Origin: a virus
Virus record (IMG/VR): IMGVR_UViG_3300045973_000529
Location: 124,001 to 188,000 of that record
DNA length: 64,000 bases
Reading direction: 5' to 3' (one strand)
This document shows, in pieces, positions 1 through 64,000 of the stretch. How positions within the stretch are numbered: the first letter of the stretch is position 1; the number at the start of each line of letters is the position of its first letter. Below the pieces are notes generated by a model, which was not told where the DNA came from, made no database searches, and saw nothing but the letters and a program-made list of their open reading frames with translations. The position numbers and the translations under genes are program-made.

Positions 1-3000
1 CTCTTGGGGTGAAGCTCAAGACCGATGATCTGACGGTGCTGCGTCAGCGCGGTGTTTCGCGTATCAGCGCTTCAGTTCCAATGTTCAGTGTGCACGCACA
101 GGTCGATGAGTACGAGCACTTGTTCGTGTTCAATGACCTCTCATCGCCAAGCACAGGTGAAGGCACGATCTACGATCCGTTCTCGGGTGCTCGAGTTGTG
201 ATGCTGAAGTTGAACGGTCGTCGTCAAGGACCTGGTACCATGCGGCCTGAGTTTGGTGGTCACTACATGTCAGGTGATGAAGTTCGTAAGAACTTCCAAG
301 CTGCAACTCAGACGATTTCGAAGTACTATGACGCGGATGCAGTGTTCGAAGATGAGCTCAGCACCCGTCACGCGTTGGCGCTGCTCGGCTTCTCACCCAA
401 GCAGTACATGACTGATCTCGATCTGAACAACAACACGCAGTTCAACTTCTGGCGTGGTCTGATCCAGATGAAGGGAACGAACGCCTCGATCGGTGCGTTC
501 CTGAACAACGACCGCTTCGAAGACGCAAAGATCGACGAGTACTGGGCGTACAAGGTCGCTGAGTACGGTGACTCGCGCTCAAAGATCTTCCCTGAACTGA
601 AGCTCACGGTTGATGACACCCTGCAGCAGTTCACGAAGTTCTTGTTTGACGACGCACCTGCCGCTGACTTCACTTCTTTCGTGCTGATCAAGTCAAGTGA
701 CGAGACACGTTGGTTCACGCTTGACGACCTGTCTGACACCCCTGTGACCTTCGAGGCACAGGTTGTTGGCACGTACAGCGCGGATGTTAGCCCAGCGACC
801 GTGTACGAAGCTGGGCTACCGGCCGGGGTGATCCGTCTTCCATTCTTGGCAGATGTGCTGAACATCAACAAGGACATCCAGACGGTTGTTGATGTTCGAG
901 CTGCGTCCGTCGCCAATGTACCACCACCAATTTCTGGCGCCCTGACGATCGACGGTGTCGCACTGTCGATTGGCGACAAGGTGTTGCTGAAGAATCAAAC
1001 AACTCTACCAGGTGGTTCCACTGCGAATGGGATTTGGGTTGTGTCCGCTGGCACTTGGGTGCGGCACGCTGACTACGACACAATTGCGGAAGTGAATAGT
1101 ACGTACGTAGTGCGTGTCAATGCTGGTACGCAAGCCAACAGCCTCTGGACACGGACATTGCCGCTGGATCCGTACACATACACACGTCTTGCAAACGTTG
1201 AGGTTGTAAATGGAAACACACTGCTGGTGGTGAATGCAGGGGCACTTGATGTTGTTGGCTACGGACCAGCTGCTCCCAAGTTCAATCCAGTGAAGCTGTT
1301 GAACTACGTCGATGCTGAAATGGTTGAGGAGATCCCAATCTGGCACCCAGCCGCCGGTCAACACGCACCAGTCGCAATGGAGTCAGTGAACATCGTCTCG
1401 ACCAAGGATCCGGCACGGTACAACAAGTCGACGCTGGTGACGGGGAACAGCAACTACGATCCACTACGGATGTGGGGTGCCAATGAAGTTGGTCGTGTCT
1501 GGTTTGACACTACGAGCCTCGAGTACCTGCCGTACTGGGACGCCAAGATCTACACGACCGTCGATGAGCGACTGGCGCGTTGGGGGACCCTAACCGACTA
1601 CGCTTCGGTGGATGTGGTTGAGTGGGTTGAGAGCACAGTTGCACCATCGTTGTACGATGCCCAAGCGGCGATCGATGCTGGCAACTCGGATCTGGACGCT
1701 CACACCCGTGCTGAAGGTACGGTGTACGGTGCCAAGACCTACCAGCGTGAACGTGTTTGGAACGTGTACCCTATCTTCTGGAGCCATGCTGCAGTTGCGG
1801 CAGAGGAAGCGCACCCACAGCCACTTGGGTCCTACGATTCGAATTTGTTCTTTACGGCGACCACCCCAGTGCTCGCGTATCTGGAAAGTAAGACATTCTT
1901 GCAGTGTGGTATTGGAGCTAGTGCTCGGCTTGGAGCTTGGCAAGATGATGTTACTCAGAACATTCAGCGCCCCTTGAGCGAGTACGTCGTGCTGGATGGA
2001 TTCACGAAGCACTTTGAGGGTATCCCGACCACAACCGTGAATTTTACGCAATCAAGCTACGCCCCTACGAGCACGTTGGCTGCTAAGGTATCCTTGACGG
2101 CCACCACTCACACTGAAACCATTGGGCAACTCTTGTTCGTCTTCGACTCCGTCGATTTGATTGCTACCCAATTGCGTGATGCTGACGGGCTGCTTACGAC
2201 AGCTTGGGACATTGCAACATACGTGCGGGTGATCGTGAACGGGGCTACGGAGATTTTCCAAGTTCGAAATGATCGCGGCACTGGTAGCACTTCTGCCGCG
2301 GCAATTGCAAGTGCCACGTTTGCAACATTGGCTGGACAGACATTCCAGTTCACCATTCCAGCTTACGGACTGCAGCTCACAGTAACCTCTCAATCAGCTG
2401 GTACACACAACACCACAATGCTTGCGGCTTTTATCGAAGCTGCTCTTAGTGGTAGCGTAACAATGTTCGATGCTGTCACTGTGGAAGCTGTGGTCAATCT
2501 CGACACCACGACGCTTGCTGAAGCTGGAATTAGCATTGGCGCATCGCACGGGTTCAGTAATACCAGCGATGCTAACGGGCAAATTCCAGACCCACTTTAC
2601 ACGGCAAACAGTGGTGTGGGTTGGCGTGCCTGGTCAGTTCCAACACAGGCGCAGTTGGATGCTGACTCGGTTGTTCCTAATAGCTCATGGTTGCCTTATG
2701 TTGGCATTCCTTATTCCTTCACACATGCAGCTGTCCCGATCGGTATCGTGCAAGACGCTGCAGCTGGAGCTTCGTACTCGTTGAACGACGGCACCACCAT
2801 CGAACGGTACTCAACAACCTGGAGTGACTGGACCGAGCTGCAACAAGCCATGATTCGTCAGACCCAGACGGCATTGGGTGTTCCGTCAATGACCATCGCA
2901 GTGCCAATTGTTTCAAGCGACCGTGTCTCCGTGTACGTGAACGGTGTTGCACAGCTCACTGGCACGTACACTCTGTCAGGTGGCACTCTCACTGTGCTTA

Positions 3001-3965
3001 GTGTTCCATACGGACACAATGTCACGGTCATCATCCGTGCGTACTCACCGTCGATCAAGGAGCTCGCATTTGATCCAGCAGCGAAGGATGATCTGCTGGT
3101 CCAGCGCCAGTACAAGACGGACTACCAGTACGTCGAGATCCCGGTGCGCGATAGTGCTGGTGCGTTGTCACTGACGAAGTACTACTTCTGGGTCAAGAAC
3201 CGTGCCACTGCAGCGCCGAAGAACAATCTGTCCGTGAAGGCTGTGACACAGCTCCTGACGAGCGGTCCGTCGCAGTACCTGACGTTCCAAAGCATCAACA
3301 GCTCTGCTCCGTTCGCGTACTCAGGGGTCGCCATTGCTGGGTTGAACTACTTGGTGACGAAGGACAACACCTTCAAGCTTCGCTTCACACGGAACTTCAC
3401 TCTGCGGGATGACCCAAATCAACTCGATCTGAAGGACACGCACGTTGAGTGGTCGCTGATCCGTCCAGGACAGCGCACCAAGATCCCTGAAGCCCTGTGG
3501 CTCAAGCTCACCAACACCGCTTGTGGTCAAGATCCAGCTGGAAACACGCTGCCATCGCCACGTCGAACAGCGTACGACGAGCGGAATGGAACCAAGACAC
3601 AGTTCGGGTTTGCTGATGACCAAGTGCTTGCTCCACCCGAGATGGTGCAAGTAACCTTGCTCTCCACGATCCTAAATACTCGGCTGGTGGATGATAGCGG
3701 CGTAGTGACTATTCCTGACTACATTGGGTTCCTGGACTTTGACCAGTACCTGACGTGGTTCGATACACCAGCACACACGCGAAACACCCTGACACGCATT
3801 TGGAACGAGGCGAAAGTGAGCCAGATCAATGAACTGTTCTTCGCAGTCCTTGAGGACATTGTTGCGGCGAACTATGAGCTGTCAGACGTGTTCAAGACTT
3901 CTCGCTTGAGCGCATACTCGATCAAGATCGTGCGTCCTAGCACCAATGCAACGGTGTACGAATGA
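1..3965 (+). CDS. Large tail/baseplate structural protein, 5'-truncated
   Basis: The frame is open to the left window edge, and the first visible residues look internal, so these are the C-terminal ~1320 residues of a longer virion protein. I cannot assign a T4 number. Near residues 300-380 there is a module with the signature [10 protein letters not shown] followed by NGIWVV, which recurs in the fibre at 13325-16081. The rest is Thr/Val/Ala-rich beta-type sequence with no enzymatic motif. The segment at about 2040-2720 uses more AT-rich codons than its flanks, which suggests an acquired domain. The stop overlaps the next start (ATGA at 3962), so the two giants are translationally coupled. 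Role inferred from context: baseplate or tail-fibre attachment. Confidence 0.85.
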   Translation, partial: LGVKLKTDDLTVLRQRGVSRISASVPMFSVHAQVDEYEHLFVFNDLSSPSTGEGTIYDPFSGARVVMLKLNGRRQGPGTMRPEFGGHYMSGDEVRKNFQAATQTISKYYDADAVFEDELSTRHALALLGFSPKQYMTDLDLNNNTQFNFWRGLIQMKGTNASIGAFLNNDRFEDAKIDEYWAYKVAEYGDSRSKIFPELKLTVDDTLQQFTKFLFDDAPAADFTSFVLIKSSDETRWFTLDDLSDTPVTFEAQVVGTYSADVSPATVYEAGLPAGVIRLPFLADVLNINKDIQTVVDVRAASVANVPPPISGALTIDGVALSIGDKVLLKNQTTLPGGSTANGIWVVSAGTWVRHADYDTIAEVNSTYVVRVNAGTQANSLWTRTLPLDPYTYTRLANVEVVNGNTLLVVNAGALDVVGYGPAAPKFNPVKLLNYVDAEMVEEIPIWHPAAGQHAPVAMESVNIVSTKDPARYNKSTLVTGNSNYDPLRMWGANEVGRVWFDTTSLEYLPYWDAKIYTTVDERLARWGTLTDYASVDVVEWVESTVAPSLYDAQAAIDAGNSDLDAHTRAEGTVYGAKTYQRERVWNVYPIFWSHAAVAAEEAHPQPLGSYDSNLFFTATTPVLAYLESKTFLQCGIGASARLGAWQDDVTQNIQRPLSEYVVLDGFTKHFEGIPTTTVNFTQSSYAPTSTLAAKVSLTATTHTETIGQLLFVFDSVDLIATQLRDADGLLTTAWDIATYVRVIVNGATEIFQVRNDRGTGSTSAAAIASATFATLAGQTFQFTIPAYGLQLTVTSQSAGTHNTTMLAAFIEAALSGSVTMFDAVTVEAVVNLDTTTLAEAGISIGASHGFSNTSDANGQIPDPLYTANSGVGWRAWSVPTQAQLDADSVVPNSSWLPYVGIPYSFTHAAVPIGIVQDAAAGASYSLNDGTTIERYSTTWSDWTELQQAMIRQTQTALGVPSMTIAVPIVSSDRVSVYVNGVAQLTGTYTLSGGTLTVLSVPYGHNVTVIIRAYSPSIKELAFDPAAKDDLLVQRQYKTDYQYVEIPVRDSAGALSLTKYYFWVKNRATAAPKNNLSVKAVTQLLTSGPSQYLTFQSINSSAPFAYSGVAIAGLNYLVTKDNTFKLRFTRNFTLRDDPNQLDLKDTHVEWSLIRPGQRTKIPEALWLKLTNTACGQDPAGNTLPSPRRTAYDERNGTKTQFGFADDQVLAPPEMVQVTLLSTILNTRLVDDSGVVTIPDYIGFLDFDQYLTWFDTPAHTRNTLTRIWNEAKVSQINELFFAVLEDIVAANYELSDVFKTSRLSAYSIKIVRPSTNATVYE

Positions 3966-6900
3966 CCAACAAGAACTCGATCTATCTCGGAGCCCTGACC
4001 TCCTTCATTCTCGACACGAAGCCATACCACAGCAAGTTGACAGAAGTCCAGGAGGTCTACCAGTTCGCCGACACGGTGTCTGTGAAGATCGAGGAGCGGT
4101 TCACCCCGAACGTGCTCACCAAGGCTGCTTGGATGTACTCGTACTTCTCTGGTGGCATCCCTCAGATCAGCGCAAACGTTGGTCAACCAATGTCACTGCA
4201 TCAACTCACCAACCCGCTGGTGCGTGGCTACTCGCGGAACAGCGATCCAACGAACTCCCGTGGCGCGTTCAAGGCCTTCCGAGATGAGAACCTCGATCTG
4301 CCAATGGTGCCCTTTGCGTTTGATCCTAAGTGCCTTGGGGATGTTGGACTGAGCGATGCGTTCGTTCAACGGAACGGTTTGATTGCTCGAGACGAGCCAA
4401 TCACTGAAGGGCTTGATGTGTTCCTGACACATGGCGCCTTCGTGTTCCAAGTCAAGCAGGCAACGAGCACTCAACCACTGGTTGTTGGGCGCTTCGAGGA
4501 CACGTATGAGCTGACTGATGCTCCGTTCCCAAAAACAGTGAACCTGCCGTTCACCAATGCTGACTCACTTGTGATCGTCGCTGGTGAAGGGAACGCCACT
4601 CAACTGACCCTCAGCTCTATCCGAATCTCTGGTCCTGGTAAGGTCGTTGTCTTTGGATTGTCAGCTGCACCGAACTATGCGCCTCAGTACACTGAACGCA
4701 AGAACGAGAACCTGCTCGCAGTTGCAAGTGCCTCGTCGTTGGAGCTGGCTCTTGACACTGTGAATCCGCTCTCAGCGGTGAATCAGCTGATTGGCATCCT
4801 GAATGACATTACTTCGTGGTTGGTGATTCACCCGAACGCGAATGCGACCGCTGCCATCATTGCGCTGCAAGCAACGTTGGCTATTCCAGCAATGCCAACC
4901 TCATACGAGGCCCTCTTCCAAGCGCTTGTTCTTGGTGGCACACCAGTGCTAACCGGGTATACTGGTTGGGTTGGTCAGGATGCGACAGCTCCTTACGATG
5001 ACCTGTACGTCGATCAAGCGATCGCCGCTCTGTCGCCAGGGCTGGCGATGGGAATGTACTCGGACTTGGCACAACGCGAAAGCGGCAAGCTGCAGTACAA
5101 TGATCTGACTCAAGGGATCCTCACAATCAGCAACGTCATCGCTGATCCGATCCGCGTTGACTACGAAGAGTTCACGCTCGAAGCGATCAATCCAGACGTG
5201 CTGGCGATTCGCGGCTCAAGCACCGGTACAATTGGTGCTGTGCTCGTTGGTGACACCTTCTCGAGCACAGCGCTTGGATTCAGCACCGCACTGATTTCAC
5301 CAGTCATCAGTGCAACAGCAGTCACCGTTGGTCAGAACTACAAGATCATCGCCGCTGGCACCACGAACTTTGAGCTGATGGGCGCTGAGTCGAGTGACCC
5401 AGACACCATGTTTGAAGCAACTACAGTTGGCACCGGCACCGGAACCGTGCAGCAGCTTCTGAATGTCGGTGACGAATTCGTGCTGACGCCACTTGCAAAG
5501 GTCACGGTGCACTATCAGGCGCCGCTCGAGGCATGGAGCGTCATCAGCATCAACCCCCGAGCATACAGCCGACCGTTCCTGACGTCAACCCGGTACGGGT
5601 ACATCAGGAGCTTGTCGAACGTCAAGGGGTTCGTGACGATCCTCGACAACACGATTCCATCGACTACACTGGTGTTGACAGCGAACTCGGCGTCGTCGTT
5701 CACCATGACCTCGACCGCTGATCCAGCATACATTCGTGCTGTCACCGTGAACACCCTGTTCAATGACGGCAAGGTTGGCTTTACCGTGGTTGGCGGCACT
5801 GCCTATTCCTTCGCTGCGGGCGACAAGTTCTACATTGAGATCCAGAATGATGCTCCAGTGGCGCTTGATCTTGATCTGTTCTACGGGTACGACACTGAGC
5901 CGTATGATGCTGACACGATGGTGTACAACAGCATCAGCAGTGCCCTGACGAATTACCTGCAGAAGATTGGCTTCGGTTATGACAGCCGGTTCGTCGGCTA
6001 CGACGTTGCTGGTCTTGGCATGGTGATGTCTGAAGCTGCCGTTGACGGTCGCACTTGGCGGCTTCGTGCGTTGCCGAACCTGTCGTCACCTCTCAATCTC
6101 CAGAATGCGCACTCTCCGAACCCTGTGAACCAGGTGTCGGTGATTGCAACGAACAGCCCAACCAATCCAGCGGCCGCTGTGTTGTATGACATGGCGAACA
6201 ACACGACCAGCGAAGGCGTGCAATCTGGCAATGACCCAGACACGATCGCTGATCTGTTGCTGTACTACGCGACTTCGTTTGCTCTTGAGTACTACGACAC
6301 TGGAACCGAGACGTGGGTGAACGTTGGCACGGTTCCAGTTGGCAGCACGTACACGAACGCCACGCATGGCTTCACCTTCAAGATCCAGCAGGGTTCCAAG
6401 CCATTCATCTCTGGAATCCTGAACACCAGCTGGTACCCAGCAACAACTGGTACCTTCAGCACTGAGGTCACCACCAGCGGCGACATCATCTCGTGGACGG
6501 TGCACAATAACCTGCCGTTCCAGACTGAAGGCAGTGGGCTTACCAGCCGTCGAGCACCTCGGTTGATCATGTACGGCGAAGACTTCTATGAGTCGCCAGC
6601 CGCAAAATGGACGTTGACCTGGATCAGCAGCACTACGTATCGCCTTCAAGGCACGTACACCTCTGGTTTGCAGAACGGTCAGGCAGTGTTCACTGCCCCT
6701 GGCATCACGATCAACACGTCGTCTGATGGCCGTTCGTACAAGAACAGCACCATGCACTTGCACTACACGGTGGTGACTGGCAGTTCAGGTATGACGGCTG
6801 GCGATTCGCTGTCCTTCGAGACGTACGTCAAAGAACCAACGTTCCTGATTCACGGCTCGGTGTCTGGATGGCAGCCAGACGCGATCATCGATCAGTGGTA

Positions 6901-9900
6901 CTGGAACGGCAAGATTGGTTTCAAGATTCCACGCGCCAAGATCTATCGGTTCGATCCGGTTGATGGCACTCCGTTCGGCGAAGGTCCGTGGGCAGTGTCG
7001 AACGGCACCATCACCTGTACTCGTCTCCGGCCAGACACCCCAACCTCCTCGTATACCGTGACTTGCAACACTGCAGGGCATTGGATGCTGTTCCGCGACG
7101 GTGCATTGGTGAGCGATGGCACGACCTCTGTCAGTGATCTGTACCTCACTCTTGCGCTGCCCACTGCGGTTGTCGATGTGACTTATCGATTCGGTGTACG
7201 TGGGCATGACTACGCGATGGCTGAAGGACATGACCTGGCTATCATCAAGACGAGTGCCGGTCGATCGCCAACAGCCAATGACTTCGTGTTGCTTGAGCGC
7301 ACAACTGCTGATCACCTGCAGATCTCGATCCAACCAAAGGACACAGCGCACGGACAAGTGCTTGATGCGTTGGCACCAGTTGTAACGGACCTCCGGTTCG
7401 TGGACCACAACGCGAACTCGAACGTTCCGCTGTCGGCAACTTCTCCTGAAACAGCGGTGCTAACCGGGTGGTTCGGTATCACCGAAACGAAGCTTGATAG
7501 TACCACATCAACCGCTGAGTTCAGTGACCCTCTGAAGACCGTCGTGGTCCGAGCCACTGCTACGGGTGAAACTGTCGGTGTGGTGTCGTCACTGGGCACC
7601 ACGGCTGCTGAGCCGGTGATCTTCCGTTGGGATCCAGCCTTCCACGCCAAGTACCTGCCACTGAACGCTCAAGCTACTGTGGTGACCCTTGGCTCTGGTA
7701 TGAACGAGGCGGTGCACGTGAACATGCACGATGCCGCCATGTTCTTGCTCGGTGGCGGTGGTTTGTCAACTGAAGCGTTCTTCACGGACGTTGCACAGGT
7801 TGCCTTCGTTGAGAATGGGCATCAGTGGGCAATGAACTTCAGCTATGGCGATGATGTCGGTGCTGCAGTGGCTGATACCGGGTTCACTGGGTTCTTGCCT
7901 GGCTACGACAACGTGCCGATGGACTTTGAACTTGGGGTTGGTGATGTGAACTCCGAAGCCGCGGCTTCGGGGTACTACGATGCTGGTGTTCCACTGACTG
8001 AGTACTTCCTGCAAGCTCAGTCACTGGCGCTGCTGCCGTCAATGACACCACAACAACAGGCGCTGTTCAATGATCTGACCAATGTTCTGTTCCCGTACCT
8101 CGACGGTGGTGATGTCATCACAACCACGATGGTTGAGTTCCTTGCGAACGTTGGTGCCTCGACTACGGTTCCAGTGTTCAACAACATCGTGAACTGGACT
8201 GGCACCACCAATGGTTTCGGCATTCCAGACGTCGGCATGGGCATGGACATTGGTGAGACCCCGGTCAATACTGTCGGCACTGCGTTCGACGAAAGTCTGG
8301 CGATTCTTGCCATTGATCAGGCGTACACCTTTAGCGTTGGAACCTATGGTCAGGGTGGGTACGACGCTGCGTTCTCTGACACCATCTTCGTGACGTCACC
8401 AACGCTGCCGCCTTCACCTGTTTCAGGGCTCCCATCAGTCGGTACCACTTACGCGAACTACAACGCAGCAATGGAAATCGGTCTGCCTGGAGCGCACAAC
8501 ATCGAAGTGTCGTTCCTATCCGCTCTGCTGAACACACCTAACTTCTACATCTGGCGCCCAACAGACGTCTCACCGATGGTGGTTTCGGTCGTTGAGCGAC
8601 TGACGGACCGTGCCTTCCGATTCTCTGTGCCTGTTGGTGGCGAGATGAAGCTCATTGCTATTCCGAATTTGTACTACAATCCAGCTGACGCGAACGTGAA
8701 GCTCTTGCTGCACGGTGAAGGCACTGTTGGAACTGGCACATACATCGATTCGTCATCGTACAACCGCACGATGGCTGCAACTAGCAGCGTCGTTGTTCTT
8801 TCAACAGCGCAGCACTATCGCGGTCTGAGCTCATTGAACGTCATCGGGAATGTGAACTTCTCGACCCCAGCGCTGACCACGAACGAGTGGCTGTCGATGG
8901 GCACCACTGCCAATCCGCTCACCATCGAAATGGCGGTACAAGTTGCCGCTGGCAATCCAGGCGGCGTTCTGGCTGGCAATCCAGCGTTGACTGGTGGTAA
9001 CTTCGGTTGGTGGAAGTTCACGTTGGCGACTGACGTCGGCGTCGGTACCCCAACTCCTCGCATCATTCTTGCGTACAACGGTGGAACAGCATTCGTGCCG
9101 CTCACTGGTTGGACACACGGCACCGGCACCTGGCACATGATTGCCATCGCAATGCGTGGCACAACGAACTACGAGTTTGGCGTCTGGATGGATGGTGTCT
9201 GGAAGGGGTCTGCTACGCTGGCCAATCCAATCGTGACGCCGTTTGGACCTATCGACAGCGAGCTGAACCTTACCCGCTCGCAGGGTAATGACCAGTTCCT
9301 CGGTTATCTGGATGAAGTTCGCATCAGCAATGAGCTCTTCCTCCCATGGGGCAGCAACTACACACTGTGGCCATCTGAGTTCCCGAATCCGCCAGTGCCA
9401 GTTCCGACTGCACTTGCCTTGTGGCATGCTGAAGACCTGCTCGATAGCACAGCGAACAACGTGGACATCACCTCGGGCAATGCCACGGTATCGGCCGTCG
9501 ACAAGAAGTTCGGCACCAATTCGTTCTTCTTCAACAGCACGTACCTGCTGGCACCGTCAAATGCAGCACTCAATCTTGGCACTGGGGACTTCACTGTCGA
9601 AGCCTTCGTGAAGCATCAAACCGGTACCTCCGGTTTCGGCGGCATCATCAGCGCAAACAGCGGCTCATCGCGAGTGTACCTCTTCGTTCAAGGACCAACA
9701 CAGGCTCTCGGCTTCGGTGGTGACACGATGCCTGACTTCTCGACAGCAGCAAACACGCTGACAGCAAATGTCTGGCATCACGTTGCTGTCACCCGTCAGG
9801 GCACGACCCTGCGCCTGTTCGTTGATGGAATTCTTGGCAATACGGCAACTTGCGGTGTCACGGCACTTGCAAACTTCAGTGCAGGTGGCACATTGATTGG

Positions 9901-10045
9901 CACTGCAAACGTTGGCTTCGGCACTGCACCGCCAGTGAACGCCAATCAAGCGTATGTGGGCTACATTGACGAAGTTCGTGTTGTTGGTTCCTGCTTGTAC
10001 GCTGCGAATTTCGTCCCGCCGACTATCCCATTCACGGCAGTCTGA
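3962..10045 (+). CDS. Giant tail protein with two C-terminal LamG-like domains
   Basis: A 2027-aa protein, translationally coupled to the preceding gene. The N-terminus (FILDTKPYHSKL) looks like a conserved docking segment. The middle is a long beta-rich region. From about residue 1575 there are two concanavalin A/LamG-type modules; both show the typical ending GYLDEVRIS or GYIDEVRVV, and the second also has VWHHVAVTR...LRLFVDG. LamG folds commonly bind glycans, so host-surface binding at the baseplate is the likely role (inference). A late promoter follows the stop. Confidence 0.88.
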   Translation: MTNKNSIYLGALTSFILDTKPYHSKLTEVQEVYQFADTVSVKIEERFTPNVLTKAAWMYSYFSGGIPQISANVGQPMSLHQLTNPLVRGYSRNSDPTNSRGAFKAFRDENLDLPMVPFAFDPKCLGDVGLSDAFVQRNGLIARDEPITEGLDVFLTHGAFVFQVKQATSTQPLVVGRFEDTYELTDAPFPKTVNLPFTNADSLVIVAGEGNATQLTLSSIRISGPGKVVVFGLSAAPNYAPQYTERKNENLLAVASASSLELALDTVNPLSAVNQLIGILNDITSWLVIHPNANATAAIIALQATLAIPAMPTSYEALFQALVLGGTPVLTGYTGWVGQDATAPYDDLYVDQAIAALSPGLAMGMYSDLAQRESGKLQYNDLTQGILTISNVIADPIRVDYEEFTLEAINPDVLAIRGSSTGTIGAVLVGDTFSSTALGFSTALISPVISATAVTVGQNYKIIAAGTTNFELMGAESSDPDTMFEATTVGTGTGTVQQLLNVGDEFVLTPLAKVTVHYQAPLEAWSVISINPRAYSRPFLTSTRYGYIRSLSNVKGFVTILDNTIPSTTLVLTANSASSFTMTSTADPAYIRAVTVNTLFNDGKVGFTVVGGTAYSFAAGDKFYIEIQNDAPVALDLDLFYGYDTEPYDADTMVYNSISSALTNYLQKIGFGYDSRFVGYDVAGLGMVMSEAAVDGRTWRLRALPNLSSPLNLQNAHSPNPVNQVSVIATNSPTNPAAAVLYDMANNTTSEGVQSGNDPDTIADLLLYYATSFALEYYDTGTETWVNVGTVPVGSTYTNATHGFTFKIQQGSKPFISGILNTSWYPATTGTFSTEVTTSGDIISWTVHNNLPFQTEGSGLTSRRAPRLIMYGEDFYESPAAKWTLTWISSTTYRLQGTYTSGLQNGQAVFTAPGITINTSSDGRSYKNSTMHLHYTVVTGSSGMTAGDSLSFETYVKEPTFLIHGSVSGWQPDAIIDQWYWNGKIGFKIPRAKIYRFDPVDGTPFGEGPWAVSNGTITCTRLRPDTPTSSYTVTCNTAGHWMLFRDGALVSDGTTSVSDLYLTLALPTAVVDVTYRFGVRGHDYAMAEGHDLAIIKTSAGRSPTANDFVLLERTTADHLQISIQPKDTAHGQVLDALAPVVTDLRFVDHNANSNVPLSATSPETAVLTGWFGITETKLDSTTSTAEFSDPLKTVVVRATATGETVGVVSSLGTTAAEPVIFRWDPAFHAKYLPLNAQATVVTLGSGMNEAVHVNMHDAAMFLLGGGGLSTEAFFTDVAQVAFVENGHQWAMNFSYGDDVGAAVADTGFTGFLPGYDNVPMDFELGVGDVNSEAAASGYYDAGVPLTEYFLQAQSLALLPSMTPQQQALFNDLTNVLFPYLDGGDVITTTMVEFLANVGASTTVPVFNNIVNWTGTTNGFGIPDVGMGMDIGETPVNTVGTAFDESLAILAIDQAYTFSVGTYGQGGYDAAFSDTIFVTSPTLPPSPVSGLPSVGTTYANYNAAMEIGLPGAHNIEVSFLSALLNTPNFYIWRPTDVSPMVVSVVERLTDRAFRFSVPVGGEMKLIAIPNLYYNPADANVKLLLHGEGTVGTGTYIDSSSYNRTMAATSSVVVLSTAQHYRGLSSLNVIGNVNFSTPALTTNEWLSMGTTANPLTIEMAVQVAAGNPGGVLAGNPALTGGNFGWWKFTLATDVGVGTPTPRIILAYNGGTAFVPLTGWTHGTGTWHMIAIAMRGTTNYEFGVWMDGVWKGSATLANPIVTPFGPIDSELNLTRSQGNDQFLGYLDEVRISNELFLPWGSNYTLWPSEFPNPPVPVPTALALWHAEDLLDSTANNVDITSGNATVSAVDKKFGTNSFFFNSTYLLAPSNAALNLGTGDFTVEAFVKHQTGTSGFGGIISANSGSSRVYLFVQGPTQALGFGGDTMPDFSTAANTLTANVWHHVAVTRQGTTLRLFVDGILGNTATCGVTALANFSAGGTLIGTANVGFGTAPPVNANQAYVGYIDEVRVVGSCLYAANFVPPTIPFTAV

Positions 10046-10053
10046 CCCCGACG

Positions 10054-10059
10054 TAAATA
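10054..10059 (+). promoter_or_regulatory. Late promoter TAAATA
   Basis: TAAATA in context acgTAAATAggg, 26 bases before the next start. It is one of a series of identical hexamers ahead of virion genes. Such motifs are read by gp55-family sigma factors, and one is encoded at 53964-54458. Confidence 0.7.
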
Positions 10060-10084
10060 GGGAACTACTCAAGGGACTCGCTCC

Positions 10085-10723
10085 ATGCAAGAAACTCTCA
10101 ACACTAAGGTCTCTGGTCACGTCCTCGTAAAGGACGACCAGGGGCAGGTTCTAGTGAACAAACTGAACGCGATTCACCCAGGAAACATGGCTACGGCGAT
10201 TGCCCGTGGGCTGTCGAATGCGGCGCACAGCCAGATCTGGAAGATGAAGCTCGGCAATCAGGGCACGTACGTTGACTCAAGTCAGCAGATCGTGTTCCGT
10301 CCGCCGAACACCACTGGTGTCACTGCCGATCTGTACAATCCGACGTACTACGAGATCGTTGACGACGCTGACTCTGGGGTTGGTGTTGGCAATAGCGTGA
10401 CGTTCACGAACATTCCACTCAGCACCAGCACTCGGGTGATCATCACTTGTGTGATCTCGGCAAACGAAGCCGTGAACCGCCCAACTGACCAATCGGACAC
10501 GATCACGACTTCATCAGGTGGTCTTGACGGCGTTGATGCAACACCGACCGAAGGCACGTACTTCTTCGATGAGCTTGGGCTCTTCACTGAAGGTATTGGT
10601 ACACCTAGCATCTTGAATGAAACAGATGAACTGATGCTCTCTCACCTCGTGTTCTCACCAATCGAACACACGGGGAACAGAGAACTTACCATCGTCTATA
10701 CCCTCACCATCACAGTGACCTGA
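10085..10723 (+). CDS. Virion structural protein, tail-associated
   Basis: A 212-aa protein. The N-terminus (VLVKDDQGQVLVNKLNAIHP followed by NMATAIARGL) is of a type I associate with myovirus tail/fibre proteins, where a short beta-hairpin is followed by an alanine-rich helix. The C-terminal part is beta-rich (LTIVYTLTITVT). No catalytic motif is visible. It has its own late promoter at 10054 and is followed by another at 10747, so it is probably a monocistronic late gene. The exact role is unknown. Confidence 0.8.
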   Translation: MQETLNTKVSGHVLVKDDQGQVLVNKLNAIHPGNMATAIARGLSNAAHSQIWKMKLGNQGTYVDSSQQIVFRPPNTTGVTADLYNPTYYEIVDDADSGVGVGNSVTFTNIPLSTSTRVIITCVISANEAVNRPTDQSDTITTSSGGLDGVDATPTEGTYFFDELGLFTEGIGTPSILNETDELMLSHLVFSPIEHTGNRELTIVYTLTITVT

Positions 10724-10746
10724 TACAGTGGTCTAACGCGTGGCCC

Positions 10747-10752
10747 TAAATA
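10747..10752 (+). promoter_or_regulatory. Late promoter TAAATA
   Basis: cccTAAATAggc, 28 bases upstream of a GTG start that has an AGGA ribosome-binding site. Confidence 0.7.
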
Positions 10753-10780
10753 GGCTCGCAACCTCACGTTCAGGATAACC

Positions 10781-12433
10781 GTGAAGCTCCAGTTTACCCA
10801 AGGGATCGTCAGGCATCAGACGGACACAAGCGGGAACCCAACGTTCTTGCAGCGTTCGTCCGGCGCGGGGCAGTTCGTCGATTTGGTGGTATCACCGAAT
10901 CCGACTGTGCTCGCCATTGCTCATCGCGATTCAACCTACATCGTCGAGGAAGTCAAGACGATCCCCAATGCATGGGGACCGATCAACACTTCAGCCACCC
11001 GGCACCTGTATTGGGATGTGAATCTTCTCACGGGTGTCATCACCCGTGGCATGACCCTGTTCCAGCCGATCTACTCAAGCTCGGAACCAACTTCACCTGC
11101 ACTTGATCAGCATTGGTTTGACACTGACAAGAACACATTCTTCGTCTGGACAGCTGAAGCTGGCTGGGTCGAGCGTGTCAGAATCTTTGCTGGCTACGTT
11201 ACCTCCGGCGCCATCATTCGTCCAGCTGCTATCGGCTCACAAGCTGGGCTGATTGGAAACTTCGAAGGCGGACACCTAATCCGTGACAGTTTCGGCATGC
11301 CGCTGCGGCAGGCAAATGGGTGCTTCGTCACCAGTGCCTCGCAGCTGAACGTCACGAATCTTGGCACCGTCACAACGCGCATCGAAGGCACTATCTCGTC
11401 CGTGTATGCGGCCGAAGAGATTCCGCGCTTTCACCTGATTTCACTCCAAGCCGGTGGTCGAGCAGTGCTTGCTCGTTCTACCGACTACAGAATGCGGATT
11501 GGCGGCCTTGTTGCTGAAGATCTGTACGAGGGTGATGTTGCCAAGTTGTTCACGAGCGGCGTTGTTCGCTCACCATTCTTCTCCTGGCCAGCAGACAAGA
11601 TCAATCGTCCTCTGTTCTGTGGGCCGACTGGTCAGATCACCTTGACTCCTCCGAGTCAAGGGGTGCTTCAACAGGTCGGGTTCGTTTATGATGTGGATGC
11701 CGTTCTCATGGCGATCCATCAGGTCATCGTTCTCGATGACCCTGCTGACATCATCACCGTGCCACCACCTGCACCTTTTGAAGCCCCGATCGCCAACTTC
11801 TTCGCGACGCCAACATCAGGACTGGCACCGCTCGAGGTAGTGTTCACGAGCACCGCTTCAGGTGCCATCACGACCGAGTGGGACTTCTTGAACGATGGCT
11901 TCATCGATGCTACTGGCCCTGCGGCTGTGCACACCTTCCAGACGCCTGGTACCTTTACGGTTCGCCAACGCGTCATCAACGGCTTCGGTCAAGATGACGA
12001 AGTCAAGACAGGGTACATCACGGTCACCAGTCCAGCGACGCTGCCTACGAAGACCAATCTTGGTCTGTCATTCGGCGCTCCAGCACAGCTGACTGCAGGC
12101 CGCACCTTCACACTGCAGGTCATCACGTCGAACGATGGTCTCTTGAACGCTACCGACGTGCTGCGTCAGATCGTGTTGAAGGCGAACAACAGCACTCAGC
12201 TCACTATCACGGCTCCGCCAGTTGGTACTACGATCAGCTACACGAACGGTAAGACAGTGATCACACTGCCGCTGATTCCGTTGGCATCTGGTGCTTCTGC
12301 TACCGTGGCATTGCAGGTCGCAGTGCAGTCGAACGTGAACAAGGTCATGATCGATGGCAACGTCTCGTCGCCAGAAATTGATTCTGAAGGACGCGACAAC
12401 TCAGCATCTTTGACGATTGAGGCTCGCACATGA
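10781..12433 (+). CDS. Tail protein with PKD and DUF11-like Ig domains
   Basis: A 550-aa protein starting at GTG, preceded by caggataacc. The N-terminal ~330 residues are an unassigned virion domain. Residues ~338-418 form a PKD domain (PLEVVFTST, WDFLNDG, HTFQTPGTFTV). Residues ~425-550 resemble a DUF11-type repeat (NDGLLNATDV, ASATVALQVAV). Both are extracellular adhesin folds. The stop overlaps the ATG of the next gene. Likely a surface-exposed decoration or receptor-contact protein. Confidence 0.85.
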   Translation: MKLQFTQGIVRHQTDTSGNPTFLQRSSGAGQFVDLVVSPNPTVLAIAHRDSTYIVEEVKTIPNAWGPINTSATRHLYWDVNLLTGVITRGMTLFQPIYSSSEPTSPALDQHWFDTDKNTFFVWTAEAGWVERVRIFAGYVTSGAIIRPAAIGSQAGLIGNFEGGHLIRDSFGMPLRQANGCFVTSASQLNVTNLGTVTTRIEGTISSVYAAEEIPRFHLISLQAGGRAVLARSTDYRMRIGGLVAEDLYEGDVAKLFTSGVVRSPFFSWPADKINRPLFCGPTGQITLTPPSQGVLQQVGFVYDVDAVLMAIHQVIVLDDPADIITVPPPAPFEAPIANFFATPTSGLAPLEVVFTSTASGAITTEWDFLNDGFIDATGPAAVHTFQTPGTFTVRQRVINGFGQDDEVKTGYITVTSPATLPTKTNLGLSFGAPAQLTAGRTFTLQVITSNDGLLNATDVLRQIVLKANNSTQLTITAPPVGTTISYTNGKTVITLPLIPLASGASATVALQVAVQSNVNKVMIDGNVSSPEIDSEGRDNSASLTIEART

Positions 12434-13020
12434 CCACAGTCTTCAAACTTGTCTACCTGAATGAAGAGACCGGCGAGCTTGGTAAGCTGCCGGACTTTGG
12501 CATCACGACCATCGGTGGCTCAACGTCACCAACGTTCTTCATCAGTGGTAAGCCACTGCTGTTCGCTGACGGTTCATCGACTGACGGTACAAACAACCCG
12601 CCACCGATGTTCCAGAACTCGCTGCAAGCGAGCTACATCGCCAGCGGCATTCCAGCGAACATCAGTACCGTAACGACGAAGGACATCCAGTTCACCGCGC
12701 TGAACGGGAACAAGTTCATCTTCGACGCGGATACCGGTCAGGTCACTATCGAGGGTGATCTGGTCACCAACTCGGTGAGTGGTGGTGGCTCGGCAATCAG
12801 AACGCATGAGCACACCCAGAGCATCGCAGGAACGATCTGGACCATCAACCATGGCAAGAACTCCTGGTGCCCGACGCTGACGGTGTACGACAATCTACGC
12901 AACGTAGTACCACAACTAAAAATCATCCCAGATGAAATCGTGATCATCAATGCGAACTCGATTCAGGTACGGTTCAACACGCCGCAGATCGGACGTGCCG
13001 TCATCTTGTTCTTTGATTGA
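12430..13020 (+). CDS. Tail protein ending in the shared HTQ...WxIxH module
   Basis: A 196-aa protein. Residues ~125-196 hold a module beginning EHTQSIAGTIWTINH and ending IQVRFNTPQIGRAVILF. The same pattern (HTQ..AS.TW.I.H, then I.P..., then VTF....G.A) closes four further proteins between 13325 and 17310. The N-terminal part is specific to this gene. Translationally coupled to the PKD protein (ATGA overlap). Function inferred as a small fibre or whisker component. Confidence 0.82.
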   Translation: MTTVFKLVYLNEETGELGKLPDFGITTIGGSTSPTFFISGKPLLFADGSSTDGTNNPPPMFQNSLQASYIASGIPANISTVTTKDIQFTALNGNKFIFDADTGQVTIEGDLVTNSVSGGGSAIRTHEHTQSIAGTIWTINHGKNSWCPTLTVYDNLRNVVPQLKIIPDEIVIINANSIQVRFNTPQIGRAVILFFD

Positions 13021-13047
13021 TTTCCTACGCCCCGGTTACCCAGGGGC

Positions 13048-13053
13048 TAAATA
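13048..13053 (+). promoter_or_regulatory. Late promoter TAAATA
   Basis: ggcTAAATAcct, 30 bases before the 13084 start. Immediately upstream, cccggttacccagggg can form a small hairpin. Confidence 0.68.
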
Positions 13054-13083
13054 CCTACGAAGACAGAATGGTAACACATCACG

Positions 13084-13308
13084 ATGAAGCACGTCGAAAC
13101 TTCGGACATTGTCCTGGCCGCCACGCTGAAGGTGAAGGGGTACCGACTGGATCGCATTGAGAAGGACGGAAAACGTGGCATCTTCTGCTTTGCAGACGTC
13201 ACTGAAGCCGAACTCACGCAGTTCAATTTGGGTCAGGCGCTGGTGGAGCCTGTAGCCCTCAACAATGCGGTCAAAGCCTTGACCACAGCCACTAAACGTA
13301 TCCTGTAA
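13084..13308 (+). CDS. Small DUF5659-like protein
   Basis: A 74-aa protein. The pattern ETSDIVLAATLKVKGYRL, then GIFCFADV, then VEPVALNNAVKALT fits the DUF5659 family of small phage proteins as I recall it. It lies between a late promoter and the long fibre gene, 16 bases ahead of that start, so it is co-transcribed with it. It could be a fibre chaperone or a structural accessory; the sequence does not decide. Confidence 0.75.
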   Translation: MKHVETSDIVLAATLKVKGYRLDRIEKDGKRGIFCFADVTEAELTQFNLGQALVEPVALNNAVKALTTATKRIL

Positions 13309-13324
13309 CCCTTAGGAGTTCCCA

Positions 13325-16081
13325 ATGAAGATCAATGGTAAGCTCTCGTTTGACGCATCGTCTGCGTCACTGATCGAGAATCTGCGCGTCGAGCGCTTTG
13401 CAACCCTCGGCGCCGTGCCGTCGTACACTTCAGCGGACTCCGGTCGCGTGGTGTATGTCATCGGTACTGGCACGATGTACTACGGTGACAGCTTCACCGG
13501 CGCATGGATGCCGTTTGCTACGGGCGGCAACGCTTTCTCGCAAACCGAAGGTGACGCAATCGAAACGTCCCTTGGCGTTGGCATCAACGCTGATGGCACG
13601 TTCAATGCTGCTGGTTTCACCAACACCCTCGCGCTGACGAACCCAACGTCGTTCTCGAATGCTATCCAGCAAATCGCGAACTACGCTACGGCCAACGACA
13701 CGCTGTATGAACTGAATGACGTTTCGCTCTCGAACGCTGTTCCGACTGGCGCCAAGTTCCTGTACACCCCAGGTGGCGCGAACTGGGTTGATCACACCCT
13801 CGTGCTCGCTGACGTTTCTGACGTCACTGCTACCGCTGCTGAAGTCAATGAACTCGCTGGCGGCACCGCTGTCCAGGCCGACTTCATCAAGCTGCACAAC
13901 ATCACTGCTTCGGCTGCTGACGTCAATGTGCTGACTGGCGCTTTCGCTGCTGGCATCACCACGACCGAGATCAGCTACCTCGATGGCGTGACTTCGTCGA
14001 TCCAAGGTCAACTCGACGGCAAGCAAGCACTCGATGCGACGCTGACCGCTCTTGCAGGCCTCGACACCACTGCTGGCATCGTTGTCCAGACTGGTACTGA
14101 CACCTTCACCAAGCGTACGCTGACTGCTCCTGCAGAAGGCCTGACCATCAGCAATCCTGCTGGCACCGCTGGCAACCCAACGTTCGCTCTCGCGAATGAC
14201 CTGGCTGCTCTTGAAGGTCTGACGTCTTCTGGCTACATCGTTCGCACTGGCGACGGCACTGCTACGACTCGCACGATCAACGGCGTTGCTGGTCGCACTG
14301 TTGTCACCAATGGTGACGGCGTTGCTTCGAACACCGACGTGGATCTGGACACTGTCACCCAAGGCTCTGGTGGTGCTTTCCTCAAGGTAACCCTCGACGC
14401 CTACGGCCGCGTTTCGCAGAACACTGCAGTTGTTGCTGGTGACATCACCGGTCTCGTTGACACCATCTACGTGAACGTCGCTGGCGACACGATGACTGGC
14501 AACCTGAACATGGGCACGAACTACGTGACCATGAACAACGCCCCAACGCTCGACACGCAAGCTGCCAACAAGGCCTACGTTGACTCCGTCGCCGCTGGTC
14601 TGTCGTGGAAGAATGCAGTTCGCGCTGCTTCGACCGGCAACGTTGCTGACCTGGCTGCAGTGACCGTCATCGATGGCATCACTCTGGTTGATGGCGACCG
14701 CGTCCTCCTGAAGAACCAAACCACCCCGTCTGCAAACGGCATCTACACCTACACTCTCAGCACGACCACTCTTGCCCGCTCGTCGGACATGAATGCTGCT
14801 GGCGAGTTCATGAGCGCTACCGTGTTCGTGTCGGAAGGTTCTGCCAACGCTGATAGCGGCTGGACGCAAACCGCTGAAGTCACGACCGTTGGTTCTGACG
14901 CTGTTGTGTGGTACCAGTTCTCTGGTGCAAGCACATACACATGGGGCACGGGTCTCGGCAATACCGGTAACACGGTGTTCGTCAATCTGGGTGCTGGTAT
15001 CGCTGAACTCCCATCGGACGAAGTTGGTCTGGATCTGGTCTCCAACAAGGCTATCCAACTGACAAGCGCCCTCACTGGCGGTCAACTGACGTTCGTTCTG
15101 GACGGTGGTGCAGCTTCTGGTCTCGAGCAGTCGTCTGCTGGTCTGAAGATCTCGGCAAATGGCGTCACGAATGCCATGATCCTGAACGAGTCGATGACCT
15201 TCAACTCTGACTCTGGCAACTCAGTCACGGCTCTTGGCGACACGCTCATCATCGCTGGCACCGCTGCTCAAGGTATCCACACCTCTGCAGTGACTGGCAC
15301 GCTGACGATCACTGCTGACGACGCTTCGGCTTCGCAGAAGGGTGTTGCAACGTTCAACACGGCTTCGTTCGCCGTCACCGCTGGTGATGTCACGATCAAG
15401 GCTGCTGGTGTTTCGAATGCTCAGTTGGCCAACAGCACGATCGGCTTCACGGGTTCGGACGCTTCGTCTGACACCGTTTCCCTCGGCGGTACCCTGACCT
15501 TCATCGACGGCGCTACCCACGCTGCTGGCGACCTGGTCAAGACCTCGGTTGCTACTGACGCTGTCACCATCTCGATGCGTGAAGCTACCACTGGCGCTCT
15601 TGGCGTTGCATCGTTCGACGGCGCGCACTTCAGCGTCACCGCTGGTGCTGTCAGCCTGGCTGCTACGCTCGATGACCTGACCAATGTGTCGAATGCTGAT
15701 GCTGCTGCAACTGGTGACCTGCTCACCAAGACTGCTGGCGATTGGCAGAATGTCACCCGTGTTGCTGTTGTTGGTTCGACCTCAGTCGCTGACCACAATG
15801 ACGTCTCGGTCACGACTCCTGCTGCTGGCCAGACTCTGGTCTACATCGCTGGTGAATGGGTCAACCGCAAGGTCTTCCACACGGAAACCGTCGCTTCGTC
15901 TTCGACCTGGAACATCAACCACGCTCTCGGCCAGAAGTTCTGCAATGTCACCATTGCTGACGACACCGACAACGTGGTGATCCCACAGTCGATCGTGTTC
16001 TCGGACGCGAACAACCTGGTTGTGACCTTCAACACCGCTATCGCTGGCCAAGTCATGGTCTCGGGTGTTGCTGCTGCCTAA
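13325..16081 (+). CDS. Long tail fibre protein
   Basis: A 918-aa protein with an AGGAG ribosome-binding site. It is dominated by Ala/Thr/Gly and beta-repeat sequence, with the phage-fibre motifs [21 protein letters not shown] and [10 protein letters not shown]...ANKAYVDS. Residues ~435-540 carry the [16 protein letters not shown] module also present in the first protein of the window. The C-terminus ([12 protein letters not shown]...[10 protein letters not shown]) is the shared terminal module. Codon use is strongly biased (GCT, GGC, CTG), as expected for a highly expressed virion protein. The bias also creates a long spurious reading frame on the other strand. A strong terminator follows. 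Confidence 0.9.
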
Positions 16082-16090
16082 GGCTGACTG

Positions 16091-16149
16091 AGTGGCTTCG
16101 GCCACTCTTGATGACCTCTCGCAAGGGGCTGCCAATTGGCAGCCCTTTT
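16091..16149 (+). terminator. Rho-independent terminator after the fibre gene
   Basis: Two hairpins. The first is AGTGGC-TTCG-GCCACT (16091-16106). The second is GGGCTGCC-AATT-GGCAGCCC followed by TTTT (16126-16149), a canonical intrinsic terminator just ahead of the next late promoter. Confidence 0.85.
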
Positions 16150-16163
16150 CGTTGCCCGGATCC

Positions 16164-16169
16164 TAAATA
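16164..16169 (+). promoter_or_regulatory. Late promoter TAAATA
   Basis: tccTAAATAggc, 33 bases before the 16202 start and directly after the fibre terminator. Confidence 0.72.
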
Positions 16170-16201
16170 GGCAGACAACCCTATACCCTCGAGGACACGA
16201 C

Positions 16202-16801
16202 ATGAAGTTCTACGGCCACGCCAATCTCCAACAGAACGAGCTGCAGAACGCAGCGCTCTCGTCTCTGACTTCTTTTCCGAATGCTCCAGTCATTGGACAA
16301 CTTGCGTTCGTGAACAGCATCGTCTTCATCTGCGTCGCAATCAACCCGCTTCCAGTATGGGTTCCATTGACACGTGAAATCACCGCGTACACGCACACCC
16401 AAGCCGTGGCGTCGAGCACGTGGAACATTGTTCACCCACTGAACACCACTTCCGTGAACATCCAGGTGTACAACAACAACAATCTGGCCATCATTCCAGA
16501 TGACATTGAGACCCTTGGTCCTACTACCGCGACCATCACTTTCGCTGGCGCTCAAGCTGGTCGTGCAGTGCTGGTGTCGGGCCACTTCGACGGCATGCCA
16601 AAGCCTGTGTACGCATACACTCACTACCAGTCGAATGCATCGACCTCGTGGGTGATTCCTCACTTCCTCGGCTACAATCCAGTCGTGCGAATCTTCATCG
16701 GGAACCAAGAAGTTCAACCACTTGCTGTCACCCACGATAGCACGAACCAAGTCACCATCACCTTCAGCACTGCCCAGGTCGGCTACGCTCGCTTGGTCTA
16801 A
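16202..16801 (+). CDS. Small fibre protein with two tandem terminal modules
   Basis: A 199-aa protein. The start was chosen at the ATG after gaggacacgac, giving MKFYGHANLQQNELQNA. The first ~65 residues (PVIGQLAFVNSIVFICV) resemble a tail-fibre trimerisation/attachment segment. Two copies of the shared module follow, at residues ~62-127 and ~132-199 (THTQAVASSTWNIVH and THYQSNASTSWVIPH), each ending VTF/ITF....G.A.LV. It begins a run of three short genes built on the same module. Confidence 0.85.
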   Translation: MKFYGHANLQQNELQNAALSSLTSFPNAPVIGQLAFVNSIVFICVAINPLPVWVPLTREITAYTHTQAVASSTWNIVHPLNTTSVNIQVYNNNNLAIIPDDIETLGPTTATITFAGAQAGRAVLVSGHFDGMPKPVYAYTHYQSNASTSWVIPHFLGYNPVVRIFIGNQEVQPLAVTHDSTNQVTITFSTAQVGYARLV

Positions 16802-16810
16802 GGACGCACG

Positions 16811-17038
16811 ATGGCCCTCACCTATCAACCTGCTATCACGTACGAGCACACGCAAGACACTGCGTCTGACACGTGGGTGATCCAGCACAAGCTGAACTTG
16901 TACCCTGTGATCGACGTTCTTGTCGACTACGGCGGACAGCGACAGAAAATCATTCCATCTTCGGTGGAGTACACCAGCTCAATGATCTGTACTGTCACCT
17001 TCACTGAACCTTTCACTGGCGTTGCCACGGTGGCTTGA
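16811..17038 (+). CDS. Single-module protein (shared HTQ...WxIxH fold)
   Basis: A 75-aa protein consisting almost only of the repeated module (YEHTQDTASDTWVIQHKLN ... CTVTFTEPFTGVATV). It follows the two-module protein by nine bases with an aagga ribosome-binding site. The module is used here as a free-standing protein, not as a fibre end. Function unknown. Confidence 0.8.
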   Translation: MALTYQPAITYEHTQDTASDTWVIQHKLNLYPVIDVLVDYGGQRQKIIPSSVEYTSSMICTVTFTEPFTGVATVA

Positions 17039-17310
17039 TGTACTCATCCGCAAAAGTTCACATCCAATCGGCACCTTCAGCCACCTGGACGATCACGCAC
17101 ACGTTCCTCGGCGCGCCGCTTTGCGACGTGCTGATTCCTGATGGCGATACGATGGTGAAGATTCTTCCGGCTGGGGTGACATACATCTCTGACACGCAGC
17201 TCACCATCACCTTCACAGTGCCACGCACAGGTACTGCACGACTCGTCGGCAGAACCCAATCACCGCTCATCTTCACCGCTGGATCGATTGATCCGGGTCA
17301 AGACGCATAA
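17038..17310 (+). CDS. Single-module protein, second copy
   Basis: A 90-aa protein starting at the ATG that overlaps the previous stop (TGATG). It consists of the same module (SAPSATWTITHTFLG ... LTITFTVPRTGTARLVG) plus a short tail. Together with its neighbour it looks like a local duplication. The spanin gene follows after nine bases, so the fibre modules and lysis genes share a late transcript. Confidence 0.8.
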   Translation: MYSSAKVHIQSAPSATWTITHTFLGAPLCDVLIPDGDTMVKILPAGVTYISDTQLTITFTVPRTGTARLVGRTQSPLIFTAGSIDPGQDA

Positions 17311-17319
17311 GGACCCATC

Positions 17320-17718
17320 ATGTTCGCTGGAATGTATGCAAAGCTCATCGCCATTGCGCTGGTTGTAGCCATCGTTCTCGGCGGCATCTGGTATGTGAAG
17401 CACCTTCAGAATGAGGTGGCTGATCTGACCCAACAGGTCTCGACGCTGACAGCACAGAACGCGCAGTTGACAGCCTCAATCGAGCATCAGAATGAAGCAA
17501 TCAACACGCTCCAAAAAGAAGGGGCTGCGCGCCTTGCGGCTGCGGCGATTGAACTTGCTAAGTCGAAGGCGGCTACGAAAGCTGCGCAAGCACGGGCAGG
17601 TGTCATCTACAAACAGCCGCCCTCGACGCCGGGTAACGATTGCAAGTCGACGCTAGACTTGTTGAACAGCGCGGTAGCACCAGCTGCTCCCGCCTCAGAC
17701 TCAGAAGGAACGCAATGA
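17320..17718 (+). CDS. Inner-membrane spanin (Rz-like)
   Basis: A 132-aa protein with an N-terminal membrane anchor (residues ~6-26, LIAIALVVAIVLGGIWYV). A long periplasmic coiled coil follows (LQNEVADLTQQVSTLTAQNAQL and on to residue ~90), then a Pro-rich C-terminus. This is the i-spanin layout. The o-spanin gene starts inside its stop codon. Together they would fuse inner and outer membranes at lysis. This supports a Gram-negative host. Confidence 0.85.
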   Translation: MFAGMYAKLIAIALVVAIVLGGIWYVKHLQNEVADLTQQVSTLTAQNAQLTASIEHQNEAINTLQKEGAARLAAAAIELAKSKAATKAAQARAGVIYKQPPSTPGNDCKSTLDLLNSAVAPAAPASDSEGTQ

Positions 17719-17969
17719 ACAAGCTGCTCCTCACTCTCGTGTTGACTCTTGGTGGCTGTGCTGGTTGCGCGACTACTCAAGGGCCGCCGGTTGAAGTCAA
17801 GATTCCAGTTCCGGTGAAGTGCCAGACTGAAGATCCGACGATCCCAACCTATCGCTTCAGCCCGCCATACACAACCGCCTTTGAGGCAGCACGTGATTTG
17901 CTTGGTGACCGCGAAGTGGCGTTGGCGTATGAGAACGAGCTCCGTATTGCGTTGAAGTCCTGCAAGTAA
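17715..17969 (+). CDS. Outer-membrane lipoprotein spanin (Rz1-like)
   Basis: An 84-aa protein. ATG overlaps the i-spanin TGA (ATGA). The signal peptide MNKLLLTLVLTLGGCAGC contains a lipobox-like LGGC/CAGC, so the mature protein would be lipidated and held at the outer membrane. The mature part is short and Pro/Lys-rich (VEVKIPVPVKC). Placement directly behind an i-spanin makes the assignment strong. Confidence 0.85.
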   Translation: MNKLLLTLVLTLGGCAGCATTQGPPVEVKIPVPVKCQTEDPTIPTYRFSPPYTTAFEAARDLLGDREVALAYENELRIALKSCK

Positions 17970-17978
17970 GGAGACTCT

Positions 17979-19586
17979 ATGGCTGGCTGCTGCCCTCCGG
18001 CACCACCAAGCAACGCCATCAGTGGCGCGTTCGGCGACGCCAATGGACATGAGACGGACATCCGCCCGGGTGAATCAGTCGAATGCTACATGGCACGGGC
18101 TGGGAACACCACCGGGCTTCAAGATGATGCCACTGAAAACGTGCCTGACAAGATCGAGAACGCCTCGATTCCGCTCAAGGTGACGGCTACTGCGGTGACT
18201 GTGAACGTGCAGTTCAAGCTCACCGCTGGTTCACCGAGAACTCCGACCTCTTGGACGTTGACCCCGCTTCCGGCTGGACTGGCGTTCACTACGGCTGGGC
18301 ATCTCACTGGAGCGTTCACCGGAACTGGAACGTTCACAGTCACGGTGACTGCGCTTGACGGCGCCGGAACGATTGACTCACGCGTCTATACTCTCGGTGT
18401 CAAGCCTGGAGATGAGACGACGCAGATTCAACTCATCAGTCCTCTCCCAGGCTCCGTGGTGAACTCAAAGTTCGGACCGCGGATGCACCCAATTCAGAAG
18501 GTCATGAAGCCACACACTGGCATCGACATGAAATTTCAAGATCGCTCGGTTGGCCCTGTTCTTGCAGCGGCTGATGGTGAGATCGTTTTGGCAGGCGGCA
18601 ATCCCTCAACAGGGTATGGAGTACGAGTATGGATCAAGCATTTGAGCGGCTCCGGGAATCACTTGTGTACGACGACCTACAATCACCTGAGCAGGACACT
18701 GGTTTCTACTGGGCAGAAAGTTATGGCTGGACAGAAGATTGGTATCGAAGGGAGTACGGGAGCTTCAACTGGCAACCATCTTCATTTCGAGTGCCGGTTG
18801 CCGGATGGCAAATTCATTGACCCTCTGCCCCTGATTCGTGGGACGACACAGGTTGCCGCCAAGACGCTGAGCAATGGTGACCCTGATCCTGATCAGATGG
18901 CTAGTGAAACATCAGATGCATCGTTGTCTGAAGCCGAGTCAACTGCAAGGCAGGCGGGCTGTCAGGCCTTCGGTCCTGCCTATCCACCAAGCAATCCAGC
19001 AGAGACGGTAGACCCGTACTCACCGCCCGTGAGTCCATCAACCGATCCATTCGAGCAGGCCTGGTTCTTCACTATGACCGCGGAAACTGGTCAGTGGACA
19101 GCCGCCTCAGAGTCAGACGCCGATGTAATTGCAGGTGCTATTGGAACATCAGCACAACGGAAGAAGTGCGGGTACGTATCGCTGCCGAACTTCCCAGGCG
19201 GTGAGACCAAGTTCGGCATCGCACAGAAGTACAACCCAAAGACGGTGGTGAAGACTGCGACGTACGCTGAGGCGAAGAAGACGGGATGGAACAATTATTG
19301 GCGCAGCGCAAAAATGCCGTGCGCAAATTATGCGGCGCTCGTTTCCGTCATTCTGCTCGACATGAACTTTCTGCACGGCGATGGGAACACGAAAACGATC
19401 TTCACTCGTGCTGGCATCTCAGCACCGCCATCACTGACGTACGGGCAGCAGCTACTCGCCTGTGAAGCCCTGACAGCTGCTCGCATCGCGTTCATTCAAG
19501 GCATCAAGAACCAGACCTACTCCAAGGGTTGGTTGAAGCGCGCCAACGACAACCTGGCTTACGTCAAATCGCTGCCTCCGTTCTGA
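17979..19586 (+). CDS. Two-enzyme peptidoglycan hydrolase (Ig-like, M23, GH108-like)
   Basis: A 535-aa protein with a strong AAGGAG site. Residues ~65-145 form a putative Ig domain. Residues ~155-290 are a LytM/M23 metallo-endopeptidase with HTGID (HxxxD) and GNHLHFE (HxH) zinc ligands. After a Pro/Ser linker, residues ~365-535 resemble the GH108 muramidase plus PG-binding fold (TAETGQW, PGGETKFGIAQKYNP). No signal peptide is obvious. It sits between the spanins (lysis role) and a PAAR tip gene (entry role), so it could be either an endolysin or a tail-tip lysin. Confidence 0.85.
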   Translation: MAGCCPPAPPSNAISGAFGDANGHETDIRPGESVECYMARAGNTTGLQDDATENVPDKIENASIPLKVTATAVTVNVQFKLTAGSPRTPTSWTLTPLPAGLAFTTAGHLTGAFTGTGTFTVTVTALDGAGTIDSRVYTLGVKPGDETTQIQLISPLPGSVVNSKFGPRMHPIQKVMKPHTGIDMKFQDRSVGPVLAAADGEIVLAGGNPSTGYGVRVWIKHLSGSGNHLCTTTYNHLSRTLVSTGQKVMAGQKIGIEGSTGASTGNHLHFECRLPDGKFIDPLPLIRGTTQVAAKTLSNGDPDPDQMASETSDASLSEAESTARQAGCQAFGPAYPPSNPAETVDPYSPPVSPSTDPFEQAWFFTMTAETGQWTAASESDADVIAGAIGTSAQRKKCGYVSLPNFPGGETKFGIAQKYNPKTVVKTATYAEAKKTGWNNYWRSAKMPCANYAALVSVILLDMNFLHGDGNTKTIFTRAGISAPPSLTYGQQLLACEALTAARIAFIQGIKNQTYSKGWLKRANDNLAYVKSLPPF

Positions 19587-19589
19587 CGG

Positions 19590-19595
19590 TAAATA
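19590..19595 (+). promoter_or_regulatory. Possible late promoter abutting a start codon
   Basis: cggTAAATAgtccATG: only four bases separate the hexamer from the PAAR start. A gp55-type start site would fall on or beside the AUG, giving a leaderless mRNA or none. The same TAAATA-GTCN-ATG spacing occurs at 32553-32563. Confidence 0.4.
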
Positions 19596-19599
19596 GTCC

Positions 19600-19893
19600 A
19601 TGGGAAACGTTGTACGCATTGGCGATTCGGTCTCTTGTGGAGACCACTCCGCCGCCGGATCAAGTAACGTGTTCGTGAACGGGCTACCAGTGACACACGC
19701 TGGGGCGAAGTCTACGACAGGGCACGGGTGTTTCCCAGGAACTGTGTTCACCTCGAACTGGTCAACGACTGTGTTCGTGAACAATCAGCTTGCTGCGCTA
19801 CTTGGCACCCAAATTGCGCCACACCGCTGCGGGAACTCCGTACACGGTGGAGCAGCAGTATCATCATCACCAGACGTCTCTTTCGACGCATAA
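19600..19893 (+). CDS. PAAR-domain spike tip protein
   Basis: A 97-aa protein with the PAAR pattern: VVRIGDSVSCGDHSAAGSSNV, then VNGLPVTHAG, and a Cys/His set (C23, H26, C45, H63 and C64 approximate) for metal binding. PAAR proteins cap contractile-tail spikes. Here it would sit on the gp5-like spike encoded at 59553-60671. Confidence 0.87.
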   Translation: MGNVVRIGDSVSCGDHSAAGSSNVFVNGLPVTHAGAKSTTGHGCFPGTVFTSNWSTTVFVNNQLAALLGTQIAPHRCGNSVHGGAAVSSSPDVSFDA

Positions 19894-19902
19894 GGAACGC
19901 AC

Positions 19903-20562
19903 ATGAAGTCACTCGGTACCTACGCTCCGCCTGAAGCTATCGGCATCAATTTTGTTCGGTTGGCAACGCCTCATGGTCGCACTCTGCCTCGGGCGCCTGT
20001 TCCAGGCGAGCTCTTCACGTTGGAAGCAGACATGGCTGAGCCTGACGGGCGGACCCCTTGGATGCCTCGTGGCACGTACTCGTACGATGAGGCAAGCATG
20101 AAGTGGACGCGACTGAACGACAGCTCGCGTAAGCGCAAGGCCGAGTGCATTGGCGCACAGAAGATCGAGTTCGAAACAGAGGATGTCTGCTCAGTCGACG
20201 TCATGCCGACGATCACCAAGGGTGCGTGGCTGGCGGCTGTCGGCATTCCACCATCGAGCCGCAAGGCCGCCTTTTCTGGGATCGGGTCAGTGTGGGTCGA
20301 CGTATTGAACGAGTGCTTCGTGTGGGTCGTTGCTTTCAACGGCGAGAAGATGGTCGGGGTTGTGGCTGCGCGCCTCGTCCCAGGTCACCCACAGACACTG
20401 TCGTTGACGTTCACCGACAACCCAGGCTCCTCGGAAGAACAGGGCTACCAACTGCGGTTGTACACCGACAACGCAGGAGTTGTGTTCGTGAACCAATGTG
20501 ACCGCTTCAACTTCGAAGCGAAGAGCTCGACGGCGTTCATCGTCGAAGAGAACCTGAACTAA
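19903..20562 (+). CDS. Unrecognised late protein
   Basis: A 219-aa protein following the PAAR gene by nine bases with an aaggaacgcac site. There is no signal peptide, membrane segment or catalytic motif. Visible parts are a basic stretch (SSRKRKAEC) and a mixed alpha/beta C-terminus. It overlaps the next start (TAATG). Its position in the PAAR transcript suggests a tail or baseplate component. Confidence 0.75.
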   Translation: MKSLGTYAPPEAIGINFVRLATPHGRTLPRAPVPGELFTLEADMAEPDGRTPWMPRGTYSYDEASMKWTRLNDSSRKRKAECIGAQKIEFETEDVCSVDVMPTITKGAWLAAVGIPPSSRKAAFSGIGSVWVDVLNECFVWVVAFNGEKMVGVVAARLVPGHPQTLSLTFTDNPGSSEEQGYQLRLYTDNAGVVFVNQCDRFNFEAKSSTAFIVEENLN

Positions 20563-21494
20563 TGCCGCTGAACCAACCCAATCTCAGCAAGTACCGTCCT
20601 AATCCAGTTGGGCCAGTCAAGCTGCAGACTCGGTCTTCAACTCGAGCACGACTGTACGGAGGCGGAACGTACTTCCGCTCGAACGAGCGTGGGGAGGTTC
20701 AGAACCTGATCCAGATCGGCATCCTCGAAGACGGGGTGATCCCAAACCTCGAGGGTGTCTGCATCGTTCAAAACACGGTGCTCAAGCCCGACGAGCAAGT
20801 GACCGGAACAGGAGTCACGCCGGTGCTCGAGCTGTACAAGCTTGAACTTACAGCCCTGGAAGAAATCACAATCGCGTGGAACGGCACACAGTGGCGCGCA
20901 ACGAAGACAGGCATTAGGTGGCAGATAGCACCGGGACCTGTTCCAGCTCCAGTCGATCTGGGGGCAGTTCAGGAGGGATTGTTCGTATCGAGCGTCGCCG
21001 TCTTCAAGATCACCGGGCTGGGGGCTTGGCCGCATGGAGCAGTCGTGGTACTGAGACCGCGCACTCGTCGGTACACCCTGGTGGTGCACGGTGTCACCGA
21101 TCCGAATTCGCCATCTGGTACTACACAGTTGACCGGCTGGGACCCTAACGCCCTCCGGCAAGCGGTCAATGCTGACACGACAGTCTGGATTCGAATGCCG
21201 GTTCGAAACACCGTTACAACTCCGGACACGGGTCCTGCTCTGCCACCGTCCGGTGGCGAGGACAAACAGGACTCTGGAGTAGATGCCGACTTCCTGACAG
21301 CGTTCGCGATGGCGAATCTGTCAGGTGGCAATGGCTTGCCCATGGCGCCGGTAGGATTGAACACCGGACCCGATCGGGTCATGGTGCATCTGAACTACTC
21401 GGAGAAAGACGACGGCTCGATGGGCGAGCTCAATCAGGTCTTTGAGTGGGTCGGAGACTCTGCCACGATTGGTTCATGGCAGAGGTACTCCTGA
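20562..21494 (+). CDS. Unrecognised late protein
   Basis: A 310-aa protein and the last gene of the rightward tail/lysis block. The N-terminus is basic and Pro-rich (KYRPNPVGPVKLQTRSSTRARLYGG). The body is beta-rich with a disordered patch near residue 225 (PPSGGEDKQDSG). Not recognised. The stop directly abuts the stop of the convergent gene at 21495, with no terminator hairpin between them. Confidence 0.75.
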   Translation: MPLNQPNLSKYRPNPVGPVKLQTRSSTRARLYGGGTYFRSNERGEVQNLIQIGILEDGVIPNLEGVCIVQNTVLKPDEQVTGTGVTPVLELYKLELTALEEITIAWNGTQWRATKTGIRWQIAPGPVPAPVDLGAVQEGLFVSSVAVFKITGLGAWPHGAVVVLRPRTRRYTLVVHGVTDPNSPSGTTQLTGWDPNALRQAVNADTTVWIRMPVRNTVTTPDTGPALPPSGGEDKQDSGVDADFLTAFAMANLSGGNGLPMAPVGLNTGPDRVMVHLNYSEKDDGSMGELNQVFEWVGDSATIGSWQRYS

Positions 21495-21722
21495 TCAGAA
21501 CATCCCCGAGCTCAGGCGATTGTAGTGCTCCTCGCGTGCCTGATTCTCACGCTCGATTCGAGCGTTGTACTCCGCGTTGCTCTCGTACACCGCGTCCGAG
21601 TAGAACCGCGGACGCGGTCCAGCTGCCGTGCACGTGTTGCAACGGGGCCACGATTGGCTTGGGGTGGAGCGGTCAGCGAGGTAGGTGCCAGAGCACTGCG
21701 AGCAGGTAGCGACGTTATACAT
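21495..21722 (-). CDS. Small zinc-ribbon-like protein
   Basis: A 75-aa protein. CSQC at residues ~7-10 and CNTC at ~28-31 give a CxxC...CxxC pair. A charged helix with Glu/Arg/Asn repeats follows (YNARIERENQAREEHYNRL). It ends a long leftward early operon. Probably a small regulatory or nucleic-acid-binding early protein; no specific function can be read. Confidence 0.7.
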   Translation of the reverse strand: MYNVATCSQCSGTYLADRSTPSQSWPRCNTCTAAGPRPRFYSDAVYESNAEYNARIERENQAREEHYNRLSSGMF

Positions 21723-21762
21723 GGAGAAGATCCTTCACAGGATTGGGTTGAGAAAACGAGAA

Positions 21763-22140
21763 TCAGTCCGGCATCGGGACCTTGAGGAAACCTTCGAGCA
21801 GCGCGGTGTGGTGCTCGACATCTTCGCGATGGCTGCGAATCAGGGCCGTCAGGTACGACTTGGTCGGGTAATCCGCATAGGACACGAACCCGCCAGAGTG
21901 ACTGAAGCCGATGGCCATGCGACCATCGATGAAGTTGAGGTGCTTGATGTTGTACTTCTGGCCGTCAGCCAATGACTTGACCACCAACCCGGCAGAACGG
22001 ATCATGGGCGCCGTGCGGCCACCAGCGACTTCTTCGAAGAGCACTTGCACCGGATGCATGCGCGACTTCTCGAGCGTCACGGACGCAATGAGGATGGTGT
22101 CGGGAGTGAGGTCGTCGAGGAAAACAGGCGAGCTGCGCAT
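21763..22140 (-). CDS. Hypothetical early protein
   Basis: A 125-aa soluble protein (LDDLTPDTILIASVTLE ... YPTKSYLTALIRSHREDVEHH) of predicted alpha/beta type. There are no known motifs. It lies in the leftward early cluster with a gaaag site ahead of ATG. Confidence 0.7.
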   Translation of the reverse strand: MRSSPVFLDDLTPDTILIASVTLEKSRMHPVQVLFEEVAGGRTAPMIRSAGLVVKSLADGQKYNIKHLNFIDGRMAIGFSHSGGFVSYADYPTKSYLTALIRSHREDVEHHTALLEGFLKVPMPD

Positions 22141-22185
22141 GATGTGCTTTCGTTCAGGGTTGGTCTGGCGGCGGATTGTGCGAGA

Positions 22186-22413
22186 TCAGTCTCGCTGACA
22201 GGTGCGGTCGTCGAACTGCGATGCCGACACGGACGGGCGGCGGGTAGGTTCAGGGTACACAGTGACGTTCATTGTCTTGACGGCACCGCGGTGGTCCGTG
22301 ATGAAGCTCACGGAGACGCTGGCCAGCGAAACGCCGAGGTCCTTGGCGACGAGTTCTGTGATGCCATCGACGGACAGCGAGATGACGCGAGGTTGTTTGT
22401 CGAGCAGGCTCAT
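22186..22413 (-). CDS. Hypothetical early protein
   Basis: A 75-aa protein. The ATG two bases from the upstream stop (MSLLDKQPRVISL) is preferred over a longer frame whose extra N-terminus is shadow sequence of the previous gene. It contains VSVSFITDHRGAVKTMNVTVYPE, a short beta-type domain. Function unknown. Confidence 0.6.
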   Translation of the reverse strand: MSLLDKQPRVISLSVDGITELVAKDLGVSLASVSVSFITDHRGAVKTMNVTVYPEPTRRPSVSASQFDDRTCQRD

Positions 22414-22415
22414 GA

Positions 22416-22733
22416 TCAGTACCAGGTGATGCCGCCATCGTGGGCGATGTTGGCCTTGGGGTTGGCGGGGTTGTAGACACACGCGGCTTCCCACAGCTCG
22501 GACATTCTCGTCGCCAAAGCCGTGCGCTCGGGGGTGATCAGGGATGGGTCCAGCATGCCCACCATCTGGAAGGCCGCATCGAAGCGACCCATCGCGAAGC
22601 CGAGGTTCCGGATGCTCGCGGCATCGTGATGCTGTTCGTACGCCGCGATCCAGATCTCGGCGCTGCGAGCGTACGAGTCCAGGTACTTGGCAGCGCGCTC
22701 GATGTGCTCGACACGTTCGGTGGGGGTGATCAT
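22416..22733 (-). CDS. Hypothetical helical early protein
   Basis: A 105-aa, largely helical protein (VEHIERAAKYLDSYARSAEIWIAAYEQ). The start at MITPTER was chosen because it overlaps the stop of the small membrane-protein gene (ATGA) and the upstream extension is shadow sequence. Unknown function. Confidence 0.62.
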   Translation of the reverse strand: MITPTERVEHIERAAKYLDSYARSAEIWIAAYEQHHDAASIRNLGFAMGRFDAAFQMVGMLDPSLITPERTALATRMSELWEAACVYNPANPKANIAHDGGITWY

Positions 22734-22861
22734 GATGATGGCAGCTTCACCAGCAGGAGGAAGATGATGGTCCCGAGGAAGGCGATGACGTTCACCAGGA
22801 TCGCCAGACCGATCCAATCGGAGCGACCGTAGTCCTTGAAGTTCCAGGGGTTGAAGTTCAT
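22730..22861 (-). CDS. 43-aa single-span membrane protein
   Basis: The peptide runs MNFNPWNFKDYGRSDWIGL and then a hydrophobic span (LAILVNVIAFLGTIIFLLLV), ending KLPSS. Both ends overlap neighbours by ATGA junctions (22858-22861 and 22730-22733), which is strong evidence for a real, coupled gene. It may act on the host inner membrane. Confidence 0.7.
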   Translation of the reverse strand: MNFNPWNFKDYGRSDWIGLAILVNVIAFLGTIIFLLLVKLPSS

Positions 22862-23226
22862 GAGACGTCTGCCTTGCGCACAACCCAGGCGCCGAAGCCG
22901 TGATCACCGATGCTGAAGCAGTCGTAGCCGTACAGCTTGCCCATGGTCAGCTGGCAGTACCCGAGCATGTCCTCGTCGATCCGCTCTTCGTGCAGCATGC
23001 CATTTCGCAGCAGCTGCTCGACTTCGCGGAAGACCTCATCTTCGGTCTGGAGGATCGCCAGCTCGGTCACGTCCTTGACGCCAAGCATTAGCGCAGCGGC
23101 GTGGACCCAGGGTAGGTTCCCATCGTCTTCGCCGACCTCGCACAGCTGGTCGTCGGACATCTTGAAGACGTTCAGCGGCGCGCAGGGTTCATCGGTGTAG
23201 ACGAAGGCTTCGAAGAGCTTGGACAT
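22858..23226 (-). CDS. Hypothetical early protein
   Basis: A 122-aa acidic protein. The start at MSKLFEAFVYTDEP was chosen because the longer frame upstream has shadow-type Arg/His-rich composition. It contains a helical middle (FREVEQLLRNGMLHEERIDED) and a C-terminal FGAWVVRK strand. No family recognised. The stop overlaps the start of the membrane peptide. Confidence 0.68.
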   Translation of the reverse strand: MSKLFEAFVYTDEPCAPLNVFKMSDDQLCEVGEDDGNLPWVHAAALMLGVKDVTELAILQTEDEVFREVEQLLRNGMLHEERIDEDMLGYCQLTMGKLYGYDCFSIGDHGFGAWVVRKADVS

Positions 23227-23252
23227 GACGGGCTTCCGGAGTTGCGGGTGGA

Positions 23253-23369
23253 TCAGCGAGCGCGACGATAGGGGCGCGGGGTGTGCTTGCCGTCCGAGAC
23301 TTCGGCCATGCAGTAGTTCACGCCGACTGCCAGAGTCGACAGCAGAATCCAGGTCATTGCGAGGGCCAT
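23253..23369 (-). CDS. 38-aa small membrane or secreted peptide
   Basis: The sequence begins MALAMTWILLSTLAVGVNYC (hydrophobic) and ends with a basic tail (HTPRPYRRAR). An aaagag site precedes the ATG, and it sits in line with the other early genes. Short, so only moderately certain. Confidence 0.5.
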   Translation of the reverse strand: MALAMTWILLSTLAVGVNYCMAEVSDGKHTPRPYRRAR

Positions 23370-23378
23370 GATGCTCTT

Positions 23379-23675
23379 TCAGAGTTGGATGGATTGAACA
23401 GCCAGCGCGCCACCGTCGGCGAACTGCTTGCGGAAGGCCTTGGTGACGAGCGGAGCGCAGAGCCGGCCGGCGTCGTTGCCAGCGGTCACGGTGCACTTCA
23501 GGGTGGGAAAGCCGACGCAGTAGAAGCTAAGCGCCGCGCCAGTTTCGGCGCAGAGGAATTCGTAGCAGTCAGCGTACTGCGCCGAACGGAGATGCGTGCC
23601 GGGCTTGACTTGGCGTTGACCGTAGCTCACGAGGGCGAAGGTCACGTCGGTCACAAGGTCTTTCATGCGGCTCAT
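23379..23675 (-). CDS. Hypothetical early protein
   Basis: A 98-aa protein and the first gene of the early operon driven by the promoter at 23709-23751. It has five Cys residues and a beta-rich body (DVTFALVSYGQRQVKPG). MSRMKD or the second Met (23666) may be the start. No family recognised. Confidence 0.65.
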   Translation of the reverse strand: MSRMKDLVTDVTFALVSYGQRQVKPGTHLRSAQYADCYEFLCAETGAALSFYCVGFPTLKCTVTAGNDAGRLCAPLVTKAFRKQFADGGALAVQSIQL

Positions 23676-23708
23676 GGATTTTGCACCAGTTGGTTTGTCG
23701 ATAGAGGT

Positions 23709-23751
23709 ATCTTAACTCGATCCCGAGGAAAGTACACCAGAGAAGTGTAAC
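23709..23751 (-). promoter_or_regulatory. Three-box early promoter P1
   Basis: On the minus strand: GTTACA, 8 bases, GTGTAC, exactly 17 bases, TAAGAT. The same three boxes with the same spacing occur at 24026-24068 and 45523-45565. Confidence 0.75.
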
Positions 23752-23756
23752 AGTTC

Positions 23757-24008
23757 TCAGTACGTGGCAGAGCCCGTGTGGGCGTTCCAGAAGGTCATGA
23801 ACTGGATGGCGAACTCTTCACCGCTGCCATTCACGAGGAGACCGAAGCGCTTGGCGTACTCGTACGGACCTTCACGATCGAAGACTTCCTTGATGTCCTT
23901 CAGCGCGCGATCGGTCGTGGTGATCTGATCGGAGCGGAGGTCCATGACCAGGGCTTCAACCATCGGGAACTTTGCGAGATCAGTGGAGGTGGTCATGATG
24001 TTGCACAT
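23757..24008 (-). CDS. Hypothetical early protein
   Basis: An 83-aa alpha-helical protein (TTDRALKDIKEVFDREGPYEYAKRFGLLVNG). The start is MCNIM or the internal MTTS (23996). It is transcribed from the three-box promoter immediately upstream. Unknown function. Confidence 0.65.
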   Translation of the reverse strand: MCNIMTTSTDLAKFPMVEALVMDLRSDQITTTDRALKDIKEVFDREGPYEYAKRFGLLVNGSGEEFAIQFMTFWNAHTGSATY

Positions 24009-24025
24009 GGTTTGTTGATAGAGGC

Positions 24026-24068
24026 ATCTTATCCCGAACCCGAGAAAAGTACACCACTATTCTGTAAC
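24026..24068 (-). promoter_or_regulatory. Three-box early promoter P2
   Basis: GTTACA-N8-GTGTAC-N17-TAAGAT on the minus strand. The GTTACA box overlaps the last codons of the upstream gene. Confidence 0.75.
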
Positions 24069-24299
24069 GAGGTAGATTTCTTCCGTGAATCGGAAGCCCG
24101 GCATCTCTGGGAAGCACTCGTCTTCTTCGGTGAAGTACACGAGTCCCTTCTTCTCGAGCTTCTTGAAGACCCTCATGCCAGGTACGATCGTGCCGAAAAC
24201 ATCGCGGCTATTCCGATCCTCAACGTCGGTCACGAGGCAGGCCCCGCCCTTGTACTTCAAGAAGTCCAAGGCGTTTTGTTCAGCTTCGGAGAGACTCAT
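24057..24299 (-). CDS. Small protein with winged-helix-like pattern
   Basis: An 80-aa protein. The ATG at MSLSEAEQNALDFL is preferred over an upstream TTG. A helix is followed by VFKKLEKKGLVYFTEEDE, which is the recognition-helix/wing pattern seen in winged-helix domains, but too short to be sure. It lies just behind the 2OG-oxygenase-like gene. Confidence 0.6.
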   Translation of the reverse strand: MSLSEAEQNALDFLKYKGGACLVTDVEDRNSRDVFGTIVPGMRVFKKLEKKGLVYFTEEDECFPEMPGFRFTEEIYLVTE

Positions 24300-24322
24300 G
24301 GTGGAATTGTACCACCAGAGGT

Positions 24323-24955
24323 TCAATCAGGGACGAACCATTCCTGGTAGGTGCCGGGGAACTGCGATGGGTTGTACACCCACGGCATGTCGTTCACTCG
24401 CAGTTTCACGTGCACTTTGAGTTGCTCGAGCGAGCCAAGCATCACGTGACTCACAGCGTGCACAAAGTGCGGTGTCGCTGGGAACAGCACAAGAGTGCCG
24501 CGAACCGGAGTCAGGCTGAAGTTGTACGCGGGGAACTCGAGCTTACCGCCATAGACCTCGAACCGAGGATCCAGCGGTACCGATGCATGAAAGGACTTCA
24601 ACCAGATGAAGCCCACCAGATCGATGTCCTTGAACTTCGTCCACTTCTTGCGAAGGAACCTCCAGCCCTCGGCCATGTGGGTTTCGGCTGGGATCTTTGG
24701 ATTCTCTTGGTACTGTTGGAACAGCACCAATGGTTCACCGACGATCTGAGCTGCATACCGGCGCTCGATTAGTGGAGCGATAGCGCTCAACTCCGAGAGC
24801 ACGTCACCACAGAGCTCCGACACGATACGCTCATGCTTGAGAGGATCACCATTCTCATCTCGATCCGGAACCTTCAGTGCCAGCTGCTTGATGAGCTGCT
24901 CGCACCGAAGCGGCGAAATGAAATCCTCGACGACGTGGAAAGGGGAATGAATCAT
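24323..24955 (-). CDS. 2OG-Fe(II) oxygenase-like protein
   Basis: A 210-aa protein. The C-terminal half has the double-stranded beta-helix pattern of phage prolyl-hydroxylase-like proteins: YGGKLEFP, then PVRGTLVLFP, then FVHAVSHVMLG (distal His) and HVKLRV. The proximal HxD is not clear; ETHMAEGW (HxxE) stands where it should be, so catalysis is uncertain. It is coupled to the upstream gene by an ATGA overlap and belongs to the late operon starting at 26709. Substrate unknown. Confidence 0.65.
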   Translation of the reverse strand: MIHSPFHVVEDFISPLRCEQLIKQLALKVPDRDENGDPLKHERIVSELCGDVLSELSAIAPLIERRYAAQIVGEPLVLFQQYQENPKIPAETHMAEGWRFLRKKWTKFKDIDLVGFIWLKSFHASVPLDPRFEVYGGKLEFPAYNFSLTPVRGTLVLFPATPHFVHAVSHVMLGSLEQLKVHVKLRVNDMPWVYNPSQFPGTYQEWFVPD

Positions 24956-25155
24956 CCGAGCAGCGTCTGACGCCCAGTGACGGGAGTAGCGCTCTCCCAG
25001 GTCCGCTTCAGCGCCAGCAGTTCGTTCACTGCCAGGTACTTGCCGAAGAAGTCGATGTACGCGCGGCCTTCAAGGACCATGCGCCCCATCATGATGCGGA
25101 GTTGAAGCTTCTCAGCTTCCGTGAGTGATGAGACTGGTGTGTATTGGACGAGCAT
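24952..25155 (-). CDS. Small late helical protein
   Basis: A 67-aa protein. The start at MLVQYTPVSS has a gaggcagag site; the longer upstream frame is not supported. Helical (LTEAEKLQLRIMMGRMVLEGR). It sits between the acidic late protein and the oxygenase-like gene in one transcript. Confidence 0.65.
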   Translation of the reverse strand: MLVQYTPVSSLTEAEKLQLRIMMGRMVLEGRAYIDFFGKYLAVNELLALKRTWESATPVTGRQTLLG

Positions 25156-25177
25156 CTCTGCCTCTGCTTCTGTTGAG

Positions 25178-26071
25178 TTACTTGAACACGTAGCCTGTTG
25201 CCTTGGTGGCGTACAGGTCCTTGCCCTTCGGATTCTTGCCCGTGAGCTTGTCGCCATCCTTCTTATCGGCGATGTTCACGATGGCAACAACTGTCACCAT
25301 GCCCATGTCACGGCCAGTTTGATCAGCGTGAATGGCGTGCGATGAGCCAACCTTGACACCTGACATTTCACCACTGCTCATGAGCCACATCAGCGAGCCA
25401 GCTTCATCCTTAGCACACAGGAGCGCAGTGCATGCGCCATGATCACGGCGAATGTCTTCGATCGTAGGTGATGAAGGTTCGATGTGCATTGACTTCATGA
25501 TCGCCCATGAACCGCGCCGTTCACGCGCTTCCTTGAGCCACGCACGACCAATCTTCAAGACCGGCGGATTGGCCGTCGTTTCGGAGAGCTGAGCTTGCAC
25601 CCAGTACGTCGCACCTTCGAGCTCCAGATCGACACCAGTGAAGATTGGGTCGTTGCCAGTCGCAGCTGGCCAGAAGGCATACTGCGACTCGTTCAGGGTG
25701 TACACAGTGCGAGCTGCAACAGTGACCGAGCTCGGGTGCAGCGTCAGACCAGCGCCATCGACAATCTCAACGATGACGCGTTCATTGGAGACGAGGGCTT
25801 CCATCTTGGTGGGATCGAGCGGATCCTCGTCGTCAGCTGGTGCATCGTCCTTCGGCTCCTTGTCAGCCTTTTCCGAGGGCTGCTCGTCTTCAGGAGCCTT
25901 TGGCTCTGCTTCTTCCTCGTCATCGGCACCCGCAAGGGCACCAAGAAAATCAACGAGCTTCGCAGTGGCTGAGTTCAGCACACGAACCTCGAAACCAGCG
26001 TCTTGCAGCAAGTCAACTGCCTTGCCGATTGCTGGATCCTTGTCGGATGAAATGAGTACGATTGGGTGCAT
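25178..26071 (-). CDS. Late acidic-linker protein, unrecognised
   Basis: A 297-aa protein. The N-terminal ~48 residues read like a receiver-type alpha/beta segment (IVLISSDKDPAIGKAVDLLQDAG). A ~40-residue acidic, Ala/Pro/Lys linker follows (EEEAEPKAPEDE). The C-terminal ~200 residues form a beta-rich domain. No catalytic signature. Its late promoter and acidic linker would fit a virion or prohead-core component, but this is inference. Confidence 0.75.
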   Translation of the reverse strand: MHPIVLISSDKDPAIGKAVDLLQDAGFEVRVLNSATAKLVDFLGALAGADDEEEAEPKAPEDEQPSEKADKEPKDDAPADDEDPLDPTKMEALVSNERVIVEIVDGAGLTLHPSSVTVAARTVYTLNESQYAFWPAATGNDPIFTGVDLELEGATYWVQAQLSETTANPPVLKIGRAWLKEARERRGSWAIMKSMHIEPSSPTIEDIRRDHGACTALLCAKDEAGSLMWLMSSGEMSGVKVGSSHAIHADQTGRDMGMVTVVAIVNIADKKDGDKLTGKNPKGKDLYATKATGYVFK

Positions 26072-26073
26072 GA

Positions 26074-26682
26074 TCAGTCCTTCATGGTGATGCGAGTGAT
26101 CTTCGCATTCTTGTACTTGGCCTTGAACGGACCGGTTTGTGAGGTGTTCACGTCAAACACATGCTTGGCATGTGCCTTGTCCTTGACAGCATTGACGTTG
26201 ATAGTAGTGGAGGCACGACCTGAACCTGACGGATCGTCGTACGAAATCAAGACTGCGGCAGTCTTCTTGCCAGCCGACTCAGTGATGCCAGCCATCTCGC
26301 GAGCACGCTTGCCGGCGTAGAAAGCTTCCATGATCTCGGTGTAGTCTTCTGGCTTGTCGAGTTCCTCAACCACGTGCGGCGTCAGACCTTCAGCTTCGCA
26401 AGCGAGCTTGCACTTGTCGAGGGACAGACGCTTGATGAGTTTGTAGCTCTTGCAGACGCCAGCACCATGGTCATTCACGTTGACGTTCAGCACCAGATCG
26501 ATGAGTACCTGCGGATCAGTTGGCGAGTAGTTCACGATGCTCGCTGAATCAGCGTACACATTGATGTGATCACACTGTGCGGTGTCGACATCTGCCGGCA
26601 CGACAGCAGCTGCAGTCATGTCGACGACTGGACCGACTGAACTGATTGGAAGATTGATGGCGAATTCATTGACGGTTGACAT
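26074..26682 (-). CDS. Late protein, unrecognised
   Basis: A 202-aa protein starting at MSTVNEFAINL with a cggag site. It contains an N-terminal beta region, a Cys pair in LDKCKLACEAEG, and a helical stretch (IMEAFYAGKRAREMAG). It is the first gene after the late promoter at 26709, so probably a virion protein. Confidence 0.75.
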   Translation of the reverse strand: MSTVNEFAINLPISSVGPVVDMTAAAVVPADVDTAQCDHINVYADSASIVNYSPTDPQVLIDLVLNVNVNDHGAGVCKSYKLIKRLSLDKCKLACEAEGLTPHVVEELDKPEDYTEIMEAFYAGKRAREMAGITESAGKKTAAVLISYDDPSGSGRASTTINVNAVKDKAHAKHVFDVNTSQTGPFKAKYKNAKITRITMKD

Positions 26683-26708
26683 TGGGGCTCCGTGTGGACG
26701 CTGTTGCC

Positions 26709-26714
26709 TATTTA
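26709..26714 (-). promoter_or_regulatory. Late promoter TAAATA (minus strand)
   Basis: ggcgTAAATAggc on the minus strand, 26 bases before the 26682 start. Its first three bases are the stop codon of the exonuclease gene. Confidence 0.72.
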
Positions 26715-27401
26715 CGCCACCTTGCCAAGGATCTTGTCCCAACAGATCTTGATGCGTCGTTCTAGCTCAGGATACTCTGGTTCCAAGTCAATGATGAACT
26801 CGAGTGGAAAGCCGGTCTGAGCCACCATCAGAATCACACCTTGCTTGACGCTCGTACCGAAGAGCTCATTATGTGCTCGAGCGTAGAATGCGAGCTGAAG
26901 CTGGTAGTCAGCGATGTCTGCTTTGCCCTTGAGCTTGTTCATCGCCGTCTTGAAGTCGATGATGGAAGGAACTCCCTTGTATTCGCCCATGCAGTCGAAG
27001 CGACCGGCCACCTCAAGGGTCGGTGAGTACACTGACTGCTCCTGACCCCAGACCTCGGTGATGTTCCTGAGCTTGAGCTTCAGCGCATTGAACGCGGATT
27101 TGTCAACATCAGGAACCGGCTTACCGTCGACTAGCGCAAAGACTTCTTCCTTCTTCAGGAAGCGTTCAACAAGCAAGTGCACCATCGTGCCGTGATCAGC
27201 ACTCGCCTTCGTAACCGCCGCGGCTTTTTCCCGCCCCAAAGAATTGCGCCAGTTTTCTAGCGATGCGGTTTTCTCCGGTGGTTCTGACTGCCCAAGCACC
27301 GTGGTGATGGATGGGAAGGCACCATGTGGAGTGTGATAGAACCGAAGTCCCATCGACATTTCAGCGGGGTAGTCGACATACGGGAACTTGTTCATCACCA
27401 T
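26712..27401 (-). CDS. RecB/Cas4-family PD-(D/E)XK exonuclease
   Basis: A 229-aa protein. Motifs in order are HGTMVHLLVERF (motif I His/Glu region), VAGRFDCMGEY (catalytic Asp), SIIDFKTA (D-x-K core) and YQLQLAFYARA (QxxxY). This is the RecB-like phage exonuclease arrangement, and length is typical. A role in recombination or end processing is likely. The start overlaps the 52-aa gene upstream by seven bases. Confidence 0.88.
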   Translation of the reverse strand: MVMNKFPYVDYPAEMSMGLRFYHTPHGAFPSITTVLGQSEPPEKTASLENWRNSLGREKAAAVTKASADHGTMVHLLVERFLKKEEVFALVDGKPVPDVDKSAFNALKLKLRNITEVWGQEQSVYSPTLEVAGRFDCMGEYKGVPSIIDFKTAMNKLKGKADIADYQLQLAFYARAHNELFGTSVKQGVILMVAQTGFPLEFIIDLEPEYPELERRIKICWDKILGKVA

Positions 27402-27553
27402 CCGAGCTTCTCAGCCCGCTCCAAGACGCGTTTCAGAATGTCAGCCTCTTCCTGGGTCTTAGCCCCAGCAGGCCAATCAGGATTGCGAGAAACCGGCTGA
27501 GGCTCTTTTGGAGCCTCAGGATTGCGCACAGGGAACGGAATGACGTTTGACAT
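27395..27553 (-). CDS. 52-aa protein, probable leaderless mRNA
   Basis: The sequence starts MSNVIPFPVRNPEAP. It is Pro-rich, then ends in an amphipathic helix (EEADILKRVLERAEKLGW). The ATG lies exactly six bases after TGTTACAAT, an extended -10 box, with no ribosome-binding site between them. Coupled to the exonuclease gene. The start was chosen on this basis over an upstream ATG. Confidence 0.65.
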   Translation of the reverse strand: MSNVIPFPVRNPEAPKEPQPVSRNPDWPAGAKTQEEADILKRVLERAEKLGW

Positions 27554-27559
27554 GTGCAA

Positions 27560-27568
27560 ATTGTAACA
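27560..27568 (-). promoter_or_regulatory. Extended -10 promoter for a leaderless transcript
   Basis: TGTTACAAT (TG-n-TACAAT) on the minus strand, six bases before the ATG at 27553. The same sequence stands six bases before the ATG at 37086. Confidence 0.6.
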
Positions 27569-27599
27569 AGTCACTGAAGGCCTGCTACTGAGCTTAGGG

Positions 27600-27683
27600 T
27601 CATCGAAGTCCGATGCGCTTACCGAGTTGTGACCAGATGAGGCGCAGCAGCGCATCATCCAGCCAAGCTTGTAGCTTCCTCAT
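27600..27683 (-). CDS. Possible 27-aa peptide coupled to the 843-aa gene
   Basis: MRKLQAWLDDALLRLIWSQ and a basic tail (LGKRIGLR). Its ATG overlaps the stop of the upstream gene (ATGA), the coupling style used throughout this genome. Very short, so weak on its own. Confidence 0.3.
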   Translation of the reverse strand: MRKLQAWLDDALLRLIWSQLGKRIGLR

Positions 27684-30211
27684 TCGCGCCAGCCCTTAGG
27701 ACGACCGCCCTGCTTGAGGTTCACAGTGCGCAACATGTTCGCGTACTTCAGCGCGTCCTTGTAGCCGGCTTCGTCATCAGTGAAGTACTTCGTGTGCAGC
27801 TCGCCATCGAACGGACCGTCGATGCCGACTCGCAGAGTCTTCATGCCTTCCTTCTGAATGTCGATACCGACTGTCAGCACCGTCTCTTCATGATTGCCAC
27901 CTGGGTAGGTGGCCATGTGAGCAGGACCTGCAGCTGGTTCGTCAAGCTTGAAGTAGTGCGCATCAGCACGGGTCATCGCTTCGAGCTCATTGAATGCTTC
28001 ATTCAGAGTCGATTCACCGAGACCGCCAGTGCCGCCATCAGGGAAGCCAGTGACGTACACGGTGGTGCCACGCACGGTGCAAGTGACATCATGCTTGTCG
28101 AGCTCGCGAGCAATCATCTCGGCAACTTCTGTTCGCGCAGTACGCAGATAGTTGTCAACGCATCCGAACTTGACGTTCATGTTCTTGCGCAACCAGCTAT
28201 TCACAGCGGTCATCGACATCATTGGGTGCATACGCTCTTCAACGACTGGCTCTTGCTGTGCTTGTGCAACAGGCTTCTTCACACCCAGTAGTCCAATCAA
28301 CGCTTCAATCTTCTGGTCCACCATTGAGCGCTGCTTCAGGCTGTTGCCAACATCTTCCAGCCCCTTCTTCAGCTGGGGCGCGCGATAGCTCAGATGCTCT
28401 TCAGGAACACCAAGAGCTCGAAGGAGCTCGATGGCTGCCTTGGCGTATGGGTTCGTCGACTTCACAGGGTTCAACTCGTCGATGCGCGACAGGAACCGGC
28501 TTCCAACCGTGTTCTCAACAACGTCCTTGCCAGGCTTCTTCTTTGGGTGCAGATCGGCTTCAGTATCGGCCAGATCTTCAGGAGCTTCAGAGCCATGCAC
28601 ACCGAGTCGATTGGCAAGCATCACAAGCTTCGCCTTCAGTTCACCATGTTGGTCAACAGCCAGCGCTGCCTTTGCGATGAACGGTGCCAGAACGCCGGGA
28701 CCCTTCACAGTGATGAGACCCTCTGGAAGACCAAGAGCAACCAGAACCGCTTCAAGCTTCTTCTGGGTCGCTGCACCGCGCTTTGGGTCATGCTTCTCTG
28801 CAAGCTCCGCCTTCGTGACCTTTGGCACCGTGAGCGTGTAGCCCAGCGCAGTACCGAAGGCGTTGTAGAAGTCGTTGAAGGCGTTCTTCGCGGATGCATT
28901 CTTGCGCAGCATGTCGCCAGCAGCACGAACGCGGTCAATCGCGTCAGGCTCATTCTTCAACAGTCGTCCAACGATACCAGACATCGCGAACAGAGCAATG
29001 ATCTTCTTCTCGATTGGGCGCTTCAGCTGCATGATCAGCTGCTTGTGTCCAGTTTCGAGAGGAATGTTCATCCCATCCTTCACCGAGTCGGTTTCGGTTG
29101 CCTTGGCTTCGTTCATTCGAGCCAAGAAGTTTGATCCAATGGTCATGTCAAAATCCTCAACGAGTTTCGGAGTGTACTTGTAGCTGGCAGTAGCACCAGC
29201 ACGGTTCTTTTCCCTTGTGAGCCGTGCTGCTTCGAGCTCTGCCGCTTCGGCACTCTCAAAGTACGCAACTTCACCTGCACGCTTCAGCGGTGCAGACCGC
29301 AAGCCATTCGTGTCGCCAGAGATGGTCGACATGATCACGTACTTGCCCTTGTTTCCTTGTGCTTGGGCCGCATCCAGGTGCGCTTGAACTTCTTCACGAG
29401 CACCTTCAGCGAGTTTTCCCAGCAACGTGAATCCTTCTTCGGTGACGCCAGAGCCAAGCGAATCAAGATCGTCAAGTGACGGTTCCTTGTCCTCTTTCTT
29501 CTTCTTGCGCATCACTGGGTTGCCGTCCTTGTCGAGCTTCTGGGTGCCATCATCGTTCAGCACTGGCTCAAGTTCATCTTCCTCATCAGTGTCTTCGTCG
29601 GTCGATGCTTCAAGCTCACCCTTGCGAGGCACGTCAATGATCTCCTCTTCACCATCAGCAACTGGTTCATCAGCAACCGCTTCGGTCTCATCAGCTGGCG
29701 GAACATCAATGATCTCTTCATCGCCCGCTGCTTCCTCTTCCGGAGGCAGCTCATCGGTGATCTCAGCATCGATCGACAGATCAGCGTCCGGATCCTCTTC
29801 ACCGGCGGTCGGGTCAGTTGGCCACACGACGTCGACGATGTCGAACTTCTGAGCCAGCTGGTTGATGGCTTCTTCCGTGTCGCCTTCAAGACCGAGGAGC
29901 TTCGACAGTTCTTGCTCGAACTGATCGGCGTCCTGCTGGTTCACGTACACCTTGATGATGTCGCCATCGTCCGTTTCAATCGCGAAGCCGACAGACTCGA
30001 CTTCGTCGTTCAGGTCCTGGGCACGCTCGAGGTAGTCGTTCACGTCAGAGCCAGTTACCTGACCGTCGGCGTTGATGGTGTTCCGCATCAGCGAGAAGCC
30101 GACATTCACCGGCTTGGAGGACATGTCCTGCGCACCAGCCGTTGAACCGTCGCTGGTCTTCAGATCGGCTTGGATGCTGCCCTTGGAGAGTTCTTTGAGG
30201 AGAGTGGTCAC
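27680..30211 (-). CDS. 843-aa late protein with duplicated GSxFLxRxxE motif
   Basis: GTG start inside the stop of the ligase-like gene (GTGA). There is an N-terminal alpha/beta domain (residues ~1-130), a strongly acidic disordered stretch (~133-225) with a repeated EEIIDVP, and a Lys/Glu hinge. Two related segments begin TIGSNFLARMNEA (~358) and TVGSRFLSRIDEL (~568), each followed by helical repeats. A C-terminal alpha/beta domain ends the protein. Not recognised. The late promoter upstream and size suggest a virion or prohead-internal protein. M-N-E/A and I-D-E/L resemble T4-type prohead protease sites (inference). Confidence 0.8.
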   Translation of the reverse strand: MTTLLKELSKGSIQADLKTSDGSTAGAQDMSSKPVNVGFSLMRNTINADGQVTGSDVNDYLERAQDLNDEVESVGFAIETDDGDIIKVYVNQQDADQFEQELSKLLGLEGDTEEAINQLAQKFDIVDVVWPTDPTAGEEDPDADLSIDAEITDELPPEEEAAGDEEIIDVPPADETEAVADEPVADGEEEIIDVPRKGELEASTDEDTDEEDELEPVLNDDGTQKLDKDGNPVMRKKKKEDKEPSLDDLDSLGSGVTEEGFTLLGKLAEGAREEVQAHLDAAQAQGNKGKYVIMSTISGDTNGLRSAPLKRAGEVAYFESAEAAELEAARLTREKNRAGATASYKYTPKLVEDFDMTIGSNFLARMNEAKATETDSVKDGMNIPLETGHKQLIMQLKRPIEKKIIALFAMSGIVGRLLKNEPDAIDRVRAAGDMLRKNASAKNAFNDFYNAFGTALGYTLTVPKVTKAELAEKHDPKRGAATQKKLEAVLVALGLPEGLITVKGPGVLAPFIAKAALAVDQHGELKAKLVMLANRLGVHGSEAPEDLADTEADLHPKKKPGKDVVENTVGSRFLSRIDELNPVKSTNPYAKAAIELLRALGVPEEHLSYRAPQLKKGLEDVGNSLKQRSMVDQKIEALIGLLGVKKPVAQAQQEPVVEERMHPMMSMTAVNSWLRKNMNVKFGCVDNYLRTARTEVAEMIARELDKHDVTCTVRGTTVYVTGFPDGGTGGLGESTLNEAFNELEAMTRADAHYFKLDEPAAGPAHMATYPGGNHEETVLTVGIDIQKEGMKTLRVGIDGPFDGELHTKYFTDDEAGYKDALKYANMLRTVNLKQGGRPKGWRE

Positions 30212-32553
30212 TTGACGTCCTTGTAGTTCCGTGGATCCTTGTGCTTGCGAGTCAAGGCAAGGAACTCCTTCGATTGATTTCGCCGACGCATCTCGGTCTT
30301 GCGGTTGTTGCCGAGTCCAGTCGGAACGGCTGAGATTGCACCGGCGTTTGTTGCTCCATTGGCTGGAACGCTGACTGGAACACCAGCTCCGGAATCAGCA
30401 CCTGCATCTCCGCCTTCACCCTCTTCGGTGAGGGCTGCGATGCGCTTCAACAGGCCTTCAGTTACCACGTCTTCATCCTTCAAGTCATGCGCAATCGGCT
30501 TCAGCCGAGGGTAGAGGCGCGAGTTCGGTACAAACTGCCGCACAAATGCAGACAGCTTCTTGATGAAGCTCTTCTGCTCAGCCACATCGAGTTCTGGAAA
30601 CCGGATCGACAGATCAAGCAGGCTATTTACACGCTCAGTCCGAACACCGGACAGATCGATGAGTCGCTGCAGCATTCGACGGTGATCAGACCACTGAATC
30701 TTGCGTTCGCCGTTCGCGCTGAAGTCCAGGTGAAAGTACTTCCACCACGGGGCTGGGATCTTCTTCGTGATGGCCAGCACTTCAAGACGTGTCTTTGGTG
30801 TCAGGTGATCTTCGAGCTCTGGCTTGGCAGCGCGCCACACGGCGTACCCCCAGTGATTCAGCGGGCTCATCTCATCGTCATGCTTCAAGAGCCGCCAGTT
30901 CTTCCGGTCACGAAGGAAGCGCAGGCCAATCATGTCCTGTGAGTGCACGACCAACATGCTCATGAACACGGTACCGAGGAACGCATTCACGAGGTGCCAG
31001 GTGTCTCGACGATTGAAGTCAGCGAGGCTGATCTCGGTGGCCGGAGCATGCTTCTTCTTTGGCTTGCCCTTCTCGAGCAACAGTCCTTCACCAAGCTTCT
31101 CAGCATGAACTGCTCGAGCTGCTGAACCGTACAGCACAGCCAGCAGACCAGCCAGTGACTTCGTGCCCTTGAGCTTGTCGAACAGCTCCTTCAGGTTCCG
31201 ATGCGCTTCAGCAAAGGTCAACAGCGTCTTCTTCACGGTCTCGTCTGACAGACCGATCTCCTTGCCGTTCTTCAGCTGGAGCTTGTAGTTCCCGTGATCG
31301 GTCTTGAAGGCCTCAAGCTTGTCGCCGAGCTCCTTGTACGTCTCGGAGGCGATGGCGAGGATCTTCTTCTTCACCGCTTCGTGATCCGTGAGCGATGACA
31401 TTGACTTCGCGAGGTTCTTGATTGTCTCTTCAGCGCTATCGCCCTTCACCGGCTCCATGGCCTTGCGGACATTGGATGCCTTGGCGAGCTCACGGTTTCC
31501 CAGAGCCTCAGCGAAGCGGATTCGCATCTGACCTAGCAGACCACCGCGGGCTTCCAACGGAGCGTCAGGATCAGTGGTGTTCAGGGCCGACTGGACCTCA
31601 CCACGTGGCGTCTGGTTGAACTTGTTGATGGCAGTGAAGACGTCACGATCGACGATCTTGACTTGATTGCCACTGGCATCGCGGAGCACGATGCCCTCGA
31701 TGCCAACATCCTCGTCCGGCTTGATGTCATCGGCAGCGAGTCCCGACTTGCGGTGCAGCTTCGACAGCAGCGCCGCCTTGATTGGGAGCTGGTAGTCGTT
31801 CAGGAGCGTCGTGAGCAGCGCTTCCTTGGCTGGCTTGAACCCGCTCTTCAGCTCCTTCGGGACTGAGCTGACCATCGTGGTCGCAAGCTTCAGGTTCGAG
31901 AAGTTGCTGAAGCCTGACGGCTTCTTGAGGAAGGCATCGAGCTTGTCGAGCATCGGCTCGATGCCTGCATCAGCCTTGAGCTTCTTGGTGTCGAGCTTAT
32001 GGGGTGACACGAACTGGAACGTCACCGAGATGTTCGTGGTCGACAGCTCCTTGCCATCAGCCGTGTCGACGACGTCGACCTTGGCTTCAGCCTGCTGGTT
32101 CACAAGGCTCGAGGCGAGGTGATCGGCAATCTCGTTTGGCGTGTCATTCACACCGCGTAGGAACGCGACGAAGGACATTCCGTGTGCACCATACGTGACA
32201 CTATTAGGTTGGCGACCGAACAACACCTCGGCCTCAACCGTGTCGCCAGGGCGCAGTACGCGTTGAATCTCCTGGCTCTTAGCTGCAATGGCAGCGTGCG
32301 CAGCACGGAACTGGTTGAACGCTGAGATGAGCGGCCAGTCCTCCGGAGTGTACCGTCGTTCAGCACCGTTCCGCTTCCCTTCGCGGGATGTGAACAGCTT
32401 TCCCTCTTCATCTGACCCGACCCAGAGCTGAGCACCGTCAAGCTTCTCCTGAGCAGCCATCGTGGCCATATTCCGGAGCGTGTCGACGAACTCGTCGATT
32501 GGAAGGTCCTCGATGTGAGTGATGCCTTCGGTGAGGATTCGTTGGATGTGCAT
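30208..32553 (-). CDS. 781-aa late protein with ligase-like nucleotidyltransferase domain
   Basis: The N-terminus MHIQRILTE/G resembles a T4 capsid-targeting signal ((L/I)xE cut). Covalent nucleotidyltransferase motifs follow: EKLDG (K37, KxDG motif I), LFTSREGK, EVLFGR, then near residue 290 EGIVLRD (motif IV) and QVKIVD (motif V). Residues ~300-781 are a long helical region of unknown fold with a Gly/Ala-rich linker near the end. DNA or RNA ligases are far shorter and usually early. This gene follows a late motif only four bases upstream, so it may be a packaged or head-associated enzyme. Confidence 0.75.
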   Translation of the reverse strand: MHIQRILTEGITHIEDLPIDEFVDTLRNMATMAAQEKLDGAQLWVGSDEEGKLFTSREGKRNGAERRYTPEDWPLISAFNQFRAAHAAIAAKSQEIQRVLRPGDTVEAEVLFGRQPNSVTYGAHGMSFVAFLRGVNDTPNEIADHLASSLVNQQAEAKVDVVDTADGKELSTTNISVTFQFVSPHKLDTKKLKADAGIEPMLDKLDAFLKKPSGFSNFSNLKLATTMVSSVPKELKSGFKPAKEALLTTLLNDYQLPIKAALLSKLHRKSGLAADDIKPDEDVGIEGIVLRDASGNQVKIVDRDVFTAINKFNQTPRGEVQSALNTTDPDAPLEARGGLLGQMRIRFAEALGNRELAKASNVRKAMEPVKGDSAEETIKNLAKSMSSLTDHEAVKKKILAIASETYKELGDKLEAFKTDHGNYKLQLKNGKEIGLSDETVKKTLLTFAEAHRNLKELFDKLKGTKSLAGLLAVLYGSAARAVHAEKLGEGLLLEKGKPKKKHAPATEISLADFNRRDTWHLVNAFLGTVFMSMLVVHSQDMIGLRFLRDRKNWRLLKHDDEMSPLNHWGYAVWRAAKPELEDHLTPKTRLEVLAITKKIPAPWWKYFHLDFSANGERKIQWSDHRRMLQRLIDLSGVRTERVNSLLDLSIRFPELDVAEQKSFIKKLSAFVRQFVPNSRLYPRLKPIAHDLKDEDVVTEGLLKRIAALTEEGEGGDAGADSGAGVPVSVPANGATNAGAISAVPTGLGNNRKTEMRRRNQSKEFLALTRKHKDPRNYKDVK

Positions 32554-32557
32554 CGAC

Positions 32558-32563
32558 TATTTA
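32558..32563 (-). promoter_or_regulatory. Late promoter TAAATA (minus strand)
   Basis: ccTAAATAgtcgATG on the minus strand. The gap to the start is four bases, as at 19590-19600. Confidence 0.5.
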
Positions 32564-32577
32564 GGTCCGGATGCACA

Positions 32578-32621
32578 CAAGGGACCCGAAGGTCCCTTGC
32601 TATTCGTCGGCTAATGCCGAC
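32578..32621 (-). terminator. Double hairpin after the lipoprotein gene
   Basis: GTCGGC-ATTA-GCCGAC, then CAAGGGACC-TTCG-GGTCCCTTG on the minus strand. There is no long U tract, but two stable stems lie right behind the stop at 32628. They separate the cargo genes from the late promoter at 32558. Confidence 0.65.
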
Positions 32622-32627
32622 AGGGCG

Positions 32628-33422
32628 TCAGGCGCCGGTGCCGAAGAGGATGCGGTGCGGTGCCGGATCCATACGCAGGATGAACACGATGACTTGCTGG
32701 GCTGGGTTGTAGCTGATGATGCCGCGAGCAAGCTGCGTGGGGTACAGACACAGCGAAGAATCACTGAACTGGATCGTGATGCGTGCGAACCCACGACCAG
32801 AATCCGTACTCGAACCAGCGAATGAGCATCCGTTGATGTTGCCTGTCCAGCTCTTTGGCGCAGCCTGGGCACTCGCGCTCAGCGCGGTCGTGCGGGACGT
32901 CGACAGCGTGATGGACGGTGCGCTCAGCGTGGTGGTTCTCGCCAGCGGGTAGACCAAATTCCAGCTGAGCGACCATTGGCCGCTGGGGATATTGCCAGTG
33001 GTAGCGAGCCCTGCTCGCGATGCTGAACCGCTCGTCGTAGCACCGAAGGCTTGCGTCGTGAACTGCAAGCGGTCATCCACAATGTTGCCCGCAACATCGA
33101 TGCCGCTGTAAAACAGGCCGCGGTAATCGTTGCGATACGTGGTGCCAGAAACACCGAAGGCGCCGCTGTTTGCCACGGTCACATCGCCAACGCTAACACC
33201 CGCAACAGTCGGGTTGATCGGGCGATCGACGGCGATCGAGTAGAACCTGCCGTCGGTGTCGATGATCAGCCGGCTATTGGGGTTGACGTCATTGACGTAG
33301 GCACCCGCCATCGTCTCGATTGAGTGGCTCGACGGGGCCGGTGCCGGCGAATCACCACCGCCACCGCCACCACAAGCGGCGAGGCTGAGAACGAGCGATA
33401 CGATTGCGAGAGAGCACTTCAT
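32628..33422 (-). CDS. Bacterial-type lipoprotein with poly-Gly linker
   Basis: A 264-aa protein. Lipoprotein signal: MKCSLAIVSLVLSLAAC with the lipid-carrying Cys17 followed by six Gly and a DSPAPAPSS linker. LAACGGGGGG is a familiar look of betaproteobacterial outer-membrane lipoproteins. The mature part is a beta-rich domain with GAYVNDVNPNSRLIIDTDG and a DSSLCLYP region. There is no phage family that I recognise. Downstream of the PEP-CTERM gene and closed by hairpins. Likely displayed on the infected cell (exclusion, adhesion or EPS-related), which is inference. Confidence 0.8.
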   Translation of the reverse strand: MKCSLAIVSLVLSLAACGGGGGGDSPAPAPSSHSIETMAGAYVNDVNPNSRLIIDTDGRFYSIAVDRPINPTVAGVSVGDVTVANSGAFGVSGTTYRNDYRGLFYSGIDVAGNIVDDRLQFTTQAFGATTSGSASRAGLATTGNIPSGQWSLSWNLVYPLARTTTLSAPSITLSTSRTTALSASAQAAPKSWTGNINGCSFAGSSTDSGRGFARITIQFSDSSLCLYPTQLARGIISYNPAQQVIVFILRMDPAPHRILFGTGA

Positions 33423-33451
33423 GATGTTTTCCAGTGGTTGACGAGGAAGAC

Positions 33452-33460
33452 ATCATATCA
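33452..33460 (-). promoter_or_regulatory. Candidate sigma70-type promoter of the lipoprotein gene
   Basis: TGATATGAT on the minus strand (extended -10, TG-n-TATGAT), about 30 bases ahead of the ATG. No good -35 is seen. Confidence 0.45.
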
Positions 33461-33484
33461 CCGTGCTCGACTACGCGCCAACTG

Positions 33485-34153
33485 TTACATTCGTTTTGCC
33501 TTGAAGATCAGGGCTCCAAGACCCGCCAAGAACAGCAGGTAGACAGAAGGTTCAGGCACTGCCGGGAGAGGCACTGCCGGGAGAGGCGGCACAGGAGTTG
33601 CCGTCGCATTGCTGAATGCGACGTTGTCGAACAGGAATTGGTTCGAGTCGCTACCGTCACCGAAGCCGCCGCCCGGCGTTTTGAACGCGAAGGCAAAGGC
33701 AGTGATCTGTCCAGTGTATCCAGTGCTCGAAGCCACGTTGAGTGTCGCGCCGCCAGGCACGTCAATCGGTGATCGGAACTGGAGCTTTCCAGCATTGTTC
33801 GTCGTGCCGCTGAACACTGTGTTCGCGCCGTTGTACATCACAAGGTATGCGACACCACCATTCGATCGACCGCCGTACGTGAAGCTGTCGAGCGTAAATG
33901 CCGAGTGATCAGCTCGCTGGATCAGGTTGCTTCGAGCACCGCCATTTGTTGACAGGGCCAGGTACGGATCACGTAGCTCTGTCTTGGGGTTGTCGAACCA
34001 GGCCGGGCCGAAGGTGAAGCCACCGTAGTCGGTGCTGAAGTTCGGATCGGCGTTGTGCGAGAAGGACGTGAAGTCGAGAACGCCAGACACTGCGAAGGCC
34101 GAGCTGGCGACAAGCAGCAGTACGCCGGTGATGAAGGATCGAAGAGAAGCCAT
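33485..34153 (-). CDS. PEP-CTERM domain protein
   Basis: A 222-aa protein. Start at MASLRSFITGVLLLV; upstream in-frame sequence lacks signal-peptide character. Sec signal peptide ends at SSAFA. The mature domain is a beta-rich, secreted type with repeated Gly/Asn/Asp turns. The C-terminus is VPEPSVYLLFLAGLGALIF and then KAKRM, a complete PEP-CTERM sorting signal (VPEP, hydrophobic span, basic end) that exosortase/XrtA systems process. A 15-bp tandem repeat (33556-33585) encodes the PLPAV linker. The host would have to supply the exosortase. A very unusual gene for a virulent myovirus. Confidence 0.88.
   Translation of the reverse strand: MASLRSFITGVLLLVASSAFAVSGVLDFTSFSHNADPNFSTDYGGFTFGPAWFDNPKTELRDPYLALSTNGGARSNLIQRADHSAFTLDSFTYGGRSNGGVAYLVMYNGANTVFSGTTNNAGKLQFRSPIDVPGGATLNVASSTGYTGQITAFAFAFKTPGGGFGDGSDSNQFLFDNVAFSNATATPVPPLPAVPLPAVPEPSVYLLFLAGLGALIFKAKRM
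33556..33585 (+). repeat. 15-bp tandem repeat, two copies
   Basis: gcactgccgggagag occurs twice in perfect tandem, followed by a partial third (gcggcac). It encodes the Pro-rich linker just before the PEP-CTERM signal, so linker length may vary by slippage. Confidence 0.8.
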
Positions 34154-34178
34154 GTGGTTTCCGAGTTGTTGAAGGGCT

Positions 34179-34184
34179 ATTATA
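34179..34184 (-). promoter_or_regulatory. Promoter -10 box of the PEP-CTERM gene
   Basis: TATAAT on the minus strand in GGTGTATAATAG, 25 bases before the ATG and directly behind a terminator. No clear -35. This gives the cargo gene its own sigma70-type promoter, a moron-like arrangement. Confidence 0.6.
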
Positions 34185-34190
34185 CACCGG

Positions 34191-34220
34191 AAACGAGAAG
34201 AGCCGCACAAGGCGGCTCTT
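34191..34220 (-). terminator. Terminator of the DUF6447-like gene
   Basis: AAGAGCCGC-CTTGT-GCGGCTCTT followed by CTCGTTT on the minus strand. A nine-bp stem directly downstream of the stop at 34238. Confidence 0.75.
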
Positions 34221-34237
34221 CAAGAAGCAGAAGCTGC

Positions 34238-34504
34238 TTACTCGGCCGGGACGGCCTCGACTGGTGCAGCGTCGTTCGCAGCGGTTGCGGCAGCCTTGGC
34301 TTCCAGTTCCTTCTTGACGGCTTCAGTGATCTGAGCGCCGAGGTGCTGGATGGCGGACTGGGTCTTCAGGACCGCGAGCTGTTCCTTCTGCAGTTCAGCA
34401 GCGAAGCCGTTGTAGATCGCCACAGCCTGAACGACTTGAGCGCTGAAATCGCTCAGTGGGTATTGGACGCCGTCGAGGGTGATGGTCTGGACTTGTTCGG
34501 TCAT
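34238..34504 (-). CDS. Small late DUF6447-like protein
   Basis: An 88-aa protein. The pattern ITLDGVQYPLSDFS, then helical AELQKEQLAVLKTQSAIQHLG, fits the small phage family I know as DUF6447 (beta-hairpin plus coiled coil). The C-terminal tail is Ala/Pro-rich. A taggag site precedes the ATG, and two late promoters lie upstream. Probably an abundant structural accessory. Confidence 0.75.
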   Translation of the reverse strand: MTEQVQTITLDGVQYPLSDFSAQVVQAVAIYNGFAAELQKEQLAVLKTQSAIQHLGAQITEAVKKELEAKAAATAANDAAPVEAVPAE

Positions 34505-34542
34505 GGGTGGAACTCCTATAGGATGGTTGATGTCGACACCGG

Positions 34543-34548
34543 TATTTA
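34543..34548 (-). promoter_or_regulatory. Late promoter TAAATA, proximal
   Basis: cgaTAAATAccg on the minus strand, 38 bases before the 34504 start. Confidence 0.7.
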
Positions 34549-34567
34549 TCGTGCACCGGCAGGCACG

Positions 34568-34573
34568 TATTTA
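34568..34573 (-). promoter_or_regulatory. Late promoter TAAATA, distal
   Basis: gagTAAATAcgt on the minus strand, directly after the gp41 stop. Tandem with the proximal copy 25 bases away. Confidence 0.65.
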
Positions 34574-34574
34574 C

Positions 34575-35921
34575 TCATCGTCCCAAAAGCGCCTGGAGGC
34601 CATCTCCAGCCTGCCCTGGCTTAGTGTCGCCCAATGCCAGTACCTTGCCCTTCGGCCGGAGATTCGGCTTCAGCGCCTTCTTGGACATGTCGCTGATGCG
34701 GAGACTATCAGAGTCCCACGCCATCTCGATCTTCTTGTTCACGGCGTTCGAGTTCCGTGCCTTGAGGAATTCAAAGCGGTACATGCCAGCGATGTCCATC
34801 GCCTCGTCCTTCACCAGTGCAATCACCAGATCGGATGTGTTGATCTTTGAGATGCCGCCCTGGATGTGGTCTTGTCCAATCGCCTTCTCTTCACGGGTCG
34901 CGACGATGGCACCACGCCCGAGCTGGCTGGCGCTGATCATCAGGCAGTCGAAGTCGAACCCGATTGCACGAACTTCTTCGGTGACGAACTTGTCCTTCGT
35001 GAACATGTTGCTGCCATCGTGCTTCTGTACCGAAGCCATCAGATCGATGTAGTCAACAACGACGAAGTCAGGCTTGAAGCCATGCACGGCCTCAAGCTCA
35101 CGCAGGTACGACGCGATGTGATCAGCTGTCGTTGAACCTTCGCGCATGCGCTTGATGAAGAATCGACCCTTCGAGGACTCCTTGAAGAGCTCGACCTCTT
35201 GGCCGACCTTGAGTTTGTTCGCGAAGATGTTCTTGCCTGAGATTCGACTGATCATCGAGTCGAGCCGCTTGGCCACAACACGGTCACGCATCTCCAACGA
35301 GATGTACACACCATGCATACCGCGGCTCAGCAGGTTGTACGCCAAGTTCAGCATCGCGACGGACTTACCACCGCCCGAGTTCGCTGTGAACAGACATAGC
35401 TCTTGCCGACCGAGACCGCCAATGAGCTCATCAACATCGTCCCAGCCCGTCGAGATCAGCACTTCGAGAACTTCAGACTCTTCGAGCCGCCCAGTCGGAT
35501 CAGCGAAGTAATCGATGCCAAGATCGCTGTGCAACTGCACCTGAGTGGCAAGCTTGATCTGCTCGACCATCTTGCCGAAGTCGCCCTTCTCGATTAGGGC
35601 TGGCGCTTTCAGCACCGCTTCAGTCACGGCACGGATCTGACAGAACCCAGCGATCTGCTCAGCGACGTACTTCACATCCTGCTGTGGCAGCTGAACCGCT
35701 TCGATCGTGGTGAGCTTTGTGTTCACCTGGAACACTGGCATTGAAGGCACACCACGGTACTTGCCGTAGAACTCCTTCAGGAACGAGACACCGTCCTGCA
35801 GCGACGAGTCAAAGAAGCTCGGCTTCAAGAGGTGCTGGACACGGGCAAACAGCGCCGGGTTCCCAAGCATCGTGCTCAGGTACAGGCGCTGTGCCCCGTC
35901 GTCGATCATGACATCACTCAT
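34575..35921 (-). CDS. Replicative DNA helicase, gp41/DnaB type
   Basis: A 448-aa protein. An N-terminal helical domain precedes a RecA-fold ATPase with Walker A ANSGGGKS (residues ~180-187), YISLEM, Walker B DFVVVDYIDLM, and LMISASQLGRGA (motif H3/H4). Length matches the T4 gp41 class. It would unwind the fork 5'-3' as a hexamer and partner the primase encoded immediately upstream, with which it shares an ATGA overlap. Confidence 0.93.
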   Translation of the reverse strand: MSDVMIDDGAQRLYLSTMLGNPALFARVQHLLKPSFFDSSLQDGVSFLKEFYGKYRGVPSMPVFQVNTKLTTIEAVQLPQQDVKYVAEQIAGFCQIRAVTEAVLKAPALIEKGDFGKMVEQIKLATQVQLHSDLGIDYFADPTGRLEESEVLEVLISTGWDDVDELIGGLGRQELCLFTANSGGGKSVAMLNLAYNLLSRGMHGVYISLEMRDRVVAKRLDSMISRISGKNIFANKLKVGQEVELFKESSKGRFFIKRMREGSTTADHIASYLRELEAVHGFKPDFVVVDYIDLMASVQKHDGSNMFTKDKFVTEEVRAIGFDFDCLMISASQLGRGAIVATREEKAIGQDHIQGGISKINTSDLVIALVKDEAMDIAGMYRFEFLKARNSNAVNKKIEMAWDSDSLRISDMSKKALKPNLRPKGKVLALGDTKPGQAGDGLQALLGR

Positions 35922-36943
35922 TTTCTTCCCATCTTCGCAAGCGACAGCTGCATCTGCAGCTCAAGTTGAGATTGTAACGCGACGCCACTAGCCGTCTTAA
36001 GGGTACGTGGTTGGGTTGCATTCTTCATCAGGGTCCAGAGTGTGAACAGCTTCCCGTGCTTCTGGATCGACTTGTTCGCGTCGCAGCCGTCAGGAGGAAA
36101 GGTGACCTCCCAACCATTTTCGAGCGCAACCTGACCGAGGTGTCCACCGTTATCGTCACGATCAATCACAGCCACCTTGCGTCGACGCGACTTGTTCAGC
36201 ACCTCAAGCTTCGAGGCATTGAGCTGTGAACCGAGCAGCGCAATGCCGTCGATGGAAGCGGCATCGAAGATCCCTTCAACGATGAACAGTGGCAGATCGA
36301 AGTCACCTCTGAGCTTGTCGTATCCCCACATCACCGCATCCTTGTTCGTCCCTGGCGACAAGTACCGTGGCTTGGCTTCACCAACTGCACGTGCCTGCCA
36401 GTAGATGACCTTGCCATCGCGCATGCACGGGAGGATGACGCGGTTCAGGAACTTGGGATCAAGGCTGAAGTGTGCGTTCAGCACCACTGGATCGAGGCCA
36501 CGCTGCACGATGTACTCGGCCAGCGGGAGCTGAAGCTCAGGCTTGACGTCAGACCCGATTGGATACGACTTCGGTGGCAGCGGAATCTCAGGCGTGAAGA
36601 GATTCACCACTGGTTTCATTGCCTCGAGCGTGATGACCTTCGGCTCGGTCGACTTCACGAAGAAGGCTGATCCCACCAACTCGCTGATCTCGGTGCCAGA
36701 GATACCGAACGCCTCAAGGGTCTTCCGGACCCAAGGTGGCATCGAGGTCGAGCACTCTTCGTAGTCCCAGTTCTGGTGACAGTTGAAGCAGTGGTATGAG
36801 ACCTTGTCGCTCTGGATCTTGAACCCAGCGCGTTCCACGTGATCGTTGCAGACAAGGCACCGACAGCCGCGGAAGCCGTTGCTGGCTTCGCGACCGAGCG
36901 GCACGTGCTGCTCGATCAGGTCTCGAAGGAATTTCTGTTTCAT
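35918..36943 (-). CDS. DNA primase, gp61/DnaG type
   Basis: A 341-aa protein. An N-terminal zinc ribbon has CLVC (29-32) and CFNC (52-55). A Toprim domain follows with LFIVEGIFDAASI (catalytic Glu) and VAVIDRDDNGG (DxD). It is the gp61 layout and of gp61 size. Coupled to the helicase downstream. Synthesises RNA primers for lagging-strand replication. Confidence 0.92.
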   Translation of the reverse strand: MKQKFLRDLIEQHVPLGREASNGFRGCRCLVCNDHVERAGFKIQSDKVSYHCFNCHQNWDYEECSTSMPPWVRKTLEAFGISGTEISELVGSAFFVKSTEPKVITLEAMKPVVNLFTPEIPLPPKSYPIGSDVKPELQLPLAEYIVQRGLDPVVLNAHFSLDPKFLNRVILPCMRDGKVIYWQARAVGEAKPRYLSPGTNKDAVMWGYDKLRGDFDLPLFIVEGIFDAASIDGIALLGSQLNASKLEVLNKSRRRKVAVIDRDDNGGHLGQVALENGWEVTFPPDGCDANKSIQKHGKLFTLWTLMKNATQPRTLKTASGVALQSQLELQMQLSLAKMGRK

Positions 36944-37086
36944 GGCTCGAGCTCGAGCCGGACATACGCATTAAACGTATCGTCCTTCGGAATGTAATCT
37001 GCGATGACATCATGGTTAGCACGGCGCCAATGGCCGATGGCCCGGTAAGATGATGTGATCCAGATGAAGTGAGCGTAGCGTACCAT
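36940..37086 (-). CDS. 48-aa protein upstream of primase, probable leaderless mRNA
   Basis: Sequence MVRYAHFIWITSSYRAIGHW then RRANHDVIADYIPKDDTFNAYVRLELEP. The ATG is six bases after TGTTACAAT with no ribosome-binding site. An in-frame GTG further upstream would place the promoter inside the gene. The stop overlaps the primase ATG. Function unknown. Confidence 0.62.
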   Translation of the reverse strand: MVRYAHFIWITSSYRAIGHWRRANHDVIADYIPKDDTFNAYVRLELEP

Positions 37087-37092
37087 GTTGTA

Positions 37093-37101
37093 ATTGTAAC
37101 A
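37093..37101 (-). promoter_or_regulatory. Extended -10 promoter for the primase operon
   Basis: TGTTACAAT on the minus strand, six bases before ATG 37086. Identical to the box at 27560. It also forms the near-palindrome ATTGTTACAAT. Confidence 0.6.
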
Positions 37102-37142
37102 ATGGCGACACGACGTGCTCACGGGAGAAGGGTCCGGGACGC

Positions 37143-37195
37143 GGTGTATGTCTCCTCAAACGAAAAAGGCCGGATGAACCGGCCTTTGTCTGGTG
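37143..37195 (-). terminator. 53-bp repeated terminator cassette, copy A
   Basis: Minus strand: CACCAGAC, then AAAGGCCGG-TTCAT-CCGGCCTTTTT, then CGTTTGAGGAGACATACACC. The hairpin plus T run is a strong intrinsic terminator for the upstream operon. The flanks as well as the stem are repeated almost exactly at 40660-40712. Confidence 0.85.
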
Positions 37196-37209
37196 CACCG
37201 AGGTGGTGC

Positions 37210-37377
37210 TCAGCGATCCAACGGATAGAGTCGCTGGTGGATCGCTGCCTTGGCTTCACGAATCGCGGCCAGCTCTTGCTCGAGCTCGGCCTGGCGAGCG
37301 TTCAGCAGAATCAGATTGGCGCGCATACCTGCGGCCGCAAGTGATTCGTCATGGGTGGCTTCGTATGTCTTCTTCAT
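37210..37377 (-). CDS. 55-aa coiled-coil protein
   Basis: MKKTYEATHDESLAAAGMRA and then a Leu/Glu/Ala heptad helix (NLILLNARQAELEQELAAIR). ATG overlaps the stop of the methyltransferase gene (ATGA) and the gene ends just before the terminator cassette, so it is very likely real. It may pair with the methyltransferase. Confidence 0.68.
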   Translation of the reverse strand: MKKTYEATHDESLAAAGMRANLILLNARQAELEQELAAIREAKAAIHQRLYPLDR

Positions 37378-38231
37378 GCTGCTTCCTTGCGTTTCCAGAT
37401 CTTCGGCATGCGGTTGAAGCCGTCATAGACCTTGATGAAATGCGCCTGAATGGCGCGGGTCGTGATGCGTCGTGCTTCACGATACGGGACCTTACCATGT
37501 CCTTCGATAGTGTAGTCATCGAAGTGGCCAATGTTGTCGGCCGAACCATTGAAGCCGGAGCTCTCGACGAGGTAGCCACCGGGGCCGACCAATCGAAGAA
37601 TGTCGGCGACATGCACCAATGGATCGGTGTAGTGCTCGAGCACCTCGAGTGACACAACCACATCGAACTGGCGGTCAGGCAGCTTCGTGTAGTTCACGAG
37701 CGGCAAGAGCCCGAAGTGCTCGGCCGCGACCTGCATGTACCGGACCTGGTCAGGGTTGTCGTTGAACGACGTGACGTTGAAGTCATTCAGCGCCAGATGT
37801 ACGGTCGTCAGTCCGTTGCCGTTGTAGATGTCAAGCACTGACATGTCACAGGGTTCTGCGTCACGGTATGGATAGCCACCGATGACATGAGCAATCACGT
37901 CAGGCGAATTCTTCATGACCCGTGTGTCAACCATGCGACCATCAGCGTCCACGTTCCCAGGCTTCAGACCATGGAAGTATTGGACCATGCCGGCAGTGCA
38001 GCACTTTGACTTCTCGAAGCAGTGGATCGCTTCGTAGTTGTACGCTGGGTGTTGGTACACACTGAAGTCGGGCTCACCACCGAGACTGGCTTGCCACTGA
38101 GCGAGCATCTCGGCTCGACCAGGCGTCATCTCAGCCGCGACCATGTCGGAGTACTTGCGATAGTTCGTGCCAGCGTACTTGTTCGTGATGTCAGTGACGG
38201 CACGGGTTGAGATTGAAATTGGTTTGTGCAT
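37374..38231 (-). CDS. Class I SAM-dependent methyltransferase
   Basis: A 285-aa protein. A Rossmann methyltransferase core lies at about residues 120-215: VLDIYNGNGLTTVHLA (motif I, glycine pattern diverged), VTSFNDNPDQVRYM (motif II acidic), FDVVVSLEVLEHYTDP (motif IV, Methyltransf_11 style), LRLVGPGGYLV (motif V). The first 110 residues are specific to this protein. Not a nucleic-acid N6 methylase (no NPPY). Substrate unknown; sugar, protein or small molecule is possible. ATG is six bases after TGCTATAAT, suggesting a leaderless mRNA. Confidence 0.82.
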   Translation of the reverse strand: MHKPISISTRAVTDITNKYAGTNYRKYSDMVAAEMTPGRAEMLAQWQASLGGEPDFSVYQHPAYNYEAIHCFEKSKCCTAGMVQYFHGLKPGNVDADGRMVDTRVMKNSPDVIAHVIGGYPYRDAEPCDMSVLDIYNGNGLTTVHLALNDFNVTSFNDNPDQVRYMQVAAEHFGLLPLVNYTKLPDRQFDVVVSLEVLEHYTDPLVHVADILRLVGPGGYLVESSGFNGSADNIGHFDDYTIEGHGKVPYREARRITTRAIQAHFIKVYDGFNRMPKIWKRKEAA

Positions 38232-38237
38232 GCACCA

Positions 38238-38246
38238 ATTATAGCA
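38238..38246 (-). promoter_or_regulatory. Extended -10 promoter of the methyltransferase gene
   Basis: TGCTATAAT on the minus strand, a perfect extended -10, six bases before the ATG at 38231. Confidence 0.65.
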
Positions 38247-39497
38247 TCACGCAGTCAATCTCAACCCCAGTTTCTGACTGATCTCGGGTAGCTTGTCGAG
38301 GTACTCTTGCGGAACACCATCGATGCCGTCGTGAACCATGATGCCGTGCTGACCAATCTCTTTCCAGATCGCGTACCTCGCTTCGCGCTCCCAGGCGAAG
38401 TACTCAGCAAAGACCTTCTTCAGGTTCTTGCGAGTTGGGTTCATGTTCAGCTTCGAGTTGCAAAGCCGCTTCCGAGCGCTATCGAACTGACGGGCAATGT
38501 ACTGCAGCCGATCGCCAATGTTCATCAGCTCCGTGATGGTCGCCTCTGGAGCCGCCTCCTGAATGATCTTCGCAGTCTGCGAGAACTCAGTACCGTTCGT
38601 CAGCAAGCTGCCCGAGACCCTTGAACCATTTGCGATGCTCATGAGCACGGACTTGATCACGCCTCGCCAAACCGTGGTGTACGGTCGCTGAAGCACCTGC
38701 TCACAGAGCTCTTTGCGGAATGCTTCCTTGTCATGCAGCAGGCGAATCAGATCGGGGAAGAGGAGCTGCATCTGCTGTTCTTTGCCCTTGAACTCCTCAC
38801 TAAGGTATTCCAAGAGGAACGACACGTACGCCGAGTCGATGTCGATTCCAGGGCCGAACAGCTCCTTGCGAAGCCATGACGGCCAGGTCTCGATGCCACT
38901 GATGGGCCAGACACTCGTGTCACGCTTCTGGAGCTTGCCACTGGGGGCGAAGTGGAAGTTCAGCTCTGGGTGCTGCTTCAACAACCACGTCAGCTGTGGC
39001 ACCAGCTCTGGTCGGCCTGCCTGAAGGGTCCGCTCAATGAGGCTCTGACGATCGAGCCCGGGCTGGAGGTACACCTTACTGATCACCGAATCCTTCGGCA
39101 GTGCTGGCACCTCGTACCGCAGCTCTTCTTGCGTCTGATCAACGACCTTCAGGTCTGACGGCGCCAGTCGTCGCGGCACGAGCGTGCTGAGCTCACGGTT
39201 GTCTTCATCGAGCCGGTACCCGAGCTGCTTGACCTCGAAGAAGTAGTCCAGTGCAGGGCGGTAGTCACGCACCCATTCACTGAGCTTCGTGAGCTGGACT
39301 TGCACTGTGCAGAATCCAACTGGCTTGCCGCAGCGAATGGTGCCGTGATAGAGATTGGCCAGCCACAGCACCAGATCCTGGCGTGCTTCGGCCTTACCTC
39401 GATGAACCCGCTGTAGGTCAGGCCAGAACCGCTGCCAGTGCAGCGGGTGGCTCGGAGCGATGGGGTTTCGAGTCGAGAGGCGGTACGGACGTGTCAT
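38247..39497 (-). CDS. Small family-A-polymerase-like protein
   Basis: A 416-aa protein. Three palm/finger motifs appear in order: GIDIDSAYVSFL (motif A, D219/D221), R278-xxx-K282-SVLMSIA-N290-G291-S (motif B; R-x3-K-x7-Y/N-G as in DNA Pol I and T7 RNA polymerase), and MVHDGIDG (motif C, H389-D390). A-to-B spacing is ~61 residues and B-to-C ~108, close to Pol I. The wording KSVLMSIANGS is closer to T7 RNAP. The usual motif-B Tyr is Asn. No exonuclease domain. It may be a minimal polymerase, primase or RNA polymerase; I know no described family. It lies among replication genes. Confidence 0.6.
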   Translation of the reverse strand: MTRPYRLSTRNPIAPSHPLHWQRFWPDLQRVHRGKAEARQDLVLWLANLYHGTIRCGKPVGFCTVQVQLTKLSEWVRDYRPALDYFFEVKQLGYRLDEDNRELSTLVPRRLAPSDLKVVDQTQEELRYEVPALPKDSVISKVYLQPGLDRQSLIERTLQAGRPELVPQLTWLLKQHPELNFHFAPSGKLQKRDTSVWPISGIETWPSWLRKELFGPGIDIDSAYVSFLLEYLSEEFKGKEQQMQLLFPDLIRLLHDKEAFRKELCEQVLQRPYTTVWRGVIKSVLMSIANGSRVSGSLLTNGTEFSQTAKIIQEAAPEATITELMNIGDRLQYIARQFDSARKRLCNSKLNMNPTRKNLKKVFAEYFAWEREARYAIWKEIGQHGIMVHDGIDGVPQEYLDKLPEISQKLGLRLTA

Positions 39498-39500
39498 ACG

Positions 39501-39995
39501 TCATTGTACAACGTAGCTCTCGCCCCACAGTTCTGAATCGAGAACGACGGTCTCTCGCTTCAGGAGCTTGACCCCGAGGATTTTCACCGGCTCGCAGTGC
39601 GAAGCGGCGCGCCAGTACTCGGGGAAGAGGTTCACACGATGCACGATGAAGTTCAGGTCCTTGTCGCTCGGGGCGCGGAACATGAACATCTCGACGTTCA
39701 GGTATTCGCCGTTCGCGTTCTTCGACATGGTGCAAGGCCGCATGCACGACACGTCGTCACCTTCATCGATGATGAGCTCCATGAGCTCGTTGAACGGGGA
39801 GACATCGGCGCCGAGGTCTTCATCGCGTGTCTCGTAGCCCATTGCATCGGCGGCTTCGATGAACTCGACCGCTTCTGCGTCGCCAACGCCGCATTCACCG
39901 ACGACACCCGTTGCCCAGGCGGTCAGCTCACGCTCGAAGTTCCCCGCATAGGCGTTCGTCTCGACGACAAGCACGTACGAAACTTCAGTGCTCAC
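39501..39995 (-). CDS. Hypothetical acidic protein
   Basis: A 164-aa protein. The GTG start overlaps the upstream stop (GTGA) and has an aaggtgacgcc site, giving MSTEVSYVLVVETNAYAGNF. Acidic throughout (VEFIEAADAMGYETRDEDLG), with a C-terminal beta region. It resembles small phage proteins of unknown role that precede replication genes. Confidence 0.7.
   Translation of the reverse strand: MSTEVSYVLVVETNAYAGNFERELTAWATGVVGECGVGDAEAVEFIEAADAMGYETRDEDLGADVSPFNELMELIIDEGDDVSCMRPCTMSKNANGEYLNVEMFMFRAPSDKDLNFIVHRVNLFPEYWRAASHCEPVKILGVKLLKRETVVLDSELWGESYVVQ
39503..39508 (-). promoter_or_regulatory. Candidate -10 box before the polymerase-like gene
   Basis: TACAAT on the minus strand in GTTGTACAAT, five bases before ATG 39497, overlapping the last codons of the upstream gene. 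Weaker than the other leaderless-type boxes. Confidence 0.35.
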
Positions 39996-40195
39996 GGCGT
40001 CACCTTGCCGGTCTTGAGGGCCTTCTTCAAGCCCTTGTACGCGCCTTTCCACGTGTTCTTGGCGACGCTGATCGTGCCCTTCTTCGTGATCTGATACGCT
40101 TCGCGCTTGAGCTGGAGACCGGGTTGGGATTGCTCAGCGGCAACGACCATCCCGACAGCGATCTTGCGGAGGCGCTTGGCGGCTTTCTGACTCAT
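39992..40195 (-). CDS. Small basic protein
   Basis: A 67-aa protein with an aaaggacatgcc site before the ATG. Lys/Arg-rich, predicted helical (SQKAAKRLRKIAVGM ... AYKGLKKALKTGKVTP). High charge suggests nucleic-acid binding. Unknown. Confidence 0.7.
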   Translation of the reverse strand: MSQKAAKRLRKIAVGMVVAAEQSQPGLQLKREAYQITKKGTISVAKNTWKGAYKGLKKALKTGKVTP

Positions 40196-40227
40196 GGCAT
40201 GTCCTTTGTAGTGGCATACCCATTCTA

Positions 40228-40623
40228 TTACACCTTCGCCTTCGCCGCCTTCGCCCTCGCCCGGGTTCGCTGAACCTTGGCCTTGACCCGTTCGATCTTC
40301 TCTTCGGTGGTGAAGTGACTTGGGTGCAGAAACCCGGTCTGATTTTCGGCATGGGTCTGGTGATACTTCACCATCCCTTCGAGGTACGCCTTGGGGTCCT
40401 TGATCCCGTACCGCTTGAGCGACTTCAGGATCTTGCCTTCAGCGGCATTGCAACCACGGTGCAGCACGCCACGGATATGGCCATGCGTGTGATCGTGGTC
40501 GAGAACTGCTTGTTCCACAGAGCAATCAAGGCCACAAATGGCGCACTTGTAGCCTTGAGATTCGAGCAGTGACTGGCGAAGCGGTGCAACGCCAGTGGTC
40601 TTGAGCTTAGGAGATGTGGTCAT
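40228..40623 (-). CDS. Endonuclease VII (T4 gp49-like) / HNH
   Basis: A 131-aa protein. A treble-clef His-Me finger nuclease: CAICGLDC (zinc ligands), VLDHDHTHGHIRGVLHRGCNAAEGKI (catalytic DHDH and second half of the zinc knuckle, given as residues ~41-66). The C-terminal tail is Arg/Lys/Ala-rich. Recombination endonuclease VII resolves branched DNA before packaging in T4; it could also be a stand-alone homing-type member of the family. A good aggag precedes the ATG but with almost no spacing. Confidence 0.87.
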   Translation of the reverse strand: MTTSPKLKTTGVAPLRQSLLESQGYKCAICGLDCSVEQAVLDHDHTHGHIRGVLHRGCNAAEGKILKSLKRYGIKDPKAYLEGMVKYHQTHAENQTGFLHPSHFTTEEKIERVKAKVQRTRARAKAAKAKV

Positions 40624-40659
40624 CTCCTATGTATGTCGGCCGGTTAGGTACAGGGCCTC

Positions 40660-40712
40660 GGTGTATGTCTCCTCAAACGAAAAAGGCCGGTTGATCCGGC
40701 CTTCGTCTGGTG
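40660..40712 (-). terminator. 53-bp repeated terminator cassette, copy B
   Basis: Minus strand: CACCAGACG, then AAGGCCGG-ATCAA-CCGGCCTTTTT, then CGTTTGAGGAGACATACACC. It differs from copy A at only three positions. It closes the methyltransferase operon. Confidence 0.85.
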
Positions 40713-40720
40713 TCGCCGGG

Positions 40721-40942
40721 CTATACCAGAGACTCGATGTACGCTTGTATTTGATCAAGCATCTCCTGTTTGAGAACCGCTGAGCATTTGAACGCGCCAT
40801 CGCTCGATGTGAACTCCCAAAACCTTCGCGGGGTAGAGTAATCCCAAGTGCAGTTGACACAGGTCCCAACGGCTTTACCGTTCACGTGCACTAAACGGCT
40901 GATCCAGGGAGCGCCAAAGACAGGGGCTTGCACCGTCATCAT
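40721..40942 (-). CDS. Small protein coupled to methyltransferase subunit 2
   Basis: A 73-aa protein. MMTVQAPVFGAPWISRLVHV, with CVNC near residue 28 and a single later Cys, then a helical C-terminus. Its ATG overlaps the upstream stop (ATGA). Last gene of the restriction-modification-like operon, directly before the terminator cassette. Confidence 0.68.
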   Translation of the reverse strand: MMTVQAPVFGAPWISRLVHVNGKAVGTCVNCTWDYSTPRRFWEFTSSDGAFKCSAVLKQEMLDQIQAYIESLV

Positions 40943-41895
40943 ACACGACGCCAGAGGTTCGGTTCTCGCAGTCCGTGACCAGAGCCGTACTGCTTCAGCG
41001 AAGGGCCAGGCTCTCCGAGAATCGTCTTGCCCTTTGCCTTCAGCGAAGCGTTCACGACATCTGCGAGCGCATCGTGGTCACATTCCCAGAATGAACCATC
41101 GAGCGGATCCTTGCAGCGGATCGTCATGCCCTTGCCGTACCATTCGGCCTTGATCTGCCAGCCGCCGCCCGGGCCAGTCGGTTCGCTTTCAGGCTTGGGC
41201 TCCTTAGCAGCCTTCACCGGCTTGGCGGGTTTCGGCTGCTTGAAGAGCTTTGAGGTGTCGATTTCGGGTTGCACTGGGGGCACTGGAATCTCCTGTTGAG
41301 CGAGTTGTGGTTGACGGCCAAGCATCTTCTCGACCATGTACTTCTCGCCGATATCTGGTGTGTCAGTTTCCGGCCAGGCGCCAAGATCCCGCTCGTCCAG
41401 AACTTCGAGCACTTCGATGAATTCATCATCCGTTCGGCCGAAACTCATGTCGTACTCGAGCGCGGTCGTGCAAACGTGGTTCCGGTGAAAGAGCACCTGG
41501 TCTTGGTCGAGCCCAAGCTGCTCGTGGTACGGGTTGTGGTCGTTCAGATCCTGCGCGATTTGATGAATCTGCCCGATGTCGAAGTGCTCGCCATTCGGCC
41601 AGAATTTCGGATTCGGTTGACCATCAATGAGATAGCCGAGTCGATGTTGCAGCACCCAGTGGTTGTCATCAATCAGCTCAACGCTGAAGAGCATGTTCTC
41701 GAGAATGTGCTTCTCATCGTGTCCGGCCTGAAGGAGGCGCACCTTGATCTCGACCAGAAAGTTTCCATCGCCCGCGGAGGGTTCCAGCCAGCGCTTATTC
41801 GGGTCAAACCAGACGGAATTCGGGAGAGCATCAAGCATCTCCCGAATCAGCGAGCGAGGAGTGAAGACCTCGCCAGTTTGTTTAACTCTTTTCAC
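40939..41895 (-). CDS. Adenine methyltransferase-like protein with motifs X and I only
   Basis: A 318-aa protein. TGEVFTPRSLIREMLDALP (motif X region) and WLEPSAGDGNFLVEI (motif I, SAM binding, residues ~37-50) are typical of Eco57I/TaqI-class N6-adenine methylases. Where the catalytic (D/N)PPY should follow (HRNHVCTTALEYDMSFG, ~168-184) there is none. A Pro/Lys-rich linker leads to a separate C-terminal domain. The previous gene has NPPY but a degraded motif I, and the two overlap by 14 bases. A two-subunit methylase is the simplest reading. Confidence 0.75.
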   Translation of the reverse strand: MKRVKQTGEVFTPRSLIREMLDALPNSVWFDPNKRWLEPSAGDGNFLVEIKVRLLQAGHDEKHILENMLFSVELIDDNHWVLQHRLGYLIDGQPNPKFWPNGEHFDIGQIHQIAQDLNDHNPYHEQLGLDQDQVLFHRNHVCTTALEYDMSFGRTDDEFIEVLEVLDERDLGAWPETDTPDIGEKYMVEKMLGRQPQLAQQEIPVPPVQPEIDTSKLFKQPKPAKPVKAAKEPKPESEPTGPGGGWQIKAEWYGKGMTIRCKDPLDGSFWECDHDALADVVNASLKAKGKTILGEPGPSLKQYGSGHGLREPNLWRRV

Positions 41896-42925
41896 GGAAG
41901 ATTTTCTGAATTTGTTCGCGAATCAACCACCCAGATTCCAAGCAAGCGTCAATGTATTTTCGGCCTTCTTCACCGTTGATCCAACCTTCAGCAAGTTTTG
42001 CTTCGCTCAGCGTGCTGAACACGAAGCTGTCGATCCCTTGTCTGAACCAAGGATTCGCACCGGACTCATCCAGCCATGCAACTTTCATATAGGAAATCAT
42101 GTTGCCATGCAGATTGACGTGAAGTACAGGCTTACCACTGTATTTTGCTAGTTTATCACGGGCGGCGCTGTGTGTGAATCGATGAAATTTCGGCTGGCCG
42201 TCAGCGCCCAAACAGCTGTAGACCGGAATGGAGTACTTTTCATCTCTCACCTTGCTCGTCTGGCCAAAATCGATACCAACAACTCGCAAAGCAGGAAATG
42301 ATACATTGCACTCTACATCCCGGCGCAAAAACGTCCCCTGAACTCCGCGATCAATCACAAACGCGGTGATTTTTTCAGCCACCAAGAAGTCCTTGCTTGC
42401 ATCACGCTCCCACAGCATGGTGGTTGCGTCCATCCAAGCGGTGTATTTGATAGCGCGGTCTGCATCCCTTGCAAAGATATTTACTGGGACCACATACGCG
42501 TGAACAGAGGCATCCGTAGAGTGAATTCCCGTGAGATGCAGGAACTTGTAGTGAATATCGGTCTTGCCGCTGTACGGTGGGTTGCCAACCACCACGTCGA
42601 ACTTGAGGCCCATGAGTTGTTGTTCCAATTCTTTGATTGGCTCATTGTAACCAACTTGTAAAACCCTACCCACTCGCATTTGGTTCGCGAGTAGTTCTTG
42701 CTCAGGTGTGTGAGCCACAAAAGTGATGCGATCAAAACTTGCGCCTCGGCTCTTCAGCACTGGCAGGAACCCCAGATCAGAAAGTACAAGGATTGAGCCA
42801 TCGAGTTTGATTCTTGAGAGCATCTGCTCGGCGAGCTCGAACGGGGTCCAAGCGGGTTTCACCGTGTCAGCTGCATAGGCAACATTGATACGTTCAGCCA
42901 GGATCTGGAGGATTGCGGTGTTCAT
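41882..42925 (-). CDS. Adenine methyltransferase-like protein with NPPY
   Basis: A 347-aa protein. FDVVVGNPPYSGKTD (residues ~109-123) is a textbook N6-adenine methylase motif IV. At the motif I position there is SILVLSDLGFLPVL, lacking the acidic/glycine SAM loop. The following FDRITFVAHTPEQ resembles motif II. The C-terminal ~220 residues would be a target-recognition part. Start MNTAILQ is seven bases after TAGAAT, mirroring the nuclease-helicase gene. DNA modification as part of the cassette is inferred. Confidence 0.8.
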   Translation of the reverse strand: MNTAILQILAERINVAYAADTVKPAWTPFELAEQMLSRIKLDGSILVLSDLGFLPVLKSRGASFDRITFVAHTPEQELLANQMRVGRVLQVGYNEPIKELEQQLMGLKFDVVVGNPPYSGKTDIHYKFLHLTGIHSTDASVHAYVVPVNIFARDADRAIKYTAWMDATTMLWERDASKDFLVAEKITAFVIDRGVQGTFLRRDVECNVSFPALRVVGIDFGQTSKVRDEKYSIPVYSCLGADGQPKFHRFTHSAARDKLAKYSGKPVLHVNLHGNMISYMKVAWLDESGANPWFRQGIDSFVFSTLSEAKLAEGWINGEEGRKYIDACLESGWLIREQIQKIFREKS

Positions 42926-42932
42926 GCTCGGC

Positions 42933-42938
42933 ATTCTA
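42933..42938 (-). promoter_or_regulatory. -10 box of the methyltransferase operon
   Basis: TAGAAT on the minus strand in TAGAATGCC-GAGC-ATGAAC. Compare the nuclease-helicase gene: TATAATGCC-ATCC-ATGAAC. Same spacing, so co-regulation is likely. Confidence 0.55.
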
Positions 42939-42966
42939 TCCTGAACTGTGAGAGATGAGTAAACCG

Positions 42967-43428
42967 TTACAACGTCAGTGCAGGCAGAATCGGATGAGCC
43001 TTACGATAGCGCATGAGCAGCAGCATCTCGTCGGTATCGTGAATGCCGACCGCATGAGTCTTGAGCAGATCCGAGATTTTGGCTGAATCAAAACCATTTC
43101 GCGTCAGCACTTCGAGCACCTGCGAGATTGACATGTATCCCGCCCGCAATGCTGCGAGCTTGTTACGCAGCGTCAGCTCGACTTGGCCCAGGTCCTTCAG
43201 ATCCTGGCCCGTCACACACCAGCGAAACTGCATCCCGATTGAATACACGAGCGAGCGCGGCGGCAGCACGCAGGTTTCTCGCATGATTCGCTCGACCTTC
43301 TCAGCGTCTGACACTGGGAGCTGTGCTTCTGGCATGGTTTGGCCGAGCGGACCAAGTACCATTTTCACAGCCTGGTACATGATCTCGCGATTGCGAGTGC
43401 CTTTCCACTTGATGCGCTCTTTGCTCAC
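42967..43428 (-). CDS. Small helical protein between nuclease-helicase and methylase
   Basis: A 153-aa protein. GTG start overlaps the helicase stop (GTGA). Helical with QVELTLRNKLAALRAGYMSISQVLEVL and FDSAKISDLLKTH, which could be a small helix-turn-helix. No family recognised. Its position suggests a specificity, control or inhibitor role in the cassette. Confidence 0.7.
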   Translation of the reverse strand: MSKERIKWKGTRNREIMYQAVKMVLGPLGQTMPEAQLPVSDAEKVERIMRETCVLPPRSLVYSIGMQFRWCVTGQDLKDLGQVELTLRNKLAALRAGYMSISQVLEVLTRNGFDSAKISDLLKTHAVGIHDTDEMLLLMRYRKAHPILPALTL

Positions 43429-45515
43429 AGCAGCTCCAGAAGGTCAGCGGTATCTTGCTTGCGGTACTTGGCGAGCAGCTCTTCTTCGAGCTCTGTTCTA
43501 ACCAGCTCGACTTGCACGTTCTTCACAGCGCTCTGGATAGAGTCGGCGCCGATCACGTTCTTCAGTGCGTTCAGCGGAACCACCCAGCCGTCGTCATCAC
43601 CATCGACGCCGTGTAGACCTTCATCCACGTCAGCGAAGGCGTAGTCGTTCTCGGTCAGGCCAGCGTATTGCAGCTTCAGCACGAGATCGACCAGGAAGTC
43701 CTTGAAGGTCTCGAGCGTTTCATCATGCACGATCACATACACGGTGGCCGAGTACTTCTTCCAGCCTTCGGGGCTGTCGATCGAGATCAGCCCGGCCTTC
43801 AGGTTCTTAGTGTCTTCGGGATTGGCACGAACGGCGCGGCCGATCGCTTGCTGGGTGCCGATAACATCGGTGTTGCGCGAGAAGATCACGCAGTTGAAGG
43901 GGTTGATGTCAATGCCTTCCTTCACAACGCTGAACTGGCAGAGCACCGAGTCAGAAGAGAGCTTCACTTGCTCGTAGATCTTCTTGCGATCGCGTGAAGG
44001 CACACCAGCGTGAACAGTTTCCAGCAGTCCGCTGAACTCCGCACGAACGGCCGGGTTGGTGGTGATTTCCTTGCAGATCGGCACGGCCTTGCTAAAGGTG
44101 ACCGCGTTGCAGAAGCCGGTCTTCATCATGTCGGTGTGCGCTGCGATGGTACCAGCCGCTTCCACGACGGCTGTGCGCAGGTCAAAGTTTTCACGCTTTG
44201 CGGCCTTCTTCATTGCCGTGTCAAGCCCCTTGAGCTTTGCACCGTCGTGAAGGACCAGGGTCTTGATAATGATCTTCGGGACCAAGATGCCGGTCTTGCG
44301 CAGATCGGAGTACTTGATCTCGCAAAGGAGCGGGCCGTACAGCGTCTCGTCAGTGCCAGACACCAGGCGACCGCGCTTGATGCTGGCCGAAAAGAAGAGA
44401 TTGCGAGCGCTCGGAATCGAGAGCATGTGATCGCGCCGATCGGTCGTCTGCTGCACAGTGTGGTGGAACTCGTCCCAGCAGACCAAATCAGCCTCGATGT
44501 CCTTGGTATCCAGCCCGTCGAAGAGCTTGCCTTCAGATGCGTACGTCACAAACACGAGAGTCTTCTGGGTCATCCACGACACCAGATCGTTCGGCGATGT
44601 GGTCTGCCGGATGTCGGCCCAGTTGTCAGCACTTTCGTCGCCAGTCCTGAAGTGCACGACTGACACGCCATGCACGTGGAACGCGCCGTATTTCTGGAAG
44701 TACTCATGATGTTGACGCAGCAGATCGATGGTGGGAGCGACCACGACTTGCAGCGTGAAGCCGCTTGCGAACCCGTCCATCACGTTCTGATAGATCACAC
44801 GGGTCTTGCCGCCACCAGTGGCGCAGATCACGCGACCGTTGCCACCGTTCTCCATGATGGGTTGGGTTGCAGCGCGCATCACTTGCTGATGTTCCCACAT
44901 TTCAGGAGGATCGACGAAATCGGTGGGTGCCACAGTCGAGAGGTTCACCGTGAGGTTCAGCTCGCGCCAGAAACTCGGGTCGCGATCAATGAAGCTCTCT
45001 TGTTCTTCCTTGCCGATGACTCGCATCCGAGCTGCCAGTGAAGCTGCCATCGGCGCGAAGATGCCATGTTCACCAGTGTTCGAGAGATTCGTGAACCAGA
45101 TGCGACGATTCTTCGAGATATCGAGCTCGTCGCATTGGTCAATGAAGGTGTAAAACGAATCGCGCTTGAATTTGTCGGTCGGGTTCGAGCGATACTTCAC
45201 CTGCAGCAGACATGGTTCGCCGTTGAAGTTTTCATGGGCAAAGTCGTAGCCGGCCTGATACTTGTTCCGGCTCGTGTCGCTGATGTGCTTGACACCAAGA
45301 TGAGGATTCGCGTCGGTGCCGTACCGCGCGAAGAAGAATTCGGTGAACACTTCGTAGGCAGCTCCCACGAAGTCGTTGTACTCCTCGGATCCGGGCTTGC
45401 CGAGCTTCTTGCCGAATTCAGCGATCCGCTTGATCATCATGTCGAAAGACGTGATGTCGGAGAAGACGCCAGACTCGCCGATCGTCTTCGTTTGGAGGTG
45501 GTTTAGCTTGTTCAT
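43425..45515 (-). CDS. Nuclease-helicase fusion, restriction-enzyme type
   Basis: A 696-aa protein. The N-terminal ~190 residues form a PD-(D/E)XK nuclease-like domain: AYEVFTEFFF (Glu), GYDFAHENF (Asp91) and LLQVKYRS (QxK, 105-107). An SF2 helicase follows: WEHQQ, ATGGGKT (232-238), VVAPTIDLLRQ, WDEFHH (~347-352), FFSASIKRG, VKEGIDI and QQAIGRAVR. This is the arrangement of type I/III-like or Mrr-linked restriction motors; UvsW lacks the nuclease. Start MNKLNHLQ chosen because TATAAT lies seven bases upstream. With the methylase-like genes it forms a modification-dependent or restriction cassette. Confidence 0.82.
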   Translation of the reverse strand: MNKLNHLQTKTIGESGVFSDITSFDMMIKRIAEFGKKLGKPGSEEYNDFVGAAYEVFTEFFFARYGTDANPHLGVKHISDTSRNKYQAGYDFAHENFNGEPCLLQVKYRSNPTDKFKRDSFYTFIDQCDELDISKNRRIWFTNLSNTGEHGIFAPMAASLAARMRVIGKEEQESFIDRDPSFWRELNLTVNLSTVAPTDFVDPPEMWEHQQVMRAATQPIMENGGNGRVICATGGGKTRVIYQNVMDGFASGFTLQVVVAPTIDLLRQHHEYFQKYGAFHVHGVSVVHFRTGDESADNWADIRQTTSPNDLVSWMTQKTLVFVTYASEGKLFDGLDTKDIEADLVCWDEFHHTVQQTTDRRDHMLSIPSARNLFFSASIKRGRLVSGTDETLYGPLLCEIKYSDLRKTGILVPKIIIKTLVLHDGAKLKGLDTAMKKAAKRENFDLRTAVVEAAGTIAAHTDMMKTGFCNAVTFSKAVPICKEITTNPAVRAEFSGLLETVHAGVPSRDRKKIYEQVKLSSDSVLCQFSVVKEGIDINPFNCVIFSRNTDVIGTQQAIGRAVRANPEDTKNLKAGLISIDSPEGWKKYSATVYVIVHDETLETFKDFLVDLVLKLQYAGLTENDYAFADVDEGLHGVDGDDDGWVVPLNALKNVIGADSIQSAVKNVQVELVRTELEEELLAKYRKQDTADLLELL

Positions 45516-45522
45516 GGATGGC

Positions 45523-45565
45523 ATTATACTGCCATCCCGGAAGAAGTACACCACTAAATTGTAAC
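45523..45565 (-). promoter_or_regulatory. Three-box promoter P3 of the nuclease-helicase gene
   Basis: GTTACA-N8-GTGTAC-N17-TATAAT on the minus strand. The -10 box is seven bases from the ATG, so the mRNA would start at or beside it. Confidence 0.75.
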
Positions 45566-45582
45566 GGTCAGTGACCGTTACA
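45560..45582. promoter_or_regulatory. 23-bp perfect palindrome
   Basis: TGTAACGGTCA-n-TGACCGTTACA, with 11-bp arms. It lies just upstream of the P3 -35 box and includes its GTTACA element. It could be an operator for the restriction-like gene, or the terminator of the late gene ending at 45585, though no T run follows. Confidence 0.7.
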
Positions 45583-45584
45583 CA

Positions 45585-45965
45585 TCACTCGTAGTCAGGT
45601 GCAAAGCCTTCGATCGTGGCAACGCCGTCCTTGAAGTCGCCGGTCCATTCGAACGAACCCTTCTCGTTCTGTGGGCAGAACATGTCGAACTTCATCAGGA
45701 GCTTCGCGAGACCCTTGTCGTACTCGGCCTGCGTCATCGGCAGCATGATCTTGTTGGCCTTGAACGTCGCCTTTGGATTGACGTCCTTCAGGACCCAAGC
45801 CTTGGTGTCCTTGCTCAGCGCTTCGGCCAGAGTTTCCTCTTGAACCTGACCAAGGCCAGCAACCTCTTGGGTCTTGGCGACGATGTAGTCGTGGATGGAG
45901 ACCTGAGCTTGCTCAGTGCGGTCATTGATGAGGTCTTGAATGACCTGCTTGAGAAGATCTGACAT
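45585..45965 (-). CDS. Late protein, possible prohead-core type
   Basis: A 126-aa protein. MSDLLKQVIQDLINDRTEQA then helical SIHDYIVAKTQEV at the N-terminus recalls small T4-like prohead-core proteins. The C-terminal half is mixed alpha/beta (MLPMTQAEYDKGLAKLLMKF). It has its own late promoter at 45993 and a ggag site. Assignment to the head core is tentative. Confidence 0.7.
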   Translation of the reverse strand: MSDLLKQVIQDLINDRTEQAQVSIHDYIVAKTQEVAGLGQVQEETLAEALSKDTKAWVLKDVNPKATFKANKIMLPMTQAEYDKGLAKLLMKFDMFCPQNEKGSFEWTGDFKDGVATIEGFAPDYE

Positions 45966-45992
45966 GGGAACTCCGTTGTAGAGATGGTAGCG

Positions 45993-45998
45993 TATTTA
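45993..45998 (-). promoter_or_regulatory. Late promoter TAAATA (minus strand)
   Basis: ggcgTAAATAcgc on the minus strand, 27 bases before the 45965 start. It overlaps the stop codon of the ART-like gene. Confidence 0.72.
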
Positions 45999-46922
45999 CG
46001 CCTTCTTGGTGGCGAACAGTTTGATATGCTTGGGCAGGATCGTGCCGCGATATGCAACGGATCCGAGCTCCTTGACACCCAGCTTCACTTGATTGTGCAT
46101 GCGCTTCGGATCAACTTCACGGCGTGGATGGAACGCATCGTCTGGCGAGTACTTGCCAGGATCCGGCACCGTGATCTCGAGTACCACATACTTGTCGTCG
46201 CCGTCCTTCACCGCTTGGCGCTTGCCGTAGAACTCAGCCGTCTTCGGGTTCATACCGAGGTAGACGTTGTGTTCCGAGTATCCTTTGATCAGGTCATTGT
46301 AGACTTCGCCAGTGTGACCTGGCTGCAGCCCCTTCTTCTGGATGCTCTCCCAACGCGACCATGACGTGCCGTGGTACAGGACCTGTGGCTTGTTCTTCAT
46401 GATCTTCGTGACGTTGTCCTCCATTGCGAGGACCTCGCCAACCGTCTTGCCGTTCATGCCTGGTTGGATACCCTTGATCACGAAGTCGTCAGTGACTTTG
46501 TACCGCTTGAGGTTCTTCAACGCGTCCTTGAAGGTCTTGATGTCGTTGATGGTCCGCATCCGCGACTTACCGCCAGCATCTTCTTTGGCGATCGTGATCG
46601 TCTTGTCAGCGAACACGATCTTGCCACCAAGATGGTTCCAAAGATCAGTCTCGCCAGGTCTTTCGAGCTTCACGTCTTGGACCTTCTTCTTGCGAGCGAC
46701 CACCGCCTTCCATTCGCCAGAAGCAACGATGCCAGAGTAGACCTCGTTCACGGTGCTTGCAAGGATCAACTGTCCACCGTGGTACAGGAAGTACATGCCT
46801 TCAGCTGGATCGATCCAGCCCGACAACTTCACAGCACCCCAGTACGGGAACTCCTTTTCGACGTTCTCGTGTCGCCAGTCGCGAACTGACTTGGCTTCCA
46901 GCAGAAGTTCAGCTACTTTCAT
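45996..46922 (-). CDS. ADP-ribosyltransferase-like late protein with capsid-targeting N-terminus
   Basis: A 308-aa protein. The N-terminus MKVAELLLE/A fits a T4 capsid-targeting signal ((L/I)xE cut). The C-terminal half looks like an ART/KptA-type fold: LYHGTSWSRWESIQKKGLQP (residues ~182-201), VYLGMNPKTAEFYG (220-233), YVVLEITVP (245-253) and YRGTILPKHIKLF. T4 Alt is a packaged ADP-ribosyltransferase with such a signal, so this may be an Alt analogue that acts on entry. The exact catalytic triad is not certain. Coupled to the Nudix gene (ATGA). Confidence 0.72.
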   Translation of the reverse strand: MKVAELLLEAKSVRDWRHENVEKEFPYWGAVKLSGWIDPAEGMYFLYHGGQLILASTVNEVYSGIVASGEWKAVVARKKKVQDVKLERPGETDLWNHLGGKIVFADKTITIAKEDAGGKSRMRTINDIKTFKDALKNLKRYKVTDDFVIKGIQPGMNGKTVGEVLAMEDNVTKIMKNKPQVLYHGTSWSRWESIQKKGLQPGHTGEVYNDLIKGYSEHNVYLGMNPKTAEFYGKRQAVKDGDDKYVVLEITVPDPGKYSPDDAFHPRREVDPKRMHNQVKLGVKELGSVAYRGTILPKHIKLFATKKA

Positions 46923-47386
46923 ACGGCCTCAATCTTGGATACGCTATCAGGGTCATTGAGAATGCCCTGCATACCGAAGTGCAATGGAGATGGTAGCTCA
47001 TCAAACGAGCACCAGCGATAAGTGGATGTTTCCCAGTTCAGGGTTGGGTTGAACTCGGTGTCCACTACTGCTAGGAAGTTGTGGTACTTGAAGCTGCCTT
47101 TCTTGAAGACGAAGAGCGGTACAAGCTCAAGCTGTCCGTCATAGCCCGCCTCTTCGCGAACCTCGCGTTCAGCTGCCGCCTTCGGTGCTTCTCGACCGTC
47201 AATCGCACCACCCCAAGTCCCCCAAGTCCCTGGTTCTTCCACGTCCTTGGATCGCTTTGGCATGCAGATACGCTTGGTGTCCCTAGCAATGATGACACAT
47301 CCAGCCCCGGCTTTACCCCAAAACCCAGTGCGTTCTAGGGTTTTCGCGTGTTGTTCATTGCTCTCAAAGAGCTCTGCCACCAGCAT
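46919..47386 (-). CDS. Nudix hydrolase with capsid-targeting-like N-terminus
   Basis: A 155-aa protein. Nudix box G60-x5-E66-x7-R74-E-V-x-E-E-x-G81 is complete, so the pyrophosphatase should be active. Possible substrates include ADP-ribose, NAD-type molecules or capped RNA 5' ends. The N-terminus MLVAELFE/S resembles the (L/I)xE capsid-targeting signal of its neighbour. Overlaps the upstream stop (TAATG). Confidence 0.87.
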   Translation of the reverse strand: MLVAELFESNEQHAKTLERTGFWGKAGAGCVIIARDTKRICMPKRSKDVEEPGTWGTWGGAIDGREAPKAAAEREVREEAGYDGQLELVPLFVFKKGSFKYHNFLAVVDTEFNPTLNWETSTYRWCSFDELPSPLHFGMQGILNDPDSVSKIEAV

Positions 47387-47883
47387 TACTTCACCTTCGT
47401 GAGAGTGGCCTCGAACTGGCTGGCCTTCTCGACCGCGTACATGAAGTTGTTCCCGTCATTGGACCGCACCAGATAGTCACCGTCCTCCAGCCGTGCACCA
47501 CCCTGCTTCGCGTCGAAGAGCACCTTCACCGGATCACCCGTGTATTGGAACGCCTCAACCCGTGCTGGATCGATGTAGGTCGTGAAGCCTTCAGCGTCTG
47601 GCGACTGACCAGCACGTACCGGCTCCAGCGTCTGCTTGAGATCATCGGCGGTGAACTTGCCGAACGGCACACGCTTGGCACCCTCGATCGAGAAGGCTTC
47701 GTATTGCGTCGGTGACGTGTTCTTGACCGGACGCACAAGGTACTTCACAGATGAGATGTACTTGGCAGCGGTGTCAGAGTTCTCCGACCACAGGTCCTCA
47801 GCCTTCTTGGTTTCGAGCGCGTCCTCAACAAGGGCGTTCAGTCGGTGTTGGCCGTCGATGAACTTCAGTTCGTGCAGTTTCAT
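47386..47883 (-). CDS. Unrecognised late protein, first gene of the ART/Nudix operon
   Basis: A 165-aa protein. MKLHELKFIDGQHRLNALVEDAL, then beta-rich sequence (VLFDAKQGGARLEDGDYLVRSNDGNNFMYAVEK). It begins like its operon partners (MK.xEL) but lacks a clear LxE site. It follows a late promoter and a small 5' hairpin. Confidence 0.72.
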   Translation of the reverse strand: MKLHELKFIDGQHRLNALVEDALETKKAEDLWSENSDTAAKYISSVKYLVRPVKNTSPTQYEAFSIEGAKRVPFGKFTADDLKQTLEPVRAGQSPDAEGFTTYIDPARVEAFQYTGDPVKVLFDAKQGGARLEDGDYLVRSNDGNNFMYAVEKASQFEATLTKVK

Positions 47884-47906
47884 AGTAGTCCGGGGTTGTT
47901 CACCCC

Positions 47907-47912
47907 TATTTA
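47907..47912 (-). promoter_or_regulatory. Late promoter TAAATA (minus strand)
   Basis: ttcTAAATAggg on the minus strand, 23 bases before ATG 47883. The transcript would begin near GGGGT-GAACA-ACCCC, a small hairpin next to the start. Confidence 0.7.
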
Positions 47913-49649
47913 GAACTCTACAATCGTGCTGAAGCCGTGCGCCTTCTGAATGATCATCGTTCGATCCAGCCGGCCCTGGACGTTCGGATGGTGACTGATC
48001 ACGTAGATGCCAAGCCCCTCGTCGCGCGCCTTCTCCTTCAGGATCCGAATGATGCTGTCGATACCAGAGCCGTCGAGCTGACCATCGAGCTCGTCGATCA
48101 GGAGCAGGTTCGACTTTGCGTGCAAGTGGTGCAGCACGTCCCGGAACGCCAGGGCCAGGGCCGTGTTCACTCGCTTCTTTTCACCTGCCGACAAGTTCCC
48201 GAAGTCCAACTCTCGACCAAACTCAGACACCGTGCAGCTCATGTCGGCGTCGAACCGGACGATGTGCGGCAGTCCGAGGTGTTGAGTGTAGTCGTTGATC
48301 CGTTCGTTCAGGAACGGAATCGTTCGGTTGATGATGCGACGACGGAGGAACGAGTCCTTGTTTACGAGCAGCTTCAGCAAGAATGCTTGGTGCTCTTGAC
48401 GGCGGCGAAGTTCATCCACCTTGTCGGTCTCGACTTCAGGGGCAGGATCGGTGTACAGGCGCTCCAAGGCTTCGACGTGCGGATTCACCGCATGCTGCAG
48501 CTCATTGATCTTGGACCGCAGCACTGTGGCGTTCTCACGGGCCGAGAGCAGCTCGTTCAGATTGGTGTGCTGAATCTGGCTGATCACTTCCTTAAGGCGA
48601 GTGCTCTGAGCCTTCGACTTCTCAGCCAACTCTGCCACGGTGCCTTCAACCTCGATGAGCTTGGTGCCCTTGTCCTCGAGCTTGGCTTCAATCTCAGCCA
48701 GCTTGGCTGGTGCATCAGCGAACGCTTGAGTGCAGTACGGGCACTTGGCATCAGCCAGATGGGTCTGTTCAGCGAGCAGCTTCTCCACGTCACGTGCAAG
48801 GATCTGATGGTCCTTGCGTGCTGGTGCCAGCTTAGCCGCTAGGTACGCGCCCTCTTGAGTCAACTCCGCCTTCTCAGCGTGCAGTGCCTGCTCGAGCTCG
48901 AAGTCCACTGAGCCGATGACGGACAGGGTTCCTTCGATGTCAGCGATTTCACGCTCACGATCCGCCTCCCACCGCTGACAACGCTTTTCAGCATCGACCA
49001 CGTGCTTTTCGTACAGATCCTTCGCAACTTCTTGCTGCTTCACCACAGCTTCTTGGACCTTCAAGTCCGACTCAGTCTGCTTGATCAGCTCGCGGAGCTT
49101 CGCCGCCTTCTCAGAGAGGAGCGTGATGTTGAACAGCTCCTCAATCTGGGCACGTTGCTGAGCAATGGGCAGCTGCAAGAACGCAGTCGCATTGCCCGAG
49201 AAGATGATGGTCTTGGTGAACAGCTCGTAGCTCACGCCGATGATGTCCTCGATCATCGCATCGCACTCAGTCACACCCTTACCAGGGGTGATGTCATCGC
49301 CGTTCTTGGTGATGCTGATCGTGTATTGCTCGCCACGAGTCCGCCAGATCACGTACTCGTCGCCACCACGCTCGAACGAGAGGCGAACCTCCATGAGGGT
49401 GTTCTTCGTAGCGTTCGTGCTGTTGATGAGACGCTGCAGACTGATGTTGTCGAACGGCTTGTTGTACAGCGCATAGCACAATGCATTGATGATGGTCGTC
49501 TTCCCTGAACCATTCGAGCCGCCCTGATCGAGGTTCTGCCCCTCAATCGAGACGGTGCCCGGCTCCGACAGATCCACGATCGTCTCGACATTTCCGAACG
49601 ACAGGAAGTTCCGGAGCATCAGCTCCCGAAAGTACAGGGTTGAGCTCAT
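47910..49649 (-). CDS. Recombination nuclease ATPase subunit, gp46/SbcC type
   Basis: A 579-aa SMC-like ATPase. Walker A GGSNGSGKTT (residues ~43-52), FSGNATAFLQLP, long coiled coils broken by a zinc hook CPYC, then ABC signature NLSAGEKKRVN and Walker B NLLLIDELDGQLDG. It forms a Mre11-Rad50-like complex with the gp47-type nuclease to resect DNA ends for recombination-dependent replication. Confidence 0.94.
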   Translation of the reverse strand: MSSTLYFRELMLRNFLSFGNVETIVDLSEPGTVSIEGQNLDQGGSNGSGKTTIINALCYALYNKPFDNISLQRLINSTNATKNTLMEVRLSFERGGDEYVIWRTRGEQYTISITKNGDDITPGKGVTECDAMIEDIIGVSYELFTKTIIFSGNATAFLQLPIAQQRAQIEELFNITLLSEKAAKLRELIKQTESDLKVQEAVVKQQEVAKDLYEKHVVDAEKRCQRWEADREREIADIEGTLSVIGSVDFELEQALHAEKAELTQEGAYLAAKLAPARKDHQILARDVEKLLAEQTHLADAKCPYCTQAFADAPAKLAEIEAKLEDKGTKLIEVEGTVAELAEKSKAQSTRLKEVISQIQHTNLNELLSARENATVLRSKINELQHAVNPHVEALERLYTDPAPEVETDKVDELRRRQEHQAFLLKLLVNKDSFLRRRIINRTIPFLNERINDYTQHLGLPHIVRFDADMSCTVSEFGRELDFGNLSAGEKKRVNTALALAFRDVLHHLHAKSNLLLIDELDGQLDGSGIDSIIRILKEKARDEGLGIYVISHHPNVQGRLDRTMIIQKAHGFSTIVEF

Positions 49650-49876
49650 GGTGTGATCGTCGCGATGGTGATGGCAATGTCCTTGTTCAGGACCATGACC
49701 TTGTTAGTGGGGAAAGTGTCACCGATGACTTTGGCAACGGCTTCAGCGTACTGTACGCGTTGCGCGCCGTTCATGCTCGACACATCAATGCGAGCGATGA
49801 TCACGTCATCAGGGCCGATGGTGACCTTCTTCAGGTCTTCAATGTCGTAGGTGACGTCGCGAGAAACGAGCTTCAT
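49646..49876 (-). CDS. Small gene between gp46 and gp47, first
   Basis: A 76-aa alpha/beta protein (MKLVSRDVTYDIEDLKKVTIG). ATGA overlaps on both sides. T4 also has small genes (46.1, 46.2) between 46 and 47, so the layout is conserved even though the sequence is not recognised. Confidence 0.75.
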   Translation of the reverse strand: MKLVSRDVTYDIEDLKKVTIGPDDVIIARIDVSSMNGAQRVQYAEAVAKVIGDTFPTNKVMVLNKDIAITIATITP

Positions 49877-50220
49877 GCTGCACCTTCGAAGAACTTCACC
49901 GCTTCGTCAAGCTCAACCATCTCGAGTGTGATGCCAGAGTCAGGAGCCTTCGCGATGTCCTCTTGGAACGAAGCGTAGACGCAGTGCATCATCGAACTGA
50001 TGTGTTCGTTGTTCTTGTGTAGCACGTACACCGAGCCGCTGCTCTGCGGCAGCGTGATGAGGTCACCTTCGATCGAGACGCTTTCAACGCCCGATGAGAG
50101 CTTCCACGAGTTGCCTTGCGTGAAGCCGCCATACCAGCTAGCGAGGACCTTGTAGATTGTGCCGTGCTTTGGTGAGACGAGCTTCACCAGCTTCCAGGAG
50201 TCAGGGGTGTATTCACTCAT
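49873..50220 (-). CDS. Small gene between gp46 and gp47, second
   Basis: A 115-aa protein starting at MSEYTPDSWKLV; AAGGA lies six bases before this ATG, which makes it better than the ATG two codons upstream. Beta-rich first part, helical acidic C-terminus. Unknown role, probably linked to the gp46/47 complex by position. Confidence 0.72.
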   Translation of the reverse strand: MSEYTPDSWKLVKLVSPKHGTIYKVLASWYGGFTQGNSWKLSSGVESVSIEGDLITLPQSSGSVYVLHKNNEHISSMMHCVYASFQEDIAKAPDSGITLEMVELDEAVKFFEGAA

Positions 50221-50222
50221 GT

Positions 50223-51281
50223 TCATTCCTTCAGTTCTTCGTAGAGTTCAACCAGCACGTTCGGATCGATCGTGGCTGTGGGGGTAACACCTTCATGGAT
50301 CAGCTTCCGAACCGTGTTGTCAAGTGACGACAGGTCCAGCTCAAGCTCATCGTCCATACCAGCCGCGATAGCATCCTTCTTCGACTGAGCGTCCTCTTCG
50401 ACCGAGAACTCACGCAGGTTGTAGGCAGCCATCATCTCTTCGCGTAGTGCCTGAACCTCTGAGTACCCCACATCGACATCAAGCACGCAGCGAACTCGGC
50501 CACGATCAACGAAGGTCGCTTCACCAGCGAGGACTCGTGACAGTCGTGTCTTGTAGAACAGTGGCGCGTTCTCGTAGTCGTAGAACTCCAGCTCCTCAGT
50601 GTCAGCCTGTAGGATTGCACAGCCACGCTGGGTGTCATCAGCATCGCCGTACGATGTCGGAAACGTGTTCCCGATGTACACCACGTTCTTGTTCGTCTGA
50701 CGCTTGTGGAAGTGCCCAGACAGCAGGTACTTCGGACCAGAGAAGGCGCTGGCATCTGGGCCATGCTCAAGCATTCGGTCAGCGCCAGTGACGACGAAGT
50801 CACGGAACTCGAAGTGACCAAGCACGTACTTGTGCTTGTTGATGTCAGCCACGAGAGTCGGGTACTCGTCCTTGAACAGGAATGGCGTAGCAAACAGCTC
50901 AGGTGTCAGCTGCATTGGTTCACTGATGACCACGAAGTTCTCCAGATCGGTGAACTGGTTCGTGGAGTACACAGCCCGATTCGATCGGTGGTACAGATCG
51001 TGATTGCCAACGAGGAAGTAGATTGGCAGTCCGAGAGCGTTCAAACGGCGAGCACCCTCTTGTGAGTACTGCAACGTGCGTACGTTGATCGCATTCCTGT
51101 TCTCGAACCAGTCGCCGAGGAACGCGATGTGCGTCGCCTTCTCTTCCTTCACCACGGCGCAGAACCAGTCGATGTAATCAAGGCAGTCCTGGAGATGCTG
51201 ATCTGAATTTGAGCGTGCACCCCAGTGAATGTCCGTGAACATCGCGAGCCGCATGGGGTCTTTGCGAGACGATAGGGTCAT
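50223..51281 (-). CDS. Recombination nuclease subunit, gp47/SbcD (Mre11) type
   Basis: A 352-aa calcineurin-like phosphoesterase with FTDIHWG (DxH), LGDWFENRN, VGNHDLYHR and SGHFHKRQ, the four metal-binding motifs of SbcD/Mre11. Start MTLSSRKD chosen for its aaaggaaacca site over the ATG 18 bases upstream. Acts with the gp46 homologue. Confidence 0.92.
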   Translation of the reverse strand: MTLSSRKDPMRLAMFTDIHWGARSNSDQHLQDCLDYIDWFCAVVKEEKATHIAFLGDWFENRNAINVRTLQYSQEGARRLNALGLPIYFLVGNHDLYHRSNRAVYSTNQFTDLENFVVISEPMQLTPELFATPFLFKDEYPTLVADINKHKYVLGHFEFRDFVVTGADRMLEHGPDASAFSGPKYLLSGHFHKRQTNKNVVYIGNTFPTSYGDADDTQRGCAILQADTEELEFYDYENAPLFYKTRLSRVLAGEATFVDRGRVRCVLDVDVGYSEVQALREEMMAAYNLREFSVEEDAQSKKDAIAAGMDDELELDLSSLDNTVRKLIHEGVTPTATIDPNVLVELYEELKE

Positions 51282-51308
51282 TGGTTTCCTTTGCAGCATA
51301 CCGTAGAC

Positions 51309-51328
51309 TGTAACATTTGGCTGTTACA
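51309..51328. promoter_or_regulatory. Inverted repeat TGTAACA-N6-TGTTACA
   Basis: Seven-base perfect arms, 28 bases upstream of the gp47 start. The half-site matches the GTTACA element found in the early promoters, so it may be an operator or tandem promoter element for the gp47 operon. Confidence 0.55.
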
Positions 51329-51433
51329 ATTTACACGAGCATGGTGATCGGGATATCGTCAACCCCGGCTATGTAGCCTAGGTAACATAGAGGATGGGTG
51401 CGGTTTATGTACAGCACTGTACTGACGGACACC

Positions 51434-51439
51434 TAAATA
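51434..51439 (+). promoter_or_regulatory. Late promoter TAAATA
   Basis: accTAAATAtcc, 125 bases before the small Ala-rich gene. The 51282-51564 gap (283 bases) otherwise holds the inverted repeat and no gene that I can support. Confidence 0.55.
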
Positions 51440-51564
51440 TCCTGAGTGGAGAAAGCAGAAAGCTTGATCTGCGTCAAAAACCGCCACAGTTTTTTGGCAC
51501 TCAACTGGTCTGATTACCATTCCTGGCCAGCTCATTAGGTTGAATCGCACCCTGGGAAAACACT

Positions 51565-51717
51565 ATGCAGTACTCCACTCCGACCGCCGCGAACATTTTA
51601 GCATTAGCCGATGCCATGGCGGCCGCGGCCGCCATGTTCGCAACAGGCAGCTATGATCAGTTCATCAATGCAAGAGCAGAGCTCCTAAAGCTCCTCGAGG
51701 CGTTGACAGCACATTGA
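51565..51717 (+). CDS. 50-aa Ala-rich late peptide
   Basis: MQYSTPTAANILALADAMAA, then an Ala/Met-rich helix and FINARAELLKLLEALTAH. Long late leader upstream and a late promoter on each side. Coding composition is convincing, but the ribosome-binding site is weak (gggaaaacact). Confidence 0.55.
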   Translation: MQYSTPTAANILALADAMAAAAAMFATGSYDQFINARAELLKLLEALTAH

Positions 51718-51728
51718 GAAGCCATTCA

Positions 51729-51734
51729 TAAATA
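51729..51734 (+). promoter_or_regulatory. Late promoter TAAATA
   Basis: ttcaTAAATAgct, the copy closest to T4 TATAAATA. It is followed by a ~108-base structured leader (CGGTTC-caaaga-GAACCG; GTGGG-aa-CCCAC) before the 51843 start. Confidence 0.7.
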
Positions 51735-51842
51735 GCTCATGACGGTTCCAAAGAGAACCGCACAAGGATTGTGGGAACCCACCCGCAACGGTAACGGCGA
51801 CGTATCACCGCTAGTCACGCGAGTGCACACAGGTCGACCGGT

Positions 51843-52880
51843 ATGATGATCCCAGGAAACCCCAATGAACAGCCAGATGTGCCTGACCCGTTTCAGGCTC
51901 CTGTGGTTGTGCCACCTGTACAGCCGCCAGTGCCACAAGCACCAGTGGCTGTAACGCCGGTGCCTTTGGCGCCTGAGGTGGTTATGGTATCCCCGATGAT
52001 TGTTCCAGTCGAAATCGAAACAACAAGCAATAAGGTCGCAACTTTGGCCGAAATTGCGGATTCTCTTAAGGAAACAATCATGGCAGACATCGTCACCGGC
52101 ACCGTTACGGGCCAACTCGACACCACCGGTCTCACCCAAGACCACGCAGACATCCGTCGCGAGAACGCTCAATCTGAAGCGAACACGCGCCGCGACGTCG
52201 CCTTCGAAGGCGGTCAGAACCGCGCAACTACGCTCTCCGCAAGCGGTGACGCTCGTCGTGAGCAAGCAGAGATCGGCGCCGCAGGTGCCTATCAAAACGC
52301 TACGCAGCACGGCGGCATCGTCGACGCTGTGAAGACGTCCGGTTGGGCAAACTCGGACCGCACTGGCACCGAAGCTGACCGCGTCGTCGGTCAAAGCACC
52401 GCCTACTTCATCGCTCAACAGCAGAACGACTTCAGCAACGCTACAGCCGTAGCTGCGCTGAAGGCCGGTGCTGACATGCAGTTCGCGAACACCATGGCAG
52501 CTATTGCCGCTGCCGCCCAAAGCGGTCAGGCAGCGACGGCTCTCGAAGGTGCGAAGACCGCTGCAGCTGCAGCTCTCGGCCAAGCCATGATCGGCCAGCA
52601 GATCGTTGCTGACGGCATGTCCACGCGTGCCCTCATCAACGAGCTCAAGATGGACACACTCAACCGTGAACTCATCGAGCGTAATGCTGCTCTCGTCGAA
52701 TGCCGCAGCAACGGCAGCTACTGGCAACAGGCTCATGGCCAGTCGCAGTTCGCTCAGCTGAACTCGCAACTGCAAGCCTTCCAGAGCCAGCTTCAAGAGA
52801 CCCGCCAAGGTCTGGTGAACTTCGGCACAATGTCTGGTGGTGCAGGTCAACAGACCTCGACCAGCAACAACGTCCGCTAA
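51843..52880 (+). CDS. Late Ala/Gln-rich structural protein with possible internal start
   Basis: A 345-aa protein. The N-terminal ~79 residues are Pro/Val-rich (PPVQPPVPQAPVAV). From MADIVTGTVTGQL (residue 80) the sequence becomes a long alanine/glutamine-rich helical protein. AAGGA lies seven bases ahead of that internal ATG (52080), so a 266-aa form is likely made too, perhaps as the main product. No enzymatic motif. Late promoter and a strong downstream hairpin suggest an abundant virion component. Confidence 0.75.
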   Translation: MMIPGNPNEQPDVPDPFQAPVVVPPVQPPVPQAPVAVTPVPLAPEVVMVSPMIVPVEIETTSNKVATLAEIADSLKETIMADIVTGTVTGQLDTTGLTQDHADIRRENAQSEANTRRDVAFEGGQNRATTLSASGDARREQAEIGAAGAYQNATQHGGIVDAVKTSGWANSDRTGTEADRVVGQSTAYFIAQQQNDFSNATAVAALKAGADMQFANTMAAIAAAAQSGQAATALEGAKTAAAAALGQAMIGQQIVADGMSTRALINELKMDTLNRELIERNAALVECRSNGSYWQQAHGQSQFAQLNSQLQAFQSQLQETRQGLVNFGTMSGGAGQQTSTSNNVR

Positions 52881-52887
52881 GTGAGTA

Positions 52888-52913
52888 GTGGGTGGGCAGC
52901 AATGCTCACCCAC
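52888..52913 (+). terminator. Hairpin between two late genes
   Basis: GTGGGTG-ggcagcaatgct-CACCCAC. No T run follows, so it may attenuate transcription or protect the mRNA 3' end. Confidence 0.5.
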
Positions 52914-52930
52914 CTTCGAAAGGACAGATC

Positions 52931-53806
52931 ATGGCGCTGAATTCAACTGAACGCGAGTTGATTGAACTCAACACGCAACTGCAGCAACTTAAGCTGACGA
53001 CTGGTCCGCTCTTTCCAGTGGAAGCTGCAGCGATTCAAGCGGCGCAGGCAGCTCAGGCGCAAGTTACAAGTGTAGGTGTGAGCGGTGGCGCTGGTGATGA
53101 CATCATCAATGTCGAGGTGAACACCACCAGTTGTGATTGCCCTCCAGGGCCACCTGGCCCTGTGGGACCGCCAGGTCCCATTGGTCCACAAGGTGAACCA
53201 GGTCCACAGGGGTCTTTCGGGCCGCAAGGTCCTATTGGCCCGCAGGGAGTACCAGGCCTAGTTGGCCCACAGGGCGAACCAGGTCCGATTGGACCTGCAG
53301 GTCCAATCGGACCTGCAGGTCCGCAGGGTGAACAAGGCATTGCCGGACCGGCGGGTCTTACTGGTCCGCAAGGTGTGCCAGGGCCAACCGGCCTGGCAGG
53401 TCCAACAGGTCCAACTGGACCTGCGGGTCCGCAAGGTGTACCAGGTCCAGTAGGTCCGACAGGACCCACAGGTCCACAAGGGCCTCCTGGTGAATGTGAT
53501 TGCGACGACCACAGCGATGACCGCATTGCGCGTCATGCAATCGTGGTTACAGCTGACTATGTGGTCACTGAAGGTGACTACTACGTCGGAGTATCATCAA
53601 AGGGGCCGGTGACCGTCAAACTACCAGCACCCACACACGGCCGGCAGATTGTGGTGAAGCTCGAGATGCCAGCACCTATCGGTACACGGAAGGTCACTGT
53701 TGACGGAGATGGCGCGCTGATTGACGACAGCGCAACAGTCGTGCTAAAGAATCCGTATGATTCACTTTGGGTGATTGCACGCGACGACAACTGGCACATT
53801 CTTTGA
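52931..53806 (+). CDS. Collagen-like fibre protein
   Basis: A 291-aa protein starting at [13 protein letters not shown] with an aaaggacag site. An N-terminal helix of ~60 residues is followed by about 38 uninterrupted Gly-X-Y triplets (residues ~73-189) rich in GPQ, GPT and GPI. They are bracketed by SCDCPP and GECDCDD. The C-terminal ~90 residues form a beta knob ([17 protein letters not shown] ... [14 protein letters not shown]). Expected to form a trimeric collagen-like fibre on the virion. Confidence 0.9.
53147..53497 (+). repeat. Gly-X-Y coding repeat
   Basis: About 39 nine-base units of ggt/gga cca/cct type encode the collagen triplets. Internal near-identical stretches allow copy-number change by slippage. 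Confidence 0.9.
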
Positions 53807-53811
53807 CAGCC

Positions 53812-53828
53812 GTAACCTGAGGGGTTAC
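53812..53828 (+). terminator. Hairpin after the collagen-like gene
   Basis: GTAACC-TGAGG-GGTTAC five bases beyond the stop. Weak U tract; it may work together with the two stems further downstream. Confidence 0.45.
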
Positions 53829-53829
53829 C

Positions 53830-53961
53830 ATGGTAGAGCGATCAGAGTTGAAGCTACCCAAGAAGGCTCGAAACACACCTCGTAAAATTCGTGTTGTTTT
53901 AGTCTCACAGAAGAGTCTGCAGTTGCTGCAGACTCTCATCAAGCGCGTTCTTTCGCGCTGA
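53830..53961 (+). CDS. Possible 43-aa basic peptide
   Basis: MVERSELKLPKKARNTPRKI and a Leu/Arg-rich end. A gagggg precedes the ATG. Two perfect hairpins lie inside the frame, so this may be only a 3' untranslated region. Confidence 0.25.
   Translation: MVERSELKLPKKARNTPRKIRVVLVSQKSLQLLQTLIKRVLSR
53913..53959. terminator. Bidirectional hairpins between convergent genes
   Basis: GAGTCTGCAG-TTG-CTGCAGACTC (53913-53935) and AGCGCG-ttcttt-CGCGCT (53942-53959) separate the collagen-like gene from the leftward sigma gene. They probably stop transcription from both sides. Confidence 0.7.
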
Positions 53962-53963
53962 CT

Positions 53964-54458
53964 TTAGTCCTCGGACCCACCACCTGTGAAGGCCGTGTCG
54001 TCCGAGGTCTTTCCGCTTGTGCCATGCTTTGCTTGGTAGTTGAACGACGGTGATGCACCCGCCTCAATCAAGAGCTCATCGCGAATGTCGCGTTCCTTGC
54101 GCTCCGCATCCAGGTACGACAGGAACGACCGATAGCAGGCCGTGGTGTAGTAGCTGAATGGGTTCGGATTCTCCTGCTTCTCAGGATTGAACTTGTGCCA
54201 GTTCGCGCAGAGATTCACAACAGCAGTGCAGACCATGTCTTCACGGAACGAATACCCAGCAAACCAAGGGTGGTAGCTGTACTTCTCGGCGACCATCATG
54301 AGATACTTTGCCATACGATCAGTGAGCTTGCCTGCCGCCTTCGCTTCGTGGAAGGCCTCGAGTAGCTGAGCATTCGTGACATAGTGCCCCTTGGTGGAGG
54401 TTGCACGCTCCTTCTTGATGGGCTTGAGCTTTGTTGGGGTAGGAGTTGTTGCCGTCAT
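53964..54458 (-). CDS. Late sigma factor, gp55 type
   Basis: A 164-aa protein starting at MTATTPTPTKL with an acgaggt site. The central part matches the gp55 pattern: YHPWFAGYSFREDMVCTAVV, then NPNPFSYYTTACYRSFLSYL and AERKERDIRDELLIE. The N-terminus is basic. Size is close to T4 gp55 (185 aa). It would direct host RNAP to the TAAATA promoters found across the window. As in T4, it lies near gp47. Confidence 0.85.
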   Translation of the reverse strand: MTATTPTPTKLKPIKKERATSTKGHYVTNAQLLEAFHEAKAAGKLTDRMAKYLMMVAEKYSYHPWFAGYSFREDMVCTAVVNLCANWHKFNPEKQENPNPFSYYTTACYRSFLSYLDAERKERDIRDELLIEAGASPSFNYQAKHGTSGKTSDDTAFTGGGSED

Positions 54459-54496
54459 GGGGACCTCGTGGAGGTGTGGTTGAACGGCATGAATGC

Positions 54497-54525
54497 ATTC
54501 TATCAATCTCGACACCTGGGTACAG
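54497..54525 (-). promoter_or_regulatory. Early/middle promoter P4 of the sigma gene
   Basis: CTGTAC-N17-TAGAAT on the minus strand, the same -35/-10 spacing as P1-P3 but without the upstream GTTACA box. It is 38 bases ahead of the ATG. Confidence 0.6.
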
Positions 54526-54615
54526 CGACGCCCGGGTTGAACGACCACGGTCTCGCAGCTATTCTACCATGTTCCCGGGACGTGGGTTGGTATTTCCGGC
54601 GTTGTAGTACAGTTC

Positions 54616-54621
54616 TAAATA
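54616..54621 (+). promoter_or_regulatory. Late promoter TAAATA of the baseplate block
   Basis: ttcTAAATAcga, 25 bases before ATG 54647. It would drive the NMNAT-like gene and the hub/wedge genes to at least 61745. Confidence 0.72.
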
Positions 54622-54646
54622 CGACCTACAAGGGATCCAGGGCACC

Positions 54647-55333
54647 ATGAGCGAAGAAACACGCACCGTCGGACAGCAATCAAAGCGCGCGGCTGTCATC
54701 GTCGGCCGGTTCAATCCACCCACGATCGGACACTACGCAGTGATGGCCGCTGTGAAGAAGTTCATCAAGAGTCATCCAGATCTGAAGTTGGAAGCCGTAC
54801 CTATCGTGGTTGTTGTTGAGGGTGAAAAGACCAGCAAGGACAAGAACCGGAATCCACTGACGGGAGATGATCGCATTGCCTTCATGTCGGCTTCAGGCAA
54901 AGCCGATGGCATCAAGTTCCTGAAGGCTGGTTCAGCCATGGACGCGTTCCATGCCGTGCGTCGTGCAGGCTTTGAACCGATCGCCGTGGCTGGAGGTTCT
55001 GATCGTGCAGAGAACTATTTGAGCATGCTCGACAAGTACTTCAAGACGGACGGCGGCAAGGACATCAAGCACTTCAAGATCTCGTTGGCACGTGAAGGCA
55101 GTGGTGAACCAACGAACGAAGGACTCGACAAGGATGCTGCGTTGGGTGACATTCTGAAGTACACTGACGCGGACCTGCCAATCTCGATGGTGTCAGCCTC
55201 GCTGGCTCGACTTGCCGTGAAGAAGGGTGAACGACAGAAGTTCGCCATCATCGTTGGATTGACAGACAAGCCGGATCTGGCGAACAAGATGTTCGACAAG
55301 ATCAAGGCCGCAATGGAGACGCAGGATGCCTGA
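54647..55333 (+). CDS. NMNAT-like nucleotidylyltransferase
   Basis: A 228-aa protein. The HxGH-superfamily signature is AVIVGRFNPPTIGHY (GRFNPPTxGH, residues ~20-29) at the first strand/helix. AVAGGSDRAENYL and ISMVSASLARLAVKKG (the ISSTxxR-like site) complete the active-site set. Closest in pattern to nicotinamide/nicotinate-nucleotide adenylyltransferases, but other nucleotidylyltransferases share the motif. It heads a late baseplate operon and overlaps the next start, so it may be a virion component or supply NAD during late infection. Confidence 0.8.
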   Translation: MSEETRTVGQQSKRAAVIVGRFNPPTIGHYAVMAAVKKFIKSHPDLKLEAVPIVVVVEGEKTSKDKNRNPLTGDDRIAFMSASGKADGIKFLKAGSAMDAFHAVRRAGFEPIAVAGGSDRAENYLSMLDKYFKTDGGKDIKHFKISLAREGSGEPTNEGLDKDAALGDILKYTDADLPISMVSASLARLAVKKGERQKFAIIVGLTDKPDLANKMFDKIKAAMETQDA

Positions 55334-57029
55334 TCTTGGAAGTACATTCGGCGAGTCGTTGCCGTCGACCACTGGCTCGGGGAGCGTTGAGACACCGGAG
55401 CAAAAGGCAAGGAACGACCAGGCCTACATCGATGGAGTCAAGGCGGGTTACCAGATGCCGATCCCATCGGTCGGTGAGTTCGTCACCGGTTTTTCGGATC
55501 TTGGCAAAGACGCGATGAACTATGGCATGGCCAGCGGCGGTAAGTTGCTGCAAGAAGGCTGGACCAAAGTCACTGACACGCTGGGTTCGCTGAATCCGTT
55601 CAAGAAGGCGGCTGTTGCGGTGCCGCTTGCGCCGAGCACACTCCCAAAGGAAGCGCTTGGCACTGCTGGCGCCATCAAAACTAGCACCCAATCAGTCGAT
55701 GCTACTGATGACAGCACCACTCACAAGGTCAAACTTGTTGCCTCGGAGCAGGACAGTCTTGGTGACACCTTCGTGAACACGGTGAACTATGTCACTGATC
55801 CACTTGCATACAAGCAGATCGAGTTCGACATCATGCCTGACGTGCAAGAGCAACGCACCGTTGAGTACGAGCCAATCTCCACGCCACAGATGCCGACTGA
55901 GTTCCAGAAGTACAAGGGCACGAAGGCGGTCACGTGGCAGATCACCGGAGTCTTTGCTTGCCGGACACGCGATGAAGCGCGTCGGAACTTGATGTACATC
56001 AACAACCTCCGGTCCTGGTCAATGCCGTACTTTGGCAAAGAGCAGCGTGGCGACAAGCTTGGTGCTCCACCGCCGGTGCTCAAGTTCTCCGGTTGGCGCG
56101 GGTTGGTTGGTGAAGTTCCAGTTGTGATGACGACTGCGAACTGGCAGTGGCCGAAGGACTGCGACTGGATTCCAACTGGAGTCTTCGATGAAGATGGCAA
56201 GGAGATCCCATTCCCGACTGTCTTGAACGTGAACATCAGCGTGACTGAGTCGTTTTCCCCTGAGCAAGTGAATGACTTCGATTTGGATGCGTTCCGCCGC
56301 GGTCGTATGGTGAATGCCTGGCTGGCTGCTGATGAGCAGCCGCACACGTACTTCGCATCTCACCCAATGCGCGACAATGGTGGTAATCAAGCAGTTGCAA
56401 ACGGCACGGCGATGCCACAGGCAGATGGTTCAGCTGTCGCTAAGAAGCCATCATCCGCTGGGCTGTTGGACAAGGCGAAGGGCGCAGTTGCAGCTGGACT
56501 GGGTGCACTCACAAGCGGCAAGGGACTGGCTGCAGCTGGTACTGCGGCTTTGGGGGCAGTGGCCGGCTCAGTTAGCAGTGGCTTGAGCAGCGCGATCGCT
56601 GGCGCAGCTGATCAAGTGAAAGCGTACCTTCCCAGCGCCTCGCCGGCAGTTCAAGCAGCCAACGTCAACGCATCTGGCAATGCACCGAGTGAAGCCGCTA
56701 GCACTGAGGCTGTGATTGCTCAAACAGCTCCTGCGCCAGCCGCCGCGGTACCAAATACGGCAGCCATCAGCGCAGCGCTCGTTGCAGCTGAAGCTAAGCG
56801 AACTGAGTACTTCAATGCAGCCGCAGCCGCGACGCAAACCATGAACGACCAGAAGCTCGCCGTATTCTCGGCGCGGCAGGCTGGCGATACGAAGGCGCAG
56901 TTGACAGCACAGAAGGCAGTGAACAATGCACGAGCTGAAGCTGAGAAGAACACTGGTCTGTACGAAGGAGTGGATGATGAGATCACCAAGCTCCAGGCAC
57001 AGCTCGTAGCCGCTCAAGGAGCCGCATAA
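55326..57029 (+). CDS. Baseplate tail-tube cap/initiator-like protein
   Basis: A 567-aa protein. The middle region (QRTVEYEPISTPQMPTEF, then VLKFSGWRGLVGEVPVV and LNVNISVTESFSPEQVNDF) resembles gp48/gp54-type tube-cap proteins of T4-like baseplates. The N-terminal ~110 residues and the Ala/Ser-rich C-terminal ~200 residues (with coiled coils) are extra. Coupled to both neighbours. Confidence 0.72.
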   Translation: MPDLGSTFGESLPSTTGSGSVETPEQKARNDQAYIDGVKAGYQMPIPSVGEFVTGFSDLGKDAMNYGMASGGKLLQEGWTKVTDTLGSLNPFKKAAVAVPLAPSTLPKEALGTAGAIKTSTQSVDATDDSTTHKVKLVASEQDSLGDTFVNTVNYVTDPLAYKQIEFDIMPDVQEQRTVEYEPISTPQMPTEFQKYKGTKAVTWQITGVFACRTRDEARRNLMYINNLRSWSMPYFGKEQRGDKLGAPPPVLKFSGWRGLVGEVPVVMTTANWQWPKDCDWIPTGVFDEDGKEIPFPTVLNVNISVTESFSPEQVNDFDLDAFRRGRMVNAWLAADEQPHTYFASHPMRDNGGNQAVANGTAMPQADGSAVAKKPSSAGLLDKAKGAVAAGLGALTSGKGLAAAGTAALGAVAGSVSSGLSSAIAGAADQVKAYLPSASPAVQAANVNASGNAPSEAASTEAVIAQTAPAPAAAVPNTAAISAALVAAEAKRTEYFNAAAAATQTMNDQKLAVFSARQAGDTKAQLTAQKAVNNARAEAEKNTGLYEGVDDEITKLQAQLVAAQGAA

Positions 57030-57400
57030 TGGAAACGAACTCGACTCTCGTTCAGCGTTCGCGCTATGTCGCTGGTGGCGTTACCGAGGTGAATCGCTCA
57101 GCACTAGAGTGGTGGGAGCGCTCAAACTTCCAGGCTGACGATACCGATCGATTCTACGCAGTCGAGGACAAGTTCGCTGGTCGACTTGATCTGATTGCGC
57201 AGCTGTTCCTTGAGGACACTCGGTTGTGGTGGTTCATTGCCCAGTTCAACGCGATCCTTGACCCGTTCACGGAGATCTTTGGCGGTCGGATCCTGCGGAT
57301 TCCAACCAAAGAGCGCGTTCAAGCAATGCTGACTGGCAAGCTTGGTGGCATTCCGAGTGCCCGTGAAGTTCCACTTGACAAGATCACCCCCATCGTATGA
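57029..57400 (+). CDS. Baseplate wedge protein, gp53 type
   Basis: A 123-aa protein. FYAVEDKFAGRLDLIAQLF, then LWWFIAQFNAILDPFTEI and GGRILRIPTKERVQ match the gp53/LysM-like wedge pattern (domain that ends in a rI-P-x peptide). Smaller than T4 gp53. TAATG overlap with the tube-cap gene. Confidence 0.78.
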   Translation: METNSTLVQRSRYVAGGVTEVNRSALEWWERSNFQADDTDRFYAVEDKFAGRLDLIAQLFLEDTRLWWFIAQFNAILDPFTEIFGGRILRIPTKERVQAMLTGKLGGIPSAREVPLDKITPIV

Positions 57401-59553
57401 AGAACCCACTGGACAAGTTCCAATCGCATAGCGTGCACTACGTGATGCTCGCTGCACGGTCAACTGAAGACGTGCGTCGCTTCACCGTTGACAGCCCACA
57501 AGCACAGAGCGAAACGCTGTCAGCCATCGACGGTGCTCGACAGCTGGGTGATGTGGTGCGAGTCGGTGCTGGCACTGAAGCATTCCTGATGATGGACACC
57601 CGTCGCTTTGCGCAGTTCGGCATCTCTGACTTTGAGCTCGATACGATGCTGGCCGGCTTCGCGGTTCCAGGGTCAAAGAGTCCCAGCTCCGTCGCTGTCG
57701 GTATGAAGTTCACCGTTGTGGATAGCATGGGCATCTCATTCGCGAACTTCCTGCAGTACCTGATGGACCAAAAGCTGCAGGTGTCATTCGACGGCATGAC
57801 AGTGTTGGTGCGAGTGCTCTTCATCGGGCATAAGTCTGATGGCAGCACTGAGGTCGTGCAGTCACTCACAATTCCAGCGAACTTCAACCAGATCCAGATG
57901 GACCTGAACGAGGTCAAGGGGCTGTATCACTGCACACTGTTCCCGCTGATTGGTATGGCCTCGAACTCCGCGATGAACCACAAGTGGACGACCATTGGCA
58001 CTGCATCAAGTTACTTCACTGGGGTATCAGCAAACACCCTTGGTGCGGTGGTGAATTCCTTCGAGCGGCGTCTGAATGAGGAGTCGCTGAAGCGGTACAC
58101 GCAACTGAACGCGCAGACACAGAAGGAAGGGGTCAAGACGACGGTTGGCCGGTATGGTCGCCCAGTGCAGTTCATGATTACTCTTCCAAAGGGCTGGGAC
58201 GACTTCCCATTCTCTGGACCGACCCAAGGAAACGTTGTCGAGACCGTCTTCACCGAGCTGGTCAAGAAGGAGAAGGACACGTCGCAATCAGCCGCAAATG
58301 CGCAGAAGAAGACACAGCAAAATGCAAACGCACCGGCCAAGGACAGCTACGTTTCAGTGGATCCGTCGCTGTCGATCACTGAAGTGCTCGACGTGATCTT
58401 TGGGCAGTGTCTTGATGTTGCCAAGCTTGGGAACTTCACGCACAAGCAAGACACCGACGGCTCGTTGAAGTTCTACAAACACCTCATCACGGTGACCTCT
58501 GACAACGAGAGCTTCACAGTGCACGTTGACGTCGTTGAGTTCATCGTGCCAAACGTCGATCTTGCTACTGGCTCTGGTGCCTCGAGCGTTTCACCGAACG
58601 ATCAGGACCTGTACACCAGCACTCCTATGCCAGATGGCTCGATGAAACGGACGCCAAAGCAGTACATCGAGTACGACTACATCTTCAGCGGCAAGAACCT
58701 TGACGTGCTCAATCTCGACATCAAGATTGAGAACTTGAATGTGCTCCTGATGCAGGGGTCAAAGCTTGGTCAGGGGCAACTGTTCAAGAACGTTGCTGAA
58801 GGTCAGAATCAAGGTGACGGTGAAAGCGTTGCGAAGGACGAGCACCCAATCTACGGGCGTCGTGCAAAGGACCCGGCGCTGATGCCAGCACGATCAGGTG
58901 GCGACAAGACGAACTACTCGAACTTGGCAGCGAACGCGAAGACCGATGGCGATGCAACACCACAAGCAGTGAACCAGCAGTACATCCAGAACCTACAGGC
59001 GTTCTACGCCGCTGGACCAGTTGATGCCAAGATGGTGCTCCGCGGCAATCCAGATCTGATGGTGATGGTGGCGCTGCAGTCGATTCCGCAGCATGTGTCG
59101 GCGATTACCATCACCTCTGATGGTGGTGCCGTCTCGAAGACGAACCAATCAGTGAAGACAGCCTACCGCACCGCCTTCGAGAAGGACTTGCTGCGGTTGA
59201 ATGGAATTTCAGACGGTCAGTCGGGTGGAGTGAACTACTCGAACGAAGGGCGGCGTGCAGTTGGATCGCCCATCAACACGCAGATGCTGACTGGTCGGAA
59301 TTTCGTGTCAAGCCCAGTGTTCGCGAAGGTCAATGTCTTTGGTCCAAACGTCGACTTCCTGACGGGTACTGCAAACGTTGGCGACTACGCTCAGCAGTTG
59401 TTCTACGACAACTACTACTTTGTGCATCAACTGGTGTCGAAGATCGACGGGGCAAGGTTCACCCAAGAAGTGTCGTTGCGGTCGTTCAGTTTGTACAGCT
59501 TCCCTAACACCTCAGCCGCTGGTGCTGGTACCAACACCGTGAAGGACAAGTGA
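57397..59553 (+). CDS. Baseplate hub protein
   Basis: A 718-aa protein located between gp53 and the gp5-like spike, where a gp27-type hub belongs. It contains LNVLLMQGSKLGQG, MVLRGNPDLMV and EYDYIFSGKNLDVLNLDI, beta-barrel type segments expected of a hub, and a charged linker near residue 300 (NAQKKTQQNANAPAKDS). No lysozyme motif. The spike gene starts within its stop. Confidence 0.75.
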   Translation: MKNPLDKFQSHSVHYVMLAARSTEDVRRFTVDSPQAQSETLSAIDGARQLGDVVRVGAGTEAFLMMDTRRFAQFGISDFELDTMLAGFAVPGSKSPSSVAVGMKFTVVDSMGISFANFLQYLMDQKLQVSFDGMTVLVRVLFIGHKSDGSTEVVQSLTIPANFNQIQMDLNEVKGLYHCTLFPLIGMASNSAMNHKWTTIGTASSYFTGVSANTLGAVVNSFERRLNEESLKRYTQLNAQTQKEGVKTTVGRYGRPVQFMITLPKGWDDFPFSGPTQGNVVETVFTELVKKEKDTSQSAANAQKKTQQNANAPAKDSYVSVDPSLSITEVLDVIFGQCLDVAKLGNFTHKQDTDGSLKFYKHLITVTSDNESFTVHVDVVEFIVPNVDLATGSGASSVSPNDQDLYTSTPMPDGSMKRTPKQYIEYDYIFSGKNLDVLNLDIKIENLNVLLMQGSKLGQGQLFKNVAEGQNQGDGESVAKDEHPIYGRRAKDPALMPARSGGDKTNYSNLAANAKTDGDATPQAVNQQYIQNLQAFYAAGPVDAKMVLRGNPDLMVMVALQSIPQHVSAITITSDGGAVSKTNQSVKTAYRTAFEKDLLRLNGISDGQSGGVNYSNEGRRAVGSPINTQMLTGRNFVSSPVFAKVNVFGPNVDFLTGTANVGDYAQQLFYDNYYFVHQLVSKIDGARFTQEVSLRSFSLYSFPNTSAAGAGTNTVKDK

Positions 59554-60671
59554 TGCTAATGTCACAGATGATGGAAGGTGTTGTGGTCGACACGAGTGAT
59601 CCAGCACAGATGGGGCGGGTCAAGATTTGGGTGCCCGCGATTGATGGTGATCTGTACAACATTGAGGATCTGCCATGGGCGACGTACGTTTCGCCTGTTG
59701 CAGGTCAGACCCTTGACTATCCGGCTGGACCTGATGGTGCCACAACACCAGGCTTCATGTCGTATGGTTGGTGGTCGGTGCCAAAGAGCGGGTCACTGGT
59801 CGTGGTTGGCTTCCTGTATGGTGACGTGAACCGTCGCATTTACATGGGCTCATACTTCCGTGATCACGGCAATCGCTCTATGCCAGTTGGTCGCAATCGA
59901 TCGGATCTCGGGACAACTCCGTTGTCTGATACCTTTGACCCAGTTGAACCGCAGACGACGAATTTTGGAACTCAGTTCCGCAATCAGCTCGATGCCAGCG
60001 AAGCCAAGACTCGCGGTGCTTATGAGCGTGCCGTTGCTCAAGACAAGACGGACAAGGATGGCACTGAAGGGTACCAAGCTGATCTTATGCAGCCAAAGGA
60101 CAAGGTTGGAAGCCCACAGTACGAGTCACAGACTCACGTGCTCTCAACCCCAGGTCGTCATGCACTGATCTTCCAGGACAACCCAGCCAATGGGCGTGTC
60201 AGAATCAAGACAGCGGCTGGGCATCAGGTGATTCTCGATGATGCCAATGAACGGGTGTACATCAGCACCGCAAAGGGGCAGTCGTGGATCGAGTTGGATC
60301 AGGACGGGCGGGTGCACATCTATGCAGGCGACAGCATTTCTGTCAGCACTGGTGGGAACTTCAACGTCACTGCGGTTGGGAATCTGAATCTCAATGCGGG
60401 TGGTGACGTGAACATTCAAGCGGGTGGAGCATTGAAGCTCGCTGGCTGTGGCACCGCAAATCTCTCGGGGGCTGGTGTCAATTTGGAATCATCAGCATCG
60501 TTCAATGTTCTCGCTGCTGGAACGCTCCTTCAGACTGGATCGGCAATTCATCTGAATGGACCAAGCGCTTCAGCCGCTGAGTGCCCAACAGCGCCTGATA
60601 CTGTCCCAACACACGAACCGTGGACACGTGCTGCTACCAAGCAGGCACGTGGCACGAACTGGAAAGCATAA
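59553..60671 (+). CDS. Baseplate spike, gp5-like without lysozyme
   Basis: A 372-aa protein. N-terminal OB-fold (GVVVDTSDPAQMGRVKIWVP, then GSLVVVGFLYGDVNRRIYMGSY). The C-terminal part is a triple beta-helix of short repeats (SVSTGGNFNVTAVGNLNLNA and GGDVNIQAGGALKLAG). The T4 lysozyme insert is missing, which leaves wall cleavage to another enzyme such as the 17979 lysin. The ATG after aaggacaag is preferred; a second ATG lies six bases on. Confidence 0.88.
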   Translation: MLMSQMMEGVVVDTSDPAQMGRVKIWVPAIDGDLYNIEDLPWATYVSPVAGQTLDYPAGPDGATTPGFMSYGWWSVPKSGSLVVVGFLYGDVNRRIYMGSYFRDHGNRSMPVGRNRSDLGTTPLSDTFDPVEPQTTNFGTQFRNQLDASEAKTRGAYERAVAQDKTDKDGTEGYQADLMQPKDKVGSPQYESQTHVLSTPGRHALIFQDNPANGRVRIKTAAGHQVILDDANERVYISTAKGQSWIELDQDGRVHIYAGDSISVSTGGNFNVTAVGNLNLNAGGDVNIQAGGALKLAGCGTANLSGAGVNLESSASFNVLAAGTLLQTGSAIHLNGPSASAAECPTAPDTVPTHEPWTRAATKQARGTNWKA

Positions 60672-60673
60672 GT

Positions 60674-61048
60674 ATGGCCCTCCCTACCTACCGTGGCTTC
60701 AGTACCCAGAACTATCTGGACTCGAAGACCTTCCTGGTCACGAATCAGGAGCTGGTGAAGCGTGACTTGCTGAATCACATCTATACGATCCCTGGAGAGC
60801 GTGTCCATCTGCCGAACTTCGGCACTCGCATTCCACTACTCGCCTTTGAGCCACTCGATCAGAAGACCCTTGCGATCATCAAGGAGGACCTGACCAAGGT
60901 CTTCGAGTACGATCCACGAGTTCGACTAATCGACATGGCAATCAACGCGATGCCCGACAATAATGCCATTGCGGTGTTCGTGGATTTGATGTACGTCGAG
61001 TTGAATGTCTCTGAGACGCTTCATCTTGAGTTCCCAACTGGAGGCTAA
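60674..61048 (+). CDS. Baseplate wedge protein, gp25 type
   Basis: A 124-aa protein. RVHLPNFGTRIPLLAFEPLDQKT is the gp25/GPW signature (T4: HPNYGTRIYDLLFEPL). The C-terminal beta strands AVFVDLMYVELN fit the same fold. It joins wedge to sheath. Start MALPTYRGFST follows the spike stop by two bases. Confidence 0.9.
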   Translation: MALPTYRGFSTQNYLDSKTFLVTNQELVKRDLLNHIYTIPGERVHLPNFGTRIPLLAFEPLDQKTLAIIKEDLTKVFEYDPRVRLIDMAINAMPDNNAIAVFVDLMYVELNVSETLHLEFPTGG

Positions 61049-61049
61049 C

Positions 61050-61745
61050 ATGAAGATCAATGAGCTATTTGACAAGACTGAGGATCTGGGCCGGGTCGTT
61101 GCGTTGAGCGAAGAGTTCCACGCCTTCAAGACCATTGGTGGTCGTGAAATCCGGTTCAGCGCCAGCGTGATCAGCGAAGGATGCTGGGAGGTTGAATTCG
61201 CGGAACAGGGTGAGGAAGATCCATACGGTGCCACTATGACCAGCCACAGTATGACGGGTAAGGGACATGAATTCGAAGTTATGTCATTCGTGATGGGGTG
61301 CGTGAAGCGCGTCATCGAGAAGTACTCTCCTCCGCAGATTGAGTTCATGGCCAAGAGCAATGACGAATCACGAGTTTCGCTGTACCGGAAACTGCTGAAG
61401 CGTTTTGCCAGGGACTACAATGTACGTGAGTCTGAGATGGGCATGGACGCTGATGACAAGTTCAAGCACTTCAAGCTGACCAAGAAGACGAACGAAGGCA
61501 TGATGAAGCGCTCAGATCCGTGGATCAGCGGCGAGCGGTCCGACGAGCGCCCGAAGCCAGCTGCCCCAAAGAAGCCATCAGCGCACGACACCAAGATCAA
61601 GAACCTGGCAGCCAAGGCAAACGTGTCCCCTGAAAAGGTTGAGCGGATCTGGAGCGATGTGAAGCGTGAGCTCGACATGAACCACCCGAACTCGTACGCG
61701 ATCCTGATGGCTCGGGTGAAACGGGTGCTTGGCATCACGTCCTAA
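61050..61745 (+). CDS. Virion-associated protein of unknown role
   Basis: A 231-aa protein. Start MKINELFDKTED with a tggaggctaac site. N-terminal alpha/beta domain, then a basic Pro/Lys linker (~165-185), then a C-terminal helical domain PEKVERIWSDVKRELDM...SYAILMARVKRVLG. This C-terminal domain is one I associate with other large phage proteins. The beginning resembles the MKxxEL capsid-type signal but lacks a clear LxE site. It lies between gp25 and gp6. Confidence 0.72.
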   Translation: MKINELFDKTEDLGRVVALSEEFHAFKTIGGREIRFSASVISEGCWEVEFAEQGEEDPYGATMTSHSMTGKGHEFEVMSFVMGCVKRVIEKYSPPQIEFMAKSNDESRVSLYRKLLKRFARDYNVRESEMGMDADDKFKHFKLTKKTNEGMMKRSDPWISGERSDERPKPAAPKKPSAHDTKIKNLAAKANVSPEKVERIWSDVKRELDMNHPNSYAILMARVKRVLGITS

Positions 61746-61748
61746 ATA
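61743..61748 (+). promoter_or_regulatory. Late promoter TAAATA
   Basis: tccTAAATAgcc, beginning inside the stop codon of the previous gene and 21 bases before ATG 61770. Confidence 0.7.
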
Positions 61749-61769
61749 GCCCACGACTTCAGGAACACC

Positions 61770-64000
61770 ATGGCCTTCCGAAACACAAACTCTGCCGAGA
61801 GCTGGGACAAGATCTACGAAGCTTTCGATCAGGTGAACTTCACCTCATTCGACTTCGACACGATCAAGCAGTCCCTGATCGACTACCTTCGGATCTACTA
61901 CTCCGAGACCTTCAACGACATGATCCAGTCGTCGGAGCTGATTGCGCTCCTGGAGCTGTTCGCGTATGTCGCTGAACAACTTGCATACCGAGTGGACATG
62001 GTGTCGCATGAGAACTTCATCACCACCGCGCAGCGCAAGCAGTCGATCCTGCGGATGGCGAAGCTCATCAGCTACAAGGCAACTCGAAACATCCCAGTTC
62101 GCGGTCTTGTGAAGTTCACCAGCGTCTCGACGACTGAGCGGGTCTTTGACTCCCGCAGCGTCGATCTGTCCGGGAACGTCGTGACTTGGAACGACCCGAA
62201 CAACAGCAACTGGAAGGAGCAGTTCATGTTGATCATGAACCGAGTGCTCACCAGCCGGTTCGGTCAACCACAGAAGAGCTTTGCGGTTGGTGACGTAGTC
62301 ATGGACCTGTACTCGCTGAACGCCAGCACGAATTCCTTCACGAACGGGGTGTACCCGTTCACTGCTTCGACTGGCCTTGACAACTTCCCAATGGAGCTGG
62401 TTCCAGCTGACATTGACACGGACGGCCCATTTGAACGCGAACCAGATCTCGACTCTTCGATGTCGATCGTGTACGCCAATGACGGCGTTGGCGACGGCTC
62501 AGACTACACGGGCTTCCTTGCATATGTGAAGCAAGGTTCGATGGTTCGCATCGACTACAACATCGTTGAGCAGCTCCCGAACCGTCGTGTTGAGTTCCTC
62601 CCGAACAACGTGAACCACAGTGACGTCTGGGTACAGAAGATCAGCGGCGCTGGTTCCATTCTCGAGCGTTGGACTGAGGTGGAAACCGTCGCTGAACAGA
62701 ACCTGATCTTCAACAACAACCGCGACACCCGCAAGAAGTTCGAGGTTGACACACTTGAGAACGACCAGATCGCCATTGTGTTTGGTGATGGCGACTTCTC
62801 TGAAGCACCAGTTGGATTGTACCGCTTTTGGATGCGTCAATCGGCAAACCGTGCGATCGTGATTCCGAAGAACAAGGTCGTGAATCAGACCATGACATTC
62901 ACGTACACCTCAGTGGCTGGGAACACGGAGACTTGCACCGTCACTTTCAGTCTCACCACAACGCTACAGAACGGCACCGGCTCCGAGACCATTGAGCACG
63001 TGCGCTCAGCGGCTCCAGCCACGTACTATGCACAGAACCGCATGGTGAATGGGCAGGACTACAACACGTACCTGCTCAAGGATCCAACCATCCTGCGTCT
63101 GAAGACCATCAACCGCACCTTCGCAGGTCAACCAAAGTTCATCGACTGGAACGACGCCTCGGGGTCGTACGAGAACGTGAAGTTGTTCGGTGATGATCTG
63201 ACGATGCGGTACGAGCTTGGTCTCGACACACAGACAACATCACTGTCTGGTCAAGCGCTGATCGACAGCGTGATTGAACCACTGCTGAACACCTCGGGCA
63301 TCATCACTGCGATGCTGCACATCAGCGCAACGGATCCGTCAACCGTTGGTGTTGTGTCGTCTCCACGGCGCTCGTTCATCGAAGACAACCGCGTTGGGCT
63401 GTTCAAGGACGGCACTGGTACCTCGGTGACTCTGATTGATGGGACGATTCCAGACGGTTCTCTGAAGGAGAAGACCGCGATGCAGGGCTTGATTGACCGT
63501 CACTGGTACGGTGAACCAATCGAGTTCGTTGAGAGCCCTGGTGGACAGATTTGGGCGAAGATCCTGGATCCAAATTCAAACCCGAAGGACGACTCACGCA
63601 TCTACTCGGCTTCGGTTCCACGCACCATCGACGGAGTGAACAAGTACCCACCTGGCGACGTTGGTTCAGGGTTGCAACCGATTGCGGAGCAGGACTACTT
63701 TGCGCTGCGCTACAACCGATACATGACTGGCGTCGGCGATGGCACCATTGTCACTAATGAACACAATGCAACGTACTTGATTCCAGCCGGCAGTCCAACT
63801 ACTAATGGTGTAAAGGAGACGTGGACAATTGAGGTTGCGGCTGACGGCAACAGCTTGTACGTTCGCTCTAGTCTGCGTGGCACCTTCCCAACCGGAACCA
63901 TCGGTTCCGACTACAACATCACCCCAGTCGGTGAGACCCAATCAACGAAGTTCTTCAATGTCACGGCTGGAACGAATAGCCCATTCGAGCCGGGTGATGC
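61770..64000 (+). CDS. Baseplate wedge protein, gp6 type, 3'-truncated
   Basis: At least 743 aa; the frame is open at the right edge. NFTSFDFDTIKQSLIDYLR, then EQLAYRVDMVSHENFITTAQ, RSAAPATYYAQNRMVNGQDY and a later YMTGVGDG are typical of gp6/baseplate J-like proteins. Already longer than T4 gp6 (660 aa). ATG after caggaacacc. It forms the inner wedge ring. Confidence 0.88.
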   Translation, partial: MAFRNTNSAESWDKIYEAFDQVNFTSFDFDTIKQSLIDYLRIYYSETFNDMIQSSELIALLELFAYVAEQLAYRVDMVSHENFITTAQRKQSILRMAKLISYKATRNIPVRGLVKFTSVSTTERVFDSRSVDLSGNVVTWNDPNNSNWKEQFMLIMNRVLTSRFGQPQKSFAVGDVVMDLYSLNASTNSFTNGVYPFTASTGLDNFPMELVPADIDTDGPFEREPDLDSSMSIVYANDGVGDGSDYTGFLAYVKQGSMVRIDYNIVEQLPNRRVEFLPNNVNHSDVWVQKISGAGSILERWTEVETVAEQNLIFNNNRDTRKKFEVDTLENDQIAIVFGDGDFSEAPVGLYRFWMRQSANRAIVIPKNKVVNQTMTFTYTSVAGNTETCTVTFSLTTTLQNGTGSETIEHVRSAAPATYYAQNRMVNGQDYNTYLLKDPTILRLKTINRTFAGQPKFIDWNDASGSYENVKLFGDDLTMRYELGLDTQTTSLSGQALIDSVIEPLLNTSGIITAMLHISATDPSTVGVVSSPRRSFIEDNRVGLFKDGTGTSVTLIDGTIPDGSLKEKTAMQGLIDRHWYGEPIEFVESPGGQIWAKILDPNSNPKDDSRIYSASVPRTIDGVNKYPPGDVGSGLQPIAEQDYFALRYNRYMTGVGDGTIVTNEHNATYLIPAGSPTTNGVKETWTIEVAADGNSLYVRSSLRGTFPTGTIGSDYNITPVGETQSTKFFNVTAGTNSPFEPGD

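What the first reader, a model, noticed from the sequence alone, without database searches (positions are those of the whole stretch)
40660..45582. Restriction-modification-like cassette inside a T4-type phage: nuclease-helicase, small helical protein, two methylase-like subunits
Seen: a PD-(D/E)XK domain (D91, QVK 105-107) fused to an SF2 helicase (ATGGGKT, DEFHH, QAIGRAVR), then a 153-aa protein coupled by GTGA. These are followed by an NPPY protein, a motif-I protein coupled by a 14-base overlap, and a 73-aa protein coupled by ATGA, closed by a strong terminator. Established: such helicase/nuclease plus N6-methylase sets are restriction systems. Inference: the phage carries its own modification-plus-attack system, which could mark its DNA and destroy host or rival phage DNA. 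I know no described phage system with this exact make-up.
Basis: partly seen in the sequence, partly recalled or inferred. Interest (0 to 1): 0.8.

Follow-up and report, generated by a model that had tools for sequence, protein, structure and literature searches.

The report
Phage-borne split restriction-modification cassette
A T4-type virus of bacteria carries a gene set that looks like a working DNA-cutting-and-protecting system, whose protecting enzyme is split so that one protein holds the cofactor pocket and another the active site; related T4-type phages carry the same set, rearranged and with exchangeable parts, so phages may use it against host or rival DNA.

Summary
The genes and motifs are real. 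The cassette is one case of a module found in nine loci of T4-type phages: a PD-(D/E)XK nuclease, an SF2 motor, an NPPY protein and a motif-I protein. Gene order is shuffled but the catalytic residues are kept. The nuclease-motor is Type ISP-like: LlaBIII is the best fold match in the PDB, and the motor profile scores LlaGI/LlaBIII at E 8e-21/2e-20 against 3e-9 for UvsW.
The 'two methylases' look like one split N6-adenine methylase. The motif-I protein stops after motif III; partner NPPY proteins often start at motif IV or have a decayed motif I; 62 of 63 pairs are adjacent. Aeromonas phage Aeh1 fuses the two.
Within S-CAM7 the nuclease-motor-NPPY set is replaced by a GIY-YIG-like one while the same motif-I gene stays. 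In ACG-2014f the set comes and goes as a unit.
Best reading: a restriction-modification platform in lytic phages, chimeric and split, with bacterial relatives. Methylation, cleavage and target are untested. The 73-aa ORF is doubtful; the 153-aa gene has no relatives.

The parts
43425..45515 (-). Nuclease-motor: N-terminal PD-(D/E)XK nuclease domain fused to an SF2 ATPase of Type ISP kind (open frame back to GTG 45554)
   Evidence: E68, E72, D104, Q118, K120 invariant in 8 homologues, numbered from the GTG; top fold hit LlaBIII 4xqk, E 3.7e-16; LlaGI 8e-21
42967..43428 (-). 153-aa protein coupled to the nuclease-motor by GTGA; function unknown, phage-like codon use, absent from all other modules
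41882..42934 (-). NPPY subunit: methylase fold with intact motif IV but decayed motif I; the variable C-terminal tail is the presumed target-recognition part
   Evidence: M.TaqI E 4e-7; M.TaqI fold E 1.3e-8; atypical codon use
40939..41895 (-). Motif-I subunit: methylase motifs X, I-III (EPSAGDGNF), no motif IV; extra C-terminal region; overlaps the NPPY gene by 14 bases
   Evidence: (phrog_4376 E 8e-28)
40721..40942 (-). 73-aa ORF coupled by ATGA; doubtful gene
   Evidence: codon score -0.22, no better than the other two frames
40682..40704 (-). terminator-like hairpin (9 pairs, then TTCG) closing the cassette

Best explanation
The cassette is a phage-encoded, ATP-dependent restriction-modification module of Type ISP-like kind, distributed over several proteins. 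The motif-I protein (S-adenosylmethionine-binding half) and the NPPY protein (catalytic half plus a variable recognition tail) together form one N6-adenine methylase. It marks a specific DNA site on phage DNA during infection. Unmarked copies of that site, in host or rival-phage DNA, load the SF2 motor, which translocates and lets the fused PD-(D/E)XK nuclease cut. Shown: the genes, motifs, conservation, linkage, fold relationship, the natural fusion of the two methylase halves, and allele exchange within species. Inferred: physical assembly, methylation, site specificity, cleavage, and the target (host DNA for nucleotides, or competitors).
For: (1) Nine loci keep nuclease + SF2 motor + NPPY gene in at least four gene orders, eight of them with a motif-I gene in the same set; catalytic motifs are intact. 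(2) NucHel's best fold match in 350,542 PDB chains is Type ISP LlaBIII; the motor profile's best PDB sequence matches are LlaGI and LlaBIII, ahead of XPB and UvsW. (3) Split methylase: 68/68 distinct motif-I proteins keep GxG[NS][FIL], and typically end 10 residues after motif III; 62/63 have an NPPY gene within 200 bp, 61 overlapping; 49/76 NPPY proteins start at motif IV, and the partner NPPY proteins that keep an N-half have no GxG at motif I. (4) Aeh1p090 joins both halves in one chain. (5) Presumed recognition tails change independently of the motors: ACG-2014f and S-CAM7 share 50% nuclease, 56% motor and 72% motif-I identity but unalignable tails, while S-CAM7 and L182 tails are 50% identical. 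(6) S-CAM7 isolates swap a PD-(D/E)XK set for a GIY-YIG-like set beside the same motif-I gene; ACG-2014f gains or loses the three genes together.
Against: No activity data. The nuclease domain has no PDB match by sequence and only a sub-threshold Pfam Mrr_cat_2 match in one homologue; it is modelled at low to moderate confidence. In the window the NPPY subunit has a complete methylase fold with its own decayed N-half, so how a second N-half fits is unclear. Many cyanophages keep only the two methylase halves without the nuclease. The phage probably already protects its DNA by glucosylated hydroxymethylcytosine, so a second mark may be redundant. No methylase of this cassette groups with LlaGI in the PDB sequence searches.
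Confidence: 0.72

Rival explanations
1. Self-modification only: the methylase halves protect phage DNA against host restriction, and the nuclease-motor works in phage DNA repair, recombination or replication-fork processing, as UvsW does in T4.
For: Many cyanophages carry the two methylase halves next to a helicase and no nuclease. No separate UvsW was found: the record's other phrog_16 helicase hit matches a different helicase family best (phrog_2488).
Against: The motor is far closer to LlaGI/LlaBIII than to UvsW. The trio is dispensable within one species. Bellamy carries the module helicase beside another cyanophage-type helicase. In other phages the nuclease type is exchanged together with the NPPY gene.
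Confidence: 0.15
2. Host-takeover system: the module mainly degrades the unmethylated host chromosome to supply nucleotides, with methylation sparing phage DNA, as proposed for chlorella virus restriction systems (own knowledge). This is the best explanation with one particular target, so its probability overlaps with it.
For: Phage DNA is probably differently modified from host DNA. All parts of the best explanation apply.
Against: Swapping of recognition tails and of whole sets within species fits conflict with changing opponents better than a constant host target. Hydroxymethylcytosine would already separate self from host.
Confidence: 0.35
3. Decayed remnant: a restriction system picked up by the phage that is losing function; the odd codon use of the 350-aa gene and the doubtful 73-aa ORF are signs of decay.
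For: The 350-aa gene has atypical composition and the 73-aa ORF looks non-coding. The 350-aa tail lacks the C-terminal pattern of its relatives.
Against: All frames are open and coupled. Catalytic residues are kept across homologues of about 20-60% identity. The 709, 153 and 318-aa genes have adapted codon use.
Confidence: 0.08

Closest known systems
Type ISP restriction-modification enzymes (LlaGI, LlaBIII)
   Same: N-terminal Mrr-like PD-(D/E)XK nuclease followed by an SF2 motor, then an N6-adenine methylase with a tail; the best fold and motor-sequence matches are to these enzymes.
   Different: Several polypeptides instead of one; the methylase is of another lineage and split into a motif-I half and an NPPY half; no coupler recognised.
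Type I restriction systems (HsdR/HsdM/HsdS)
   Same: Motor-nuclease subunit separate from the methylase subunits; the methylase halves resemble HsdM and M.TaqI-like enzymes.
   Different: No HsdS found in the cassette; the methylase is split; the motor is closer to LlaGI/LlaBIII.
Three-gene actinobacterial operons found here (L185, L187, L189 and others)
   Same: Motif-I half, large helicase protein, NPPY protein starting at motif IV; the motif-I half is 38-44% identical over its matched part.
   Different: The helicase protein matches a 'Type IIG restriction enzyme-methyltransferase' model; its N-terminus looks GIY-YIG-like by eye, not PD-(D/E)XK.
Phage adenine methylases, including circularly permuted M.EcoKI-like ones in jumbo phages, and Mom-plus-nuclease fusions (PMC7824862)
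   Same: Iyer et al. report permuted methylases in jumbo phages and predict phage-borne modification-plus-nuclease systems used against host or rival DNA.
   Different: The passages read do not describe the split motif-I/NPPY pair, the Type ISP-like motor or the allele swaps.

Membership tests
Type ISP restriction-modification | Mrr-like PD-(D/E)XK nuclease N-terminal to an SF2 motor | tested here: met
   Conserved E, E, D, QxK in 8 homologues; LlaBIII is the top fold hit, 674 aligned columns. Caution: no PDB match of the nuclease profile alone.
Type ISP restriction-modification | Motor sequence of the LlaGI/LlaBIII lineage | tested here: met
   Profile of module and cyanophage helicases: LlaGI 8e-21, LlaBIII 2e-20, XPBII 5e-16, UvsW 3e-9. 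The three-member NucHel profile alone reached only XPBII.
Type ISP restriction-modification | Nuclease, motor, coupler, methylase and recognition domain in one polypeptide (PMC4666363) | tested here: not met
   Separate ORFs in the window and in the related loci.
Type ISP restriction-modification | Methylase with motifs I and IV in one domain, related to LlaGI's | tested here: not met
   Motif I lies in the 318-aa protein and motif IV in the 350-aa protein; LlaGI is not among the methylase PDB sequence hits.
Type ISP restriction-modification | ATP-driven translocation and cleavage on collision of enzymes at unmethylated sites | not testable with these tools
   Needs biochemistry.
Type I restriction-modification | HsdS specificity subunit with two target-recognition domains | tested here: not met
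   No specificity-subunit family match in the cassette proteins.
Type III restriction-modification | Res subunit with nuclease C-terminal to the motor, paired with a complete Mod methylase | tested here: not met
   The nuclease is N-terminal and the methylase is split. Pfam 'ResIII' is a generic motor domain.
UvsW helicase of T4 | Motor closest to UvsW | tested here: not met
   UvsW (2oca) E 3e-9 against LlaGI 8e-21; not in the top 50 fold hits.
BREX / DISARM / other PADLOC systems | Signature proteins of those systems | tested here: not met
   Only generic methylase and helicase matches for the cassette proteins.

The most novel reading that the evidence does not exclude
T4-type phages use the motif-I protein as a constant cofactor-binding half-enzyme that serves interchangeable NPPY/specificity and nuclease-motor sets (PD-(D/E)XK or GIY-YIG), a swappable restriction platform with which lytic phages attack rival phages.
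Probability: 0.42. Interest if true: 0.86.

Novelty: new variant of a known kind. Interest (0 to 1): 0.72.

Why it matters
Phages are usually pictured as targets of restriction-modification. Here apparently lytic T4-type phages carry what looks like their own ATP-dependent system, with parts exchanged within a species, so its role in phage-phage or phage-host conflict becomes testable. The methylase split between motifs III and IV, with a separately encoded cofactor half that seems able to serve more than one catalytic partner, is an enzyme arrangement I know of no description for (own knowledge; ten searches of an open-access library only). It also gives functions to cyanophage genes recorded as 'hypothetical protein' (for example T4-GC 33-34 of P-SSM2).

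Tried and rejected
Nucleotide-level relatives of the window: none in phages. Single-protein scan of IMG/VR with NucHel: none confirmed; the alignment-based scans worked. Bacterial relatives of the fused nuclease-motor: none in GTDB contigs, although the scan is pattern-limited. Relatives of the 153-aa protein: none in PHROGs, PADLOC or IMG/VR; weak PDB matches (E 0.1 or worse) to eukaryotic proteins judged chance. The shared TATAATGCC-like motif before the 709-aa and 350-aa genes occurs too rarely to be a general phage promoter. The second phrog_16 hit in the genome is not UvsW. The GIY-YIG assignment of the alternative sets is secure only for Ah1 gp104 (Pfam T5orf172 above cut-off); for the others it rests on an alignment of short motifs. 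Predicting the complex of the 350-aa and 318-aa proteins was not possible with the tools. The large per-species counts of cyanophage records are not independent; claims rest on distinct proteins or loci.
Full report
WHAT IS THERE. The window is part of a 190,499-base virus record. T4-type genes include DNA polymerase, DnaB-like helicase, primase, gp47/SbcD-like and endonuclease VII. On the minus strand lie 709-aa, 153-aa, 350-aa, 318-aa and 73-aa ORFs with GTGA, 14-base and ATGA couplings and a hairpin terminator. The 709-aa frame opens at GTG 45554, but homologues suggest a start near ATG 45515. Codon use is phage-like for the 709, 153 and 318-aa genes and for the flanking genes, atypical for the 350-aa gene (G+C 0.498 against about 0.56), and non-coding-like for the 73-aa ORF.

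A CONSERVED MODULE. PHROGs splits the 709-aa protein into a small family of unknown function (phrog_7683, residues 18-204) and a helicase (phrog_16). In cyanophage ACG-2014f a relative of the first part is a separate 200-aa protein, in a cluster with a helicase, an NPPY methylase and a motif-I protein. Scans of IMG/VR with the motif-I and helicase alignments, plus phage records, gave nine loci with nuclease, SF2 motor and NPPY gene: window, L015, L095 (two copies), L096/97, ACG-2014f, S-CAM7, Bellamy and L182. Eight of the nine sets include a motif-I gene; the first L095 copy has none of its own. Gene orders differ: [Nuc-Hel]-NPPY-mI; Nuc-Hel-NPPY-mI; mI-Nuc-NPPY-Hel; Nuc-NPPY-Hel-mI; Hel-NPPY-Nuc-mI. 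Walker A, DExH, the nuclease E/D/QxK residues and NPP[YF] are present in all nine. The one weak case is the L095 motif-I protein, whose motif I reads CGNAAF.

NUCLEASE-MOTOR. In 8 nuclease sequences E68, E72, D104, Q118 and K120 (numbered from the GTG) are invariant. The AlphaFold model (mean pLDDT 70.8; nuclease region partly below 50) has LlaBIII (4xqk) as its best match among 350,542 PDB chains, E 3.7e-16 over 674 columns, ahead of XPB-type motors. The rmsd is large and the TM-score low, so domain arrangement is not matched. Independently, a profile of the helicases has LlaGI (8e-21) and LlaBIII (2e-20) as best PDB sequence matches, with XPBII 5e-16 and UvsW 3e-9. That profile includes ordinary cyanophage helicases, so the Type ISP likeness is of the family. 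The three-member NucHel profile alone reached only XPBII.

SPLIT METHYLASE. The 318-aa protein has motif X (VFTP), motif I (EPSAGDGNF) and motif III (ALEYDMSF) but no NPPY. The 350-aa protein has NPPY, and its own motif-I region is decayed (VLSDLGFLPVL). PDB profile hits agree: the motif-I set matches the motif X/I part of CamA, M.BseCI and HsdM; the NPPY set matches M.TaqI around NPPY. Among 68 distinct motif-I proteins all have the GxG[NS][FIL] motif, and they end a median of 10 residues after motif III. An NPPY gene lies within 200 bp in 62 of 63 testable loci and overlaps in 61. Of 76 NPPY proteins 49 start at motif IV, and the partner proteins that keep an N-half have no GxG at motif I. 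P-SSM2 shows the clean split: 036 starts KFTLAIGNPPY and 037 ends just after motif III. In Aeromonas phage Aeh1 one chain carries the NPPY half followed by the motif-I half, a natural fusion. The window's NPPY model has a complete methylase fold in residues 1-200, mostly confidently predicted, so the pairing geometry with a second N-half remains open.

EXCHANGE OF PARTS. S-CAM7 isolates 0910SB42 and 0910CC49 are 98.8% identical from the motif-I gene onward. Upstream, one has PD-(D/E)XK nuclease + NPPY + motor; the other has a 704-aa GIY-YIG-like helicase protein (48% identical to MA01's) + another NPPY protein. In ACG-2014f the nuclease, NPPY and helicase genes are found in the same 14 records and missing together from others. 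In the C90/C7 comparison the trio is flanked by a near-repeat GACACyTGAATAACTGGCACArGGGGG that C7 has once. C7 keeps its motif-I gene and has another NPPY half (gp186, starting at motif IV) about 100 kb away, a possible alternative partner. Tails of the NPPY proteins, the presumed recognition part, change independently of motors: ACG-2014f and S-CAM7 have 50% nuclease, 56% motor and 72% motif-I identity but no alignable tail, while S-CAM7 and L182 tails are 50% identical over 175 residues. Further variants join a GIY-YIG domain to NPPY without a motor (Ah1, Pfam T5orf172 above cut-off), or have only the two halves (most cyanophages).

BACTERIAL RELATIVES. A scan of GTDB contigs found 8 motif-I relatives, all in contigs named as Actinobacteria. 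Loci read in detail show the order motif-I protein, about 1,100-aa helicase protein, about 350-aa protein starting at motif IV. Their helicase and NPPY proteins match PADLOC's 'Type IIG restriction enzyme-methyltransferase' and 'Type II methyltransferase' models. The split methylase is therefore not phage-only, and a restriction context is independently suggested.

MECHANISM. Inferred: mI + NPPY methylate a site; unmethylated sites trigger the motor and nuclease. Targets could be host DNA or rival phages; swapping favours rivals. The phage also encodes relatives of dCMP hydroxymethylase and T4 beta-glucosyltransferase, so the module adds to, rather than replaces, base modification.

VERDICT. 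It works like a Type ISP system but is not a member (not single-chain; methylase of another lineage). Novelty: a new variant of a known kind. No activity has been shown.

Noticed in passing
G000:C1 about 35890-36733 and 42453-43577 (outside the window; L014:71-913, L007:2453-3577): Relatives of CMP/dCMP 5-hydroxymethylase and of T4 DNA beta-glucosyltransferase, so the phage probably has glucosylated hydroxymethylcytosine DNA.
   Followed up: partly
45996-46922 (-): 308-aa protein with an RNA 2'-phosphotransferase (Tpt1/KptA)/PARP-like domain just above the Pfam cut-off; possibly an ADP-ribosyltransferase.
   Followed up: no
L095 (2824-6717 and 6989-11235): Two non-identical copies of the nuclease-motor-NPPY set side by side in one phage contig, one fused and one unfused, with a motif-I gene beside the second copy.
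   Followed up: partly
L185-L192: Actinobacterial operons with motif-I half, GIY-YIG-like helicase protein and NPPY half; look like an undescribed split restriction system.
   Followed up: partly
L003 (cyanophage P-RSM6, 155-9326): Repeated alternation of 2OG-Fe(II) oxygenase and endonuclease V annotated genes around the helicase.
   Followed up: no
27680-32553 (-) and 38247-39497 (-): Large ORFs of 843, 781 and 416 aa with no or only marginal PHROG match.
   Followed up: no
L002:6350-6390 and 9892-9930: Near-identical terminator-like repeats flank the removable trio in ACG-2014f, possible recombination sites.
   Followed up: partly
L001:6490-7878 (PSSM2_038): 462-aa protein between the split methylase and the helicase, ParB-like by eye, with a sub-threshold DpnI_C winged-helix match; may read the methylation.
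   Followed up: no

Follow-up and report, generated by a model that had tools for sequence, protein, structure and literature searches.

Two overlapping genes of a viral genome code for proteins that each resemble a different part of a DNA adenine methyltransferase (MTase), which raises the question of whether they work together as one enzyme. The genes, called here A and B, lie in a window of 64,000 bases (bases 124001-188000 of a 190,499-base IMG/VR virus record), and all window positions are counted from its first base. A contains the NPPY motif and B the SAM-binding motifs. The likely answer is that A and B together make up one N6-adenine amino-methyltransferase, each as one subunit. The pair meets what is asked of a split MTase in sequence terms: two polypeptides with complementary motifs that are conserved as a pair. 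The sequences of both proteins, their pairing, their fusions, their homology to intact enzymes and their predicted folds are shown below, while the complex, SAM binding, methylation and the docking geometry are inferred, as there are no biochemical data.

The A and B genes of the window

Among the motifs of an N6 amino-MTase, motif IV is found in A (at residue 118), and motif X and the SAM loop of motif I are found in B (Table 1), with no (D/N)PP(Y/F/W) anywhere in the B sequence. A preliminary description, made from sequence alone, had assigned NPPY and a SILVLSDLG sequence at motif I to the upstream protein, and TGEVFTP and LEPSAGDGNF without (D/N)PPY to the downstream one, and both assignments held. 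It had also placed the end of the pair at 42925, which is an internal Met (the A ORF runs to 42934), and had proposed that the genes are translationally coupled, which is plausible from the 14-bp overlap but inferred. In family searches A matches Pfam Eco57I (9.9e-5, residues 108-129 only) and B matches N6_Mtase (0.004, residues 4-62), both just under the curated cut-off, and B also matches phrog_4376 (7.7e-28). The acid position of motif III is T in window B (CTTALEYD) and D in short B relatives (CADALEYD), whose chain, according to the alignment, stops soon past motif III, ahead of the expected start of beta4.

The C-terminal part of window B (GGGWQIKAEWYGKG...FWECDHDALADVVNASLKAKGKT) is also found as a free-standing protein of 157 aa, with 57% identity, in a 336-kb phage contig (L006, 5887-6360), and we read it as a small, mobile domain of unknown function.

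Upstream of A there is a gene coding for a nuclease-helicase, which matches Pfam DEAD (5e-10), Pfam ResIII (1e-8) and phrog_7683 (1e-8). Its helicase part is clear; the nuclease part is assigned from distant similarity and a common GxD...QxK pattern, and the same G-x-D...Q-x-K is present in alignments of free-standing nuclease-like proteins of relatives. The protein is probably a restriction or translocation component. The 153-aa ORF that separates this gene from A gave no family match in Pfam/PHROG searches.

Other minus-strand ORFs of the window could be assigned as well: a class I methyltransferase (37374-38231; Methyltransf_11, 9e-10) with a long N-terminal extension, which by motif is not a DNA MTase; a recombination endonuclease VII homolog downstream of B (40228-40623; Pfam 1.4e-15); and a 308-aa ORF (45996-46922) matching the RNA 2'-phosphotransferase Tpt1/KptA (Pfam 4e-6). 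The last adjoins a NUDIX protein (46919-47386), with which it possibly forms an ADP-ribosyl/NAD-related pair.

Table 1. Features of the A-B locus, in window coordinates
Feature	Position	Strand	Description
Subunit A	41882-42934	minus	ATG start, 350 aa; NPPY subunit (motif IV-VIII and putative TRD), SAM-binding N-terminal half decayed
Subunit B	40939-41895	minus	GTG start, 318 aa; SAM-binding half (motifs X, I, II, III), without NPPY
Overlap of A stop and B start	41882-41895	minus	14 bp, GTGAAAAGAGTTAA
A motif IV, NPPY	42572-42583	minus	Residues 118-121; N, P and P invariant among A relatives
A degenerate motif I, SILVLSDLG	42770-42796	minus	Residues 47-55
A motif X remnant, WTPFE	42836-42850	minus	Residues 29-33; FVPFE in relative L009
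B motif X, TGEVFTP	41857-41877	minus	Residues 7-13; T, E, F, T and P invariant in B alignment
B motif I, LEPSAGDGNF	41758-41787	minus	Residues 37-46; G, G and N invariant in B alignment
B motif II region, SVELIDDN	41662-41685	minus	E, D and N invariant in B alignment
B motif III region, ALEYD	41449-41463	minus	From sequence and B alignment
B C-terminal extra domain	40942-41193	minus	About residues 235-318
Nuclease-helicase gene	43425-45554	minus	709 aa; putative Mrr-like PD-(D/E)XK (GxD...QxK) nuclease domain and DEAD/ResIII helicase in one chain
153-aa ORF	42967-43428	minus	Between the nuclease-helicase gene and A

Pairing of A and B in viruses

IMG/VR was scanned using the B alignment as query; at least 450 loci were confirmed, and the top 80 were taken as the viral sample. 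Many of these loci are closely related, and the 77 B proteins that could be parsed fall into 11 clusters at 70% identity. A GxG motif I is present in 77/77 of them and a (D/N)PP(Y/F/W) of their own in 0/77. An A-type partner was found directly upstream of B, or one gene away, in each of the 69 loci whose sequence extends 700 bases or more beyond B on that side; this partner carries (D/N)PP(Y/F/W) in 66 cases and a variant motif IV in the remaining three (NFPY in L049 and L050, NAPY in L011), located in the same place and with B intact. Only 3 further (D/N)PP(Y/F/W) motifs were found elsewhere in about 609 kb, so the pairing is beyond chance. The variant partners are located at 4340-4990 of L049, 3595-4245 of L050 and 1700-4954 of L011; the possibility that these three loci lack A was rejected because of these variants. 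In cyanophages, B relatives of 132-138 aa, annotated as hypothetical, are preceded by an NPPY protein (036/037 of P-SSM2, 86/88 of Bellamy and 056/057 of S-CAM7).

Viral A proteins show three architectures: a protein of about 193 aa that starts at motif IV, a protein joined to the C-terminus of a helicase, and the type found in the window, which contains an N-half of 65-130 aa without a canonical motif I. This motif is absent from 26 of the 27 viral A proteins that have an N-half (the exception, L085, has an intact DPAAGGG), and many A relatives have no N-half at all, with NPPY at residue 8-12. The gene upstream was considered as a source of the N-half missing from the P-SSM2-type A and was rejected, since the genes at this place are tail-fibre-like or unrelated. 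An N-terminal LEM-3-like GIY-YIG domain is present in the A of PSD9 and of Vibrio phi-ST2.

L009, a distant relative of the window locus, likewise has A ahead of B and shares ILVLSD(L/C)G with it, its A being about 40% identical over 151 aa and its B about 76%. Searches with window A by itself gave no matches by tblastn against phage genomes and no relatives in a single-sequence IMG/VR scan, so that relatives had to be sought with alignments and from the B side.

The split pair of Shigella phage PSD9 and Klebsiella phage KpV477 is located between primase gene 61 and dCTPase gene 56, the position that is occupied by dam in T4, and this replacement of dam supports the interpretation of the pair as a heterodimeric MTase. 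In KpV477 (L095, 2005-3490), A seems to be split into two ORFs (030 and 029) when compared with PSD9_103, and B (028) is intact.

Bacterial relatives and natural fusions

Scanning of genomes with the B alignment identified split pairs in Streptococcus, Rhodococcus, Janibacter, Corynebacterium, Bdellovibrio-like and other genomes, mostly with B before A, and these bacterial relatives match the PADLOC models PDLC03626 and PDLC03375. In order to avoid a B-only search, PDLC03375 was used as the A family on 592 genomes (296 Bacteroidota and 296 Actinomycetota), of which 24 Bacteroidota and 15 Actinomycetota were positive. Among 37 A-family loci, 34 have a separate B nearby, as detected with an HMM, two are single-chain B-A fusions, and in one (L192) a recognisable B was not found. 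This HMM was built partly from B proteins of the same bacterial loci and without a second B branch. In one bacterial type a helicase gene sits between B and A.

Most bacterial A proteins contain DPxxK(S/T)G where GxG is expected, and the B HMM matches the N-half inside many of them (E about 1e-7 to 1e-15), which shows that those halves are decayed B paralogs. The match of the B HMM to the N-half of window A is not significant (E about 0.2), unlike that of the L085 A, whose N-half shows significant homology to B with the HMM. The bacterial KSG methyltransferases were also considered as single-chain enzymes, which was rejected because B is found immediately upstream of each.

The second B branch has CGEAP(F/Y) as motif I and is mostly 326-342 aa long (L191-L201), and several of its loci pair with helicase-A fusions of about 1320 aa; it was missed by a stricter B sequence pattern and recovered by the HMM. 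In a Muribaculaceae contig (L113, 2434-3890), a single KSG-type A (515 aa) is preceded by two B genes in tandem, coding for 225 and 242 aa.

A and B are also found as natural fusions. In the Aeromonas phages Aeh1, PX29, phiAS5, 65 and CC2 they form an A-B fusion, with motif IV first and motifs X-I-III last, and the fusion-only loci of these phages have no annotated helicase within about 2.5 kb and keep the B part. The reverse B-A fusion, in one chain, is present in some actinobacterial loci (L199, and L202 up to a frame break). The existence of fusions in both orders indicates that A and B are parts of one unit, and is predicted by the fission-and-fusion route to circular permutation described previously (PMC3320104).

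Homology to intact enzymes and predicted structure

The A and B profiles cover adjacent, non-overlapping segments of the same intact N6-MTases. On PDB chains, the B profile aligns with 26-79 of CamA, 11-63 of M.BseCI and 353-411 of BsaXI, and the A profile with 126-283, 128-286 and 506-585 of the same chains, respectively.

An Aeh1-type fusion was modelled with AlphaFold2 as one domain (mean pLDDT 81.4, pTM 0.81), from an alignment that included window A and B. The model aligns end to end, from residue 1 to about 371-408, with the permuted amino-MTases of the beta class (Z of 10.1 for MboIIA, 10.1 for BceJIV and 8.8 for CcrM); the modest Z of 10 reflects an aligned length of only about 150-180 residues. 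With gamma-class enzymes the two halves align separately, the first 250 residues with TaqI, CamA and BseCI over their motif IV-TRD part, and residues 280-409 with BsaXI and DrdV over their SAM part.

Window A alone gives a different picture. AlphaFold2 predicts a core of about residues 30-195 that has its own beta1-3 and mostly high pLDDT (mostly near 90 for residues 30-150), residues 200-308 not being modelled. Compared with known structures (VIA), the whole core aligns with CamA (Z 16.9) and M.TaqI (Z 15.8), with Z of 14-17 across CamA, TaqI and HsdM. The positions of motifs I, II and III are degenerate, with their acidic and glycine positions lost. By this model window A has the entire Rossmann core, with its SAM half decayed, and not half a fold, so B cannot simply complete the sheet there without displacing this pseudo-half. 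Docking of B on window A is unproven, and the confident composite model is that of the fused homolog and not of the window pair.

The reading made from sequence alone needs one correction here: the SAM residues of A are decayed, yet its Rossmann core is complete in the model. The heterodimer that had been proposed, with SAM on one subunit and catalysis on the other, is well supported, although the complex, SAM binding and activity are all inferred. An intact SAM pocket in A alone had been named as the result that would refute it, and this is not met at the sequence level; no ligand was modelled.

Proposed mechanism and alternative explanations

In the proposed mechanism, B would provide the SAM-binding part (motifs X, I, II and III, that is, beta1-beta3 of the Rossmann sheet) and A would provide beta4 onward, including the NPPY catalytic loop, motifs V-VIII and target recognition. 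Both proteins would associate with SAM on B facing the NPPY of A, generating a single joint active site in which A would position and methylate the target adenine. Where A has motif IV at its start, as in the Aeromonas-phage fusion and in the P-SSM2 and Rhodococcus types, no SAM half other than B would be possible, and B would have to complete the sheet. Window A keeps a decayed SAM half, probably left over from a gene duplication, and we infer that B has assumed the function of this half. A joint active site is a close inference from homology for those A proteins without an N-half, and is likely for the window. The heterodimer is supported by the pairing observed from both sides, the fusions in two orders, the complementary matches to MTases, the composite model and the replacement of dam. 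Against it stand the complete core predicted for window A alone, the T-for-D change at motif III of window B, the L192 locus without B and the lack of significant homology between B and the N-half of window A.

One alternative, which we consider unlikely, is that A alone is an active MTase using a non-canonical SAM pocket of its own (with a motif I of the DPxxKSG or SDLG type), B serving it as an accessory protein or activator. In its favour, the model of window A alone shows a Rossmann core that is complete and similar to those of CamA and M.TaqI, the bacterial A proteins conserve DPxxK(S/T)G and so have not drifted freely, and the viral L085 A retains DPAAGGG. However, window A has lost the acidic and glycine positions of motifs I-III and does not meet the canonical (D/E)PxxGxG, the many A relatives without an N-half would be unable to bind SAM alone, the SAM motif of B is strict in every viral case, and natural fusions link the SAM half of B to A.

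The other two alternatives seem very improbable. B could be a SAM-sensing regulator that gates the restriction/helicase part without donating methyl groups to the active site of A, as could be suggested by its presence in operons with helicase and nuclease genes and by the bacterial type with a helicase between B and A; nevertheless, B is kept in the Aeromonas-phage loci without an annotated helicase nearby, the P-SSM2-type A has no other SAM half, and the fusion is modelled as one domain. Both genes could also be functionless remnants of an MTase decaying in the window phage, in line with the degenerate motifs of A and the T near motif III of B, but both ORFs are intact and overlapping, L009 retains A and B with the same motifs despite being a distant relative, and the pairing is maintained over very divergent phages and bacteria.

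The split N6-adenine MTase is, then, the reading that we prefer, and it can be extended in two directions. Together with the adjacent nuclease-helicase, the pair may constitute a phage-borne restriction-modification-like operon, used against competing DNA; this is suggested by the neighbouring protein, with the G-x-D...Q-x-K of its nuclease-like domain, but restriction is inferred and we neither favour nor disfavour this possibility. A bolder proposal, which we put forward tentatively and with more doubt than conviction, is that A and B represent a widespread and undescribed family of two-subunit N6-MTases, in which the duplicated and inactivated SAM half of the catalytic subunit (K-S-G for G-x-G in bacteria) would be a placeholder displaced by B. 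This family would keep several stages (intact duplicate, decayed half, deleted half and re-fusion in either order) of the conversion of a gamma-order MTase into a circularly permuted one.

Comparison with known systems

As in the gamma-class N6-adenine MTases (M.TaqI, CamA and M.BseCI; Pfam Eco57I/N6_Mtase), motifs X-I-II-III (B) and IV-VIII plus TRD (A) correspond to adjacent segments, but in contrast to these single chains the enzyme proposed here is broken between motifs III and IV, which leaves two proteins, and phages have the genes in the opposite order, with A ahead of B. With the permuted beta-class amino-MTases (M1.MboIIA, CcrM, M.RsrI and EcoP15I Mod) the A-B fusion of Aeromonas phages shares the motif order IV-VIII followed by X-I-III, although the sequence affinity of this fusion is to gamma-class enzymes, and A and B of the window are separate chains. 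Helicase and gamma-type MTase modules, together with a putative nuclease module, are shared with Type ISP and Type IIG restriction-modification enzymes (LlaGI and LlaBIII; PADLOC PDLC03626); in the window, however, they are distributed over at least three ORFs and the MTase itself is split, so the Type ISP criterion of nuclease, helicase, MTase and TRD in one polypeptide is not met.

PADLOC, which draws on REBASE, already contains A-only and B-like proteins as separate Type II methyltransferase models, of which PDLC03375 (348 aa) covers the A half only. A naturally split N6-adenine MTase of the A-B kind was not found described in the open-access literature searched; REBASE and subscription journals were outside its scope, and prior recognition is possible.

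The split reading offers a testable function for phrog_4376 and its relatives, most of which carry no more than a hypothetical-protein label in T4-like cyanophages and in Aeromonas phages, and likewise for a bacterial gene pair present in about 5-8% of the sampled Bacteroidota and Actinomycetota genomes. If it is true, a DNA adenine methyltransferase with SAM binding on one protein and catalysis on another would be unusual, the family could serve to test the origin of permuted DNA methyltransferases (the PMC3320104 model), and a naturally split adenine methyltransferase could become a two-part methylation tool.

DNA MTases composed of two polypeptides with the conserved motifs divided between them are known among the C5-MTases, in M.AquI and M.EcoHK31I (PMC3404938). 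Those enzymes are cytosine-C5 MTases with a small subunit carrying motif IX or IX-X, whereas A-B separates the SAM half from the catalytic half of an N6 amino-MTase. In METTL3-METTL14 and MTA1-MTA9 (PMC5023411, PMC9852454), one subunit has both the SAM site and the catalytic motif and the other is degenerate. The A-B pair resembles these complexes in being formed by two MTase-like proteins, one of them with degenerate motifs, and differs from them in that the SAM site and the catalytic motif would be divided between the two subunits.
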